NCBI GenBank assembly: GCA_031213475.1 | Contig: JARUPZ010000017.1 | Span: 372,001 to 436,000, forward strand | DNA from: Nereocystis luetkeana | Taxonomy: Eukaryota; Sar; Phaeophyceae; Laminariales; Laminariaceae | Reading direction: 5' to 3' | Length of the DNA stretch: 64,000 bases | In this document: piece after piece, positions 1 through 64,000 of the stretch | Layout: each line of letters opens with the position of its first letter | Numbering within the stretch: the first letter of the stretch is position 1 | Translations under genes and position numbers: made by a program | Notes under the pieces: generated by a model | The model's database searches: none | Seen by the model: the letters and a program-made list of their open reading frames with translations, nothing else | Told to the model about the DNA's origin: nothing

Positions 1-19
1 GGAGGCTGAACAGAGCCCA

Positions 20-205
20 TTCATGCTTCCCTTGTGTCTCGAGGCATACACGACGCCTAGCCACGAAAACCGCGACCGCGCTCCTTGCAACCCCCCCTCT
101 ACCCGCCAGCATCCGCCGCCACCCGCGACGGCGCCGGGGTCGCTAGCGTCGCCGTGCTCCGACTACACACCCGCACACGAAACGGAAGAAGAAAAAAGAA
201 AAAAG
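20..205 (+). repeat. Dispersed repeat W, copy 1
   Basis: This stretch is clearly related to 61690-61890 in the same orientation. Shared blocks include a 'gtctcgaggca' block, a 'gcgaccgcgctccttgcaa' block and a purine-rich tail 'acgaaa(c)g.aagaagaaaaaa'. Both copies are open in the forward frame, but the two translations differ at many non-synonymous sites, so I read it as a repeat and not a conserved gene. The remainder to about 420 is A/T-homopolymer-rich and unremarkable. Confidence 0.6.
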
Positions 206-419
206 AAACTGCAAGTGCAAAAGAAATTTCAACCAGCCGGTGAAAAAAAGCGAAAGAGAGCCTCCCAAACCGCTGAAAAAACAAAATCGACTTTTTCTTT
301 TTTCAAGTTTTTTTTCTATTGTTCCGGGAAGAAAAGTGTGGCACGAGAAGCAAGCACGCAAAGAAAGCAAAGAACGCGAAGAAAGCAAAGATCGTAGAAG
401 CGACAAAAAATCGTGGGAA

Positions 420-3090
420 ACTCGCTGAGCGTGAGGCAGGTGCTTATGATCAAGTAAGTGATTTGAGGAAAAGGGTAACTTTACGTATGTGTATGCACTC
501 TGGGAACTGTGGCTCTCCATGGCTCTTTGGCTGTCCAAAACTTTCCAGAGCTGTCGGTACCTATTTGTAGCTATTGGGATTGTCAAGTTGTTGAACTGCC
601 CATCTCTGCATGTGGCTTCCTACGTATGGTTGTTTCTGAATGGCGTTCTATAGTCCTTCGTTTAACTTTCAAGGTTGGCAATACCATCTACAAGGATGGA
701 TGGCAAGGTTGCACACCTACTGCACTGTAGGATAGATCATCTAGATCATCTAGATCATCTAGATCCTAACCCAAGGTCCGTCTATGAATGTCCACGGATG
801 CTTACGGCTGTCTGCGGTTGTCTGTGGCTGCCCGTGGGTGTGAATGTTCCACGCATCGGGCAGAATATGTCCCAATCTTTGATGAAATCTTCGAGGGCAG
901 ATACACGCGTGATCTACATAATCTACACGGACGGTCTTCGCCGTATTTTCCGGGTGGGATATTTTGCTCCCTAGACTCTTGCGCACATGATTGCCGGGTG
1001 GTGGAACCTATTTTATACGGCTCTTTGTGCAACATATCAATCCCACCGGTGATTATAGGAACTATGGCTGTTCACGACTGACTCCCTTTCCTTCCCCTGC
1101 CCGATGTTTACCCTCCGCCCTCTACAGTGCCCTCTACGGCCGGTCTGAGCGATGTCAACGTATTGCGTGTCAAGCGACGAGGAGGAGCGACGCCCTGTGG
1201 AAGCTGACAGAGGTAGCTATCAGTTGTCGGATACAAGTGATTTCAAGTGAGGAGCTCAGTTTAAGAGATTTAGGAGCTTCATTATGAGTTCAACATATGC
1301 ACAGGTCTAAAAGTGGTCAAATCGCTTGGCACACATTAATACAAGTTTTTGGGGGCAAACACTTGAAAATTGTGCGTTTTGTTTGTACTATTAGGGATGG
1401 CAAAGGCGCCCGAAAAAAAATGTGTTTTACCTCAACAAGGAACGGGTACTCTGTAGATCCGCAAAAACGTCGTTTTCGCATTCCCTTCTGTGATCACAAC
1501 TCTCTGCTTGGTTTTCCATTCTGACCTGTGGATGCGTGGTGTGTCGGTTTATCTTTTTCAAGGCCGCTCCGCGAGTCCTATGCTATGAGACAGAAAGTTT
1601 ATTCCGTAGTTCACATTCCTCTCTTGAAGCGTACTCATAGCCCCCACTGTACTGTACTGTACTGTACTGTACTGCACTGCACTGCCTGTACTGTACTGTA
1701 CTGGTACGCTTGACTACTTCGTGTGAAAACGAAACAGATGTTGAAAAAACACTTGTACGTAAGTATTTTTCATTTCGAGCGATTCACGTGCCGACCTACT
1801 GCTGTATGTACTCGCAGCGTCTACTCTGCCATGGCAGGGCTTCTCACCAGTCTATCAGTTGATGTGCACCTTTGTTTTTTGTGCAACAGCCGTTGGACAA
1901 TGACGGAAAGTATTACACTACCACCCGCCGCAGTTGTTAGAATTGTACCTGGTTTGTAAATTAATCGAATCATTCATATGCCGACCGAAAGCGCCTACTC
2001 TGCTGCAAGCGCGGTTGTTGCCGAATCCTACAGAGTATTTTGGGAGGAGCATGTTGTACGGTGTTCTGCTTTGTACAGCGAGAGTACGGAGTCCTCCTTA
2101 CAACATGTCCTTCCTTCAAAACACTTTTGGGGGACAAGCTGCTTCAATATAGAGTTGTATAGTGTCTGCAGGAAGAGTTATCATTAAGGCTATAAATCGG
2201 AGCGAAATGTCGATTTAATGTATTACTTCGGTTTCGTCCAAACCGACTATTCACGTCTTGGTCCGGGGACCAGGATAGTCGATAAAAGACTACCCGGTAT
2301 GTTTATATATCGCGAAAAAATCGCAACCATTTTCGATCCCAATGTCGATGGAATCGTACGATTGAATCGGATGAATCGGCTGCGATTCACAACCCTAGTT
2401 TTCGCCAGTTGTGCATTATTTTCAAGCCATCACAGCATGCTTGTTGTACGAGGAGTATTTTGTATGAGCAGGCCTCAGGAGCTAGCTTCCTCTTAGAGAC
2501 CGTTTTACGGCGGAGACGCGACAGCAGCAGCGCCGTACCTTGACAAGTACTCCTCGCCGAGTGTCTTTCCATTCGACGCTCGCACCACCAAGTTAATGGG
2601 GCGCGTACGCAATGTGCGATACTATTAATAACTTAAGAAATTTCCGCGTTAAGAAGTCGACTCGAAACATGAGAAAAGCATGTGTTTCGCTGAAAAATTG
2701 TGCGTAAGACGTCCTGCCTCATATGAAAATTCCGTGTCTGGCCCCTACAAATATTTTCTCTCACGTGGTGTCGCGTACTGTGCTCAACACGCTTTTTTTA
2801 TTTCTGACGAACCACTAGCAGAAAAAGATAAGAAAAACGCGCATCTCCATGAAGTACTCCATCCATCCAACCAACAAACCAACCAACCCTGTCGATCGGC
2901 CGTAGCACAGCGTTTTCTCTACGAAAAAAGTAGACTTTACGCCAACGGCTGGTGTTGGTTTGTTGATTTCGGTGAGCAGTCTTACTACCCATACCAACCA
3001 GCGTAGGTGTTTACCCCTCACCGACTTTCTGGACAGGCACACCCCTTACCTCTACCTCTTATGGCATCACCGCTTTCAAATCGCCTGCTT
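420..3090. other. No gene recognised
   Basis: I see no protein family or exon with convincing splice signals here. It holds a short tandem of a 'gatcatcta' unit at about 732-765 and an imperfect ACTGT pentanucleotide array at about 1648-1702, a smaller relative of the large array near 25.7 kb. Open frames are short and not conserved with anything else in the window. Confidence 0.5.
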
Positions 3091-3091
3091 G

Positions 3092-3424
3092 CAGTGTCAC
3101 ACATCGTCGCTAAGAGCTCGAAATGATAGCAGGTGCGAAAAGGAGAAGAAAGAGAGCTTGCCATATTTTTTTGGTGCACATTGTTTGTACATGTGGAATA
3201 TGGAACTTTTTTGGTGCCCATTGTACCATGTGGAACATTCTTGGTGCACCCTGTACATCATGAAATTGTATGGACTTGCGAAAGCGTGTGACTGTATAGT
3301 GCATTGGTATAACTGCTGTGGGGTTACATATTCCTCGTGCGGTAACCTCCGCCCCCGACCCGCCTCCTTATATTGCCACACATCGTCTCGAAGAGCTCGA
3401 AACGATAGGAGCTGCGAGGAGAAG
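3092..3424. repeat. Direct repeat pair at 3092-3138 and 3372-3424, with a small tandem between
   Basis: Two blocks of about 50 bp share 'cacacatcgtc', 'aagagctcgaaa' and 'gataggagctgcga'-like segments, about 280 bp apart. The second block lies just upstream of the Ser/Gly-rich exon. Between them, about 3172-3262 holds three degenerate repeats of the form 'ttggtgc.cattgtacatgtggaa'. Confidence 0.6.
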
Positions 3425-3512
3425 ACGTAAGGCGACGGAACTTCCAACGACGACAACGGCCAATACTGTACCATCGGCGTCAGTATGCCAACGCGCCGAA
3501 ACAGCAACCAAG

Positions 3513-4336
3513 ATGACACCTACGGCGGCAGTGTCCGAGCGCGGCAGATACAACGAGAAGGCCGATAGGGGTACCTCAGGCAGCCCGCACCGACTGGATC
3601 GGTGCTTGGATGAGTGCCCTGGTGCTTCTGGTGTTGCGGGGGGGAGTGGTTCCAAACGAGGTAAAGTAGCCAGCCGCGGCGGCGGTGGTAGCGGCGGTGG
3701 TAGTGATGGCGGTAGTGCCAGTGGTAGTGGCGGCGGCAGCAACATGGGCAGTGCTCGAAGACCAAGTACCGAGGCTGCGGGTACACCATCCACCGGAAAG
3801 GGCAAGGGCCCGTTGAGAAAGCGAGCTACGGGTACCCGCGGAAACAGGTCTGATGATGCGGGTGCTGATGTCGGTGGTGGTGGTGGTGGTGGTGGTGGTG
3901 ACGGCGGCGGCAGAAGTGATGAAAGTGGTGATGCCTCTAGCGAGACGTTGAGAGCGGCCAGGAACGCCAACGGCAGCAGCAAACGCTGCGGAAAACAGTC
4001 CACTGGCACCGCCGCAACACAACCGATGAAACGCGTGAAAGAGGCATCATCGTCAAGCAAGAGCGCGAAAAAAAATCGGCCGAAAAAAGTTCTGGGAATA
4101 TTCGGAATACCAGTGGACTGGAACGTGGGGGACTGCGATTACGACGATTCCGAAGATGAGAGCTACGCGGCCACTGAGAGTAAGAGCAGACGCCGCGGCA
4201 AAACGGCAGCCGGTTCCGCCGCGACAAATCCGAAGCAACACGGGAAGGAGACGCCATCGATGCGCAAGACCGCGAATACATATCGTCGGATGAAGGACTC
4301 CAACGACTCTTGGGGCTCATCAACAGCTTTCAACAG
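3513..4336 (+). CDS. Ser/Gly-rich disordered coding exon, probable N-terminus of the F-box/LRR gene
   Basis: An open frame runs from 3318. The codon at 3318 is GTG, so the first in-frame ATG, at 3513, is the likely start. It would encode 274 residues plus two bases, ending at a good donor (CAG|GTATGT, 4337). Composition is that of a disordered nuclear-type region: Gly/Ser runs near residues 45-70, a run of about ten Gly from an imperfect GGT repeat at 3866-3900, basic clusters (GKGKGPLRKRA, KSAKKNRPKK), then an acidic patch (CDYDDSEDESYAA). The exon ends in phase 2. A candidate acceptor at 7729 (GCAAGCAG|A) restores the frame straight into the F-box exon with no stop, so I infer it is the first coding exon of that gene. 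The acceptor has a weak pyrimidine tract, and extra exons in between are possible. No catalytic domain is visible. It could instead be an independent low-complexity gene. Confidence 0.5.
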
Positions 4337-4372
4337 GTATGTCCGAAGTTCGAGGGTATCTATTACATAGTT

Positions 4373-4651
4373 CACACTCCGACAGACAGACCATCTACAG
4401 ACCATTTGATGAAATAATGCTTTCAGGGGAGATAGATAGATAGATCCCTAGTCTGTATGATCGATACGATAGCTCACGTTGCCGGGTGGGACCCGTATAT
4501 TCTGCATGATCCAGCACATGTTTGCTGGGTTGGATCTGTACCATTAGTACTCATATATACAGATCCTGCACAACCTCTCACGAGGGCAGGCGAAGAACTA
4601 CTGTGGATCTATCTACTGTAGATAGACAGATCATGATATGTGCCAAGTGTG
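4373..4651 (+). mobile_element. MITE family A (8-bp TSD, hAT-like), copy 1
   Basis: A 279-bp non-coding element with terminal inverted repeats (CACACTCCGACAG at the left; the right end reads as its imperfect reverse complement). It is flanked by an 8-bp target duplication, acatagtt at 4365-4372 and aaatagtt at 4652-4659 (7 of 8 identical). Its internal core 'gctcacgttgccgggtggga' and the 'cagatcctgcacaacctctcac' block are shared with the copies at 10149, 13498, 14973 and 19252. Eight-base duplications are typical of hAT elements. The superfamily assignment is inference. It sits in the first intron of the proposed gene model. Confidence 0.75.
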
Positions 4652-4659
4652 AAATAGTT

Positions 4660-7130
4660 TGATTGTCCGGATGGAAAATACGGCAGATTTCACTAGGAAT
4701 TCGCGCTTGATGACCAGATGTAACCGTCGTCGACTGTGTGCGCTGGTCGAAAAACATAGAATCATATCAACACGAGCGGAGATTTTTGGTCGCATGGCGC
4801 AGATCTCCGGCAAAAATAGTGCCGAAAGTGTTTTACTTTTCTTGCGGCCGCGACCCCTGCCGCTCGGGAGTTAAGAATCCCCCGGTATTATTCATTTTAG
4901 GTCTGTCGCTGAGGTTGAGGTACCGCCCAAGAGTCGATCACGCTGCGACGCGGAGGGAAACGCCACAGTGCAAAAGGTTGCCCTTCAGGTACAGGAATCC
5001 TACGGTAACAAGAAGTACAGCAGTAGGAACGTAGATTGACCCAGGCTGAAAGGGTGCGTGCGTTCTGCGCTGTGTATGTCCACTACACCAGCTTCCTATT
5101 GATAGGTTGTTATTGCCTGCGAATTTCAGTCGGCCTGTCTTGAAGCAGTTCTCGCTTTCTGAGCTGTCCTGCGTCCTGTGGTAAAATGTACGGTTTGGCG
5201 CACCTTGCGTCTGTTCAAAATCCCTTTTGTCCTATGTCTAGACCGGGAAAAGACGAACCCGACGTTTGTCACATAGAAGTATCCCATTTACCCCATATCT
5301 ACAGCGGACAGGTGTCCATGGTGTTTGTAGAGGAACTTGGAGGCGTTTGAGTTGGAGGTATTTGCGCTTGAGGGTTGCCGGGACAGCTCTGGGTCTGCTG
5401 CACGAATAAAGACACCGTCCGTGCACAGTGTGGCCATGCGCTAGAACTCACGAAAAAGCTACGGGTGCCCTTCCGAGTCATACCGCCCTCATCGCCGCAC
5501 ACGAGTACCCCGATCACACAGACTTAACGCATCCCATGTGTTACCTATATACAGCATTTACAGCATATACAACGACAACATAATTTTAAGAGGGCGACGT
5601 TATCAGCATCCCGTGTGAGCGCACAGCAGAACGAGCAGTGTCATGCTGCAAGCACAGCAGAACGAGCAACATATGCTGCAGGCCTGTTGTGTATGGAACG
5701 TCTTGCATGTGCTTGGGGCACCACGTTGTGCGTTCGTTGTGCGTTCGTTGTGCCCTATGGCCACCTATGGTCACCTATGGCCACCTGTGTGCAATGCCGT
5801 AAACTATGGGCTCGCCAATAAGAAACGCACATTCTGAGGGAGCCTCGGTTCCCCATTGTGGCACCATCCTTGAAGTAAAACTTGAAGGTGAGGTTTAGTG
5901 CAGCACTTGCCGCTTAGCACGAGTTTCTTGCTCCGAATTTCTCAGCGTTCCCCTTTTTTTCCCCTTATGTTCTCGTTGGGTTGTTTCTTAATCGTGGGCC
6001 TGTACGTACGTACTGCAGTTTTTCTCGTCATTGTTTTCAATAGTCTTTACCTTTACCCCTCTCGTGTCCCAAAGGGGTTTGTTACGTACCTGGTAGCCCT
6101 TTTGGGACCCACCCCTGTACAGCGATATCTAAAAAACTGTCGAGTGTGGTCTTCTCATCACACCGCCTAGCGCGAGCGCGCAGCAGCGCGAGTGACATCA
6201 TGCTGCGCTTGTCGTACGTTTCCTTGCATCCCCCGCCGCTGTCCCGGCACCCCGTGCTGCTTCGTGTGGCACATGGTGTAATCGTAGTCACTTGGTTTTT
6301 ACATGTTTTCCCTCCCTACTAGAATCAAGTGAAATCCCCACGAGGTTAACAGCGTGAGATAAGCCAGCTGGATTCCACTCTGCGGTACCTTCCTGGCGGG
6401 CAAGCACGCCCGCCCCCCCCCCCCCCCCGACCGCACTCGGGAGATACGCTGTGGTTACGACTTTGCGGAGCTTCAACAATGGTGTTGATACTCCACACCA
6501 ACTCTGCGTTACACACATACGTATTTATTCCGAGAAAATTCAGGCTGTCGGGGTTGGGGTTACGTTTTGTTTTTTGGGGCCTCACGTCAAGTACGAATAT
6601 TGCTACAGTTTTGAGGAAGCTGGGCCAAGGTCTATGTATAAACATCGTACAATCCTCCTCAGAGAGAAGACATTCCTTCCAAACTTTTACTCGTGTATTT
6701 GTTCGTCCGTCTACCCATGCACTGGAAAGCTGATTGGTAGTTGGATTGATTGTTTAAATGTTTCATACATTGGTGGCCTGTTTTTCGTTGTTTGGTAGAT
6801 TGGTTGATTGCTTCGCTTCGTTGACGGGTTGATTGATTCCTGCTGCTACTGCTGCATGAGCTGGTTGCGGTTGGTCGAGACGCTTGTTGGGTCGGACGAG
6901 AGCTATAGCCAAACGTCACGGGGTGTTGCGCTTCTCAGCCTTCTCCTGCTTGTGCGACAAACATGTATAGCAAAGGTTCAGGTTTGACATTTCACGAGCT
7001 ATTCTTACCACAGATAGACCAGAACCTTGCCCGCCAGCAACAGCCAAAGCGGCATACCCGGTCTATGTAATGGGGGGCACGATATAAGAGCTAACAGGTA
7101 TCGGTTTAAGAAAAATACGACATACCTGAT
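4660..7130. other. Intronic or intergenic, no gene recognised
   Basis: No exon could be supported. Notable content: a short tandem around 5618-5675 ('cacagcagaacgagca' twice), a triple 'cctatggccac' repeat at about 5753-5790, and a 16-base C run at 6413-6428. A degenerate extra left end of the following Tc1-like MITE lies at about 7068-7115. Confidence 0.45.
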
Positions 7131-7133
7131 ATA

Positions 7134-7311
7134 CAGTGGGAGTCACGGTTCAACAGCTAGCCGGTATCGGTTTAAGAAACATAGTGGAGTAGGAGAGGTC
7201 AAAATGGCTTGACTGATACCAGGGTATTTACTTACCGGATTAAGATAAGCTTTAGGAGAGGTAAAAGTGGCCTGATACGTTTGTCCCTCTCTTATACCGT
7301 GACCCCCACTG
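7134..7311. mobile_element. Tc1/mariner-like MITE with TA target duplication
   Basis: A 178-bp element flanked by TA on both sides (7132-7133 and 7312-7313). The left end reads CAGTGGGAGTCACGG and the right end is the reverse complement CAGTGGGGGTCACGG, a 15-bp inverted repeat with one mismatch. CAGTG ends and a TA target are what Tc1/mariner elements show. There is no transposase, so it is non-autonomous. A second, degenerate left end just upstream (about 7068-7115, sharing 'caggtatcggtttaagaaa' with the interior) suggests a local duplication or nested insertion. Confidence 0.65.
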
Positions 7312-7494
7312 TATGTAGTAAATCAACACGTACAGCAGACATCCCTTCGAGCCTGACCCATGTCTCGCCACCACCACCGGCATGCTCTGCTGCTCTACGC
7401 GCGGTCGTATGGTAATCGACAGCCCTGTGCATGGTGATTGTCTTCATCCGTGCGGGAGGCGGGTCTTTTCGCAGAAACAACTCTTGTTCCGCCC

Positions 7495-7580
7495 CCCCGT
7501 CTCAGCATTGTAGGGATGCGAGGGTCCATCGTCGTGCGACTTCGGCCAAACATGACATGGGTGCACTCTCCCCTACCCAG
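7495..7580 (+). repeat. Intronic repeat R, partial copy
   Basis: Shares 'cattgtagggatgcgagggtc' and the following 'gactacggccatacatga'-like segment with the fuller copies at 9172, 17838 and 18610. All lie in or next to the F-box/LRR gene, and each is followed by a C-rich tract. Confidence 0.6.
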
Positions 7581-7742
7581 CCCCAAATCCCCTCCCCCTA
7601 AAGCCCCCGTTTGTATTGAACTTTCGATTCGCTGTTTTTCGCTTGTCTCCACCCTCCGTCTGTTGCCGTTTTGTGTATGTTATACCAATCGCCTTACCGT
7701 GCCAGCTCTGTTAGGAAGGGGGCAAGCAGAAGAGCCTCGATA

Positions 7743-10700
7743 ATGGATCTGTCTGCCGAGGTGGTGCTTAACGGAATCGTCCGGTCAGTCTCACATGGTG
7801 AAATACCTATCTGGGCCTAGCTTAGTAGTCATTCTGCTCCTTTTTTATTATTCCCATGCGTTTTAATGGGTAAAGAGCCTAAAACTAGTGTGTTTTACCA
7901 CAGTTGCTGCCCAATCAAAGCCCTATATGCTGCTTTTGTGTTCTCATAAATGCCCGATTGCGAAGAAAGATACCGGAATTGACTTCTAACATTTTGGTTG
8001 CTCGTTCCGATAATGTAACAGTCGAAGTCTTCTTTGTAAGCCCCTAGAGGGCATCGTTCATTTTTGCGACCTGCTCTGTGATCCCCTAGCCCTTACGCAG
8101 CCGTAAAGTGATGTATACCACCTAGAACCCTGCTTCTAGACAGGGTGCTTCGATGCACAGATGGCCGGGACCCCCCCCCCCCTGCACAATGTGGGCGTAG
8201 AACAATCCTTGTGGAGGCATTGAACAATGTATGTATAATAGCAAACCCAACAAGGTGTCGCCAACCATAATTCATGTGATGTGCTACATTGTTCAATGTC
8301 TCCACAAGGATGTTTTTACGCCCACACTGCGCAAGGAGAGATTCCGGCCGACTGTGTGGCGGTGTGGGATGCTTGCGGTTTGCGAACCTACTACTTGCCC
8401 GCCAGCGGCTTGCTGGAGGTCTGCATAGACCTCGATTTTGCGCTGTCGGTGTTGCTCTGCCGCTCTGCCTGCGCGTATCATACCATACATACCACCTCCC
8501 TTGTTGCCACCGTGCTCGGACCCGCCGCGCTGTTGTTACGGGTACCGCGCTATTCTACGGCCACATCTCGTTTCCTGACGCCCTGTAGGCCTTTTCTGTG
8601 CGCCACGGCTAAGTGCGCCCTTCAGCGGGCGTGTAAGAGGATGCGCCCCCTGGTAGACATGCCGGAGGCTTGGGAATCCCTAGACCTAAGGGCGGAAGTG
8701 ATCGGCAGGCGCACGATGAAGTCGGGGCGGCAATCGATCATGAGCAAGCAGCCTCTCTTTTTCTTCGCTCGGAGCGTTGTTCTCCAGGTAATGGGGGTAG
8801 CGGTAGCGTTACTGATGATGTCCGAATTGTTTTGTTGTAAGAGCTGTTGCTTGTTTAGTTGTAGGGAAACAAATGCCATCACGTTTACTTCCCCTCTCAG
8901 CCCGCATTGTTTGCTGTCGTCCATTCATGCGCTTGACCGAAATCCGTCTCTTGAGGGTGTCTACTTATCTGTGAGGATTGCAGCCAGAAAAACGTTTTTT
9001 CTTTCCATCTCAACTCGCAGTAGTTTTGTTTTAAGCTCACAAACCTTCTGGACAAGCCGTGGCGTTCTCCCCCCCCCCCCCCTCCCACCTTTACTTCGCA
9101 CAAGTGGGAATGATCGTATCACGTAGTGTTCAAGGTAAGACACCCAAGAGGCAGTTACATAGTACTCCCATTACTGTCTCTGGAAATGCCTACACCGGAA
9201 ATTAAATCAACTCATTGAAGCTGTCGTCCATATGCAAGTCCGCCTCAAAAGTGGTTTTTAGTAGGATGCAGCTCACCCTTCATGCGACTCGCCAGACACC
9301 TCACGGCGCTTCGCGATTGGTGCAAGCAATGTCTGCCTGGTCGGTGAAAACCCGACATGCTCCGTCCCGGCATTGTAGGGATGCGAGGGTCTATGGGCAT
9401 ACGACTACGGCCATACATGAGATCGAGTGCATCTCTCCTATCGAGTACACCCCCCCCCCCTCCCGGCGATCACCTCGATTTGTATCGCCCTTAGGATTCC
9501 CTCTTTCATTCATACGAAGTGTATACGTACCTGCTGATGCGTGCCGCCGCGTCTGTTCCCTACCAGCCGCGATTCTCGCTACTCAAGACCGCGGACCTGC
9601 GAGGGCTCAACCTGGGCGCAATGGGGTCCAGGCCCGACCTGCTAGTAACCCTCTTCAACCACTGCAAACACCTCACCACGCTCAACCTCTGGAACACTTA
9701 CGTGGAGGTGAGTGGGTGCAGTTGGCGAATACCAACAAACGTGCGGCACGACATGCGGCATGCCCTTGTGTCAACAATAGCTAACCATTCACGTGGTGCC
9801 CACAGTTTTTTTCTGCGTGGCGGAAAATCCGTGGTTGACCGGTGACGTCATCCAAGGTCGTGACGTCACTTTTCGGGGAAAAACTGAGAAATTCAATTTC
9901 GCCGGGGATGCTGGTTTTCGGCGTTACCTCGGCTGGTCCCAGCAAAACACCTGGAATGCTTTTGCGAGGGCTAGCGCGCGGTGTGCCTGGTATCGTCACG
10001 GTGTTGCTTAGATTGCCCCAAACGGAATACATTCGCCAAGGTGGGTGAGTACCAAATATGTCTATTACTGATGACGGTACGCCGCCTAAAAATGAGCCAA
10101 CGTACTGCCGTCCACACTACAAGCTAGGGTATTATAGTAGTAACGGTTCACACGTCAGACAGATCATCTACAGATCATCGATTCCCGCAGTTCATGATCA
10201 AGATCCTTCAGGGAAAGTAGTTCCTGATCTGTGTGATATAGCTCATGTTGCCGGGTGGGAACCGTTCAACCGGAACGATCTATCACGTATTTCCTGGGTT
10301 AGATCTGTATAGTACAGACCCTGCACAACACATCTTATAAAAAAAGCAGGTTAGGATCTACTGCAGATCATCTAGATCGTTTTTCGTTTGTTTAGTTGCC
10401 GTCCGTCATTGATAAAATGTCGTCGGTATGTCAACAAGCATTTTTGGAGGGTACGGGTGACGGACACAAAGAGCCGGGGTTGTCGTGCCCTGGTGCCCTT
10501 CATGCTTTATACCTGGTATATCTTATATCTTACTATGATCATTATCCCACACGATTCCCAAGAAGTTTGTTAAATTAAAACGTGGGTGTAATTCGAAAGG
10601 GCTCAAATCGTTCCTGGGTTAGTTCATTCCAGCGAAATGTCTGGGAATACTTCCGTGTGGTGTATAGATGTGATGAAACACAAGCGTGTGGTGTGCCTGG

Positions 10701-13700
10701 TGTTGTAGGCGTTGCTTAGATTGGTTCCCACGAACGGGTGTCGATGCAGGGGTTTCGAACATTCGGAGGCTGTAGCAGTTCCTATTTTACTGGGCTTCGG
10801 GTTCCGCCGCTTGGTATCTGGGAGACTTTCTTGGACATATGCTAGTAACGATACGCTTGACGAATACCAACAATTTTGCAGCGCGGCGTGCCCTGTTGTC
10901 GTTAGCATGCTGCTAGGTGTGGTTCTCGCGAAACGTCTTGAAATGTCGCGTGGAGGTGGGCGGGCGCGAGCAAGCGGCATGCCTTGTGTGTCATTAATGT
11001 TTGCTTGGATTGGTGTCTGTGAAATGTCTGGAAGTTATTCGTGGAGATAAATTTGAAGAACGCACACGCGCAACGTGCCTGGTGTCTGGATAGGCGTCGC
11101 GTGGATCGGTTCTAGCGAAGTATTTGGAAGATTTACATCAAATTACGGGTGACGAACACACGGTGTTGATTCCAGCGATTTTGACGAGGCTAATGGTGCT
11201 GATGATGGTGGTATCGACGATAACGATGATGAGGATGTTGATGATGTTGATGATGATGACGATGATTGCTATGATAGTGGTGGTGATGTCGATGGTGATG
11301 GTGATGGTGATGGTAATAATGATGAGGATGATGACAGTGACGACGATGATGGCGATGATGATGATTATGATGATTATGATGGTGGTGGTGTTGGTGGTGA
11401 TGATGATGAAGATGGTCGGGATGATGACGCTGATGGTGGTAATGGTGACGGTGATGGTGACGCTTTCACACTTGCTCATTCTTCTGAAATCTAGCCCGTG
11501 GCCACAAACCTAACAATTGTTCACTGCCCCCAGTAGCTTTTAAAATATAGCATGTGGCAGAAAACCCGCTGGTACTAGAAATGAATAGCCCGTTACCCCC
11601 AGTACCTCATCGAGTGAGCGAATGACAGCCATGCCTGACCCCCCTCCACCCCCCCCGACACGTCTCTACGCATTGATACAACCACGTGGATCACGTGCTC
11701 ACTGCAGGATGAGAGGTTGCCGCAGCCCGATTCTGCGGTGGAGGAGCTCATCGCAGAGAACCTTCCAGGTTCGTTTGGTGGTGGTGGTGTTGGTGGTGTT
11801 GGTGGTGTTGGTGGTAGGGACGGTGTTGTTGCTGTCTCTTGGTGGTGGTTGTGGGGTTTGTGGTGGTGGATCGTGGTGCTGGTGCTCCTGTTCCTGTTTG
11901 CTATTGCTGTTGCTGCTGTTGTGAGGAATGGAGTGCTGTCGTTTACATGTGTTTTGATGGCAACACATACACTTGCAGTTGTGTTTCGGCGACACTACAA
12001 TAATAGCTGCTGGTCGTGTTTTGACGTCACCTACCGTGCCGTAGTCTGTTTCGTGATCACAGCCTAAATTATGGGATCATTAACTATTGTGGGTGCTGGT
12101 TCTATGAGATACTGGGGGCAGTAAACTAATAGCAGCTTTGTGGCCATGGGACAGATTTCAAAGAATTATCTATATTGTCTAGAGTGTAAACATCATAATC
12201 ATAAAATAGTCGTAATTGTGGCCTTGGGCTAGATTTCAGGTAAATCAGCCAATGTGAGAACGTGATGATTATATCATAGTCGCACTTGTGGCCACGGGCT
12301 AGATTTCACGAAAATCGCATTTTTGCGTTTTACGGCGCTCGTCGGTCGCGGGGTTTGCATCTCGCGGCGTTCGTCGCCGGGACGTGCTTGTCGTTCTATA
12401 CGCAGGAGTGCTCCACTTGGCATTGGAAATGGACGCGTCTAACAAGGGCTTGAAGCTGCTGCTGAAAGGCTGCCGGCAGCTTCGCAGCCTCCACATCGGC
12501 ACCAGGTGGGCTTTAGTTAAAAATATCATAGGGTCTTTCAGTTGGCTAGTGAACTAAGCCAAGTAACCGACTTAATTTGTTATCAATTTTATAAATAATA
12601 AACACACTTGCAGCCACAAACGCGCCAGCCAGGTGCAAATACTACACTCAAATTGCCGCGCCCAAGTGAGTGCAATACCTGTAGTAACAACTGCAGCCGA
12701 CGATCTATAGTTAGACAACTCAAGGCCCTATTAATACTGATCGTGCTTCTTTCACGGGATATTTGGTCGGGGGGGGGAGTTACACCCTCACATATATTGT
12801 AAGCAGCAAGGGGTGAGCTGACTGTGTCCTCTATCAGTTATCCCGCATTGCACATCAAGTTGTCAAAGGGATGCGATCATATTGATTGACGGCGGTGAAT
12901 GATGGTGCTACGGTATATATTAGACCTAGTGTAGATTGTCGTCAACTGCCGTTCTTTTCTGGCCGATCATGGCTGAATTTTTCTCCCTGTGATATATCTC
13001 CTGCTGCTGCTGCTACTGCTGCTACTGCTGGTGCTAATGCTGCTGTTGTTGCTGCTGCTGCTGTTCCGATTGTTGCTACTGTTGCTGTTACTGATGCGGT
13101 TGCTGCTGCTGCTGTTGCTGTTGCTGCAGGTCCAACCGGAGGGGGGTTAGGATCGGCGAATACCCGACCGATTTGGGCATGAAAGCCTTCACTACATTGG
13201 GAGCACCCAAGCTGGAAGTACTTTCTTTGGTTGACAAGGTATGTTCATTGCCTAGAGCTAAAAAACGAAAGCCTGGCTTGAAAGCATGACTTTGTTTTCT
13301 ACGCTCTCGTCGTGCAAGCGTGCGGAGTTTCGAGGAGGACACAATGACCTGTTTGAAACTGGTTTAGCCCCGCCCCCCCCCTACGTAGCCGAGGCCAATA
13401 CCGGCAAGGGCGTCATGTTCGACGCAACCTCCGTTTTAACAGTATTAAAGCACGTTTCAAACATCGGAGAGCCGAGAGACATCAGGTACACCGTATTCAC
13501 ACTTTAGCATCTAGATAAGCTGGAGCAGACAAATGCCTGACCCGTGTGGTTCAAGCTCATGTTGCCGGGTGGGAGCTGTATGATATATATTCATAGAGAT
13601 CTAGCACACGTTTCTACGGTTTGATCTGGTTTACCTGTACGATACATATGCACAGATCCTGCACAACATATGTATCATATCGACTGATGTAGGATCCATC

Positions 13701-16700
13701 TGATGTACTTGTATATACTTGTATGTATAGTAGAATCTATATCCTGATCTGTTAGAGCTGCGGAACGTTTGCGATATCGAAATACCCCAGTGGGTGGTGA
13801 GGTTTTAAAAGTCCTTTGATCAACGTCACGCCCGGTCATACCTGGTAGGTATACAGTCTGTACCGGTATACGGTGTACTGGTAACACTCAAAATACCACA
13901 CCCCTTGGAGGGGTTTCCAAGCGGGCGTTTCTCGACAACGGGGACAGACAGCAGTTACTACTACTGTAGTGCAAACACCGAGTGACGCCTCTTTTGGAAA
14001 TATCTGGACGAGGTCTTCCCAACGCCACTATTTTCCTTGTGTCTGCTCTCCTTGCCTCGGATCTGACCGGCTACGAGTACAAAGTTCATTCCAGGGGGTG
14101 TGTTATGTTACCACCCGTGTGGTAGTGGTCTACGGTAATTATCACCGCAGACATCCCCCCACCCCCCTGCCTCCTCGCCCCTCGTTCCTCCTTTTTTTCG
14201 AATGTTTTTTTTTTCAAACCAGTCTGCCCGGCAACTTTGATTGCCAGTTCGTACTTGTGGACTGGCATATACAGTCTATCAGAATAGGTACAGGTGTAGG
14301 TCTAGAACTCTAGGCATAACATGGGTATACCTGGTATGTGTTCTCTATTTTACTGCGTTTGTATTTCGTTCCATAATTAGTTGAGCCTGTCTTGCGTCCA
14401 ATAACTAGATTATCTCGATCACGAGTTTATGTGAAACAGCAGCAATAACAACAACACCAACAAGCACCACCACCACCAACTCAACAACAAGGACAACAAG
14501 GACAACAACAGCAACAACAACAACAACAACAACTGACGATCGTTATGTGCCGACTTCCATCAATACTACTGGTGTTTTGTACGCAGATCAATATCGGGGC
14601 TACTGGGCTGCGCTGTGTACTGGATGCGTCCTCGTGTCCGCAGCTGCAGACGCTCATCCTCACCAAAGTCTCTCGCGTCAACGACCACTGCCTGAAGGTA
14701 AGCCATACTCTAAGCTAACGCATGCTACTGCTGTACGGTAAATAGGGCTGCAACGAAACGTTATAGCTTCCTCACTTGAACACCTAAGCCTCACACAAAA
14801 ACTGCCTACGTATTTCCAATACATTCCCGCTTGCCAACAATAGTGCTAGAAATCAATGTTTTTGTTGGAGGGGACGATATTGTACTCTTGACCTTTTCCT
14901 ACTGCGAAGATTATCTCATTATAATTGCAAGCAAAACGTCCCCCAAAACATGAGGTGCACTTCGAAAGGTTACACACCTTGGACAGATCACCTACTCCTA
15001 CTTCATCATCTAGATATGCCTTTCAAGGCAAATATATTCCCGATCTACAGTACAGTAGTATGACCTGGCTCATGTTGCCGGGTGGGACCCGCACGGTATA
15101 CCTGGTATCAGGTAATCCGCAAGATCTACATAGCGCATGTTTCCTGGGTTGGATCTGTCGGATCTGTTCTGTAGTACGAGGCAGATCCTGCGCAACCTCT
15201 CACAACGGCCGGTGACGAACTAGATCATCTACTGCTGTTTACGGATAGATCATGATCTATCTGTAGATGATCTGTCCGAGGTGGAAAAGGTTAGCCCTTT
15301 TGGAGCCCAGGCACAACCACCAACTCCTTGAGTAGCACGGTCTCAGACAAAGTATTGAAATTGTTCATAAATAGGGTAAACGATCTATGCAGTACTAGGC
15401 GTATCGTATCGTCCCCTCACCCACCAGCGCCGGGCTGCTCATTGTGGCCGACAGTGTAATATGTTAGGACAAACCGGGTGACCACGCTCAATCCAGGGCC
15501 AGCATCTCTGAAGTACATGGGTGAGATGATCATCCTCGTCAACATGAGTGAAAGATAGACATACATTACCAACCAGCGTGACAGTCTGCTGGAACTCAAA
15601 CGAGGACAGAGTGACTGCTGTGGGCAAAGTTCTACAGCAGCAAGTAGCAACGTTCGTCTTACCCCAAGATCCACATCCACCTAGCAAACCAGGGATGTAC
15701 CCCGGATGCCCCCTGACGACCAGCCTCTAAAGCATGAAGCATGATAATCCCAAAGCGGTTAAGGTTTACGCTTCTGACGAGGCCAAAATAAACAGACTTG
15801 TGCTCCCCCTCTGACCCTCTTCGCGCACTCCTCTGTCACTCCTGTGTCGCTACGTGATTCGCTGGGCAGACTATATCACCGATTATGGGGCGCGTGACAT
15901 CGCTGACCGTGGACCAGTGCGAGGCGAAGCCTGCCACGGTGCAGTTTGTCGTCAGCAATTGTCCCCAACTCACCAGCTTGGTTTTTTGCGCTCACAATGG
16001 CGCGCTGGAGCATCCACAGGTATTGAATCCCTGCTATATGAATTGATCCAATTTATGTTACAGCAGTGCACTACTTCGAGACGCCTTGCGGTAGGGGTAT
16101 GGTGTATATATAGCGCCAAAAACTCATGAGGCTCCTCACCTGATTATAGTACGTATTGGAGCTACACACCTGCAGTAGGCCCAAAACGAAATAACGAAAT
16201 CAACCATTGACCCCCTTGGGACTTCAGACGGCAAAATTGACGATAAAAAATACCAGGTAACGATTACCACAACGGCCACTGCGTGGTTGGGGGATGGTAT
16301 AAACTGGGTTTTGATTTCCAATGGTTGAACGCAAGGAGTGGCAAGGTACGGGGGCAACATGGTCCTACCCGTACTGACTGCTGGACGCTGGCGCGGTTCC
16401 TATCGTAGACGGTTAGTGACACCAAAGTTGTCGTTGTTTTGATCGTTTCTCAGGGTCCCAAAAACAGGGGTCAGCCCGATGAGAAATCCCACGCCGTAGG
16501 TATACAGTACAACGAACAACTACGAAAACACGAATAGGACTCCAACGAACGGTATTGCTTTCTAACCAGCGATACGGCGGGGTTATAAGCAGAGGCAAAC
16601 CCCGTCAGTCAGAAAGACTTCCTTACTAAGCAACGCCCAAAAAATACTATCAGGCAACTTACGGTAAGCATCTCCAATCGTACCACGCGTCGTACCACAA

Positions 16701-19200
16701 TTGTATCCGTTCGATTCGTAACTTAAGCCAACATGTAGGCGTAGTCTAGTGGGCCTGTTCGTTATATAGTACTACCCTCTAGCCTACGTAGGTGGTGCTA
16801 TACATAGCCAACAAAACGATTTTTTTTTAGCTCGGTGATTCTCGCAGATTTGGTAACGAGGGCACCCCCCTCCCCACCAATTATTGCTGTACCTGGTAGT
16901 ATCTAGACGCACTTTTTCATAACCATTCATAATATCTCCAGCGCGCGTGTATACAAGCAACAGGGGCGCCCGCAGGCAATGTATTACCTTGCAAATAGAC
17001 CCGTTCCAGTTGTACCCGTTGGATTCGTAAACCAACACCAGCTAGGATATAGGCTAGTGGAACACCCACAGCAGTTCCTACTACAGTAGTAGTTAATTTC
17101 CTCTGTGCCTATGGATCCGTTCCATATTTGTAGCCGTTGGATTCGCAAACCAGTGCACAAGGCTGTGGAGTCGGCGCAGGCAGTCACGATGCGAATCCAG
17201 GTACATATACTTACAGTCAAATGTATACTTCGTACCAGGTACGTATTAACTGTAAGGTATGGATAGTATCAACGGGAATTATTTGTTTGTGTCAAGGCAT
17301 GCCCGGCGTTAAGAACATTCGCGGAAGCATCGGAAAAGTTACGAGTCGAAGTTGTTATTATTATCTTTGTGTTTCAAGCACTTGTTCTTGGTCAATATGT
17401 AGAAAAATATTGGCACCGATACCAAGTTCTGCATGTAGTGGTCACGAAACGAATTTCCGTTCTACAGTAGAGTACCCCAGTATACCACCGGGGAATGTTA
17501 TATTTTTGGAACTCGTGCGCCTATTTGCAGCTCGACTTACACCATCAAACTTTGCGCACGACACGCTAACCCGCACTTGGTAGTACCGTCATCCTGTATT
17601 TGTCCTCCTACCATCGCATATGCAGCCTTCCGCTCTCCCACGGCTCTCGGTCACTGCGCGCATATTTTCCAGGGCTGTGAACCGCATCCGATTCATCCCA
17701 TCCAATCGCACCACTTGATTCGATTTCACTCGAAATTCAAGCGATCATGTATCGATTTGAATGCAGTCGATCCTGTTCTCGGCTTGTAAAGGTGACGTCG
17801 AGCGGTCGAGAAAGCTTACCCCCCCCCCCCTCCGATTGCTGTCTCGGCAAGTGCCTACACCGGAAGTTAAATTAAGTCATTGAAGCTGTCATTCATATGC
17901 GAGTTTGCCTCACAAGCGGTTCTTGGTAGGATACAGCTCACCGTTCATGCGACTCGCCGGACACCTCACGGCGCATCGCGCTTGGTGCAAGCAATGTCTG
18001 CCTGGTCAGTTAAAACTCGACGTGCTTCGTCCCGGCATTGTAGGCATGCGAGGGTCTATGGTCATACAACTTCGGCCATGCATGATATGGAGTAAATCGT
18101 TCCTATCGAGTACACCCCCTCCCCCTACGCCGCTATTTTCCGTGTAAGCCCGCTTGGAAGAGCGGAAGGGCTATGTGTAACTTGCTGCTCGCGTAGGGAT
18201 CGAAAAAGCTGTCCAACGTTGATTTCCTTGTTTTTTCTTGTTTGTAAAGCTGACATCGAGCGGTAGATATAACTTCAACCCCTCAATGGTCCAATGACTG
18301 AGGTAAGCAACAACTGAGTATGCCCCCCCCCCCACCTACGTGCTCCGTCCCGGCATTGTAGGGATGCAAGGGTCTATGGTCATACAACTACGGCCATGCA
18401 TGAGATCGAGTTCATATCTCCCCCCTCCTACCCACACACTTACCGTTTTCGCTTATAGAACTGACGTTAAGAGGCAGAGATAAAAGCAAAACAGCCCTCC
18501 CGCCCCTTGCGTCGCTCTGTTCACGCGGAACCTCACTCGGAAGAACGGGCTGTCTCCGTCTGACTTGCTGCTCACGTCGAGCGGTAGATAATTCGATGCC
18601 CCCCCAGTGCTCTCTCGAAAGGGGGCCACACCGGAAAACATATCAACTCATGTCATTGAAGCTGTCATCCATGTGCAAGGCCTTCTCACAAGCGGTTCTT
18701 GGTAGGATGGATGCAACTCACCGTTCATGCGACCCGCTGAACACCCCACCGCGCGTCACGCTTGGTGCAAGCAATGTCTCCTGGTCGGTGAAAACTCGAC
18801 GTGCTCCGTCCCGGCGTTGCAGGGATGCGATGGTCTATAGGCTTACGACTACGGCCATGCATGATATCGAGCACACACCCCACCCTTCCCACTCCCGCCA
18901 CCGCCCCCCTCCCTCCCATGCGCCGCTATTTTTTCGTGCAAACCTGGTTGGAAGAACGGGCGGGCTCTGTTTAACTTCCTGCTTGCGCAAGGATCGAAAA
19001 ACCTGGTCAAGGTTGACGTCCAGCAGCCGAGGGTGGACCCGTCGAGGACAAGCGACATCGATGCGCCTCAATGGCTGTCGGAAGATAGGGCACTCTATAA
19101 CACCGTGCGAGACTGCGTCAGACCTCGCATTGTGATTGGCCAAGCAGAGACGGCGGATGAGCGCATTGCGCCGTTCATGGCGGGGGGGGTAGACTTGTAG
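7743..19200 (+). CDS. F-box/leucine-rich-repeat protein, 11 exons
   Basis: I assembled this by hand from GT-AG junctions. Exons: 7743-7783, 8589-8787, 9567-9707, 11708-11768, 12406-12505, 13130-13238, 14587-14697, 15870-16019, 17162-17200, 17297-17350, 18955-19200 (TAG). All phases agree, giving about 416 residues. Exons 1+2 form an F-box at residues 2-46: DLSAEVVLNGIV, then CKRMRPLVDMPEAWESLDL, matching the usual LP-x-E-hh-x-x-I...C-K-R-W-x-x-L-V-x-x-P-x-L-W-x-x-L-D-L pattern. Exons 3-11 carry Cys-type LRRs: CKHLTTLNLW, CRQLRSLHIG, APKLEVLSLV, CPQLQTLILTK, CPQLTSLVFC, CPALRTF, SKNLVKVDV. F-box/LRR proteins bind Skp1 through the F-box and present substrates to an SCF ubiquitin ligase; that role here is inference from the family. 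Repeats are irregular, as in FBXL proteins. Exons 1-8 are solid. Exons 9-10 and the acceptor at 18954 are less certain (weak GTTGTT donor at 17351). The Ser/Gly-rich exon at 3513-4336 may be upstream coding sequence. Confidence 0.75.
9172..9455 (+). repeat. Intronic repeat R, full copy
   Basis: About 285 bp in intron 2, ending just before exon 3. It matches 17838-18125 and 18610-18880 over most of its length: 'gcctacaccggaa', 'cattgaagctgtc', 'gcgactcgcc', 'gtgcaagcaatgtctgcctgg', 'cattgtagggatgcgagggtc'. The frame is open in some copies but is not conserved as a frame, so I treat it as non-coding. Confidence 0.7.
10149..10378 (+). mobile_element. MITE family A, copy 2 (right end lost)
   Basis: Lies in intron 3 of the F-box/LRR gene. 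The left end CACACGTCAGACAGATCATC and the core 'gctcatgttgccgggtggga' match the other family members. The right terminal repeat is missing or replaced by a short 'gatcatctagatcg' tail, so no target duplication can be checked. Confidence 0.65.
11190..11470 (+). repeat. Imperfect GAT/GGT trinucleotide repeat in intron 3
   Basis: Almost wholly built of gat, gac, ggt and gtg triplets. It makes long open frames on both strands (Met/Val-rich on +, Ile/Thr-rich on -) that are repeat artefacts. A further GGT run lies at 11776-11815, just past the exon 4 donor. Confidence 0.85.
13001..13128 (+). repeat. CTG/TTG trinucleotide repeat forming the exon 6 splice acceptor
   Basis: About 128 bp of ctg with gtt, act and cgg interruptions. 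The repeat runs directly into exon 6: 'gttgctgttgctgcag|g' at 13129/13130. The array itself therefore supplies the pyrimidine-rich tract and the AG of the acceptor. Confidence 0.85.
13498..13762 (+). mobile_element. MITE family A, copy 3 (diverged)
   Basis: Lies in intron 6. It keeps the core 'gctcatgttgccgggtggga' and the 'cagatcctgcacaac' block, with a recognisable left end (CACACTTTAG) and right end ('ctgatctgttagagctgcg', compare 'gatctgtccgagctgtg'). The flanking 8-mers do not match convincingly. Confidence 0.6.
13884..14124. mobile_element. MITE family G, copy 1 (diverged)
   Basis: Lies in intron 6, downstream of the MITE family A copy. The left end 'accacaccccttggagg' and the right end 'ccagggggtgtgttatgttaccaccc' are diverged inverted repeats. 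The interior keeps 'tctcgacaacggggac', shared with the copies at 39341 and 54026. Confidence 0.55.
14446..14535 (+). repeat. AAC/ACC trinucleotide repeat upstream of exon 7
   Basis: A run of aac, acc and agc triplets ending about 50 bp before the exon 7 acceptor (TTTTGTACGCAG, 14586). It has no coding meaning. Confidence 0.85.
14973..15285 (+). mobile_element. MITE family A, copy 4 (best preserved, 8/8 TSD)
   Basis: 313 bp in intron 7. Left end CACACCTTGGACAGATCA; right end '...tgatctgtccgaggtgga'. A perfect 8-bp target duplication AAAGGTTA flanks it at 14965-14972 and 15286-15293. There is no coding capacity. This copy is the best reference for defining the family. Confidence 0.8.
17838..18125 (+). 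repeat. Intronic repeat R, second full copy
   Basis: Lies in intron 10. Matches 9172-9455 closely. It starts a block of local duplications: sequence related to 'gctgctcgcgtagggatcgaaaaa' (about 18180-18215) resembles the start of exon 11, and partial copies follow at 18340 and 18610. Confidence 0.7.
18340..18425 (+). repeat. Intronic repeat R, partial copy
   Basis: Only the 'gtgctccgtcccggcattgt' to 'catgcatgagatcgagttca' part is present, again preceded and followed by C-rich tracts. Confidence 0.6.
18610..18880 (+). repeat. Intronic repeat R, third full copy, immediately before exon 11
   Basis: Matches the copies at 9172 and 17838 from 'gccacaccggaaa' onward. It is followed by a pyrimidine tract and the proposed exon 11 acceptor at 18954. 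Confidence 0.65.
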
Positions 19201-19251
19201 GCATGCCCTTTCGAACCGATTTGTTGTTGGGCTATGTCAGCAGCTGCACTG

Positions 19252-19537
19252 CACACCTCGGACAGATAGATCATCTACAGATCATCTATTCCCACAGTTC
19301 ATGATCTAGGTATTTTAAGGCAGATATATCTATTCCCGAGCTTTTATGATCTAGCTCATGTTGCCGGGTGGGAATCGCATAATCTATTAATAGGACATTT
19401 TTTCTGGGTTGTATTTGTACTATGCAGACCATGCGCAACCTCTCCCAACGACAGGTGAGGAAGTAGAGTAGATGATGTGCTGTATAAAGATAGATCTGAT
19501 GCACCAGATGAATAAATCATGATCTGTCCGAGCTGTG
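19252..19537 (+). mobile_element. MITE family A, copy 5
   Basis: 286 bp, 50 bp beyond the stop of the F-box/LRR gene. Left end CACACCTCGGACAGATAG; right end 'gatctgtccgagctgtg'. The core 'gctcatgttgccgggtggga' is present. The flanking 8-mers (ctgcactg and gttcattt) do not match, so either the ends are misplaced or a flank has changed. Confidence 0.7.
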
Positions 19538-19654
19538 GTTCATTTTACAAAACAAGACAAGGCCAGGGAAGGGAGTGACTAAAATAGCCCTACAGGTACC
19601 GTATACCGTATACCTGGTACCTGGTATGACTTACCAGGTATGACTTACATACAG

Positions 19655-19931
19655 TAAGATACCACAGCCCTCGGGCGATACTCCAGGCTGTTTTTTCTCG
19701 CCACGGATGGATTTCCAGGCTGCTTTTCAAGCAACGGGAAAAGTGAAAGTGCCGGGCGATACAACAGTCTATGGAAATATCTCGACAAAATCTTCCTAAA
19801 GCCAGGGTTAAAGCCAGGGTTTTCGTTGTCTGTACCCCCCTTGAGGCATGCTTTGGAGAGGACTTTTGGAGGACTTTTGGAGTACTTCAACTCGGATATT
19901 CCTCCCAGGGGGTTTATTGTCTTGATTATAG
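19655..19931. mobile_element. MITE family G, copy 2 (diverged)
   Basis: The left end 'gataccacagccctcgggcga' and the right end 'cctcccagggggtttattgtcttgatta' are diverged inverted repeats of family G. The interior shares 'atatctcgacaaaatcttcc' with the copy at 39341. Its open frames (about 95 and 154 aa) are incidental. Confidence 0.5.
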
Positions 19932-20182
19932 TATACGTTTGTGTCTCTAACGAGCACGGCAAGGGCAGGGAAGGGGGGTGGTTTGACGCCTCGGCGCTTG
20001 TGAGAGAAAATTCTGCTATTGTTACCAATACCCTTCTTTTGGCACTCACTCGACGCGGTCTATTCGCTCTACTCGGTCTAAGAGCTAGCTTTTGGAAAAC
20101 TGCGGGCACGTAATCTCTTTGTAGTCTATGAATAGTAAGTTAGTCAGTCACCGCTTCTAGCCAACGGCGTCATGCTGCTACT

Positions 20183-20276
20183 ACGGCGGACCATAGTAAG
20201 TAGGACCAAATATTGTTCGTAAAAATAGGTAAATATGTAGTTTTTTGTTTACGGTAGGTCCTATTCACTCCCCCGA
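20183..20276. mobile_element. MITE family P, copy 1 (degenerate)
   Basis: A diverged palindromic element. The left end 'cggcggaccatagtaagtag' and the right end 'gtcctattcactcccccg' are worn versions of the perfect ends at 43904 and 54595. It shares the interior 'gaccaaatattgtt' with the 54595 copy. Confidence 0.6.
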
Positions 20277-20910
20277 AAGAATGCAAAATATCCATCGTGC
20301 TAGTGGTCCATGGTGCTAAATATGGATCCATGATGCTGAAGAAATATTCATGGTGCCGAAGAAAGATTCACGGTGCTAAAGTTTCACTACTACAATATGT
20401 AGACAACCATATGTCCGAATAGTTTGTTCCCGAATTGCCCCCAAATTGCCCCCAAAAGTCACAACAAGGGGTTAGGCCCTATCCATCCACCGTGGACGTA
20501 GGGCTGTAAGGCATGACACAACATGATTCAATCGCAGTCAAGCGCATTACAGCTTTTTCTCGAATCGACCCCAGCTAGCCTGTGGAGAATGACGAATAAC
20601 ATGGTGTTGGTGTTGTATTACAGCGAGACATGGTGCAATACTGTAATAATACATGGTGTACTAGAGAAAGATATTTTTGTCTGTATCATGGTGTACTACT
20701 GGTACTAGCCTATGCCAGTGCTTTATTTAGTAAAGTGCGCTAAAAAAGTGAGGTCATAATAATTCCGGTACTGTGCTCGTATAGGCTGAGCCTCCGCCGT
20801 CAAGGGGTAAAGGTGATGTCAAGCTAGTGTTTGCCTATAGGCTCACGCTACACACCGGTAGGAGGATGGAAGAGGGTACATGCCCTGTACCACTATTATT
20901 ACTGCTGTAT

Positions 20911-20965
20911 CACACGGGTGCTAAGATAGCACACCCCCTCGGACGAACTTCCGAGATATTTTCTC
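20911..20965 (+). mobile_element. MITE family G, one terminal repeat only
   Basis: CACACGGGTGCTAAGATAGC followed by ACACCCCCTCGGACGA matches the terminal inverted repeat of the 39341 copy almost exactly. No partner end is seen downstream, so it is a fragment. Confidence 0.6.
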
Positions 20966-22903
20966 CAAACCTAGAGGGGCGCGCACGGCCAAAAGGATTA
21001 CTTTGGCTAGATCTCGTTCATATCTTTCCACACACGCATCGCTCGGCGTTTGACTTTGAACCCTGCCCGATTAAAAAAAAACATGAAATACGTCAGCTGT
21101 GAGTTCGACCGATTGCGAGAAAAACAGATTGAAAATTCGCCTCATGGGATGCGCTATCTTGGATGTTTTACGATAGGCGTGTAATAAGAGGATTGGGCCA
21201 CCCTCCGGGGAGGAAATCAGAAGCATGGTGTTCGCTCAGTTAAGCAGTTAAGCAACAACTTTTGCTTAAACAAGGGGGATCATCTTAATAGGCACATTGC
21301 TATATATAGGGCTGTGAGGTGGCTGACTGGATGTCGTTGACAAGGTGCTTGGTGATTAGGTATTACAGTTTGTTGCGCACGGTACTGTTGCGGAGTTATG
21401 TACCCTTGTATCTGATACAGGCTGGTTAGAGCGTACCGTCCCATATTTCTTGAGAACCCCATGTCCACGCCGTTTTCGGGAGATGGCCCCTGAAATTTGG
21501 CACATATCTGGTATGTTCTATGAGCCTCTGCCGACCCGATAACGGTTGGTTATTTGTATTATTTTCCGACAGATAGTTTTCGTTTGTTTTTTTGAGAGAC
21601 CTAAGCGATCACAAAACTTCGTCAACGAAAAAAACAAACACACCCATTCGTCAATGGTTCGGCAGGGGCATACGTATAGAACACGTGTGCAAACAAAATA
21701 GGGTTCATCTTTTAAAAACGGCGTGGGCATTGGACCTTTAAAGTTTGTGCGGTAAACGTGCAAACTCTGGCACCGCCTCGGAATTTATTACTTTCAATAT
21801 CAATCGATTTGGGCGTCCTCAACTTTTTTAGTTTTGTATAGTCCTGGGAGTAACGTGTCTTGTCTTTGACTCGACGTGACGTGGATTGACTGTCCTGATT
21901 TTATCTGCGTGGGCTGTACCCTGCCCTGACGCCTTTCAGCGCCAGTACACTGCTCAGGCTGCCGGGGGGAAAGCTCAGCAGCACCACCAGCACCAGCAGT
22001 CGCGGCACAAGCTCAACATGGTCGCGCCCCAGCGAGTCGGACCATGGCTCGACGAGGGGCATCGAGCGGCGCCTCGCCCCGTCTGCGCCCGGCGAAGGTT
22101 CTCGGAAGGTGCGTATATAACCTTAGAATATAACCTCAGAATACCCCATTCATATGGCCCAGCATCTGCTGGCCAGCTACACACACAGGAGGGATTTTCT
22201 GGCGTAAAATATTACTTCCTGAAATGCTGATCATACGCTGTCAGATCTTCGTTTTTTTCGCGTGAAACTTTGTACAAACATGCCTTGGACCACCTGGAAG
22301 CGGCTCGTCTAGAAAAAAAATGGGAAAATACAAAATATATTCAAACGGAAACGCCTGGGAAAATAAAATATATATTCAAACGGAAACGCCTGACAGTTTT
22401 ATTTTTTTATTTTTTTGAAGGCATGCATGTGCTTGGTCGGGTCAGATTTTCGGCGGTAGCGCCGGTCCTTGATCCTTAAACGAACACTGATTATGCCACC
22501 GTTTTCCACTGTTCATGGCGGTCAGTACTTATATGATACCCGATATGTGGCATTTGAGCTGCTATGGCATGCGGCATTTGTAGCTGACGAAATTTAGGGT
22601 GAAATGCGTGAACCACCTCGTACGTGTTTCTGTCTACGCAGTATGCCAGTCAGTCGGCTTACTTTGCCACCCAACTAACCACTAGCCGCGAAATAAATAC
22701 GGCCGAATGACAAGCCCTACTGATTGCCCATTCCCGCTAAACCTGCGTCATTATTTTGAACTCTTTCTTATAGAGCAACCCCAACGGCCCGCACTATTAA
22801 GACTACTACAACAACAATAACAACAACTGCTACTATTACTATTACTGCTGTTGCTGCTGCCGGAACAACCTGGTCCGGTTCTGACCTTGGACGGGCGCCG
22901 TGC

Positions 22904-23460
22904 ATGAGCGTGGGTGGGTGGGGTGGGCTCGTGGACGACGAGCCGAACCGCCTTCCGTTTGTCCATTTCTCCAACCGCAGACCGTCCACTGCGGCGTCAA
23001 GTTTCCCGTCCGAAACAGAGCACGTATTTCGAGGCGCCGACGGGAGCACGCTAGGGGGGTCGGCTTTGCAGGATCTTGAGCGGCGGATGAGACGGGTGGA
23101 CTCCATCCTCCTCGACGACATGTCAATCACAGCCACACACCCCAGAACCTTCTCGGCTTCATGAACGTGTATTTCGGCGCCACAGGCCGTGTAGGGGCGA
23201 ACGCCGCACGAGAACACAAGCGCATATCGGGGCTACTCGGCGGGCTCGACCTCATTCTCGTGGGAGATCCCAATGCTAAATTGATGCCGGTGGGCGCCGC
23301 AGCGATGTGGGCTGGCAAGCCAGACCCTGCTGGGCACACGGCTGAAGGCCTGAGGACGTGGTGTGACCTCAACACCTGCGTTGAACTCATCTCGTTTGAG
23401 AAGCTCTGTACCCCACCAAACAACTGGCCGACTTTTCAGACTAATACAGTAGTAAGCTAA
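22904..23460 (+). pseudogene. PIF1-like (possibly Helitron) helicase fragment, frameshifted
   Basis: Two forward frames together give the middle of a PIF1-family superfamily 1B helicase. The first ends in LERRMRRVDSILLDDMSIT, which lines up with the Walker B strand (usually hhhhDEhSM), with D-D in place of D-E. The second, after a shift near 23145, reads LLGFMNVYFGA, then GGLDLILVGDPNAKLMPVG, matching the PIF1 motif G-x-x-hhhhGD-x-x-QLPPV with Gln and one Pro changed. The Walker A loop that should precede it by some 80 residues is absent, so the 5' part is lost. The frame closes at 23460. PIF1-type helicases unwind DNA and also occur in Helitron transposons. At about 23825-23885 the motif VGAPVFINSAHV may be a worn downstream segment. 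It is clearly non-functional as it stands. Whether the source was a cellular PIF1 gene or a transposon is undecided. Confidence 0.6.
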
Positions 23461-25140
23461 GCCCGACACCCAGTCAGTCCAACAGGCTTACAGTAGTATC
23501 GTAACGCATAATATTTAATAGTATAAATTGCAAACGCACATCGGATACAATTGCCGTACACTGGGTAGCCTAGCTCAGCGATGGCCAGACCTTGACGGCC
23601 TGAGGGGGGAGCCCCGTCCGTGATCAATGTGTGGGCTCCAACGCTGAAATGACTACCGCAGCGCGGCTCTGATTATTTATTTGCCCCCCACAAACACGGC
23701 AACTGCAAACTACTCACGCCTGGAACTGGGAGCGACTGCAAACCCTGGTGACGCCCGTCGCGTAAATCAGCGAGTTCCTCAACCAACCAGAATTTTCATG
23801 CGCGAGCGCCGTTCGATCCAGGGTTTGCAGCTCAAACTCCTTATCGCGGTTGGTGCGCCCGTGTTCATAAACAGCGCGCATGTCCATAAACAACACCATC
23901 TGCCCGGCAGTCGGTCTTCTTGCCGTTCAGTGAGAGCTTCAAGGCAAGGTGGAGCGCGTTCAAAGAGCCAACGGGCAAAGCGCCGCCTGCGCTCCCGGAG
24001 GTTGTGTTCGTGTGGTTCGCCGGCTACCGTGGGAGGTCCTCCGTACTTCAACGGGACGCATGCGACCCTTGGGGGTGAGCACGTAGACCTCCGCAACGCG
24101 ATGCCCCTTGGACCTTATCGAGAGACCCGATGACCGACCGCCCACAGCCAGATGCAGCCGTGGAGGGGGCCTAGGAACCTGGTCGTACCTACTTGCTGCA
24201 TCGTATCGCAGGTGCCCTATATACTCTAATTTTGGCATCACGCACCACAAGATTGAGCCAGGACTGCATCCTGCACCGCGTTGTGGTGGTCATCGGCCGT
24301 AGACAGCTACAGTAGCCCAAGGACGGCCAGGCCTCCTCGGCCATGAGCCGGCGCCGATAGCTTGGTGGCATGCTCCTCGAGGACTGCACTCCAAAGAGGC
24401 TCCTCACCATCGGCACTGCCGTTCCATCGCGTCGCGCCTTTTGCCACTCTTGATCGGATGCGAAACACTGAGAGGGCGGACAAGGCTTCGCTTTCATCCA
24501 CCAGCCTAGATCAGAGTATCTTTCTAAGACCAGCCAACTTTCCCGGCCGGAGGAGGCGTCTGCCGGGCCGTGCTACGGGCCGTCAGCGTATACAAATACA
24601 CGGACGAGGAGGGGGGTGGCGGGGCAGGGCGGCTCGAGGGCGAACGCAATTTCCCCCCAGCAAGGCAGGGCGGGCGGCGCAAGGCAACCGCCTCTTCCAC
24701 CGAGGTGGTTGGTCGGGGCAAGGAGTGACCGCCGCCGCCGCCGCCGCCACCAAAGATTTTTCCATGGGAGGAGTTTGTGCCCCAACAACTCGATATCGCC
24801 GGTACCGACTCGTGCTTTCACGTACCGCTGCTGGCGGATTCCCCCGTGGCACCACGCCACCAACGGTCTCACCAGCCAGAGCGGTGGGATCAGTGGTTAG
24901 GCAAGGCCACTTCAAAACCCTCCTCCAAGCCAACAGTATCCAGCAGTTCGAAAAAAATACCCGGACGGAAATTTCTGGGCAGTATCTACTCCTTTTTATA
25001 GGCCGTGAGGGAAAATCGTAGTCCGCACGTCGGAATTGAGATTCGCAGCACGGAAACACTCCCATCGATGAGAAAGCGGCGCAGCCGCGTTTCTAGACAG
25101 CTTTGGGCAATTTTGAGTGTGGGTAAGGGTGATAATCAGG
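23461..25140. other. No gene recognised
   Basis: GC-rich with several overlapping open frames on both strands, none matching a family I know. The 220-aa forward frame at 24362-25021 and the minus-strand frames opposite are of similar quality, which argues against any being real. Part of it may be decayed helicase sequence continuing from 22904-23460. Confidence 0.4.
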
Positions 25141-25176
25141 CTTAGGCTTAGGCTTAGGCTTAGGCTTAGGCTTAGG
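25141..25176 (+). repeat. Interstitial CTTAGG (TTAGGC) array, six units
   Basis: Six perfect units of cttagg, followed by variants cttcgg, gttcagg and ttcggg. In other frames the unit is TTAGGC, a known telomere repeat in some animals (nematodes) and one base from TTAGGG. Too short to be a telomere. Confidence 0.8.
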
Positions 25177-25552
25177 CTTCGGGTTCAGGTTCGGGATAGG
25201 ACGAGGGTTGAGTTGGGCCTACGCTCATACCTTGATCCCACGAGGAACTGCTTCCAAGCCCTCAAAGTCGTGCAAGAGAGGGAAGATTTGCCCCAGGGAG
25301 ATCGGCCCGGACATGTTGTGGACCCTTTGGGCACGCACTACACTGCCACGTTCAGGAAAAAAAAAAGGTGCGGTTATGATCAACTGTCTTCTGCAGTGCA
25401 GTATCACACTACCGACGATACTCTACCATTACTGCTGTAGTATCACGCTGCGTGCATGTCGGCCATCACTATATCAATATCTCTTCGTAGCGTAGCCCGG
25501 GTTCGTCCCCTACCCCACCAGCTCGGGCCGCTTCGTTTGGGCGACGCTGTAC

Positions 25553-25785
25553 TGTAAAACTACTGTAGTGTACTGTACTGTACTGTAAAACTACTGCACT
25601 GTACTGCACTGTACTGTAAAACTACTGCACTGTACTGTACTGTACTGTAAAACTACTGCACTGTACTGTACTGTACTGTACTGTACTGTACTGTACTGTA
25701 CTGTACTGTACTGTACTGTACTGTACTGTACTGTACTGTACTGTACTGTACTGTACTGTACTGTACTGTACTGTACTGTACTGTA
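25553..25785 (+). repeat. ACTGT pentanucleotide microsatellite
   Basis: The interval 25661-25785 is 25 uninterrupted ctgta units. Before it, 25553-25660 is a higher-order repeat in which ctgta runs alternate with 'aaactactgcactgtactg'. The long minus-strand open frames here (repeating TVQYS) are produced purely by the array. Confidence 0.95.
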
Positions 25786-25906
25786 CCATCGATATTGACC
25801 AACACACAGAAGCCCCGTTTGCGCCGGCACACCAGGAGAAGTTTGTGCATACAGCACACAGCATAAAAGGCTGGGGGGGAGATTGATATCGTTCTGTCAT
25901 TGCTGA

Positions 25907-26017
25907 GCATGCTCCGTTTATAACGCTAGTCACTGCAGAACAAGCATGCTCCGTTTATAACGCTAGTCACTGCAGAACAAGCATGCTCCGTTTATAACGC
26001 TAGTCACTGCAGAACAA
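25907..26017 (+). repeat. Tandem repeat, 3 x 37 bp
   Basis: Three identical copies of a 37-bp unit that starts gcatgctccgtttataacgc and ends cactgcagaacaa, back to back at 25907, 25944 and 25981. Identity between units implies a recent event. Confidence 0.95.
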
Positions 26018-26812
26018 ATGGCCGTGACGAAGGAACTCATAACGCAAAATTAGTGCTTTGGGTTTGATGATCTCATAGCTGGTGCATAACATTGCAAATC
26101 GCCACTTTTTTCGATAATTTCCCCCCTCAAGTCCCGAGGAGATTAAAGGGACTCGCAATATCACCGCCGCGGGCAAGCTAGCTCAACCGGGATGGGATAC
26201 ACAGAAGCACAGCGCAAAGAGGAGCTAAGTAAGGGCGTTGGAGCAACAAACGCAGCAGGGAATCGGCATGCGTCACATGTTGCGAGCGAACGCTACTTAA
26301 TTGAGTGTTAGTAGCTTTTACAGTAATATTGACGGCGCCAAAAATAGTAGAGATAACTTTGGAGTTGCCTGTTACGCCCGCCGTACGGCGTCACGGTACC
26401 AAGATACTAAGATACTAACATACTGACATACCAGGTATTGCATCGAGGACCGGTCTTTCTGTGTGTGACTAGTCGAGAGTCCAGCAACCCACACAATGTG
26501 ACGACAGTTACAAATATCCTGCTGCTATTAATAGAGGTCCTAGCGACAGCTCTACAACATTTTGTCGGACCCCGTAACAAGGTAGCAACCGTAGGAAAAG
26601 AGCCCCCGATTTGCTCCGTCTGCCGGATACCGATCATCTTTCGCCGGTACAGTCATTGCGCGGGGGGGGGGGGGGGTAGGCTATACAGTGTGGGGTGTGT
26701 GTGGGGGGGGGTGAGAGTAGGGTTGAGGGTGGGGGTGGGGGGAGAGGGGGGTGGGAGGGGGGAGGAGGGGGGGGGAGGCGTTGTGACCAAAGCCTGTTGC
26801 AGTATTTGATAA
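26018..26812. other. No gene; G-run region
   Basis: Nothing recognisable apart from long G tracts at about 26660-26780 (including runs of 8-14 G), which create Gly-rich and Pro-rich phantom frames. Confidence 0.5.
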
Positions 26813-26904
26813 CCTTTTTGGGGCAGATTGCAGTCCCGTTTTGGGGACAGACTAGACTTAGAGTTCTTTGTCCCCAACACGGGATAGCAGTTTGCCCTAA
26901 AAGG
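26813..26904. mobile_element. piggyBac-like MITE, degenerate copy
   Basis: Keeps 'gcagtcccgttttggggaca' and, inverted, 'tgtccccaacacgggatagc' of the 89-bp element found intact at 47575 and 55939. Its ends are worn and no TTAA pair is left. Confidence 0.6.
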
Positions 26905-28445
26905 CTTTGGCAACCTTGGGAAGGCTGAATCAGATAGATGCTTTGTTTGGTCACACCCTATATTTTTCGGCTTCAAGCGCAAGATTTCTTGACAGTAGGC
27001 AACCATCTGAACACATTTTAAGCAAAAGCACAGGTGACAGAAGTACATAGAAGTTTCCTATCGTTACGTATCTGGTACGAAAACTACCACCACCCGTTTT
27101 CGTGCCTACTATTACTAGTGTATTACTACTGTAGTGTATTACTACTGTAGTGTACAAAATAATTGCTGATATTAATAGCATCGTACGAGACGAAATGACT
27201 TCTCTATACTATTAATAATAATGCTACAGTAACTATACCGCAGTGCGTCCATTTTTTCATCATCTAATCAGTGTATTTTTTTTACATTTTGGATTGGCTC
27301 ATCTCCTTTCTGTTGTATGCGATGTGTACGCGAGAGCGAGAGCATTGTCTCTGTCTCTCGTCGTGTAGTCTACCGACTATGCCAGGTAAACATAGTAATC
27401 TTCCGCGTAGTTAGTTGTGAAACAACAAAGCACAGCTACGATAAGATAATATATACATACCTAGCTACAGTCGCTGTGTGGTATTATATACTCACCACAA
27501 GTAAGTGTTAACAAGAACAGCAGTACTATTAATACTCTCTCCAGCAAGGAGACTGGGTGTGTGGTTATTTATACTGGATGGGTATCGATGGGTCTATACA
27601 TAGACCAAATTATACGCAAACACGAACGGACATGCGCACACATCATACAACACACACCCCACACCCCACACAAACATGCACACACAGGGTTAACATACAA
27701 CACACACCCCACACACGACGTATACACACTGATCGAGTTTGACTACCTGGTACGATTTTAATTAATACCTGGTATTAATATTGAAGCATGCGTGCAGCAG
27801 TTATAAACCAACTACCTGGTATCAATATGGACAGCGGGTTTTTGGTAAATGCTTCTTCGGGAGTGCTTGGGAAGGAGGACTGGACCCTTGCGGTTGGAGG
27901 TGGCAGGGCCAGGGGTACGGGCAGTAGTGGTAGTTGTAGTAGTAGTATGTAGGGGGAAGGGTTGGAGAATAAAGTGGAAGAGTTACAGAGAGAGCAAGAC
28001 GCCAGGGACTCTCTCCTAGGTACTGCCGATAGCAGTGTAGACCAGCAACACCGCACGGCCTTCTGCGCGTCCAAACATGCGCGTAGCAGTTATAAACCAG
28101 CCATTTTTATGAACAGCGGGTTTTTGGTAGATGCTTCCTAGGGAGTGCTCAAGGAGGGGAGTGGTCGTTTTGTGGTCGGCGAGGTGGAGTGATGCTGGTT
28201 GTGGTATAGTCTTCATGAATGAGCGTCACATCGGTTTTGATTTGTCGTAAGATACTGCTGCGCTTTTGTTCTGGAGAGTTCTTCACTGTCTGTTCCTCAG
28301 TGGTTTTTGGAATAGCACTACACATTGTCGGATGGCAAGCATACTATAATAATAAAAATAATAGTGCCACGGAGAAGCAGCAACCGCTAGGGTCCAATGC
28401 ACGGGGCGGTCAGACAGGAATTTTGCTCTCTCGGGAAGCTTAGCC
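26905..28445. other. No gene; simple repeats and a direct duplication
   Basis: CA-rich repeats occur at about 27605-27735. A diverged direct duplication links 27790-27880 and 28079-28155 ('agcagttataaacca' followed by 'acagcgggtttttggta.atgcttc'). 'cacattgtcggatggcaagc' at 28321 is related to 37138 and 44467 and in each case is followed by AT-rich 'ataataataaaaataat'-like sequence. Confidence 0.5.
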
Positions 28446-30122
28446 ATGGTACAAATGAGGGGTAGTAGTACAGCAGGAGGGACGCTGGGGCACCGATTGG
28501 CGACAGGCCAGGTGCTTGCAGTAGGAAGCAGGCAGCTAAACACCGGAAATGCCACCCTTCAAAACCGACAAGAGACCTCACATAGGGTGACGACAGGGCA
28601 AGGGTCACAGACAGAAAGTAGGGGCGGGAGGGGGGGGGGGGTATCCTAGGCAGAGCTGTCGCAACCGAACACGCAGGGGGAAGACGGGTTGGAGGTCCAG
28701 ACACCTCACCCTTGGAAACGGGCTCATCAGGAACGGCGGCCTGTCGGGAAGATCCCACAGCGACGAAAGAAGAACCACTCAGCATGGAGAACCCTCACCC
28801 ATGGAAGTGGACGGGAGCCATGCCCCCCCCTTGCCACCGGGAACGGAGTCGGGCTCGAGGCACCCAGATCGTTCCGCCGGGGCCGGGGTAAGGGGATGGA
28901 GGGGTCAGACCCAGGCCCTCCCCGGGAGTGGCCGAGGGGGCGAGAGGGAACCGGCAGAAAACGAGGGGGTGAGCGACGTGGTCCCCCCTTCATTGCCCGA
29001 GAGGGCAGCCCCGGGTTCCCAAGACACCCGTCGTGCGGCAGAATATGTCGCTCGAATGCGATATCACAGTGGGTTCACACAATCATGAGGCCAGTTAGAA
29101 AACAGGGCGCCTCTGGCTGATAGGGTCAATAACGGCGGATTAAGAAGGCTTCCCTCTCTACCACCGGGCGCAACACCAGGCTCTCAGGACCCCGGTGGCG
29201 CTGGGTCCAGGCCGAGTCAACCCCCCACCCCTCTCCGGGAGCAACATCTGGTCAGAGACGCCTAGAGAATAGTGACCCCATGGACGTGGACCCTGTTAGG
29301 AGGGAGGCGAGGCAGGAGATTCGCAGACCGCGCAGGAGACGAGGGAGGGTCGAGGAGGGGGGTGACTGCAACAGCACCGAGAACGGAGCACATACGGAAG
29401 GACGCATCTCTACGAGGACGAGGGCACGCACCCGGGCAGCAGCTACGACGGGCGAGCGAGCCAACAGGCAAACATCCGACGCCGCTCCTCCGCAACAAGA
29501 AGGGGAGCGATCTACACCGCCGACATCACAGGTTAGACCGATACCGTCCCAGACGGAAACCTCCTCAGGGGTACCCCTTCCACCACAACCGGAGCAGGGG
29601 GGCATGACGTCACCGACAGCAACGAGGCTGGGACCACCCCCGACGCCCACCCTCCTTCTGGGGCGTTCGAGAGTACAGGTCGGAGAGCCCTCGGCATCGC
29701 CGGCGGAGACGACGTCCACGCCGCCAGAGCTCCAGCCGCCGATTCCGTCGGCCCAGCCGGGGACATCGAGTCGGGCTCGTCCGCCAACGGGTGCAATGTC
29801 GACAGCAGGAGACGGACTGGAGACGTCGACGGTGAGGGCACCGTCACCCCCGACACTGATGGTACCTGCCCCGATCTACCCCCGGGGCTCATCGCCACCA
29901 GATACGACCGGGATTCACTCCCCGACCCCCACACCAGCGGGTTTTCAGCCCACTGCCGGAGGAAGACCTTCCACGCCCACAGCCGCAGTTACATCCGACA
30001 ACCCCACCGGAGGTGCCCCAGCCGCGCCCAAGACAGCCTTCGCAAACAGGGCAGCCCCAACCACCGCCGCTGACTCCACCGGGGAGGTCGATACACGCAC
30101 CATCAACGTCGGCGACGCCTAA
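28446..30122 (+). pseudogene. Retroelement A, N-terminal low-complexity part of ORF1
   Basis: Frame 28446-29120 is open apart from a TAG near 28647. The frame from ATG 29280 to 30122 encodes 280 residues, mostly Pro, Thr, Ser and Ala with an Arg-rich start (VRREARQEIRRPRRRRGR). No domain is visible. A basic head followed by a disordered stretch would suit an RNA-binding ORF1, but that is inference. Sequence to 30435 continues the same composition in shifted frames. Confidence 0.45.
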
Positions 30123-30435
30123 TCCTTTACCGACTACATCACAGTCGGCAAGGCCACCCCCGACGTCACCTGTAACACTGCCCCAGCAACCGTTACCGAC
30201 GCCCCCCCCCCCTCGATAGGGACGCCACTCTTGACACCGGAGGCGGTACTGCCGATCATAACATCACCGCAGTCAACAAACAGACGGGCGCAACTGCCGA
30301 TTCCTAGGACGCCACCGACGACACCCGCAGGGGGGGGGGAGGGGAGGAGCTCGGGGCCGGCGTCGACTCCAGAGTTAGGGTCAGACAGCGTCACCGACAC
30401 CCGCATGACATGCGCAGCCCCGAGTGGAGCCCTCC

Positions 30436-31749
30436 GAAGATTGCTGTGTGTGCTACGAGACCTAGTCGGCCCCGTTGATTCATCTTCGCACCTACCCCCA
30501 CCAACTCCATCTGCCCTGCTACGCCGCCCTCCTCGTCAGAGCGGCGACCGACCTACGTTGCCCGACATGCAGAGCCACAGTAACAGTCGGACAAGCCGAC
30601 AGAAGAGCACTCCAACAGCACAGCGAAGACGTTATGACAGAGGCAATGGGGGTGGCACGACGAGAGATGCCGACTGGGGGAGGAGGAGGGTCATCTACCA
30701 GGGCCACAAGGGACGGGGGGGGAGGGAGAGTGATATGCAGCATTTGCCACGGTTTTGGTGGAGGAGAGGGCCTTTGTGCGAATGTGCTGCTCCTGCGAGG
30801 TGCATCGCCGTTGTACCCTTGGCTTCGTTGAAGACGCAATCCCCCGAGCCAGGATCAACGGGGTGCGCACGGTCACATATCAGATCACATGCCCGAATCC
30901 AGCCTTTCATGAGGTGCACCAAGAGGTGGATCTGCACCCCTCCTCCAACAGATCCAGGACCTCGGCGGACCGACAGACACGGCGGAAGAGAGAGCCATAG
31001 ATGCCAGGGTCGTTGCAGCAGAGCCCCGTCTCAACAGGAGGTCCACCACCGCAACCGACACGATAGAGCTGTCGCGGAATGCGGTCGAGAGAGGGGAGGA
31101 GGACATTTGGGGAGATTGGCGTGGCACGGCCCCTCAATTAGCACAGGTGGAAGCGCCATGCGGGGCCTGTGGGCAGCAAGTTACAGATCGTGACAGGTTT
31201 GTCTTTGATGGGTGGCTCGCCCACACGGAGTGCGCCGTGGAAAACGTAGAGGGGGCCTCCGACAGGAGAGAAGTCAGGTTCGGGGTTGCCACCCGCGAAG
31301 GGAATGGACCGTCCCGTAGGAGAATGTTCCGCCTCACATACATACTGCCAAGGCTACCCCAACGTTTTGAGGGCGCGACAGAGTGGGGTGTCCTCGGAAG
31401 GGTACAGTTATCGAGATCGTGGCGGTCAGCGATTTCGGAGGAGCAGGGCCAACAGACAGGAGGGAGGGAGAGAGAAGAGGCAGAGACAACATGCACGTAC
31501 TGTGGACTGGCTCTGAAAGAGTTAACAGCGGGGTCAGGGGGCATTCACAGGCGGATACCCGTCCTGTGCCCCCACGGAGGATTTATACACTCCAGCTGCA
31601 AGCTGGAACGAGCGAATCGCTTCGCGAAAGGGCATATAGACCCGAGGTCCTGCGTCGCGTGCAGCAGCGAGTGGGCGGAGGGAAGACGACCTCCCCACCC
31701 GGCAGAGCTTGCTCGTAATAGTGGCCTGCCAACCAACGAGTCAGGGTAA
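30436..31749 (+). pseudogene. Retroelement A, array of four RING/PHD-like zinc fingers
   Basis: Finger 1 (30436-30590): CCVC, then HQLHLPC, then CPTC, RING-like, with an in-frame TAG at 30463. Finger 2 (about 30735-30915): CSIC, a frameshift, then CCSCEVHRRC and CPNPAFH, PHD-like (C-x2-C, C-x2-C, H-x2-C). Finger 3 (31158-31240): CGACGQQV ... HTEC. Finger 4 (31490-31680): CTYC ... CPHGGFIHSSC ... CVAC, which fits the RING-H2 order C-x2-C, C-x-H, H-x2-C, C-x2-C. The frame 31147-31749 holds fingers 3 and 4; its first codon is GTG, so it is a continuation and not a start. RING fingers usually recruit ubiquitin-conjugating enzymes and PHD fingers bind histone tails; neither role can be shown here. 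The repeated spacing makes chance unlikely. Confidence 0.6.
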
Positions 31750-31863
31750 AGATGGGCGGCGCTAAGGAGTACAGTACAATTCGCCGACCTTCTCCAACGA
31801 GACGTCACAGGACCGGGGCAGGCTAGTTATCTTTCAACCGACATCTACTGCTCTTTCGAGCTC

Positions 31864-32493
31864 ATGGTACGTGCCCACGGCAGGAGCCCGACCTCTTCGT
31901 TCCTATCGTGTTCGCTGTTCAGGGATGCTCTGGGCCTGCCTCAAGAGGCTTACCTCGATTTCCCCCACTCGAGGGAATGGGAAGTGGTGGTCGACCGCTA
32001 CCGCACGCTGTTCGTTGCGATCGGGATCCGATCACAGGATATCCTGCTCCGGTTACCAAACCGACGGCTCTACATTGGGCCTCATGTCCAAGAATACTTG
32101 GCGGGCCTCGACGCCGAGTGGGAGGAGCGCCACACAAGATGGACCCTCGGGGTTCAAGACGCGCTGGAGGAGGGTATCGCACCCCCTCCCTTTCCAGGGC
32201 AGGCGGCGCCCCCACCGAGAGGAACGGAGTCGACGATTGAGAACGATCCGATGTTTTTGAAGGCAGCTGGAGCAAGAATACGAAGCTCCGGGCTCCTCAT
32301 AAAACCACCAGAACAAGGGAAACAGGGATACCATGCTATAGGAACAACCCGGAACGCCCCGAGCAAGGGTAGAGATCACGTCGGCAACACCCGAGGTGAC
32401 AGTTCCAAGAAACGGGGGGGGGGGGGGGGGCGTTTGCAAGGGATAGAAGAGGTCGATCGAGGGAATCTGGGGGAAGATCACGAGCAGCCAGCG

Positions 32494-32527
<34 letters not shown>

Positions 32528-32634
32528 GAAGTGAGGGTGGCGGGGGGGGTGGGGGTGGCGGGAGGAGCCGGGGGAGTGGGGGGAGAAGGGGGGGGCGGGT
32601 GGAACTGGGAGAGTGGGGGGAACGGGGGAGGTGA
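31864..32634 (+). pseudogene. Retroelement A, unknown domain before the G-rich linker
   Basis: From ATG 31864 a 256-residue frame starts with a normal-complexity segment of about 170 residues (motifs FRDALGLPQEAYLDFPHSRE and RLPNRRLYIGPHVQEYLAGL), mixed hydrophobic and charged with predicted helices, then dissolves into poly-Gly encoded by G runs. I do not recognise the family. Its place between the finger array and the RT part suggests a domain of the same element. No counterpart was found in copy B, which seems to start further 3'. Confidence 0.4.
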
Positions 32635-33400
32635 GGGGAACGGGGGGGGGCAGAGGGAGAGGGGGGAGCGACGAGAGAGGTGCTAACGGGGAGAAGGGAT
32701 AGTGCAGCACCCTTGGTGGCTGGCCAGGAGGTGGGGGGGGGGGGGTAGGGGGGGCGGGTGGGGGGTGGGGAGAAAGAATGACGGAAGGAGCAAGGGGAAC
32801 GGGGAGAGGGGAGGGGGCGAGGGGAGCCAGGGGAACGGGGGGAGCAAGTAAAACAGGGGGGCCAGGGAGAGTGGGACGGGCGGGGCTAGAGGAGGGCATG
32901 GAGGGGGCGGCTGGAGCGGGGGAAACGGCGGGAGGAGATAGGGCGGCGCCCCCGCTAGCAGGTCGGGGGTGGGAGAAGGGGACAGGGAGGATGGGGGGGG
33001 CAGGAGAAGCGGGGGGGACGGCGGGACAGGGGGGAGCGGGAGGTGTGCAAGTAGCTGAGAGAACAAGGGGGGCAGGGGGACTGTGGAGAGAGCGGGGAGC
33101 GGAGAGAGCAAGGCGGACCGAGGGATTGAGAGGGATGGAGAGGACGGGAGAGGCGGGGACAGGTACAAGGAGCGAAGCTAGCGGAGAGCGGGGGGGGTAT
33201 AGGGAAGGTAGAGGAGAAGCGGAAACCGGAGGAACGCAAACTAGTGGTGGAGAGAGAGGCGTAGGGAGAGGAACGAGTCAAAGAAGTGGAGAGAGAGGAA
33301 CAGAGAACGACAGGGGGCATCAGACATCAAACGGCGAGGCTCCAGCAGGAGGATCTCCCAGGTCGCAGGAGAGGAGAACAGGGAATGGGACGCACCCCCG
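32400..33400 (+). repeat. Extreme G-rich tract in retroelement A
   Basis: Runs of G up to about 31 bases (32496-32526) are set among gga/agg/ggg triplets, so the plus strand is almost pure purine plus occasional C or T for some 900 bp. It yields Gly/Arg/Glu-rich phantom frames on + and Pro/Ser/Leu-rich ones on -. Several G-runs are close enough to form G-quadruplexes. Confidence 0.8.
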
Positions 33401-33429
33401 GGCCTTCATTGGAAACACCACAAGTCGAG

Positions 33430-36400
33430 TGGCATGCGGGGTCTGCGGTGTAACACTTCAGCTAGGGCACCCCGGGCGGTACGCTTTCCATGCGTGGGCA
33501 AGGGCGCCACGTGCTCCACGCTCGTTGTGTGGTAGAGGCCCTAGCGAGAGGCACGGCGCCGGCACCACTCCGCTGTCCAGCCGCCGACTGCGGAGCCCGG
33601 CATCCCAGACGGGACGCACTGGAGGCAGCGGTCCAAGCTGACCCGTGTCTTCGCAATCGGCCGGCGCGAATGGAAGGGGGGACCATAGGTAACGAGGACC
33701 TACGCAGCCGAGGGCTTTGGTACAGATGGGACCAAAACAGCCTGGGCATAGGGCCACCACTCGATGCCGTTTCCTTGGAGAAGCTGGGGCAACGTTTCGC
33801 AACCGGGAAGACAGTACAGCCGCAGCTGGCAGGAGCACATGCGCGCTTGAGCGTCTACGCCCTTGGCATCCTCAACCACGCTATGGGAGAGCACCGACCG
33901 AACCGGGACTCGGCGACACCGAACTCGCTCCTGCTGGCGATAAAGTTATGGTACCTCATGCCAGCCCTGCTCCACTCACCGGACGGCCGGATAAAGAGGC
34001 GACAGAGGTTCGCGCTGGTGGAGAGCGGGGACATAGTGCTCCTGCTCCCATGGCTGATAGCGTACGCCAGGAGAGAGGGCTTGAGACAACGGGATACCGG
34101 CCAGGAAGCTTCGGAAGAGGCGAAACCTGAACGAGCGTCGTCGGCGTGTCACCACGCGGGAGGGGTCAAAGTGGCAGCACGCAACCTTCTGGCAGAACCA
34201 CGATCAGCGGGGAACGAGGAAACGTGGAACACATTGGTGGCCAAGTTTCCCCCCGAAGATCATGCCGCCGTGTCCGCGGCGGTGGCGGCCGCAGTGCTAG
34301 CGAGCGGCACCGAGGTGGAAGATCGAAACGCCCCCCCGTGGCGCCCTGACGATGAGTACGCCTCCGAGGTGCTCTTCGACGTCATCAACTCCCGGAGCGC
34401 CCTCTCAGGCCCTGGAAACGACGGGCAACGATTTGCTGATCTACAATCCATCATTCAAACCGATATCGGCAGAGAGGAGTTCGGGAGTGGTATGACAGCC
34501 TTCTGGCGGAGAATCGTCGATGAGCCGAACACGTTCCCACCAAAGCTCTGGCAGCTCTTCTTGCAGGCGAGCCTCACTGCGTTGGGGGAAAAGTGCCGGC
34601 CGGTTTGCGTGGGTATGGCATGGAGGGGCTCATCACCGCAGGGGCTAGGCGACAACGGCGGCCGCGGTTGGAGGAGGTAATCCGAGAGGTGAGGCAGGTT
34701 GGGGTCGCCGTACCCGGAGGAGTGGAGCATGTGGGATTGAGGGTTGGGATGCTAAACGAGACGGGGCAATTAGCTTGTTCTCATGGACTGCTCCAACGCC
34801 ATCAACACCGTAAAAAGGACGGCGGTGCTTGAAGAGGTGGCAAAATGCGTGCCAGCGCTCACGCCTTTAGTGGCCAAGTGCTACGGCACAAGACCAGTCG
34901 ACGTGTTTTTCCGGATGGACTCAGGAGAAACCAAGACGATCGCTTGCTCCTACGGTGTCCAGCAAGGGGGCCCCATGGGACCAGCAATGTTTTGCCTAGC
35001 GTTACGACCAGGGCTGAAGCGATTCCGGCAGGAATTCGAGACAGAAGAAGTGGAAGCCTTCGCGTACATGGACGATGTCTTTCTCGGCCTTACAGAGGTC
35101 ACGGCCAACACGATTCGAGCATTCGCCTTCCTCCGACGAGAGCTAAATGACATCGGCCTTGTGGTCAACGCCGCCAAAACAGTGGCACTATGTACCACCA
35201 AAAGGGCACTCCACGACGATGGAGGAGATTTCGCTCCTTGAAAGCGTTGAGGTCCGCATTGCAGACGAAGGAAGGGTGACGGTGGTGGGTGTCCCGATCG
35301 GCACGGAAGAGTACGTGCGGGGGCGAGCAATGGAGGTAGTGAGGGATGGGGGCGCGGACCACCTTGCGCGCTGCCTCGCTAACATGCCCGACAAACAGGC
35401 GGCGGCCCTTATTACCATCGAATCTCTCGGGCAACGGACGAGTTACCTCGAAAGGGCCCTGGACCCGGGGTTGTCCCTCGAACCATGTAAAAGAGCAGAC
35501 AACGGGGTCTAGTGGGTTTACGAGAAAATCCTCGAACTACCGGGAGCGGCGGAGGCACAACCGTTTTTCCAGGAGGGGTGCCCGGATAGTCGGCTGACTC
35601 TCAAACCTTACCAGCAAGCCCAAGCACGTCTTTCTACGGGAGCGGGAGGGTTGGGGCCGTCGACAGAAGCAAGGAGGATGTCGGCATCCATCGGGGGCAC
35701 GGTGGGGGCCTTGCCGGAGGTCCTAGCAGACCTCACAGGCCCGTTAGGCGATAAGTTGAGGAGGGGGCTCTCAGAATCGAGCATCATTGCTCAGCTGGGA
35801 GACAGCTTGCGGGAGATTAGGGATACTTGGGGGGTGTCACAGGAAGCGATGGCGGGCATCGTCCTCGGATCTTGGTTTGAATGGGGTCTAGGCGCAGAGG
35901 GGGACAGGGCCCCAAGATCCCCGGAGACCGACATGCTGGCTGCACACGACGCCATAACCACGAACTCACGCAAAGTCCAACAGAAGTTGGGCAAGTTGGT
36001 AAACCAACGTCGGCACGCAGCCCACGCTGCCTCGCTGGAGGAGCTCCCGGAGACAGCACGCCCCCCCGGACTGGGCGACCCGATGGGTGGGACCGAAACC
36101 AAAGCCCTCGCCAAGACTCGCTATATGAACCTACAGGGGGCAGGAGCTACGGCATGCCTTCGGGCGAGACCAACGGACTCACTCCGTCATACCCGCAGAA
36201 GAGCTTGTGGGCATGGGAAGGCGGTTCATTGGGATAGAGGAACACGTGGCAGTGAGGTGCCCCTGCTGCGATGCAGAGGACGTAGACACTCGCCACGCGC
36301 ACATCTGTCCCAGAGTAGGGGCGCAGGTAAATCAACACCAACCGCTCGTCCACGCGATGTCCCGAAAGTTGAAGCGGCTGGGCAAGTGAAAAGCGGCGAA

Positions 36401-36951
36401 CCGTTCTCCGCAGACCGAAATCTGCGGATGGACATTGTCGTCAGGAGAGGAGGTCTACGGGATGCTCCTATTAGGGAGTATAGGGAGAAGCCCATCCTGC
36501 TGGACGTCACCCATGCGGACCCTCAAGCGCAGGTACACCTGCGAGGAAGCAGTGCCGATCAAGATGGATCAGCTGCCTCTACCTCCGAGGCGCGCAAGCG
36601 TCAACACTACGCTTGTCCGGGACATGTGCCCTTTGACGAACGGAGTCACAAACTTGCCACTTTAACAGTGGAAAGCTTTGGGCGTCTCGGGGTAGAGGGC
36701 AGTAAGTTCATCGACCAGCTGGCTGCTAGTGTAATGCGGGGAGGGATGGTGGGTCGATGGGAAGGAAAGGATTGGTGAAGGAACGCCTACTCCAAATCGT
36801 CTCGGTGACTACACAGGTCGCCGTTTCGAGGAGGGTATCCCGATTCAAACTCCAGCAGGGGTCGTCAGGAATCGAGAAGGAGCAGGGGGGGGGGCGATGA
36901 CAGACCCACACCGATGGCGTGGGGATGGGGCTTGGAAGCGGGTTAGGATTC
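33430..36951 (+). pseudogene. Retroelement A, reverse transcriptase / endonuclease ORF, broken
   Basis: Starts with a zinc finger (CGVC ... HVLHARC ... LRCPAADC) interrupted by a frameshift near 33490. The long frame 33490-34680 holds the region before and into the RT fingers (GPGNDGQRFADLQSII, PPKLWQLFLQASLTAL). RT motif A is DCSNAINTVKR, motif B YGVQQGGPMGPA, and the catalytic box FAYMDD, all at 34784-35080. After the thumb come CPCC...TRHAHIC (zinc), ADRNLRMDIVVRRGG and PILLDVTHADPQ, the D and D-x-T residues expected of an RLE nuclease. Disruptions: frame changes near 33490, 34600, 34770, 35210, 36185, 36385 and 36775, and a TAG at 35510. The YMDD box itself is intact. RT copies element RNA at a nick made by the nuclease (target-primed reverse transcription) in active relatives. 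Confidence 0.8.
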
Positions 36952-37510
36952 AAGAGTAGAAGTAAGTAACGAGTACATATCAAGATGGAGGGAGCAAAAC
37001 AGCACATAGAGTATCGTAGATAAAACATAAAAGTAGGCATAAAAGGTAGATAGACTTAGTGTATAAGGTTTCCTTCTTTCAAGAATGTTTTCTTCTTTCA
37101 AGAATGTTTCGATTGATAAACGTGAAAGCTCATGCTGCACATTGTCGGAGGGCAGGCCTAATAATAATAGTAATAGTATTGTGCTTGCAATCCGACAATG
37201 CGCGGCATGATCTTTTCAACGTGGATCACTCAAAACATTCCTGAAAGAAGAAATCCCCGGAAACAAAGGAAACCTAATGAACAAGGTCTATCTACCTTCT
37301 ATGCCTAATTCCCTTTATGCTTTATTTACGATACGCTATTTGTTGTCTTTGCTCCCTCCTCCATCTTAATATGAACTCTTAACGTTCTTAAACCCTAAGC
37401 CACATCCAAGCTCCACCCCCACGCCATTGGTGTGGGTCTGTCATCCCCCCCCCCCTGCTCCTTCTCGATTCCTCTCGACCCGTAAGCTGGAGTTTGAATC
37501 GCGAGACCCT
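36828..37510. repeat. Inverted repeat of retroelement 3' ends (arms 36828-37080 and 37245-37510)
   Basis: The right arm is a diverged reverse complement of the left over about 250 bp: 'gattcaaactccagc', 'atcgagaaggagcagggggggggg', 'atgacagacccacacc.atggcgtgggg', 'ggtagatagac'. The 165-bp loop contains a smaller palindrome ('gctgcacattgtcgga' and its inverse 'tccgacaatgcgcggc', 37134-37207). The pair would fold into a long hairpin. Confidence 0.75.
37245..37510 (-). mobile_element. Retroelement 3' end fragment in reverse orientation
   Basis: Read on the minus strand it encodes the element's C-terminal end (PMAWGW-type tail at about 37410-37435) followed by its 3' untranslated part. It lies tail to tail with copy A. 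No upstream RT sequence remains, so it is 5'-truncated, as is usual for non-LTR insertions. Confidence 0.65.
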
Positions 37511-37547
37511 CCTCTCATTAATATGAATACTATGTAACACTAGGCGT

Positions 37548-37735
37548 CCGCAAAGAACGCCTCTTCCAGATCACCTCGGTGACTACCCAGGTCGCGATTT
37601 CGCGACGAGTGCATCGGTATAAACTAGCATTGAGGGACCGCCAGGCCGCTAGGGGGAGGGAAGAAGAAGCCGGAGGAATGCGGCCGATGACCTGGGGATG
37701 GAATGTTGATGAGGAATATGATATATACTCGTAGC
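37548..37735 (+). mobile_element. Retroelement 3' end fragment, third relative
   Basis: An open frame of about 60 codons encodes KERLFQITSVTTQVAISRRV, then RLAL..RQAARGR-like sequence and PMTWGWNVDEE before a stop. This is the C-terminal tail of the same family and is closer to copy B (PMAWGWNVDAE) than to A. Only the last part of the element is present. Confidence 0.7.
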
Positions 37736-38825
37736 TAAGATGAAATAATGTGGGGAATGGAAATTGGAAACGGCGGGCAGAGAAGCGTATGAGGAATACT
37801 GCTGATATTTTTTACGGAAGGATATTCGGTTTATATTGGAATGGCATAAACGCTATATTGTCGTGTTTGGAGTTGAGACCGCGTTGTGGTCCACTGCAGC
37901 CAAATAGGCGGGAAAGTGGTACCGGAGGATCCTTGAAGCAGCCGAACGGTTCATGGTGAGGTGGCACGAGGCTGAGGGTGAGTTGAGCAGGCAGTGCCGC
38001 GCATCCACCGTGGATGGTGTTCAAGGGAATGAGGGGGGGGGGGGCAACAGGAGAAGTGGCAGAGAAGTTGACCAAGGGAATGCGGAGAGGGGGGGAAACA
38101 GGAGGAGTAAAAGGGAAACTGCGGTGGACGAAAGTAGGAAGGAGATGGCAGACAGGGTAGCAAGGAACCAGACCCACTGGGAAGTAGGGCATGACTATAC
38201 TACTAGTGCCACCAACTGGTGCAGTTGGTTCGAACGTGGTATTCCCTTGTCTCTTTTTGTTTTATTTTTTCTATATAACGGAGATTCTCCGTGATTTTCA
38301 GTTCATTTCTTTCTCTTCCGTTTTTCGATTGATAAGCAGTATAGAAGGAGTCGTGTGGCGTGGGTTGATGGCGAACCTGCTCTGCTTGTTTCGTATTGTC
38401 TGACGCCAAGGGGATGGGCATAGTTGACGGACGCAGGGCGGAGACGGCAGTCTGGGTAGCAAGGTACCAGGCGGACTAGCAGGGAGAACCTGGCTATACT
38501 ACGCGTACCACAAACTGCTGCCGCTACCTGGAGGGTGCTTTGGGCTTTGGTCTGCCTGTTATTTTATTATTTTCCCTTGTAATTTTTCCCTCGGTTCTTT
38601 GTCTTGCTCTGTTTACAAGTAGCAGTGGTGTTTTTGTTCTTTTTTCTTTTTTTCCCAGCTCGTTATTTTTCAAGTGTCTGCCACCTCGCCTGCGGGGGGG
38701 GGGGCACGACAGTTTGTTTCTTTAATTTTTCTTCTTCTTTTTTCTTTCTTTTTTTGTTTTTCTCTTTCGATCTGTCTTCTTTGTTTTTGTTTTCTCTTCG
38801 ATTGTTTCCTTTCGTTTCTCTATTT
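37736..38825. other. Retroelement 3' flank and pyrimidine-rich tract, no gene
   Basis: Probably untranslated tail of the preceding fragment. It contains a diverged local duplication (about 38150-38250 against 38435-38535, sharing 'gggtagcaagg.accag' and 'ggctatactac'), then a T/C-rich stretch from 38560 to 38830. A 12-base G run occurs at about 38031-38042. Confidence 0.45.
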
Positions 38826-39045
38826 CATAGAATGTGTATGTCGTGCCTGTCGTATCTACGTAGTATGATGACATAGCATTTCATTGCCCACTGCTGTGCT
38901 TACTGCGTACCAGGTACGTGGCAACGTAGTATCTCTGTGGCGTAGCTTTGTGACCACAGAACGTGTATCTCTTCTAGGATTGAAGAATCGGCACGGACAC
39001 TGGTTGTGCTGAATGTCGACGGGTAGGAAAAACGGTTTTATGAGA
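38826..39045 (+). mobile_element. Repeat Y, copy without SINE (empty site)
   Basis: Matches 45408-45985 from 'tgtgtatgtcgtgcctgtcgt' to 'gtcgacgggtag.aa.aacggttt', except that the 45 kb copy carries a SINE. The site here, 'ggttgtgctgaatgtcgac', is the pre-insertion state, so it marks the SINE boundaries and its target duplication. Confidence 0.75.
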
Positions 39046-39340
39046 AGATAAAAAAAGAAGGCAAACACAATAATACAGTAGTACTCCTAAGTTGGTATTC
39101 CACTCATCTACGTACAGCGTACTCTCTCTCTTCTTATCTCAGATGTTGCGGCAATAATATACCAGGTATGATACTTCATTCAGTCTTATTATGGCACATT
39201 TACAATAATAATAGTAGCAGGGGTACCTGGTACACAGCTATTAATAGCTGTAGTACCTACTATACTACCTGCGGTGGTGTGGCATATACTGGTACTCGTA
39301 GCAGCTGTGTTGTTGTACTACGTACGATGGTGGCCGTATC

Positions 39341-39567
39341 ACACTAGGGTGATAATATAACACACCCCCTCGGACGATTTTCAAAGCTGGGTTTCTCGAC
39401 AACGTGGAGGGCGCACTGAATACGCCCAGCGATGCGTCTATGCAACCTTCTCGACAAAATCTTTCCAAAACCACCATTTTCGTTGTGTGTCCCCCTTAAG
39501 GCAGGTTTTCGAGAAAACCGGGTGTGAAATTCGTCCGAGGGAACGTGTTATCTTAGCACCCAGTGTG
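39341..39567. mobile_element. MITE family G, best copy
   Basis: 227 bp. The left terminal repeat begins CACACTAGGGTGATAATATA and continues ACACACCCCCTCGGACGA. The right end is its diverged inverse, '...tcgtccgaggg', 'gtgttatcttagcacccagtgtg'. It has no transposase. Flanking bases do not give a clear target duplication. It lies just before retroelement B. Confidence 0.7.
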
Positions 39568-39589
39568 AAACGGTATGCGGTGTGCTCGG

Positions 39590-42500
39590 CCAGAAAGGGT
39601 GCTGGACAAGTGGAGATCCCTCAGGCAAGGCCCAGTACCGTCTCTGTAACATTTGCGGCGGCAACGTCCCCTAGATCAACTGGAAGCGAATCGCCCTCGC
39701 GCGAGGACGGCCAAGGTGGAATGGAGGCAAAAGTTGGAGGTTCCTGTCCAAGTGCTGCGCGGCCTCTGCACCCGGCGGCCGAATCGACACCACCGGGAGG
39801 AGAAGCTCTGGCGTCGGAGGGTGACTCGCGGATAAGGGGGCAGGTGGATCAGAGAAAGGCTGCAGTAGTAGCCATGGCAAACCTTCGAACAGCCAGAGAC
39901 AGGGATGTCACGCCATCGGGACGCTTGGGGGTCCCCCTGACACCATCCGGCGCCACCCCAGCAATACTTCCTCATAACCTGGTAGCGCAGCCAGGGAGGG
40001 GGGGGGCACAGGAGGCGAACGAGGTCGACCGCGTGGGTCTAGGAGGGGGTCACGAGCGACAAGCACTGGGAGAGAGGCCGTGACGAACAGGGGAAGAATC
40101 CCTCGACCCGGCGGCAGTGAGCCACCCTCGGCTCCTGAACCGAGAGGGGGCAGCGAGTCGCCCTCGACGCCCGGATCGAGAGGGGGCAGCGAGCTTCGTT
40201 CGGATCCTGGATCGAGAGGGGGAGGTGGCGAAGAGAGAGAAATCCCCAGGGAAGGAGAAGGTAGCGAGGGGGGAGGATCAGCATCGGGGAGGGTAGGGCG
40301 ACTCCGTGCATCCATTGGCGCCAGTCAAGACGGCGTGATGTGCGGGGGATGCCGAGCGGCAGTTGCTCGGGGGCACCGAGTGGTAGGGCTGCCGTGTGGA
40401 AACCAGCACGTTGTGCACGCGCGGTGTGTGGTGGAAGCTATTCGAAGGAGTGGGCCACACGCACAACTCATTTGCGCTACACGAGGGTGCACAGCCCGCC
40501 ATGGGAGACGGGAATCACCGGAGGCAGCAGTTCAGGCTGATCCTGGACTCCGTATTACGGTCACATGACTTGGAGGAAGGCCGGACAACAACTACGATGA
40601 ACGGAGGGAAGAGCTTTGCTACCCGTGGGACCAGAACTCGTTAGGAATAGCAGGGCCACTCGATGATGCTTCTCTCGAGCATCTCCAACCACGTTTCATC
40701 ACCTTTGTGAAGGTGCAGCCGGGGCTAGCTACTGCCCACGCCAAGCTTCTCACCCACGTGCTCGGTCTCCTGAACCACGCCCTCGGAGCGCATCGGCCAA
40801 ACAGACACTCCGAGACGCCGAGTTCGCTCCTGAGGGCCATCAAGCTGTGGTACATAGTGCCAGCACTGGTACACTCGCAGGACAGCCGCGTGAAGCGACG
40901 CGAGAGATTCGCGTCCGTCGAACGTGGTGACATCACGCTTATTCTCCCGTGGTTGATGGAGTACACCAATCGAGCATCGACACGGCGAGGGGCCCAAGCT
41001 ATGAAGCCACAGTCACGGCTAAGTACGAGAGAGCGTCGTCAGCCTGTCGCCACTCGGGCGGGGTGTCAGTGGCAGCACGCGGTCTTCTCGCGGAAGCGCT
41101 AGCGCCCGGCGACGAGGTGACATGGGAGCGGGTGAAAGCCAAATTACCGGGGGAAGACCGTGCCTCCATCTCCGAGTCGGCAGTGGCAGCGGTAGCAGCA
41201 AGATCCACGGAACCGGAGGAAGGGAGTGTTCCCAACTGGCGTCCAGAGCAAGAGTTCGATTCGCAGGTGGCCCTCGACGTCATCAACGCCCGAAATGCGT
41301 CATCAGGCGCGGGGAGCGACGGTCTACGCTTCTCACACCTGCAGTCGATCATCAGGACTGGGTTCGGTCGCGAGAAGTTTGATGGAGCTAGCATCGAGGC
41401 CCTTTGGAGGCGGATCTTCGACGACCCCGGTGCATTCCCGCCGGAAGTCTGGCAGCTCTTCTTGCAGTCCAACCTCACTGCCTTGGGGGGATTGTCGCCC
41501 CTTATGTGTAGGTATGACATGGAGACGTCTTCTCGCAGCTGGGACGATGCGGCAGTGGCGGCCACGGCTGGAATAGATTAATCGTGAGGCAAGGCAGTTT
41601 GGGGTAGGGGTTCGAGGGGGGGTGGAGCAGGTAGCTCTACCCGCCCGGGTGCACCATGAGGCAAGAAACTGGCTCATCCTAACTGACTGTTCCAACGCCT
41701 TCAATACTGTAAAGCGGACGGCAGGACTTGCCGAGGCGGCCACTTGCGTGCCCGCGCTCACGCCGTTCATTGCTAAATGCTGCGGCGAGAGGCCCGCCCC
41801 TACGTTCTTCCAGATGGATTCGGGCGAGCGGCGTAAAATGGACTGTTCCAGTGGAGTGCAGCAAGGGGACGCCATGGGCCCGGCGCTGTTCTGCATGCCA
41901 CTGCTGCCAATACTCAAGCGGGTCCGTGAGGAGTTCGAACCCCGGGGTGTTGAAGCCTTTGCCTACCTCGATGATATCAGCATCGGTACGTCAGAGATCA
42001 CACCGGACACGGTGAGAGTAGTGCCCTTTCTCCAGCACGAGCTGTGCGAAATAGGCATTGCCATTAACCCCAGAAAGACGGTTGATTTGCCTCCAAAAGG
42101 GCATGTGCCTACCAGGTACGTCGGAGGAGATAGCACTTCTGGGGGGCATCGGAGTTCGCATTGCGGAAGGGGGTGGGGTAGAGGTGGTTGGCGTGCCCAT
42201 AGGCACTGATGCATTCGCGGTGAACAGCGCCGTGGAGATAGTCCGAGATGGGGGAGCAGAGCAACTCGCGCGCATCCTGCCGCGTATGCCGGACAAACAG
42301 TCGGCGAACCTCATCGCCACCAGTTCAATGGTGCAGCGGACCTCATACATTGAGCGGGTAAAGGACCCGGAGCTGTCACTACCCGCGTGTCAGCGGGCAG
42401 ACACTAGCGCAATCTGGATGCTCGAGCGCCTTCTCGAGCTTCCAGGTACAGCGGACGAATCGCCGTTCTTTGCGGACGGATGCCCGGCGAACCGGCTGAC

Positions 42501-43895
42501 GCTACAGCCCCACCAGAAAGCGCAGGTGAGCCTCTCCACAGGGGCCGGGGGGTTTGGACTGTCGTCGGCCGAATCAAGGAGAATGTCAGCGTCCATCGGG
42601 AGCTTAGTGGCGACGGTGCCAGAGGTCCTCGCTGACCTCTCCGGTCCATTAGGGGGAAAAGTCCGAAGGGAGTTGCCCAATTCGGACCTCGTTCGCCGCA
42701 TATGGAGCAGCGTCGGGGACCTTCGCGATATCCAAGGGGTATCGGAGGAGGCAATGGCAAACGTGATCCCGAAAAGCTGGTGGAACAGGGCATTCCGCGC
42801 AAATGAGGAAGGAGGCTCAGAACAGTATGATGTGGAGGTACTGCCGGCACATGACGCCCTAACGATCAGCTCCCACAAGGCGCAGCACAAGCTGGTGCAG
42901 CAGATCAACCGGGTACGGTACCAACGGTACGTTGCTTCTCTGGACCAGCTCCCCGAGGTAGGTGGCCCGTCGGATCGGAACGACGTGTTCGGGGGGATCG
43001 AAACCAGAAGTCTTGCCAAGGCTCGGCAACGGAGCCTATCGGGACCAGGCGCTGTCGCCTGTTTGCGTGCAAGGCCTGTGGACACGGCACGTATCATACC
43101 GGCTTCGGAGTTCGTGTCTATGGGACGGCGCTTCTTGGGAATGGAGGAGCCCATAGCGCCAAGGTGCCCCTGCTGCGAAGCGACGGATGTCACCACACGT
43201 CACGCGCGCGCATACCACCGAGCAGGCGCGCAGGTTAACCAGCATCAGCCGCTAGTCCACGCGCTGTCTCGCACCTTCAAGCGGTTGTCCATCCGCCATC
43301 AAATGGAAAGCGGAGCGCCCTTCAACGCCGACAGAAACCTCCGCATGGATATATAGTGATCGAGAGGGGAGGCCTCCGAGACGCTACGTCGTCAGAGTAC
43401 CGCAACAAGGCGATACTCCTCGACATCACGCATGCAGACCCCCGAGCGAGGGTCCACGGGCTGGCAGCGCTGATTGAGACGGATCAGCCGCCTCCACTTC
43501 TGAGGCGCGAAAGCGCAACCACTACGCTCGTGCAGTACAAGTGTCCTTCGACGAGCGCAGCCATAAACTTGTCACCCTCGCGGTGGAAAACTTTGGACGC
43601 CTCGGGAGGAAAGGTAGCGATTTCATCGACCAGCTGGCGGCGAACATCGTTGGAGGAACGGACGGGGGATCTTGAGCAAGAAAAGGGGTTTGTAAGGAGC
43701 ATATTTTCCAGGTCATATCGGTGACCACCCAGGTCGCGATCTCGCGCAGAGTGCACCGATATAAGTTCGCCCTGCGAGACCGCCTGGCCGCCAGGGGGAG
43801 AAGGGAGGAGGGGGGAGGACTACTTCCCATGGCGTGGGGGTGGAATGTAGATGCGGAGTAGGACGCATGGCGTATAGATACATAGCAGGTAAAAT
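39590..43895 (+). mobile_element. Non-LTR retrotransposon with RLE-type endonuclease, copy B (5'-truncated, decayed)
   Basis: Same family as copy A from the zinc finger to the C-terminus, in the same orientation. Between the family G MITE (ends 39567) and the finger at 40338 lies low-complexity coding sequence with Gly/Ser/Pro repeats (SRGGSE type, at 40110-40220). The RING/PHD array seen in A is missing, so B is 5'-truncated or belongs to a shorter lineage. The C-terminal tail PMAWGWNVDAE ends at TAG 43859-43861. The 3' untranslated region is only about 35 bp before a family P MITE. Confidence 0.75.
40080..43861 (+). pseudogene. Retroelement B, zinc finger / reverse transcriptase / endonuclease ORF, broken
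   Basis: Zinc finger at 40338-40500 (MCGGCRAAV ... CGNQHVVHARC ... CATRGC), better preserved than in A. RT region: GSDGLRFSHLQSIIRTGFGR (41313 on), motif A ILTDCSNAFNTVKR (41675), SSGVQQGDAMGPALF (41845), FAYLDD (41958). C-terminal zinc motif CPCCEATDVTTRHARA (43165); nuclease part ADRNLRMDI then AILLDITHADP. Breaks: TGA at 40566, shift near 40990, shift near 41490, TAG at 41574, shift near 42110, two extra bases at about 43350 (MDI|ta|VIERGG), shift near 43490. The 42058-43356 segment alone is 432 codons open, the longest uninterrupted piece of the family here. Compare A for the intact reading on either side of each break. Confidence 0.8.
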
Positions 43896-43903
43896 ATCTA
43901 TTA

Positions 43904-44002
43904 CGGGGGACCATAGTTAATGGGACCTATGGTACACATACAAATCTATATATTTCACCTTTTTTACTATCAATATTTGGTCCTATTAACTATGGTCCCC
44001 CG
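43904..44002. mobile_element. MITE family P, copy 2
   Basis: 99 bp, nearly a perfect foldback: left CGGGGGACCATAGTTAATGG, right CTATTAACTATGGTCCCCCG. The symmetry extends into the flanks (ctatta...aatag). It sits just past the stop of retroelement B. Confidence 0.75.
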
Positions 44003-44061
44003 AAATAGGTAAATGGTGGTGGGGCGTATTCAAGTGAGTATACGCAGGGAAGGAGAATTGG

Positions 44062-44408
44062 TTTTTTTTTTTTTTTTTTTTCTCATTATCATCCCATTCA
44101 TTATCTTCGCACATCTTCTTCTCTCTCTCCTTCCCACTCGTAACTCAGATCCGGGGTCACATAGCAGGCTCTTCTCCCCCCTTCCCGCTACGGTACGTGC
44201 CTTCATTTTTATCGCGAGAAATTTTCAGCCTTTTTCTTCCCTCGTCGACTCGCATCGAATTGTGCCTACCCACGCTGCAAGGCGCTCTCAACAATTGAAT
44301 CCCTTTTTTTATTTTTGCAAATAAAGTCAAAGTCCGACCCTCCTGGGGCTCGAACCCAGGACTCAAACAAGTAGAATTCGAGGTTAACCACTTGAACCAC
44401 CGGGGCGA
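44062..44408 (-). mobile_element. SINE family 1, copy 1
   Basis: Read on the minus strand: a tRNA-like head with an A box (TGGTTCAAGTGG) and B box (GGTTCGAGCCC), a unique body of about 250 bp, and a poly-A tail (20 T on the plus strand at 44062-44081). A RNA polymerase III promoter in the head is expected. No clear target duplication is seen. Confidence 0.85.
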
Positions 44409-45044
44409 AGTTAGTGGTATTCGACGAATCATGTCAGCTTTTTCATTTTGAATGAATAACGCCCTGCACATTGTCAGAAGGCAAATAATAAAAATATCAG
44501 GCATATACAGCTGCTGCAGTCAGTGGTGGTGTTTATTGTTTTTCATCCAGTGCATGCAGTGCTTGGTTGCGACAACAAGACGCATCACACTGCTGCTGCT
44601 GTGTTTTATTATTGTTTCGTTCGCCTTCCAGACAGTACAGTATATTATAATGTGCACGCGGCGTTTATCGATTCATAATTGAAAGCTGACACGATTCATC
44701 GAATACCTCCAATCAATATATAGTCAGTATTTCCCTATTATTTTGGGTAAAATGACCTTTGTTTTCCTTAATACGAATCCTTTCTTCTTTCAACTCGCCG
44801 ACCTCCTAAAGAACACATCACACCCCTAACCCTGCTCCTACATACCCACGAGTAGATAGAGTACTCGTACAGCAGTTGCTGGTCTTCTTCCTCACTGCTG
44901 TGTCAACCCTTCCCTGCCTCAACTTTATCAACCTCTTGCCCATCCCCTCTGTTCAAGCATGCCAACGATTCAATACCTCTCCACAAACCCGAGATTAATT
45001 CAATAATTTTTAATTCCTCCGTTCAATCTTCTACATTTTTTCAA
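44409..45044. other. No gene recognised
   Basis: Includes 'cacattgtcagaaggcaaat' at 44467, a relative of 28321 and 37138. Otherwise it is AT-rich single-copy sequence as far as I can see. Confidence 0.4.
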
Positions 45045-45407
45045 GGGTTTTTGCCAAAATCAGGTATATACCTGACCACTTCTCGGCCAAAATCAGTTAC
45101 ATCATGCTGGGAACATGTACAAAACACACCCCAGGAGCCCTGCTATTTTGGCCAGGCTGACATCGTAACTGATTTTGGCTCGAAAAGGTCAAGGTATACC
45201 TGTTTTTTTCTAATCTGTCTAGCTTTCAACTGATTTTGGCCAACTTTGAACCAATCAGAGAGGCCATACGTACACTGTTTCTTCTCTCCGTATGCGTCTG
45301 CCCTCCCTGGGTTGAAATTCTTCTGTATGAACGTATAAAAACTCTGTACTCGTACGTCATACCTGGTACGTAAAAGTACGTATTTATGCATGCATACATT
45401 TTGATAG

Positions 45408-45985
45408 ATTGTGTATGTCGTGCCTGTCGTATCTACCAGGTATTAATTAATAGTATGACGACATGGCTTTGCGTTGCCCGCTGCAGTGCTTACTGCACAC
45501 GTGGCAACGTAGTATATCTCGGTGGCGTAGCTTTGTGACCACAGAACTTACTTGTATCTCTTCTAGGATTGGAGAATCGGCACGGACACTGGATGTGCTT
45601 TTTTTTTTTTTTTTTTTTCCCTCATCCCATTCATTATCTTCGCACATACATCTTCTCCTCTCTCTCCTTCCAACTCGTAACTCAGATCCGGGGTCACATA
45701 GCAGGCTCTTCTCCCCCCTTCCCGCTAAGGTACGTGCCTTCATTTTTATCGCGAGAAGATTTCAGCCTTTTCTTCCCTCGTCGACTCGCATCGAATTGTG
45801 CCTACCCACGCTGCAAGGCGCTCTCAACAATTGAATCTTTTTTTATTTTTGCAAATAAAGTCAAAGTCCGACCCACCTGGGGCTCGAACCCAGGACTCAA
45901 ACAAGTAGAATTCGAGGTTAATCACTTGAACCACCGGGGCGACCATGTGCTGGATGTCGACGGGTAGAAAGAACGGTTTAATGTG
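45408..45985 (+). mobile_element. Repeat Y, copy carrying a SINE
   Basis: Same sequence as 38826-39045 on both sides of the inserted SINE. It interrupts repeat X. Exact ends and target duplication are not determined. Confidence 0.65.
45599..45944 (-). mobile_element. SINE family 1, copy 2, with 6-bp target duplication
   Basis: 346 bp, full length, poly-A tail as T20 at 45599-45618. The duplication ATGTGC lies at 45593-45598 and 45945-45950; the empty relative at about 38995 reads TTGTGC once. This pair fixes both ends of the SINE. Confidence 0.9.
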
Positions 45986-46560
45986 AAGAACACACACATA
46001 CATGTCATGCGTACGCTGGTTTCACTTTTTCTTCTTCGGGGTGCATGCATGTGCGACGTTCTTCAGTTATTAAATAATTGTGATGTGTACTCGGTTGTTT
46101 TCTATGGTCTTTGTCTGCACTAGTGCTACCCCGCGTCAAGGTGGTCTCAGGTTTGGTACGGCAAGACAATTTCGTGCCGAGCAGGCGGTTCCGCGAGGAC
46201 GGTCTAGAAGATTTAAAGCTGTCAAGGGGGGGGGGGCGCCAGCAGAGTAAATACTCTTGGCGCCCCCGCCGTGGCGAAACAAACGAAGGCTATATTAATA
46301 TTAATAGTGAGTACCTGGTATATATATGCAGGTCCAAGTGGAGCCTGTAGTGTCCATGCCCTGTGAAGCAAAGCAATTCATATTTTGGAGGCCATGTGGA
46401 ACGGGTAATGCTTTAGGCGCATTCTTTTTTACCGGACTCTCCTCATCATGCTGCATGGACAGAACACCGCTCGTGGCGCGCGTTTTATGCTTGGTTTTAG
46501 AATGTACCTTATTTTGGCTCAAACGGATCAGGTATACCGGAGTTTGGCATTTTCCTTGTC

Positions 46561-47574
46561 TACTGTTGTGATGAGTTTTCGCATGTTTTTTGTTTTTGTT
46601 TTTTTTTCCGACAAATTTCAGCAATTCAACCGAATCGTAGATATTTCGGCGGCCAATCAGAAAACGCAAACTGGCTACGTAGCGCCGGAGCCCCGCGCAC
46701 CATTTTTATGCTGCTATTTCTATACATACCTGAACAACCCATCCCATCCGATTCGCATTTCGAATAACATCACCACCAACAACAAATACAGCAATAGCTT
46801 CGCCCTTTGAAACAGCGGCAGAGCTCCTGGCCGGAACGAGAGGAGAGAGAGGAGGAGGAGGCGGAGGAAGGTGTGAAGGAAAAGCAACGGACGGGCTCTG
46901 GATGTTCGTGCAATCACGTCCAAACCAACCCAGTTGAGCTCCGGCCCCGGTGGGGTCTGATTACGTGAAAAGGTGGGTACATACGTGTATTAATAGTACA
47001 CACAGAACACACGCGTGCTCGCAGCTGTCTCGCCTACTTGAGACCCAGGGACGGTGCAAGGTAAATCCCTACGGCTGTGTCTCCTGCTGAAGCGCGCAAG
47101 TATCGGCCCCGCGAAGCCAGCAGCTGGGGCGGTTGTGGCATAATCATTCAGTATTTTCAGCTATCGTAGGCGCCCTGTCTGTCCTGCATCGGTGGAGTAT
47201 AGGTATATGTACGAGTATGTACAGCAGCAGTTCTGTTTGTGTTTCGGAGTGGAGATGCAGTACGGAGGTGCCACTTGTTGGCGAAGCAAGCAGATGCAGG
47301 CAGGCCGTACTCGAGCCGTGGCGGTTGCGAACATCTATGCGATCAAGCTCCCACAGAGCCATACGTCCAGAGACGGGCTCGCGCAGACCACGGTCGGTCC
47401 CGGACGGCCCTCTCATTGTTTTCTGGACTGTCTTCTTATTTTTTGTTGATTGAACCTACGGAGAAACCGAGAAGGTACGAGTACCCCCTGGTACCCTTAT
47501 GAAATACGGGATTTTTTACCTATGTACCAGGTACCTGGTACCTGGTACTATTTTTCGTATGCGTTCTTATTTAA
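46561..47574. other. No gene recognised
   Basis: Open frames of 85-106 aa around 47133-47502 have no recognisable domain and overlap on both strands. A nested TACCAGGTA/TACCTGGTA cluster is at 47525-47549. Confidence 0.4.
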
Positions 47575-47663
47575 CCCCTTTAGAACCGCAGTCCCGTTTT
47601 GGGGACAAACTACTTGAAATTTGAATAGTTTTTCCCGAAAACGGGACTGCGGTTCTAAAAGAG
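47575..47663. mobile_element. piggyBac-like MITE, copy 1
   Basis: 89 bp flanked by TTAA (47571-47574 and 47664-47667). Left end CCCCTTTAGAACCGCAGTCC; right end inverse, 'ggactgcggttctaaaagag'. TTAA duplications and ends starting CCC are typical of piggyBac. It is the same length as the copy at 55939. Confidence 0.75.
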
Positions 47664-47667
47664 TTAA

Positions 47668-48754
47668 AAGTAAGAACTTCTTTCAAATTTCACTCGTGCG
47701 AGATACCACAGGTATCATTCATTTTGCTTGCATTGACATTGCATTGATCTCTATCATACCACAATTACAGTATTAATATTAATAGTAGGAACACTCCGAG
47801 CAAGCAGGTGCTACGTACGTATATACTGATCGTACGAGTACATGCATAATCTCTGCTGCTCTGATGTAGGCTGGTGTATCCACTACCAGGTACCAGGTAT
47901 TATTTTTAATAATTAATTGTCCGCTGCGTTGTCTTTTGCATGACGAGTACGTACCTGGTACATATTTCCTGGCACTGGTACTTTTGTACGTAACTCCCCT
48001 ATGCTGTATGTACAGGTACTGGGATGTACCCGACTCGCAAGTCAGAGTCAAGAGTCGACGTGTGAAAGCACTATTATATAAATACAAGTACAGCACAGAC
48101 ATTTTTGCGCATACTGAACCTACATCAGAAGTGCATTTTTACATGAGTCCTTGTTATGTGTGTTGTCTTGTATTTTGGTATTATTTTGGTAGTCAGAGCA
48201 GTTCAGAGTTACGTCAGAGTCAAGAGTCCTCGTGCAAAGACATTTCCATTTTTGCTCATGATTATTGCTGGTGTACGAGTATTGGTATTTTCGCATGCAC
48301 CACATTCTTTTTTGTCGTACTTCAGGTACAATGTATTCATGAGTTGGATGGATGGATGGTAAATGTAATGATTATTTTAATAGTATAAAATCGTACTGGA
48401 AACAGATTATTTATTTTCCGAATTCGGGGAGACGAACTATATACCCTGGTACCTGGTAATATCAAGTCCCGAGTCCGTGGCCACACAGCGCAGGAAGGCT
48501 CCCAAAAACATTTGAGCGGAATATATGAATAGGAAGATATGTATTAGAAGATATTTACCTGGTACTTGTAAATACAGCAGTCGGGATGCCTGTATCCATT
48601 TTCAGATCAGATGGCGAGCGAAATCACCAAATATTAGTACTATTAATAATACGATATGATTAATATTGTCAATAGCAAAAACTCGTGAGGAAAGACCTAC
48701 GTACAGAACATGACGTCCGTGCTTCTGAGCCAATCGAATGAAAAGCCGCTACTA
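47668..48754. other. No gene; palindromes and short direct repeats
   Basis: A diverged direct repeat joins about 48035-48115 and 48195-48260 ('gtcagagtcaagagtc' with 'gacatttttgc' or 'gacatttcc'). TACC[A/T]GGTA sites lie near 47885, 47892, 47955, 48449 and 48558. Confidence 0.45.
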
Positions 48755-48990
48755 TTTTTTTTTTTTTTTTTTTTTTGCTCATCCCATTCATTATCTTCGA
48801 ACATCTTCTTCTCTCTCCTTCCCACTCGTAACTCAGATCCGGGGTCACATAGCAGGCTCTTCTACCCCCTTCCCGCTACGGTACGTGCCTTCATTTTTAT
48901 CGCGAGAAGATTTCAGCCTTTTCTTCCCTCGTCGACTCGCATCGAATTGTGCCTACCCACGCTGCAAGGCGCTCTCAACAATTGAATCCC
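48755..48990 (-). mobile_element. SINE family 1, copy 3 (tRNA head missing)
   Basis: Body and poly-A tail (T22 at 48755-48776) match copies 1, 2 and 4, but it stops at about 48990 before the A and B boxes. It is 5'-truncated, consistent with incomplete reverse transcription. Confidence 0.85.
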
Positions 48991-49780
48991 TGGAAATCAC
49001 TTAAATTATGAACCAGGCTAACCAGGCTGCAACCGCAAGCTTAAGGGCATCGACCGTATATACACGTCATTTATTCTCATCACACACCACGAGGTACAGG
49101 CAGTGCCAGTATATATAAGCTGTGTGTTGTGTTCACATTAAATCGTTATTTCTACGTACCCATCTACAGCCTACAGCAGCATTAATAGTACATTGCTGCT
49201 GTACTCGTAGTACGCCGAGTGCGTCCTGATTCCTTATCTTATTAATGGAGATATACTAATTCTGTGGTCACAGACTACTACTATTAGTATTACGAAATAC
49301 TATTAATATGAGGTGGAGAAAGGTACCATCGTACAACATATATCATACCAGAATTTTAATACAGGTACAATCAACACCCGCCCTGCTGCGATGCCGAAGT
49401 TGTGATGAGACCACGCGCACGAGTGAACAACCGTTTTTGCCAGCTGCAGGTGGTACAGCAGTTACTAGCGGGAAGTTATAAAAGTCGCGGACGTCAGCGG
49501 GATTTATGTGGAAAATTACAGCAGTAGGAGGCATCCCCATGTTTCAGGCCTTGCGTTTCGAGTTGAGGTTAGGGTTGATCCCCAAAGACGAAAACAACGA
49601 AAAATCAGCAAACGAGGAAATGAGTATTATATAGCTAATCAGGCTCCTCTCTTGCAAGCCTGCAAAGTCCGTTTGATACTTGCTCTGATGTTCCGATGTT
49701 GTGTCGATTGAGTGAATAGCGAATGCGTGAATACCCACCATGGTGTTTGCCAGCTGTGATACTCAAGACTCACGACTACA
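48991..49780. other. No gene recognised
   Basis: AT-rich, with several 'attaatag' palindromes. The small frames at 49343-49741 have no domain. Confidence 0.4.
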
Positions 49781-50924
49781 GCCCCCGGTGGCGGGGGCTT
49801 GGTAGGTGGTCCGCGTGCCTATCAAGATCACTTTCGTGGGTTCAAGTCCCACCGAGTGCATGCTCGTAGGGACTTTTTTTTGCATTAAAAAAAAATGATT
49901 GGCGGAAAGCCCGAGAGCGTGAGTTAGCTACATTTGATGGAAATCGACGAGCAGTGGGAATGCTGAATCCTATGCGCGATAAAAACTAAAGGAACGTACC
50001 GGGGGGGAGAAGGGATGACACCTGTGACCACGGCTTGTCCAGAAGATCGCTGAGGATAAAACCTCCTACGAGTTAGACCTATGCCCATGGTACAGCGAGG
50101 TTTCAATAAAAACTTTGAATTTCAAAGATACCCCAATTTTTTTCAGAACACGCTTCCTATGGGCCACGTAAAAAAACAAAAAGTTCCTAACTTTTGGAAA
50201 AGCCCGGAAAAAGCAAATCTGGGTCCGATGTTGGCCCAACATCGGCTTGAGAAAAACTCAGGCCGATGTTTGGTTCGAAGCGGCGAGATTCCGAGTCCTC
50301 GACAGACATCGATCAACAAAACCAACGATTGCGTCATGAATTCTGAACGGAGTGCGCTCGTTAGGGGCTCCGACCCACCCTCGGGTCAATGTATTCACAC
50401 CATGGCCGGTGTCACGTGGCGGGAGCTGACCAGGCGTATGATAAAAAAACATTTGGTCGCTGGTTCGCACAAAACAGAAGACAAAACTTCTCCATCCGTC
50501 TCGAATGCAAAAAATAGACTTTTTTTCAGATTTGGGAGGATACCGTAGGACGCCGCCGGCAAGCTCTCGCCCCCTAGACCATGGGTCCACCTGATATCTT
50601 CGAGGTCGTCATCTATATTCGTTGGCCTTGCCAGATACCGAGCGGGTTGGCCGTGGCCTGAGTCAATGTCGAAATCGAGCGTCGATCGTCGCTCGAGCTG
50701 GTTTTTATCACCGTGTTGGCAATTTGCAAGCAGAAAAAACAAATTGCGCCGCCTGCAGCCGTTGGGGGGAAAAAAAAAAAAAAACATTTTTTTTTCTCTT
50801 TTTTCCCCACAGCGGCGGTACGAGAATTTTTTCGGCTGTTTTTTTCAAGCCATATATTTGAAAAAAACTTTTGAACTTCGCTGTACCATTGGCATAGGTC
50901 TTAGGCTGGAAAGTAAAAGTGATG
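49781..50924 (+). mobile_element. SINE family 2, copy 1, split by a Harbinger-like element
   Basis: Parts 49781-50075 and 50904-50924. The head has an A-box-like TGGTAGGTGG and a B box GGGTTCAAGTCCC. The body continues through 'gtgagttagctacatt' to 'cctacgag'. It is interrupted at 50076-50900 and resumes 'ggctggaaagtaaaagtgatg'. The uninterrupted copy at 62209 shows the joined order. Confidence 0.8.
50076..50900. mobile_element. Harbinger-like non-autonomous element, copy 1
   Basis: 825 bp. Left end GACCTATGCCCATGGTACAG, right end the inverse CTGTACCATTGGCATAGGTC; the repeat runs about 27 bp with two mismatches. The TTA duplication is at 50073-50075 and 50901-50903. A 3-bp TWA target is typical of PIF/Harbinger. 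The open frames inside (up to 155 aa) match no transposase and are not preserved in copy 2. Confidence 0.75.
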
Positions 50925-52941
50925 ACAGCAGTACATAGGCCAGATTCACACCGCGGCTACGGGGGGGGGTACAAGAGTTACCCCCGAGTTTTCTGGCCGT
51001 GCGTACGAACCGCATTATTCCCGCCGCATTCGCCCTCTCCAGCTCACCAGCCAACTCCCACACAACAGGGTACAACGACAGCGTTGCCGTGCAGTAGCGT
51101 CTCGACTAAACCCCATCATAGCCCCATGTAATAGGTGTGTATCACGTATACTGCAATCCCGCCGCTGCGGCTATTGTATTATATTGTATTATAGCCCGAA
51201 ACACCGGCACCTAACCCTCACTAGACCAGTAATCCCATGCACAACTGCACAACCCTCAGTCTAACACCAAACGGACACCCTGGCTCAAAGTCGGGGATGG
51301 TTCCTGAATATCTTTCTATCCGAGGTAGTAATGGTCGTGATTTATGGTACCAGGTATGCGACGTAATTTCGTAATTACCTCATTTCAATTACCCCTTCGG
51401 TGTCACGTACGTAGTATGCGTAACCTACGTATTATACGGACATATCTTTAGTTGTTGTATGTGTGTCACATAATAAACGGATACAACGCGTATACATATC
51501 CGTTTTATACGTACTCTGTACGCACTATATACGTCAACATCTGCATACTGCTAGGATATCACGTGTTACGATAGTGGTATAAACGCTGGCTGCAAGGAGC
51601 AGATTCATTGATTCCTCTCTCTTGTCTTTCTCCCTTTGTCCCGCCCTCGGTGAATATCGTTAATATTAATAATACGTATGATACCCGGGTAGCTTTTATT
51701 TTTTTTGCTGCAGTGGACGTATACTTATCGGTCCTGTGTCATCTGCCATCGTTTCCCAAACAAGAGCGCAGCAGCAGCGGTATCGTATGATACCACACTC
51801 CAGTACCAGGTACACATAAGGCAGTACCTGCAATGTCAGCCCTTTCCTTCTCCAATGTACTTGCGTGGGCTTATCTGAGACAACCTGTCGTATGATACAC
51901 ATCACGTCTCATTATTATATGATCGTAACCGAATATTGGCTACCATCACCTGATTACCGTACATACTCGTATTATATTAATACTACTACCTACCTGCATC
52001 TGTCGGCCACCTTCTTCTGTTGTAGTTTCGTGGTTTCGGTTTGGTCATCATCCATAGATAGTTTAGTTTGTTTTCGCGCCTTTATCTCTGGATTGATCCG
52101 TCTATATACCGCGGTCCTGTTTTTTTAATTTTGTACCAGAGGTACGTTTTACGTTCCAGCTCAACTCGTACCAGCTACCTGGTGCCAAGTACTGGTAGCA
52201 AATCAGGTGTTACCCTCGGCTGCGTCCTGAACAAGCCAGACACAAGACACGGCGGTCACAGGTGTGGTCCCATCTCCCGTCCGGTTCGACCGTATACTAC
52301 TGTACTATCTATCTTGTTCGACGCGCTTTCGTTTTTAATTATATCGGGCTGCGGGTTGATTCGTACATTCTGCAGTCGTTGTTGATTTTATCTCTCTGCT
52401 CATCGATTTGCAGCGAACTCCTGGTGATTCTTGGTGTCTTGATGCTGTACTCTGCCCACAGGTGTCCTGATGTCCTATTAATACTAATAATAAGAATAAA
52501 TGTACTAATGTCCTATCAATACTGATAGTAAATGTCCTGATGTCCTATTCATACTAGTATAATACTAAATGTCCTGATGTCCTAAAATGTCCAGATCGAT
52601 CGGATTGAATCTGATTATTTTGTCCTTGAATCGTTATGCAGGTGTGTCTAGGATACGTACTGCGCTGTCTGTTGGGTACCGGGTACCGGGGTGTACATCA
52701 CCATTCCAACAGCATTAGGAGTACCCATTCTACAGCCCCACCATGCAATAGCCCTCTCCATATCACGTTATACCTTCAGTACATACCTAGTGATACACAA
52801 TACCATGCCCGCAGTAAGCAAGATATCAAGATAGCGCTGGTACCGGATTATGCGTTCGTAGCTGTCTGTTCAAACTCGCGAGCATGGCATTTGGAAGTGT
52901 CATCAACTTGCGTGTGTTGGAGGTTTTTTTCTTATTTCATA
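50925..52941. other. No gene recognised
   Basis: Contains a 'tattgtattata' repeat (about 51173-51194). From 52475 to 52585 there is a repeated 'aatgtcctgatgtcctattaatact' unit, about four diverged copies. Nothing looks coding. Confidence 0.45.
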
Positions 52942-53762
52942 GACCTATGCCAATGGGACAGCGAAGTTTCAATAAAAAATTTGAATTTCAAAGATACCCG
53001 CCAAAAATTCAGAACACGCTTCCTATGGGCCACGTAAAAAAAAAATAAGTAACTTTGGGAAAAGCCCGAAAAAAAAGCAAATCTGGACCGATGTTGGGCT
53101 ACACATCGGCTTGAGAAAAACTCAGGCCGATCTTTGGTTCGAAGCGGCGAGATTCCGAGTCCTCGACAGACATCGATCAACAAAACCAACGATTGTCATG
53201 AATTCTGAACGGAGTGCGCTCGTTAGGGGCTCCGACCCACCCTAGGGTGACCGTCTTCACACCATGGCCGGTGTCATGTGGCGGGAGCTGACCAGGCGTA
53301 TGATAAAAACACATTTGGCCGCTGGTTTGCACAAAACAGAAGACAAAACTTCTCCATCCGTCTCGAATGCAAAAAATAGACTTTTTTTCAGGTTTGGGAG
53401 GATACTGGAGGACGCCGCCGGCAAGTTCTCGCCCCCTAGACCATGGATCCACCTGATATCTTCGAGGCCGTCATCTACATTCGTTGGCCTTGCCACCGAG
53501 CGGGTTGGCCGTGGGTTGAGTCTATGTCGAGTTCGAGCGTCGATCGATCGTCGCACGAGCTGGTTTCGATCACCGTGTTGACAATTTGCAACCAGAAAAA
53601 CAAATTGCGCCGCCTGCAGCCGCTGGGGGGAAAAAAATCGAAAATCAAACATTTTTCTCTTTTTTTCCCACAGCGGGGGTACGAAGAATTTTTCGGATGT
53701 TTTTTTAAAGCAATATATTTGAAAAAAAACTTTTGAACTTCGCGTTTCCATTGACATAGGTC
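52942..53762. mobile_element. Harbinger-like non-autonomous element, copy 2
   Basis: 821 bp, highly similar to copy 1 throughout: 'cctcgacagacatcgatcaa', 'ggcgggagctgaccaggcgt'. Left end GACCTATGCCAATGGGACAG. Flanking triplets are ATA (left) and TTA (right, 53763-53765), so one side has changed. The sequence just after it, 'gaacgaaaaagtgatg', resembles the SINE 2 tail. Confidence 0.75.
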
Positions 53763-54025
53763 TTAGAACGAAAAAGTGATGAATCATGATTTGTTGGTTT
53801 CGGAGATTGTACGGAGGTCCGTTCTATTAATAGGAGTGATTTATTTAGAGACTTGGGCGATCCCGAAAGGAAAGGGATGCTTACGGTACAGCTTTAGAAT
53901 ATTAATAGTAGTTCTTGGCGCCGTGCAAATTAGCAAATTAAAGCTTCGCATTCGCATTCGCTCGCAATTATAGGTGTGTTTAGGGCACCCAGGTACCTGC
54001 GTACGGTGCAACACTATGAGACTGT

Positions 54026-54269
54026 CACCCGGGTCATATGATAACACCCCCCCACCCCATGAGACGATTTTTGAGGCAGAATTCTTGGCAACGGGGAGGG
54101 GGCAAACGCCGAGCGATTGTGTGTGTCTATGCAACCTTCTCGACGAAACCTACCCAACGCCGCCATTCTCGTGGGGTGCTATTAATATTATAATAGTGCC
54201 CACCTTCTTCCGGAGAAACTCGTCTCGGAAATTAGTCCCAGTTACACGGGTGTATTGTCTTGCGTGGTG
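54026..54269. mobile_element. MITE family G, copy 3
   Basis: Left 'cacccgggtcatatgataac' then an acaccccc run and 'gagacgatttt'. The interior 'gtctatgcaaccttctcgac' is identical to the 39341 copy. The right end ('acacgggtgtattgtcttgcgtggtg') is diverged. A 'tattaatattataatag' stretch has been added inside. Confidence 0.6.
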
Positions 54270-54594
54270 TTCTGATCATTTTCGGGTAGGTACCTGCTGA
54301 GAATATTGCCATTCTACAGTACTTTTAAGACCCCCTTGAAGGCTTGCCTTGTTCTTTCGCTTTTGACCCTTTTTTGCGAATGTTTCGCTTTTTTGCAAAC
54401 TTGGCCAGAAGTGAGGCAATACAATACAATCCGACACGGCACGAAACTCTCAGTCGTACTATACTCTAGATTATGATAGCCCCCTTCTACGACTACAACC
54501 ATGCATGGTACCTGTGGTATCGAGCACCCCCCCCTCCCCCCGCCCCGCCGCACTCCCGTCCAATCTCTAGTACTATTATTATTACGGGGGACCA

Positions 54595-54683
54595 TAGTTA
54601 ATAGGACCAAATATTGTTACTAAAAATGGTTAAATATATAGGTTTTTATATATACCATAAGTCCTATTAACTATGGTCCCCCG
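54595..54683. mobile_element. MITE family P, copy 3 (perfect ends)
   Basis: 89 bp. Left CGGGGGACCATAGTTAATAG and right CTATTAACTATGGTCCCCCG are exact reverse complements. The flanks extend the symmetry (tactattatta...taatagta). Confidence 0.8.
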
Positions 54684-54736
54684 TAATAGTACAGAACAAC
54701 GACGGCCTTTCTAATACTTCGTTTCCCCCGAGCCGG

Positions 54737-55075
54737 TCGCCCCGGTGGTTCAAGTGGTTAACCTCGAATTCTACTTGTTTGAGTCCTGGGTTCGAGCCCC
54801 AGGTGGGTCGGACTTTGACTTTATTTGCAAAAATAAAAATAAAAAAGGATTCAATTGTTGAGAGCGCCTTGCAGCGTGGGTAGGCACAATTCGATGCGAG
54901 TCGACGAGGGAAGAAAAGGCTGAAATCTTCTCGCGATAAAAATGAAGGCACGCACCGTAGCGGGAAGGGGGTAGAATAGCCTGCTATGTGACCCCGGATC
55001 TGAGTTACGAGTGGGAAGGAGAGAGAAGAAGATGTGCGAAGACAATAAATGGGATGAGAAAAAAAAAAAAAAAAA
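54737..55075 (+). mobile_element. SINE family 1, copy 4, plus orientation
   Basis: Full-length: tRNA-like head at 54737-54812 with A box TGGTTCAAGTGG and B box GGTTCGAGCCC, an A-rich spacer ('aaaaataaaaataaaaaa'), the core 54885-55020, and 17 A at 55059-55075. The target duplication is not evident. Confidence 0.88.
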
Positions 55076-55938
55076 CGGGAAATACACACGGAACAATGAA
55101 CCAAACCCCCCCTTTTAACCTCTTTTGATGGCGACCGAAAATAAGACGGATACGTTCGGTGTTACCAATCGTCTACCATATCTCTATACTCTATATTCGT
55201 GGGTACGGGCTGAAGCAGTACGGGTACAGCAGTACGAGAATCATGTTGCGCTCGTCCCGAACGATTTATCACGCTGCACTACTGTGCATCTCCGATCTCC
55301 GGCACCCATTTGTAGAAATCCCGAATCGCGCACCGACCGTTGCTGTGTTCGTCATTTTTTTTTGTTGTTTTCACGGACAATTCTCCTCTCTGATACCTGG
55401 TAAGTCCAAAAGGGTTGAAAACAATCCTCATTGTTATCAATATCAGGTGTGTCTGTTTCCACTTTTTTTTGACCGGCTCATGCATGTTTGTTTTATCTGC
55501 GCTGTCCGCTATTTAATACCTGGTAGCTGGCTACTGACCACTAACTACTGACTACCAGGTACTGACTACTGAATACCGCCTTCTGACTACCGGCACGACA
55601 CACACACAGGACTCTTACTATTAATAGGCACTCTTGATCTGGCTACGTGGTTCCTGGTAGTTTATTTTGTTTATCCTTCTGGATCGTTATTAATAGTCGT
55701 CGGAACTCTGCCAGGCAGGTACCAGGTATGCTGTAGTTGAGCGTATACCCATGTTATTCAATATTAACATGAAATAATTCAGTTTGCACGTAATGTGTAC
55801 TGCCTGCGACTTCTCTCTGGCGATATCGTGTGGTATTTTTATATTTTTAGGTGGGTAAAGCGTCGTGCTTGCGTGCTGTTTTTCGGATCTTCCTTTCAAC
55901 AGGACTCCAGCACCTTCGTGTGATCACGGACTCCTTAA
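55076..55938. other. No gene; palindrome-rich
   Basis: Many TACCTGGTA/TACCAGGTA and CTATTAATAG sites (55398, 55516, 55553, 55618, 55688, 55717). No exon supported. Confidence 0.45.
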
Positions 55939-56027
55939 CCCCTTAAGAACCGCAGTCCCGTTTTGGGGACAAACTACTTGAAATTTGACTGATTTGTCCC
56001 CAAAACGGGACTGCGGTTCTAAAAGGG
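55939..56027. mobile_element. piggyBac-like MITE, copy 2
   Basis: 89 bp between TTAA at 55935-55938 and 56028-56031. The ends CCCCTTAAGAACCGCAGTCC and 'ggactgcggttctaaaaggg' are inverse to each other; the interior 'acaaactacttgaaatttga' is identical to copy 1. Confidence 0.8.
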
Positions 56028-56089
56028 TTAATTTGAGAGTTAATGTTCTAGCAACAACAGAACGGCAGTATGCAGGGGGAAATATCTCG

Positions 56090-56890
56090 GAAGGGTTTAA
56101 ATCAGCGACACCTGTACCTGTTCCATGTTAGCCTAAAACAGTTACTTGCTGAAAAATCAAGTCAAAAGCACACGCCGCGAGCGGTGTTTCTGGCCATGAG
56201 ACGTCACATATATTTATTTTTTGCGCCTGAACATCGAGCGTGTCGCCTCCAAAATCTGACCTGTCTTGTTTTCTTTATAGGGTATTTGCCCCAAGGCTCC
56301 TCCACTTTGACCTGCAGAGGGTCACCGGACTTTGTCAGTTTCGCCACGGCGGGCGCGTCAAGAGTATTTGTTCTGGCACTTCCCCCCCGTTGCCAGTTTC
56401 GAAGCCTCTCGTAACCGCCTGCTCGGCGCGAACGTATGAATTGTTGCCGTACCAAACCTGAGGTCACCAGGGCGCGGGTGTAGCAGACAGACTGCCGTCT
56501 GTGTACACGATGCTGTACAACGACGTCATACCAACTGAAGCACACCGTACACCCCAAAGAAGTACGTGCGTATGTATATAGATATGCACGTACCTGGTAC
56601 ATAATTTAGACGTAAGAATTTGCAACCGAGGGGCCGGAAACCGCATACGCAGAGAAAAACTGTGTACATATGGCCTCTCTGATTGGCTGAAAATCAGGCA
56701 ACAACAGATGAAAGCCATAGTAGACAAAGTAGATAAAATCCAGATGTACCTGACCAGTTTGAACCCAAAAACAGGTGCGGTGTGAGGCTAGCCAATGGCA
56801 GCGCTCCTGGCGTGTGGTTTGCACTTGTTTTTAGTGGGTAACTGGTTTTGGCACAAAATAGACATGGTGTACCTTATTTTGGCAAAAAAA
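56090..56890 (-). mobile_element. Repeat X, copy 2 (uninterrupted)
   Basis: The reverse complement matches 45045-46560 in the same order without the repeat Y insertion, which shows the pre-insertion arrangement. A 132-aa minus-strand frame here has no recognised domain and is only partly shared with copy 1. Confidence 0.6.
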
Positions 56891-58289
56891 CTATCTCGGA
56901 AACACGCGACGATTACGTACACCATTTGGCCGCACAAACCAACCCAAGCTGCGAAGGTAGGAGGTTGGGAGTGTACCCGAGCTACATCGTGAAAGGGCAT
57001 CTCCGACGCGCACGCCGCGTGGTGCTAACCTAGTCTTATTTTACTCACTTGGCTCACATGACGGTTCCTAACAGACCTTCTGGGGGGGGGCTGTGAGTCG
57101 CAGCCGATTGATTCGATCATTCGATCATTCTATTCGATACTACGATCCGGTACTACGATTCAACCGACATCGGAATCGCGAAATGGAGACGATTGGTTCA
57201 CGGATATTTTTATACCGTCTTCCACCGGCTTCATGTTGGCCCCCTTACCGGCCGCAAAGGGGGCAAGGGGGGCAAGGGGGGGGGGGGTGTACTCATTTGA
57301 TGCCTGCCTTAGTAATTTGACCATTGACCACGCATCCCTTTCGAGATGGAGAGCGGGGGGCGGGGGCGTGATTGGGGCTCGCTTGGCTCGGCCAGCTAAC
57401 TTCTAACTTCGCTCTTCCGCTTTCAGTCGAATTTCGAGCGAGCCGGTTTATTTACAAAACTCCATCAATGGGCGTCGCCGAAATCGATTTATTGCCGTTC
57501 GCTCCGATTCACAGCTCACAGCTCACAGCCTTCGTGTTTTTTGTGTTTCTCTGGTCCTCCGCGTTTCTCGAGTATGCTAATACTTCATTCAGTACACTAA
57601 ATTTGCAGCACCGACGTCGATCCAGAGCCACACTCATCTATCTACAGCGCAGTAGTAGTCGATTGGCCCCATCCTGAACTCGATCTCTCACATATCGCAT
57701 GGATTGCGACTACGTACGAGATTAAATTTGTTACGGCGATTACTGCTGTAGGTTCGGAGCCTTCGGTGATGGATGTTCTTGGAAGACACCCTCTTCTCGC
57801 CGAAACCAGAAAGGTCCCACTGTAAAACATGCACAAACATTACCAGGGGATAGGGGGAGAATGAGCCTACTCTCGTAAACCTACCAGGTATTTTACAAGA
57901 ATGCGGGGATAGCATTCAACTTGAACCCAATTGGGTCGGTACAACCAACGAAACATCGATATGCGCGGAGTCACTAAAACACGCCATACCGGTATACGAT
58001 ACGAGTACCTATATCTACAGGGTGGGCGACTTACAGGTACATACAGTGACATAGTATATCGCTACTAAAAATACTAAAAATGCCACGAGCTTTTTGTGCA
58101 ACGCCTTGCGGTACACAATTCCGGTAGTATGGGTGTGGCTCCGATACTAGATCTTAGATATCTGGGGGGCGTTTTTTTAGGTCAAATTATGGGGGCGTTT
58201 TCCTAGGGGGGAGTTTGTTAAACTTGATTTTAAAGTTCGTTTTGACATTTCGCGCAAACGACACCGCTCTGTCCGAAAATGTAAGTACC
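56891..58289. other. No gene recognised
   Basis: G runs at about 57261-57288; otherwise nothing recognisable. Confidence 0.4.
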
Positions 58290-58411
58290 GTTTTCATACT
58301 CATATTAATGCCCAAACCGTCCTTACATTCCTGAGAGAGTGGTACTGCTGCTTACCAACCACTCTGTCCGGAAATCGAAGGACTGTTTGGGCATTAATAT
58401 GAATATGAAAA
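58290..58411. mobile_element. Foldback element, about 122 bp
   Basis: The left arm contains 'catattaatgcccaaaccgtcctt' and the right arm the inverse 'aaggactgtttgggcattaatatg', one mismatch in 24. The centre holds a second, smaller palindrome around 'gagtggt' and 'accactc'. A single copy in this window, so class unknown. Confidence 0.65.
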
Positions 58412-58840
58412 GCCTCTTGCATACCGGACGGTGGCATTATTTCTGCAGTACTGCTACTTTTTCTTTGGAGTGTAGCAGGGAATCGCGTCCTGCGACTGCA
58501 ATCACAGGGTTTGTTCGCTGCTGCAGGCAAGGGCCAGAACTCGCATCAACGGAGACGAAGCTACTGATGTTGGTATTGGAGTCTGGTGCTGGTCGGTGCT
58601 GGTGTTGCTGCTGTTGTTGTGGTCTGGCTACGAGCACGCCATTAGAGTTTGTTGCTCTGGCCTTTAGGTGGATGAGGGTACGTAAGGGGACAGCAGGCTG
58701 CGCAGGCCCCGACTTTCTACTCTCTCACAGGGACAGCGCAGGCTCTGAGACACACGACGGGGCACATACTACATTGGTACGGGGGAGACACCCCCACACC
58801 AGGATGGTTGCATAGTCGATGCTGCATATCATGGTACCAG

Positions 58841-58904
58841 GTACATGTACATGATATGCAGCAGGCAGTGTAGTACATGTACATGATATGCAGCAGGCAG
58901 TGTA
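58841..58904 (+). repeat. Tandem repeat, 2 x 32 bp
   Basis: Two identical units starting gtacatgtacatgatatgca, at 58841-58872 and 58873-58904. Each contains the palindrome gtacatgtac. Confidence 0.9.
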
Positions 58905-61689
58905 GTACGTACAAATGGAGAACATGGCAGCAGCAGTGCCATCGCCCCGACTAGGATTTTCCTCGGAAAGAGGATGGTTGATGTAGTCGAGACTTCGTGT
59001 GGACTATAAACCATCGTGGATAATATGGGTCAAGTCGTGAACACCAACAGCGGCGCACGCCCCACGTCTATAGCAACCCGGAGCTACTCTAGGGGATGAC
59101 ATATGACACAATAGTTTTTGTGGGGATTTATGCGTGAAAATTCTGGAAAATTCTGCCCAGTCGCACCAATCACAAACGAGTTTTGTATGGTGGGGATTTT
59201 GTTTGGACAAACGTCGGTGATTGACGGCACGATGGCGCCGTCTTCGCAGGCGAGACCAAAGGTGGCGCGCGCGAGGAAGAGAGAGACCTCTGTTGCAGCT
59301 CGCAAGCTCATAAATCCAAGCAGCAGAGTGATACCTATTATAGCATCAGTACATCAATAGCGATCCTTACGATCGTATGGTCTTGTTTTACTATAGATTT
59401 TCGTAAAAAAATATTGATGGTTTACTCGTATATTATTTAGTCAGTACCTGGTACAGCAGTACCTGGTATATGTTTGAATGGTGATGCCCCGGAGTAGTAT
59501 ACTGACGTGTATATCAACATACCAGACACCAGGTATCGCATATTATACCCTGATACGGTATGTACCTGGCATTTTACATCATAACCATCTTGGGTGTAAC
59601 TACAATAATAGCCTCTATTAATAGGCGTACCCACACCAGCAGCAGGCAGTGTCGTACCGTTCGCTCGTGTGTCTGCTATGCTTGCGTAGATGTGAACGTG
59701 AACACTGAGGGCAGACAAGTGAACACAGCGCTTACTTCGCTTGCATGCATGTTGATGGACTTTTAGATTATCGTTTTGCGTCGGTGCGTCCTTCCGTCGA
59801 CATGATGACAACCATGGCTATTCCGATTTTACAATTATACTGCCATAATCGCTCCGCTGATTTGTGCTGCCCTAAACTTGACCCGTTTTGGCTAATAGGA
59901 CCCAAACACAACGCCCACGACACGAGGAAGCGCGATATCACCAACCTTGTAGCGCGAGTGTCTAGCTTTGCCGTCGCACAAAAAATAGGAACCCCTTACG
60001 TACGAGTGGCCGGAAGCGTCCACCTCCGCCGTAATGCTCCCAAAAAATACACCAGGTACCTCGTACTTTTTTTTGGCAGTTGCCCAAGACATGTAGTTTC
60101 TGTTTCTGTTTACCTTCCTCAAACGCACACAAGTTGACGACAGGTATAAATGTTCTGCTGCGCGAGTTCCTCCCGACAGCTGCAGTAGTATCTGACCATG
60201 TATAGCTGAGGGAAAGGGCGACCAAGCCGTGTGCAGCACGAGCGGTATAATGCTGCCAGCGTGTTGTCAGCTCCTTGCAGCGTAGACTCGCCTTAAATGC
60301 GGGTCGGCTCGGCAATGTATTTCCTGCAGGGCCACTGGTCTTGTATCCCTCCAGATTGCCATTTGGGTAGCCTGTGTTTTCTGGAAAACCGCCACCAACG
60401 CACCTTGCCGAACAGCGCGAATGCCCCTGCCGACCTCGAGCACTTTGGGTTATCGTTGGGTGAGGGTTACTGTACTTACCAGGGTACGTACTTCGGGTTA
60501 GTCTGGGCCGAGGTGAAAATTGACATTTACCACCAACGGCCTGCAGGACTTTTTTTTGCCGGGCGGACCTGCATTTAGGGCGAACCTGCAGGGTAGTTCC
60601 TGCACGGGGGTACTGACTATATAATACTACCAGGTACTTCGTTTTATTGCCATAGCCCACATAGCTGGGGACTGGGGTGTTGTGTTTCAATGTATAACAT
60701 GGATACCAATACCATTTCTAGCCCAGAACCACCGGGGTGCCATTTGTGACCGATGTCCTGCTCCAGCACGACTAGCAATGGTGGGGATAGATTGGTTCCT
60801 GCGGGGGTTGTGCACAATAACAGACAGTATTGATACCATTCCCTAGAAAATACCCCAACAGCCACTACCTGGTACACCAGTATTTGCCATATAGAACTAC
60901 AGCAGTATATACAGGGCGCTTCGCTCCGCGGACGGCCTACGCCGCCCGCTACGCTCGCCCAGGAAGGAAAAAAGTACATCAAATTATGCGAAGCGAACAG
61001 AGGTCCACGATTGAATTTAGTTTTTTTAAGGATCATAAGTGCAAACCGGCGACTTGATAATGCCAAGAGTCCCGCCGCCATGCTTCAGGAAAAAACATCT
61101 CCGACGTCAGCTTGGACGCCACATACGCTTCGCGTCGCGGATGTCGTACCCCAGGTAGGGTACTACTGTACTTATTTTCTCCTTTTGATATGCTGTACTG
61201 TCTATGTCTGTACTCGTATGTACGAAGAAAGCGAAAGCACAGCACGGCACAGCAGCAAAAACAATGAAAATGAAACCGAAAATTCTGAACGAAAAAAAAA
61301 TCCCCATCCCCTCTCGTGCAATAGTTTTCTGCCTGATTTGAACACTTTGCACCCGGTCGAAAAGAAGAACAGAAAAAAACCCCCACAGAAGAGCTCCTCT
61401 CTCAGCCTCGTACGCCGCCCGCCCCTCTCGCGACCGCCTCGCCACCGATTCGGTCCGGGAAAGCTTTTATGACTCTCTGCCACAATCAGCCCCGTCGCCC
61501 GCCTCGCGTGAAGTCCGGTGCTCACCGTGGCCTCCGTTCGCCAGCTCGATAACGTTGGGATTCAAACTGCACACCTCCTTCTTTCAACTTCAGCGTGGTC
61601 GCAAAAATAAGCACCGCTTGAACATTATCTTGCCATCCCGAACGACCTTTATAACTCGTACATTCTCTATCAAAAATAAAAAATTGAAG
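58905..61689. other. No gene recognised
   Basis: The 242-aa minus-strand frame at 59962-60690 is the longest but has biased composition, no domain and no sign of exons around it. A possible short exon starting at ATG 61079 and ending VADVVPQ at 61152 (CAG|GTAGGG) cannot be supported further. TACC[A/T]GGTA sites cluster near 59449-59600. Confidence 0.4.
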
Positions 61690-61890
61690 CCAGACAAAGC
61701 CCGTTCATGCATCCTTCGTGTCTCGAGGCACACGCGCCGCCTAGGCACGAAAGCGGCGACCGCGCTCCTTGCAACCCCACCTCTACCCGCCAGCACCCAC
61801 TGACACCCGCGACGGTGCCGGGCTCTCCCGCGGTGCCGTACTCGGAGTACACGCACGCACACGAAACGAAAGAAGAAAAAAGGAAGGAAT
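61690..61890 (+). repeat. Dispersed repeat W, copy 2
   Basis: Partner of 20-205 in the same orientation (see that entry). Downstream, to about 62010, it stays purine-rich in a Lys/Glu/Arg-coding frame, again not conserved with copy 1. Confidence 0.6.
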
Positions 61891-62208
61891 GGCCGAGAGT
61901 GCCAAGAGAAATGGAGAAAACAACGAAAGAAGCAAGAAAGAAGAAAGGACCGAGAAAACAAAGAACCGCTGGAAAGGTCCGGCAAGTAATGAAAGGAAGC
62001 GGTTCGGAAGTGGGAGCTCTGAGAGGCCAGGGATGTACCAACCGAGCACGCTCAGGGATTGTGATCTAAGTATGTAGTTCTATAGTAACTATAATCTCGT
62101 TTGAGCTCGCTCATTGTGTGGGTTTGGGTTACTTGCCCGGTGGCTTCTCCTGTCTTCTTTATGTTCTTCGTTCTTGCCCGGTGGCTACGTACGAGTACAT
62201 CAAATCGG

Positions 62209-62513
62209 CGTCCCGGTGGCTTGGTAGGTGGTCCGCGTGCCTATCAAGATCCATTTCGTGGGTTCAAGTCTTCCCCGAGTGCATGCTCGTGGCTGTTTCT
62301 TGCAAAAAAAAATGATTAGCGGAAAGCGCGAGAGCGTGAGTTAGCTACATTCGATGACAATCGACGAGCAGTGGGAATGCTGAACCCTATGCGCGACAAA
62401 AACAAAGGCACGTACCGGGGGGGAGAAGGGTGGACATCTGTGACCACGGCTTGTCCAGAAGCTCGTTGAGGGTAAAACCTCCCACGAGTAAGGCTGGAAA
62501 GTAAAAAGTGATG
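62209..62513 (+). mobile_element. SINE family 2, copy 2 (uninterrupted)
   Basis: A tRNA-like head (A-box-like TGGCTTGGTAGGTGG, B box GGGTTCAAGTC), a spacer with A9, body, and the end 'ggctggaaagtaaaaagtgatg', followed by an A-rich stretch to 62536. The middle (62346-62505) is homologous to the SINE family 1 core. Confidence 0.8.
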
Positions 62514-62536
62514 TTGAAGAAAAAATAAAAAAAATA

Positions 62537-63141
62537 GACAAGGAACTAGGCCTGCTGCTGTGTTCTTGTGTTGTCTCTCCCTTTTTAGCCTGCGTCCCCC
62601 CGGGAGTTATAGTCAACCATAGTCCCAAAGGGGGAAATCTTGTTTATACTGGTATATATAGAAATTTACACACATGTAGCCGATGCCATACATCGTACTG
62701 TAGTTTCGTCCGTTTTCGCCGGTAAAGTTCTCAAACGAACAGTCTAACTCTGATCCCCATGGTCACGCTTCTTCCTCGCGTCGCGTGTGGCATGTCCCTC
62801 CGTCCCTCCGTGCGTCATGTGATGCCACACCATGTCACACCTGGAATGCAGGCGGCGTGGGCAAAAGAGGGTACAGCACAGCAAGGCGGGGTGAGACTCC
62901 GGAAGGAAAAAGGGATACGAGAACGCTTCTTTTACAGCCCTGCTGCTGCTCGCTGGGCTACTGCTAGTCCTGTATTCCTGCAGTGCTGTGCTCGAACATA
63001 CGCGCGCGGTACAAGGTATAGGCTTCGAACCGCGTTGGTCGGCAAGGACAGTCGTGGCCGAAGCAAGGTGCTAGTCTAGTATTCTGCTACTGCTACTGCG
63101 ACTGCTAGCTAAGTTACTGCTGGGCAAAGCAAGGTGTCGGC
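62537..63141. other. No gene recognised; possible upstream region of the exon at 63142
   Basis: No convincing promoter element. Small triplet repeats (ctgctactgct) lie at about 63081-63120. Confidence 0.35.
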
Positions 63142-63211
63142 ATGTTCTTCTGTTGTCCAGGAGGGGGCAGGAAACACAAAACGCAGGAGGACTTAGTCGA
63201 CGCCGCCGAAG
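63142..63211 (+). CDS. Possible first coding exon of a gene leaving the window
   Basis: ATG at 63142 opens MFFCCPGGGRKHKTQEDL, followed by VDAAE, with a donor at 63212 (GAAG|GTGGGC), phase 1. A Cys-Cys near the N-terminus in a short hydrophobic start followed by Gly and basic residues is like lipid-anchored signalling proteins, but no domain can be named. No second exon was found before 64000. It could be chance. Confidence 0.3.
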
Positions 63212-64000
63212 GTGGGCTTTGTATGTTTCCTGATACACTGCGTGCACCGATGTTGAAGGTCTATGGTCCCTACCCTGGTATCGATTTTGGGACTTGAGAG
63301 GCTTGTTGTTTTTTGACGGTTACAGCATCAATCAACCGCATGAAGCATGTTTCTAGCGGATGCTTGTTTTCGTGTCTGCCTCCAATGCAAGGACCCTACT
63401 GTACCACACCATAAACTGTCTATCACAGGCTGCGCTGCGGACACTACTACTGTACGATAATATCGCAGTTGTTTTCTGATCTACCGCTATATACCATACC
63501 ATAACTATACCATACCCTCAACAGAATCCTCGTACGACCTTCGCCAAAGCCGACCTGCTGCTGAGTTTTTGTTTGATCGGCGATGCCCCGCTCAATATTA
63601 CATATTGGAATATGTTTTTTTTTACACCGTGTTGATCATGCACCAGCCAACAAATGGAAAACTCGCCTTTTCCATTTTTTTAGATTTGTTCGAGTGATAT
63701 GACCGATACAACAATCAGACAAAATACAAAAACGGCCATAAGTTGTCTGGAAAAAGCAAAAACAAAAAAGGCGTGTTTTCCGTTTGTGTGAACCTGCGGT
63801 TCGAATATGAGGTTTTATTTTTGAATCGAAACTCGCAAAATTGAGGGGGGCATCGCAGAAAAACCCACATTTCTCTTAATTACTTGTTTCATGTATGAAA
63901 ATCGTGTTTTGGCAATATTTCTTGATGGGTGGCGAATTGGGCAATGAAGGTAATATCGATGTTCTCCTACTATTAATAGTAGGGTCTTCAGCTACGCCTC
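63212..64000. other. No feature recognised to the window end
   Basis: If the exon at 63142 is real this is its intron. The sequence ends with a CTATTAATAG palindrome near 63970. Confidence 0.35.

Follow-up and report, generated by a model that had tools for sequence, protein, structure and literature searches.

An R2-like LINE family of Nereocystis luetkeana with an array of Cys/His fingers ahead of its reverse transcriptase

Copies in the window and their relatives in the host genome

Two decayed copies, A and B, of a retrotransposon that is a member of an R2-like LINE family are present in the window, a stretch of 64,000 nucleotides from Nereocystis luetkeana (contig JARUPZ010000017.1, positions 372,001 to 436,000). 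Ahead of the reverse transcriptase (RT) the element carries a row of Cys/His fingers, and several of them are spaced like RINGs, as the first-pass annotation had noticed; the first of these fingers is a RING-H2 by its ligands and profile matches. The annotation had placed a single feature from position 28446, which is near the start of copy A at 28428, but there are two copies, not one feature. Their layout, with the evidence for each part, is as follows.

28428..37158, + strand: copy A, decayed, 5'-truncated, subfamily A (blastn collinearity with L045 and L040; 3' end motif against other copies)
28428..30393, + strand: low-complexity N-terminal region of copy A, ORF start missing (tblastn to the L040 ORF; composition of the L039 and L041 proteins)
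32302..32391, + strand: KP..QG.HAIGT stretch between fingers 4 and 5, common to A and B
32490..33420, + strand: purine-rich linker of copy A, Gly/Glu/Arg low complexity (comparable region in the L039 protein)
34774..35238, + strand: RT core of A, FAYMDD at 35059-35076 (Pfam RVT_1, E 2.9e-14; R2 proteins top the PDB profile search)
36255..36308, + strand: C-terminal CCHC-like knuckle of copy A, C-x2-C-x8-H-x3-C (homologues aligned)
36422..36610, + strand: restriction-like endonuclease (RLE) motif region of copy A, RMD..LLDVT..EARKRQHY (motif only; homologues aligned)
37135-37158, + strand: 3' end motif of copy A (compared with other copies)
37179..37514, - strand: 3' end of a second copy, inverted, 5'-truncated, tail to tail with copy A
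37542..37721, + strand: fragment from the 3' end of a further, third copy
~39601..44061, + strand: copy B, decayed, 5'-truncated, subfamily B (tblastn to the L041 protein from aa 1538)
41673..42131, + strand: RT core of B, FAYLDD at 41958-41975 (Pfam RVT_1, E 1.8e-14 on 41577-42206; genome search)
43162..43525, + strand: CCHC-like knuckle and RLE motif region of copy B, in several frames

Copy A was found to be collinear with the genomic copy L045/L040 over 28428-29370, 29385-32670 and 33112-36244, with 69, 75 and 83% DNA identity in blastn. A foldback element at 36828-37514 was considered and rejected; this segment is copy A's own 3' end beside the inverted 3' end of another copy. Separately, an element with terminal inverted repeats (~43900-44003) splits the 3' UTR of copy B. 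An Rfam scan of the window gave no match at gathering.

The fingers belong to a family whose evidence is stronger in the genome than in the window. The finger 3+4 region of A gave 139 scored matches in the host genome, copy A included (of 499 candidates), finger 1 gave 150 (of 214 candidates) and the RT 150 (of 968 candidates); with only these candidates scored, and with small contigs among them that seem partly redundant, the counts are incomplete and include duplicates. Of the 150 scored finger-1 matches, 110 are followed on their own strand by a finger-3/4 match at a distance of 0.2-1.5 kb. Likewise, 50 of the 139 scored finger-3/4 matches are followed on their own strand by an RT match (49 RT matches) at 1.6-4.0 kb, with distances mostly of 2.84-2.91 kb and 3.74-3.91 kb. 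Within the same 1.6-4.0 kb, no RT on the opposite strand was seen among the matches listed. In five copies the finger and RT matches lie together in a single open frame, 1987 to 3011 aa long: for C23 (2954 aa), C19 (3011 aa), C11 (1987 aa) and C13 (2258 aa) the finger and RT frame lengths are equal, and for L039 a frame of 2485 aa holding fingers and RT was established by reading. Two of the five, L039 and L041, were read through as an uninterrupted ORF from finger 1 via the RT to the RLE-like motif. Since fingers and RT share single frames, the fingers are part of the element and not of a neighbouring host gene, the possibility that the annotation had itself named as fatal to its observation. 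The finger-4 module plus the following segment is present twice in L041, L042 and L043 (subfamily B) and in L056 (subfamily C). No relatives of the RT or RLE were found in viral contigs, prokaryotic genome contigs, phages or plasmids, and none of fingers 3+4 in phages; as these outside collections cover viruses, plasmids and prokaryotes, the conservation described here refers to a single genome.

The fingers

All motifs named by the annotation for copy A were found: EDCCVC at 30436, CPTCR at 30559, ICSIC at 30733, CCSCEVHRRC at 30785, CGACGQ at 31159, WLAHTEC ending at 31233, CTYC at 31492, CPHGGFIHSSC at 31567 and CVAC at 31651. Equally, the fifth finger before the RT is present in both copies.

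30436..30573, + strand: finger 1 of A, RING-H2, ligand 3 replaced by Tyr and the frame broken by one stop (homologues aligned, profile matches)
30733..30910, + strand: finger 2 of A, C-x2-C..C-x-C-x2-H-x2-C..C-x5-H, frameshift inside (homologues aligned)
31159..31233, + strand: finger 3 of A, C-x2-C..H-x2-C, LIM-half-like (conserved in the family; weak LIM matches)
31492..31662, + strand: finger 4 of A, RING-like spacing C-x2-C..C-x-H-x4-H-x2-C..C-x2-C (homologues aligned)
33432..33591, + strand: finger 5 of A, RING-like, two frame changes inside (homologues aligned)
40338..40490, + strand: finger 5 of B, RING-like, ligands intact (homologues aligned)

A strict eight-ligand RING regex had one match in the six frames of the whole window, finger 5 of B; when that region was shuffled 300 times with its dinucleotides kept, no shuffle contained a match. 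It has no match in A because copy A is broken, and there the intact relatives carry the evidence. Copy B lacks fingers 1-4 because it begins at ~39601, inside the ORF of its subfamily, as seen from the alignment to the L041 protein.

The finger ligands are largely conserved across the three subfamilies A, B and C; a family in which the Cys/His pairs were lost, which would have spoken against the array, was not what the genomic copies revealed. Per-position conservation was determined on 36 rows, which represent 33 distinct copies, mostly of subfamily A (the pairs L010/L044, L025/L039 and L026/L040 each stand for a single genomic copy). With subfamily-B queries, Cys/His positions averaged 85-98% and other residues 50-72%; with subfamily-A queries the contrast for fingers 1-4 was small, 92-98% vs 85-91%. 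Where the second finger-4 module was scored, the match of most copies must have come from finger 4 itself. A further set comprised 16 loci, of which finger 1 gave 15 rows. In L039, fingers 4 and 5 have each lost their first Cys. The dN/dS between subfamilies amounted to 0.25-0.27 (26 loci aligned, L013-L038), and these alignments show the fingers to be under purifying selection.

The ring-type identity that had been proposed for all of the fingers held for finger 1 and, weakly, for finger 5. In an alignment of finger 1 from ten copies, seven of the C3-H2-C3 cross-brace ligands were present in 9 or 10 of 10 and C7 in 8 of 10; Val before C2 and Arg after C8 were found in 10 of 10 and the Pro of CPxC in 9 of 10. 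In RINGs, these three residues make contact with E2 and ubiquitin. The best PDB profile matches were RINGs of ubiquitin ligases, DTX2 (4.3e-4) and DTX1 (4.5e-4); together with AMFR these span full-sequence E-values from 4e-4 to 0.03, the best stretch alone giving 0.1. Pfam zf-RING_2 matched finger 1 in 8 of 10 members with a best E of 5.9e-5, under the gathering score in L041, the sole member with bits given (23.5 vs 27.3 bits). Part of this score is due to spacing alone, since 4 of 8 ligand-only shuffles still matched zf-RING_2 (best E 1e-3). The Pfam scan of two long ORFs picked up finger 1 in just one of them, and there only by zf-ANAPC11 (E 0.66). The structure model had a local pLDDT of 57-77 at finger 1, within a model of poor mean pLDDT (37), and Foldseek on the finger model placed RINGs first (TRIM2, Arkadia) with no E under 0.23. 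By its sequence, then, finger 1 is a RING-H2, and ubiquitin-ligase activity would be a credible property of it.

Finger 5 is probably RING-like, with Pfam matches to zf-RING_2 (1e-3) and zf-RING_16 (3e-4). The other fingers did not bear out the proposed identity. One member of finger 2 matched zf-C3H2C3 at E 0.12, which names no convincing family, and the PDB profile search of finger 2 gave no match; finger 4 had no convincing family match in Pfam or PDB. Finger 3 has a weak likeness to one half of a LIM domain rather than to a RING. Neither PHD nor B-box, for which the annotation had recommended profile searches, was confirmed: in the Pfam scans of the fingers no PHD matched at E < 0.05 and no B-box was found.

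RT, endonuclease and insertion

The five best PDB profile matches of the RT were R2 proteins (E 2.3e-4 to 3.3e-3), followed by HIV-2 RT at 0.21, and RVT_1 was also matched by Pfam in two long ORFs. These matches show the RT to be akin to that of R2. Downstream, the knuckle reads CX2CX8HX3C in L039 and L043, and in L041 its first Cys is Tyr; available excerpts of PMC5678591 give CX2-3CX7-8HX4C for the knuckle before the endonuclease of RLE LINEs. The motifs MD-x23-LLD(I/V)T and EARKR.HY after the RT are conserved in three aligned copies (MD-x23-D-x-T, E-x2-K-x3-Y). We speak of a putative restriction-like endonuclease of the PD-(D/E)XK type, recognised by motif and position only; the RT-RLE part gave a poor structure model (mean pLDDT 34).

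Pfam scans of the two long ORFs, the extreme N-terminus lying outside the scan, revealed no APE endonuclease, only RVT_1 and the zf-ANAPC11 match appearing at E <= 1, and no protease, RNase H or Myb. A C2H2 regex had no match in the L039 protein, and its two matches in L041 fall inside finger 4 and its second copy.

A 3' end motif is common to 10 of 10 sampled copies and is followed by an A-rich or AAT-rich tail and then by unlike flanks. The common 3' end and the two 5'-truncated copies in the window are marks of target-primed insertion. No shared sequence was found in the ten sampled 3' flanks, which, with the lack of an Rfam match at gathering in the window, speaks against insertion at one 28S rDNA site. 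Site-specific insertion into TAA microsatellites was considered, as several A copies end in AAT runs, and rejected; the runs look like tails because other copies have unlike sequence after a short tail. With its R2-like RT, single ORF, lack of an APE match and target-primed marks the element would be placed among the RLE-class LINEs of the R2 group. The dispersed 3' flanks and the lack of N-terminal C2H2 and Myb matches would place it outside the R2 clade proper.

Possible roles of the fingers and comparison with known systems

The best explanation as a whole, in which our confidence and our doubt are evenly balanced, is an R2-like LINE with a finger array whose first finger acts as an E2-binding ubiquitin ligase. 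One giant ORF runs from a long low-complexity N-terminus through the RING-H2, three or four treble-clef-like fingers and the RING-like finger 5 to the RT, the CCHC-like knuckle and the putative RLE, and the element would spread by target-primed reverse transcription into dispersed sites. Finger 1 would bind a host ubiquitin-conjugating enzyme and so make the element protein a ubiquitin ligase, whose targets might be host restriction factors or the chromatin where the element inserts; fingers 2-5 may give the N-terminus its form and bind nucleic acid or partner proteins. Since one finger resembles the working end of a ubiquitin ligase, the element may borrow the host's protein-tagging machinery; the use of ubiquitin or chromatin machinery suggested by the annotation is something we likewise infer. 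A more far-reaching version is tentative: in it, ubiquitin ligase, RT and endonuclease would all be parts of one polypeptide of an RLE-class LINE, which has a duplicated finger module and couples retrotransposition to ubiquitination of chromatin or host restriction factors.

Somewhat doubtful, yet to be taken seriously, is the view that the fingers are purely structural and nucleic-acid-binding, in place of the zinc finger and Myb of R2, and that finger 1 has a RING fold without an E2 partner. In its favour, finger 1 ends in CPxC plus Arg but fingers 2-5 do not (alignments of fingers 2, 4 and 5), and the linker ahead of finger 5 is Gly/Glu/Arg-rich; against it, finger 1 retains residues with which RINGs bind E2, needless for DNA binding, and has ubiquitin-ligase RINGs as its best profile matches. 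It is unlikely that the C-terminal nuclease is not an RLE and that the element, for all its R2-like RT, forms a LINE lineage of its own: the C-terminal domain had no relevant PDB or Pfam match (three PDB matches at E 0.04-0.09 are unrelated) and the knuckle's HX3C is one residue short of the published HX4C, but position after the RT, the knuckle itself, the motifs conserved in three aligned copies and the unmatched APE endonuclease in two long ORFs argue for an RLE. Still more improbable are PHD-like chromatin readers that steer insertion; for CR1/L2 elements, whose ORF1 often carries a PHD, such targeting has been suggested (PMC4120745). Finger 4 matched RAG2_PHD at E 0.08 in 1 of 6 members and RAG2 at E 3.6, and finger 3 of A matched ADD_ATRX at E 0.18 across 11 residues, but none of these reaches the E < 0.05 at which PHD was sought, and for finger 1 two AIRE chains (E 0.08 and 0.25) rank under the RINGs. 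A host gene abutting or co-duplicated with the element, which the 89 of 139 finger-3/4 matches without an RT partner among the matches listed and the lack of fingers 1-4 in copy B might suggest, is refuted by the single ORFs of L039 and L041 and made almost inconceivable by the near-constant spacing in most of the finger-RT and finger-1/finger-3/4 pairs and by the fingers in the long ORF of the subfamily to which B, a 5'-truncated copy, belongs.

To our knowledge, little is settled about how LINE proteins handle the quality control of proteins in the host, or its chromatin; with a RING finger built into a LINE, this question could be tested directly via the ligands of one finger. The array also extends the range of N-terminal architectures among RLE LINEs, some of which are under study as gene-insertion tools. 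An earlier description of such a LINE was not found among the papers listed in searches of literature other than subscription papers and Repbase reports; in the available parts of PMC3175473 the only mention of RING is a row in a table of Pfam domains, and in those of PMC5678591 'ring finger' is part of the RT hand.

The element resembles R2 (8gh6, 9dou, 9nl3) in its RT, its single ORF and the order of C-terminal knuckle and endonuclease-like region, but differs in having no C2H2 (L039 regex) or Myb match, five or six RING- or treble-clef-like fingers and a long low-complexity N-terminus, and ten sampled 3' flanks without a common target. Deltex and AMFR ligases are products of cellular genes; their RINGs are the best profile matches of finger 1, but the similarity is confined to the RING. 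Ulp1 acts on a ubiquitin-like protein. NeSL/Utopia elements are likewise RLE LINEs with added N-terminal domains, and some carry a Ulp1-like cysteine protease (PMC4640811, in excerpt); their extra domain is a protease, whereas here it is RING-type fingers, which suggests that ubiquitin-related domains entered RLE LINEs in more than one form. CR1/L2 elements also encode a cross-brace-type finger, the PHD in ORF1 (PMC4120745, in excerpt), but they are APE-type and mostly have two ORFs, and no PHD was confirmed here. RAG1, derived from a Transib transposase, likewise has an N-terminal RING ligase (PMC10799480, in excerpt), but is a domesticated host gene from a DNA transposon, in contrast to the multi-copy retrotransposon described here.

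Finger region and reading frames

The host genome (465 Mb in 1987 contigs; the window is C17:372001-436000) was searched with finger 1, with fingers 3 and 4 of copy A and with the RT of copy B, which returned at least 150, at least 139 (E-values from 2e-188, copy A itself, to 2e-45) and at least 150 matches, respectively. Among the matches listed, 110 of 150 finger-1 matches had a finger-3/4 match on the same strand 0.2-1.5 kb downstream, mostly at a distance of 500-550 bases, and two pairs within 1.5 kb lay on opposite strands. Furthermore, 50 of the 139 finger-3/4 matches listed were followed 1.6-4.0 kb downstream by an RT match (49 distinct RT matches), all on the same strand and with spacings mostly in two tight clusters. 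Five small contigs (C449, C1300, C1519, C1661 and C1850) carry finger copies with identical scores and the same 706-aa frame; they are probably redundant assembly contigs which inflate the finger copy counts.

The first-pass annotation had placed the fingers in the element and, indeed, fingers and RT share one uninterrupted frame in several copies. In the loci L039 and L041, frames of 2485 and 2944 aa span finger 1 to the RLE-like motifs; the L041 frame runs past the end of the locus and is 2954 aa in full. L042 has fingers and RT in one 2739-aa frame (3011 aa with the upstream part), and in a copy on C13 the frame of the finger match and that of the RT match both measure 2258 aa. In L043, fingers 3 to 5 and the RT lie in a 1987-aa frame that does not include fingers 1 and 2, and finger 3 has a Trp at one ligand. 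Locus L045 adds 382 upstream residues in frame with L040, so the start of the ORF lies still further 5'.

Positions of domains and motifs in the L041 protein
Finger 1: residue 518
Finger 2: residue 616
Finger 3: residue 751
Finger 4: residue 870
Second finger-4 module: residue 1151
Finger 5: residue 1787
RT motif DCSNAFN: residue 2235
RT motif YLDD: residue 2328
Knuckle: residue 2726
LLDVTH: residue 2809

The order in L039 is the same, minus the second finger-4 module, which is also present in L056 of the third subfamily. Finger 4 is duplicated together with the segment that follows it; in the L041 protein the two units are 58.7% identical over 143 residues.

The two copies of the window and their surroundings

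The RT core was recognised by Pfam RVT_1 in copy A (E 2.9e-14) and copy B (1.8e-14), both of which lie on the + strand, and 33594-36844 of A is 64% identical to 40493-43760 of B at the DNA level. The reading frames of both are in many pieces. Their differences fall mostly on third codon positions (39, 30 and 81 by position in the RT; 14, 11 and 31 in finger 5), so each of them derives from an element that was translated. L045/L040 align collinearly with copy A over 28428-36244 except for a gap where the low-complexity linker lies, which places the 5' truncation of A within the N-terminal region. The match of copy B to the L041 protein begins at residue 1538, and this explains its lack of fingers 1-4; in the window alone, the features common to A and B upstream of the RT are limited to finger 5 and a short HAIGT stretch. 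The GC content of 400-base windows is 55-72% between about 28.6 and 36.8 kb and about 38-54% in the flanks. Purine strand asymmetry is extreme in the Gly/Glu/Arg linker before finger 5 (32490-33420), with a GC skew of up to 0.72 and an AT skew of up to 0.635, and L039 keeps a long low-complexity stretch in its place.

The palindrome at 36828-37514 (79% self-complementary) is formed by the 3' end of copy A and a 5'-truncated second copy, which lies inverted and tail to tail with it. At about 43900-44003, the 3' UTR of copy B contains an insertion of a short terminal-inverted-repeat element (arms GGGGGACCATAGTTAA), which has relatives at 54580-54691 and 20178-20269. The end of copy B is interrupted by one of the four window copies (44059-44408, 45596-45944, 48755-48991 and 54735-55075; 93-97% identity) of a repeat that begins close to a run of T. 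Besides, 50074-50925 and 52940-53782 form a direct duplication of about 850 bases (89% identical).

Element class and insertion

Compared with PDB structures, the RT profile ranked R2 proteins first, and the two long ORFs gave no APE, RNase H or protease match. The C-terminal region contains a CCHC-like knuckle together with the conserved pattern MD-x23-LLD(I/V)T...EARKR.HY, in the same place as the knuckle and endonuclease which follow the RT in RLE LINEs, as described in the available text of PMC5678591; a profile search with this endonuclease-like region gave no confirming match. The RVT_1 search of the host assembly was dominated by another RT family (best 150 of 4777 candidates), for which many of the matches listed have a 1250-aa open frame and nearly identical scores, suggesting recent amplification.

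The motif GCACATT(G/A)TC(A/G) marks the 3' end in ten of ten further copies, usually within CTGCACATTGTC.GA.GGCAA and followed by A-rich or AAT-rich tails, and is present in L039 and copy A, too. Past the tail, the ten 3' flanks have nothing in common except AT-rich repeats (L076/L078), A-runs and one 19-base match. This match, just past the tail of L072 and L074 (subfamily B), may point to a weak preference for the target or to a 3' extension common to both copies, or may have arisen by chance. The 3' ends, tails and unlike flanks fit target-primed reverse transcription into dispersed sites. Among 26 subfamily-A loci the closest pair is 98.9% identical and the median pair 92.4%, which indicates relatively recent movement of part of the family.

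Conservation, identity and possible role of the fingers

Conservation was determined for 33 distinct copies after three duplicates had been dropped (finger 5: 8-10 rows only). On subfamily-B query rows, Cys/His conservation averaged 85-98%, against 50-72% for the remaining residues; fingers 1-4 showed little contrast on subfamily-A rows (92-98% versus 85-91%), since close A relatives make up most of the copies. Fourteen further divergent loci retain these ligands; several copies have lost a single one, and L051 is largely decayed. Ligands are lost even in long-frame copies, which counts against conserved ligands: the Cys that opens finger 5 is replaced by Ser or Tyr in L039 and L040, and the one that opens finger 4 by Ser in L039. 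Overall, the three subfamilies keep most of the finger ligands. In the finger region, L041 shares 62% identity with L039 and 65% with L056. For this region (about 500 codons), dN/dS (Nei-Gojobori) was 0.25 (A-B), 0.27 (B-C) and 0.27 (A-C), at dS values near saturation (0.85-1.06).

The profile of finger 1 matched solved structures of DTX2 (4.3e-4), DTX1 (4.5e-4), AMFR (0.008-0.03) and other RINGs; in the top matches the best single stretch alone reached E 0.1, and the lower ranks of the 20 structures included two AIRE chains (0.08 and 0.25) and two peroxidase-like chains (0.19 and 0.61). Pfam zf-RING_2 was found in eight of ten members (best 5.9e-5), below the gathering score in the member with bits given. 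When the ligands were fixed and the rest shuffled, it was still found in four of eight sequences (best 1e-3), so part of the score comes from spacing alone. RING ligases contact E2 and ubiquitin via the Val before C2, the Pro of CPxC and the Arg after C8; these residues are present in 10/10, 9/10 and 10/10 copies, respectively. By sequence, finger 1 has the features needed by a ubiquitin-ligase RING. An AlphaFold model of the array was poor (mean pLDDT 37.4; 57-77 in the finger-1 region), and Foldseek placed RINGs at the top of its list without significance.

Finger 5 matched zf-RING_2 in four of five members (best 1e-3) and zf-RING_16 in five of five (best 3e-4), three of the five being close subfamily-B copies, and RNF126 and Arkadia in the PDB at 0.1-0.2. 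Finger 3 matched LIMD2 by sequence (0.49) and by Foldseek (27 columns at 1.0 A, E 1.2). Finger 2 gave zf-C3H2C3 in one of five members (0.12) and no PDB match, and finger 4 scattered matches in single members (best Zn_Ribbon_TF, 0.012) and no RING among the Pfam and PDB searches. Of the ring-like fingers first proposed, finger 1 keeps that assignment, finger 5 is probably RING-like, finger 3 bears a weak likeness to a LIM half, and neither finger 2 nor finger 4 has a convincing match.

By analogy with R2, the RT, the endonuclease-like end and the 3' tails would carry out ordinary target-primed insertion. The array occupies the N-terminal part, where R2 carries a zinc finger and a Myb domain, and for this reason binding of target DNA or element RNA is a probable role for part of the array. 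That finger 1 is a ubiquitin ligase, as its sequence may indicate, is a tentative reading which we consider somewhat unlikely; the likeliest uses of such a putative ligase would be removing a restriction factor or opening target chromatin.

Some extra domains are already known: as far as the available texts describe them, Utopia-1_TSP and NeSL are RLE LINEs with a Ulp1-like protease (PMC4640811), some APE LINEs have a PHD in ORF1 (PMC4120745) and RAG1 is a transposase-derived protein bearing a RING (PMC10799480). Among the titles and abstracts listed from the open literature, none describes a non-LTR element with RING fingers.
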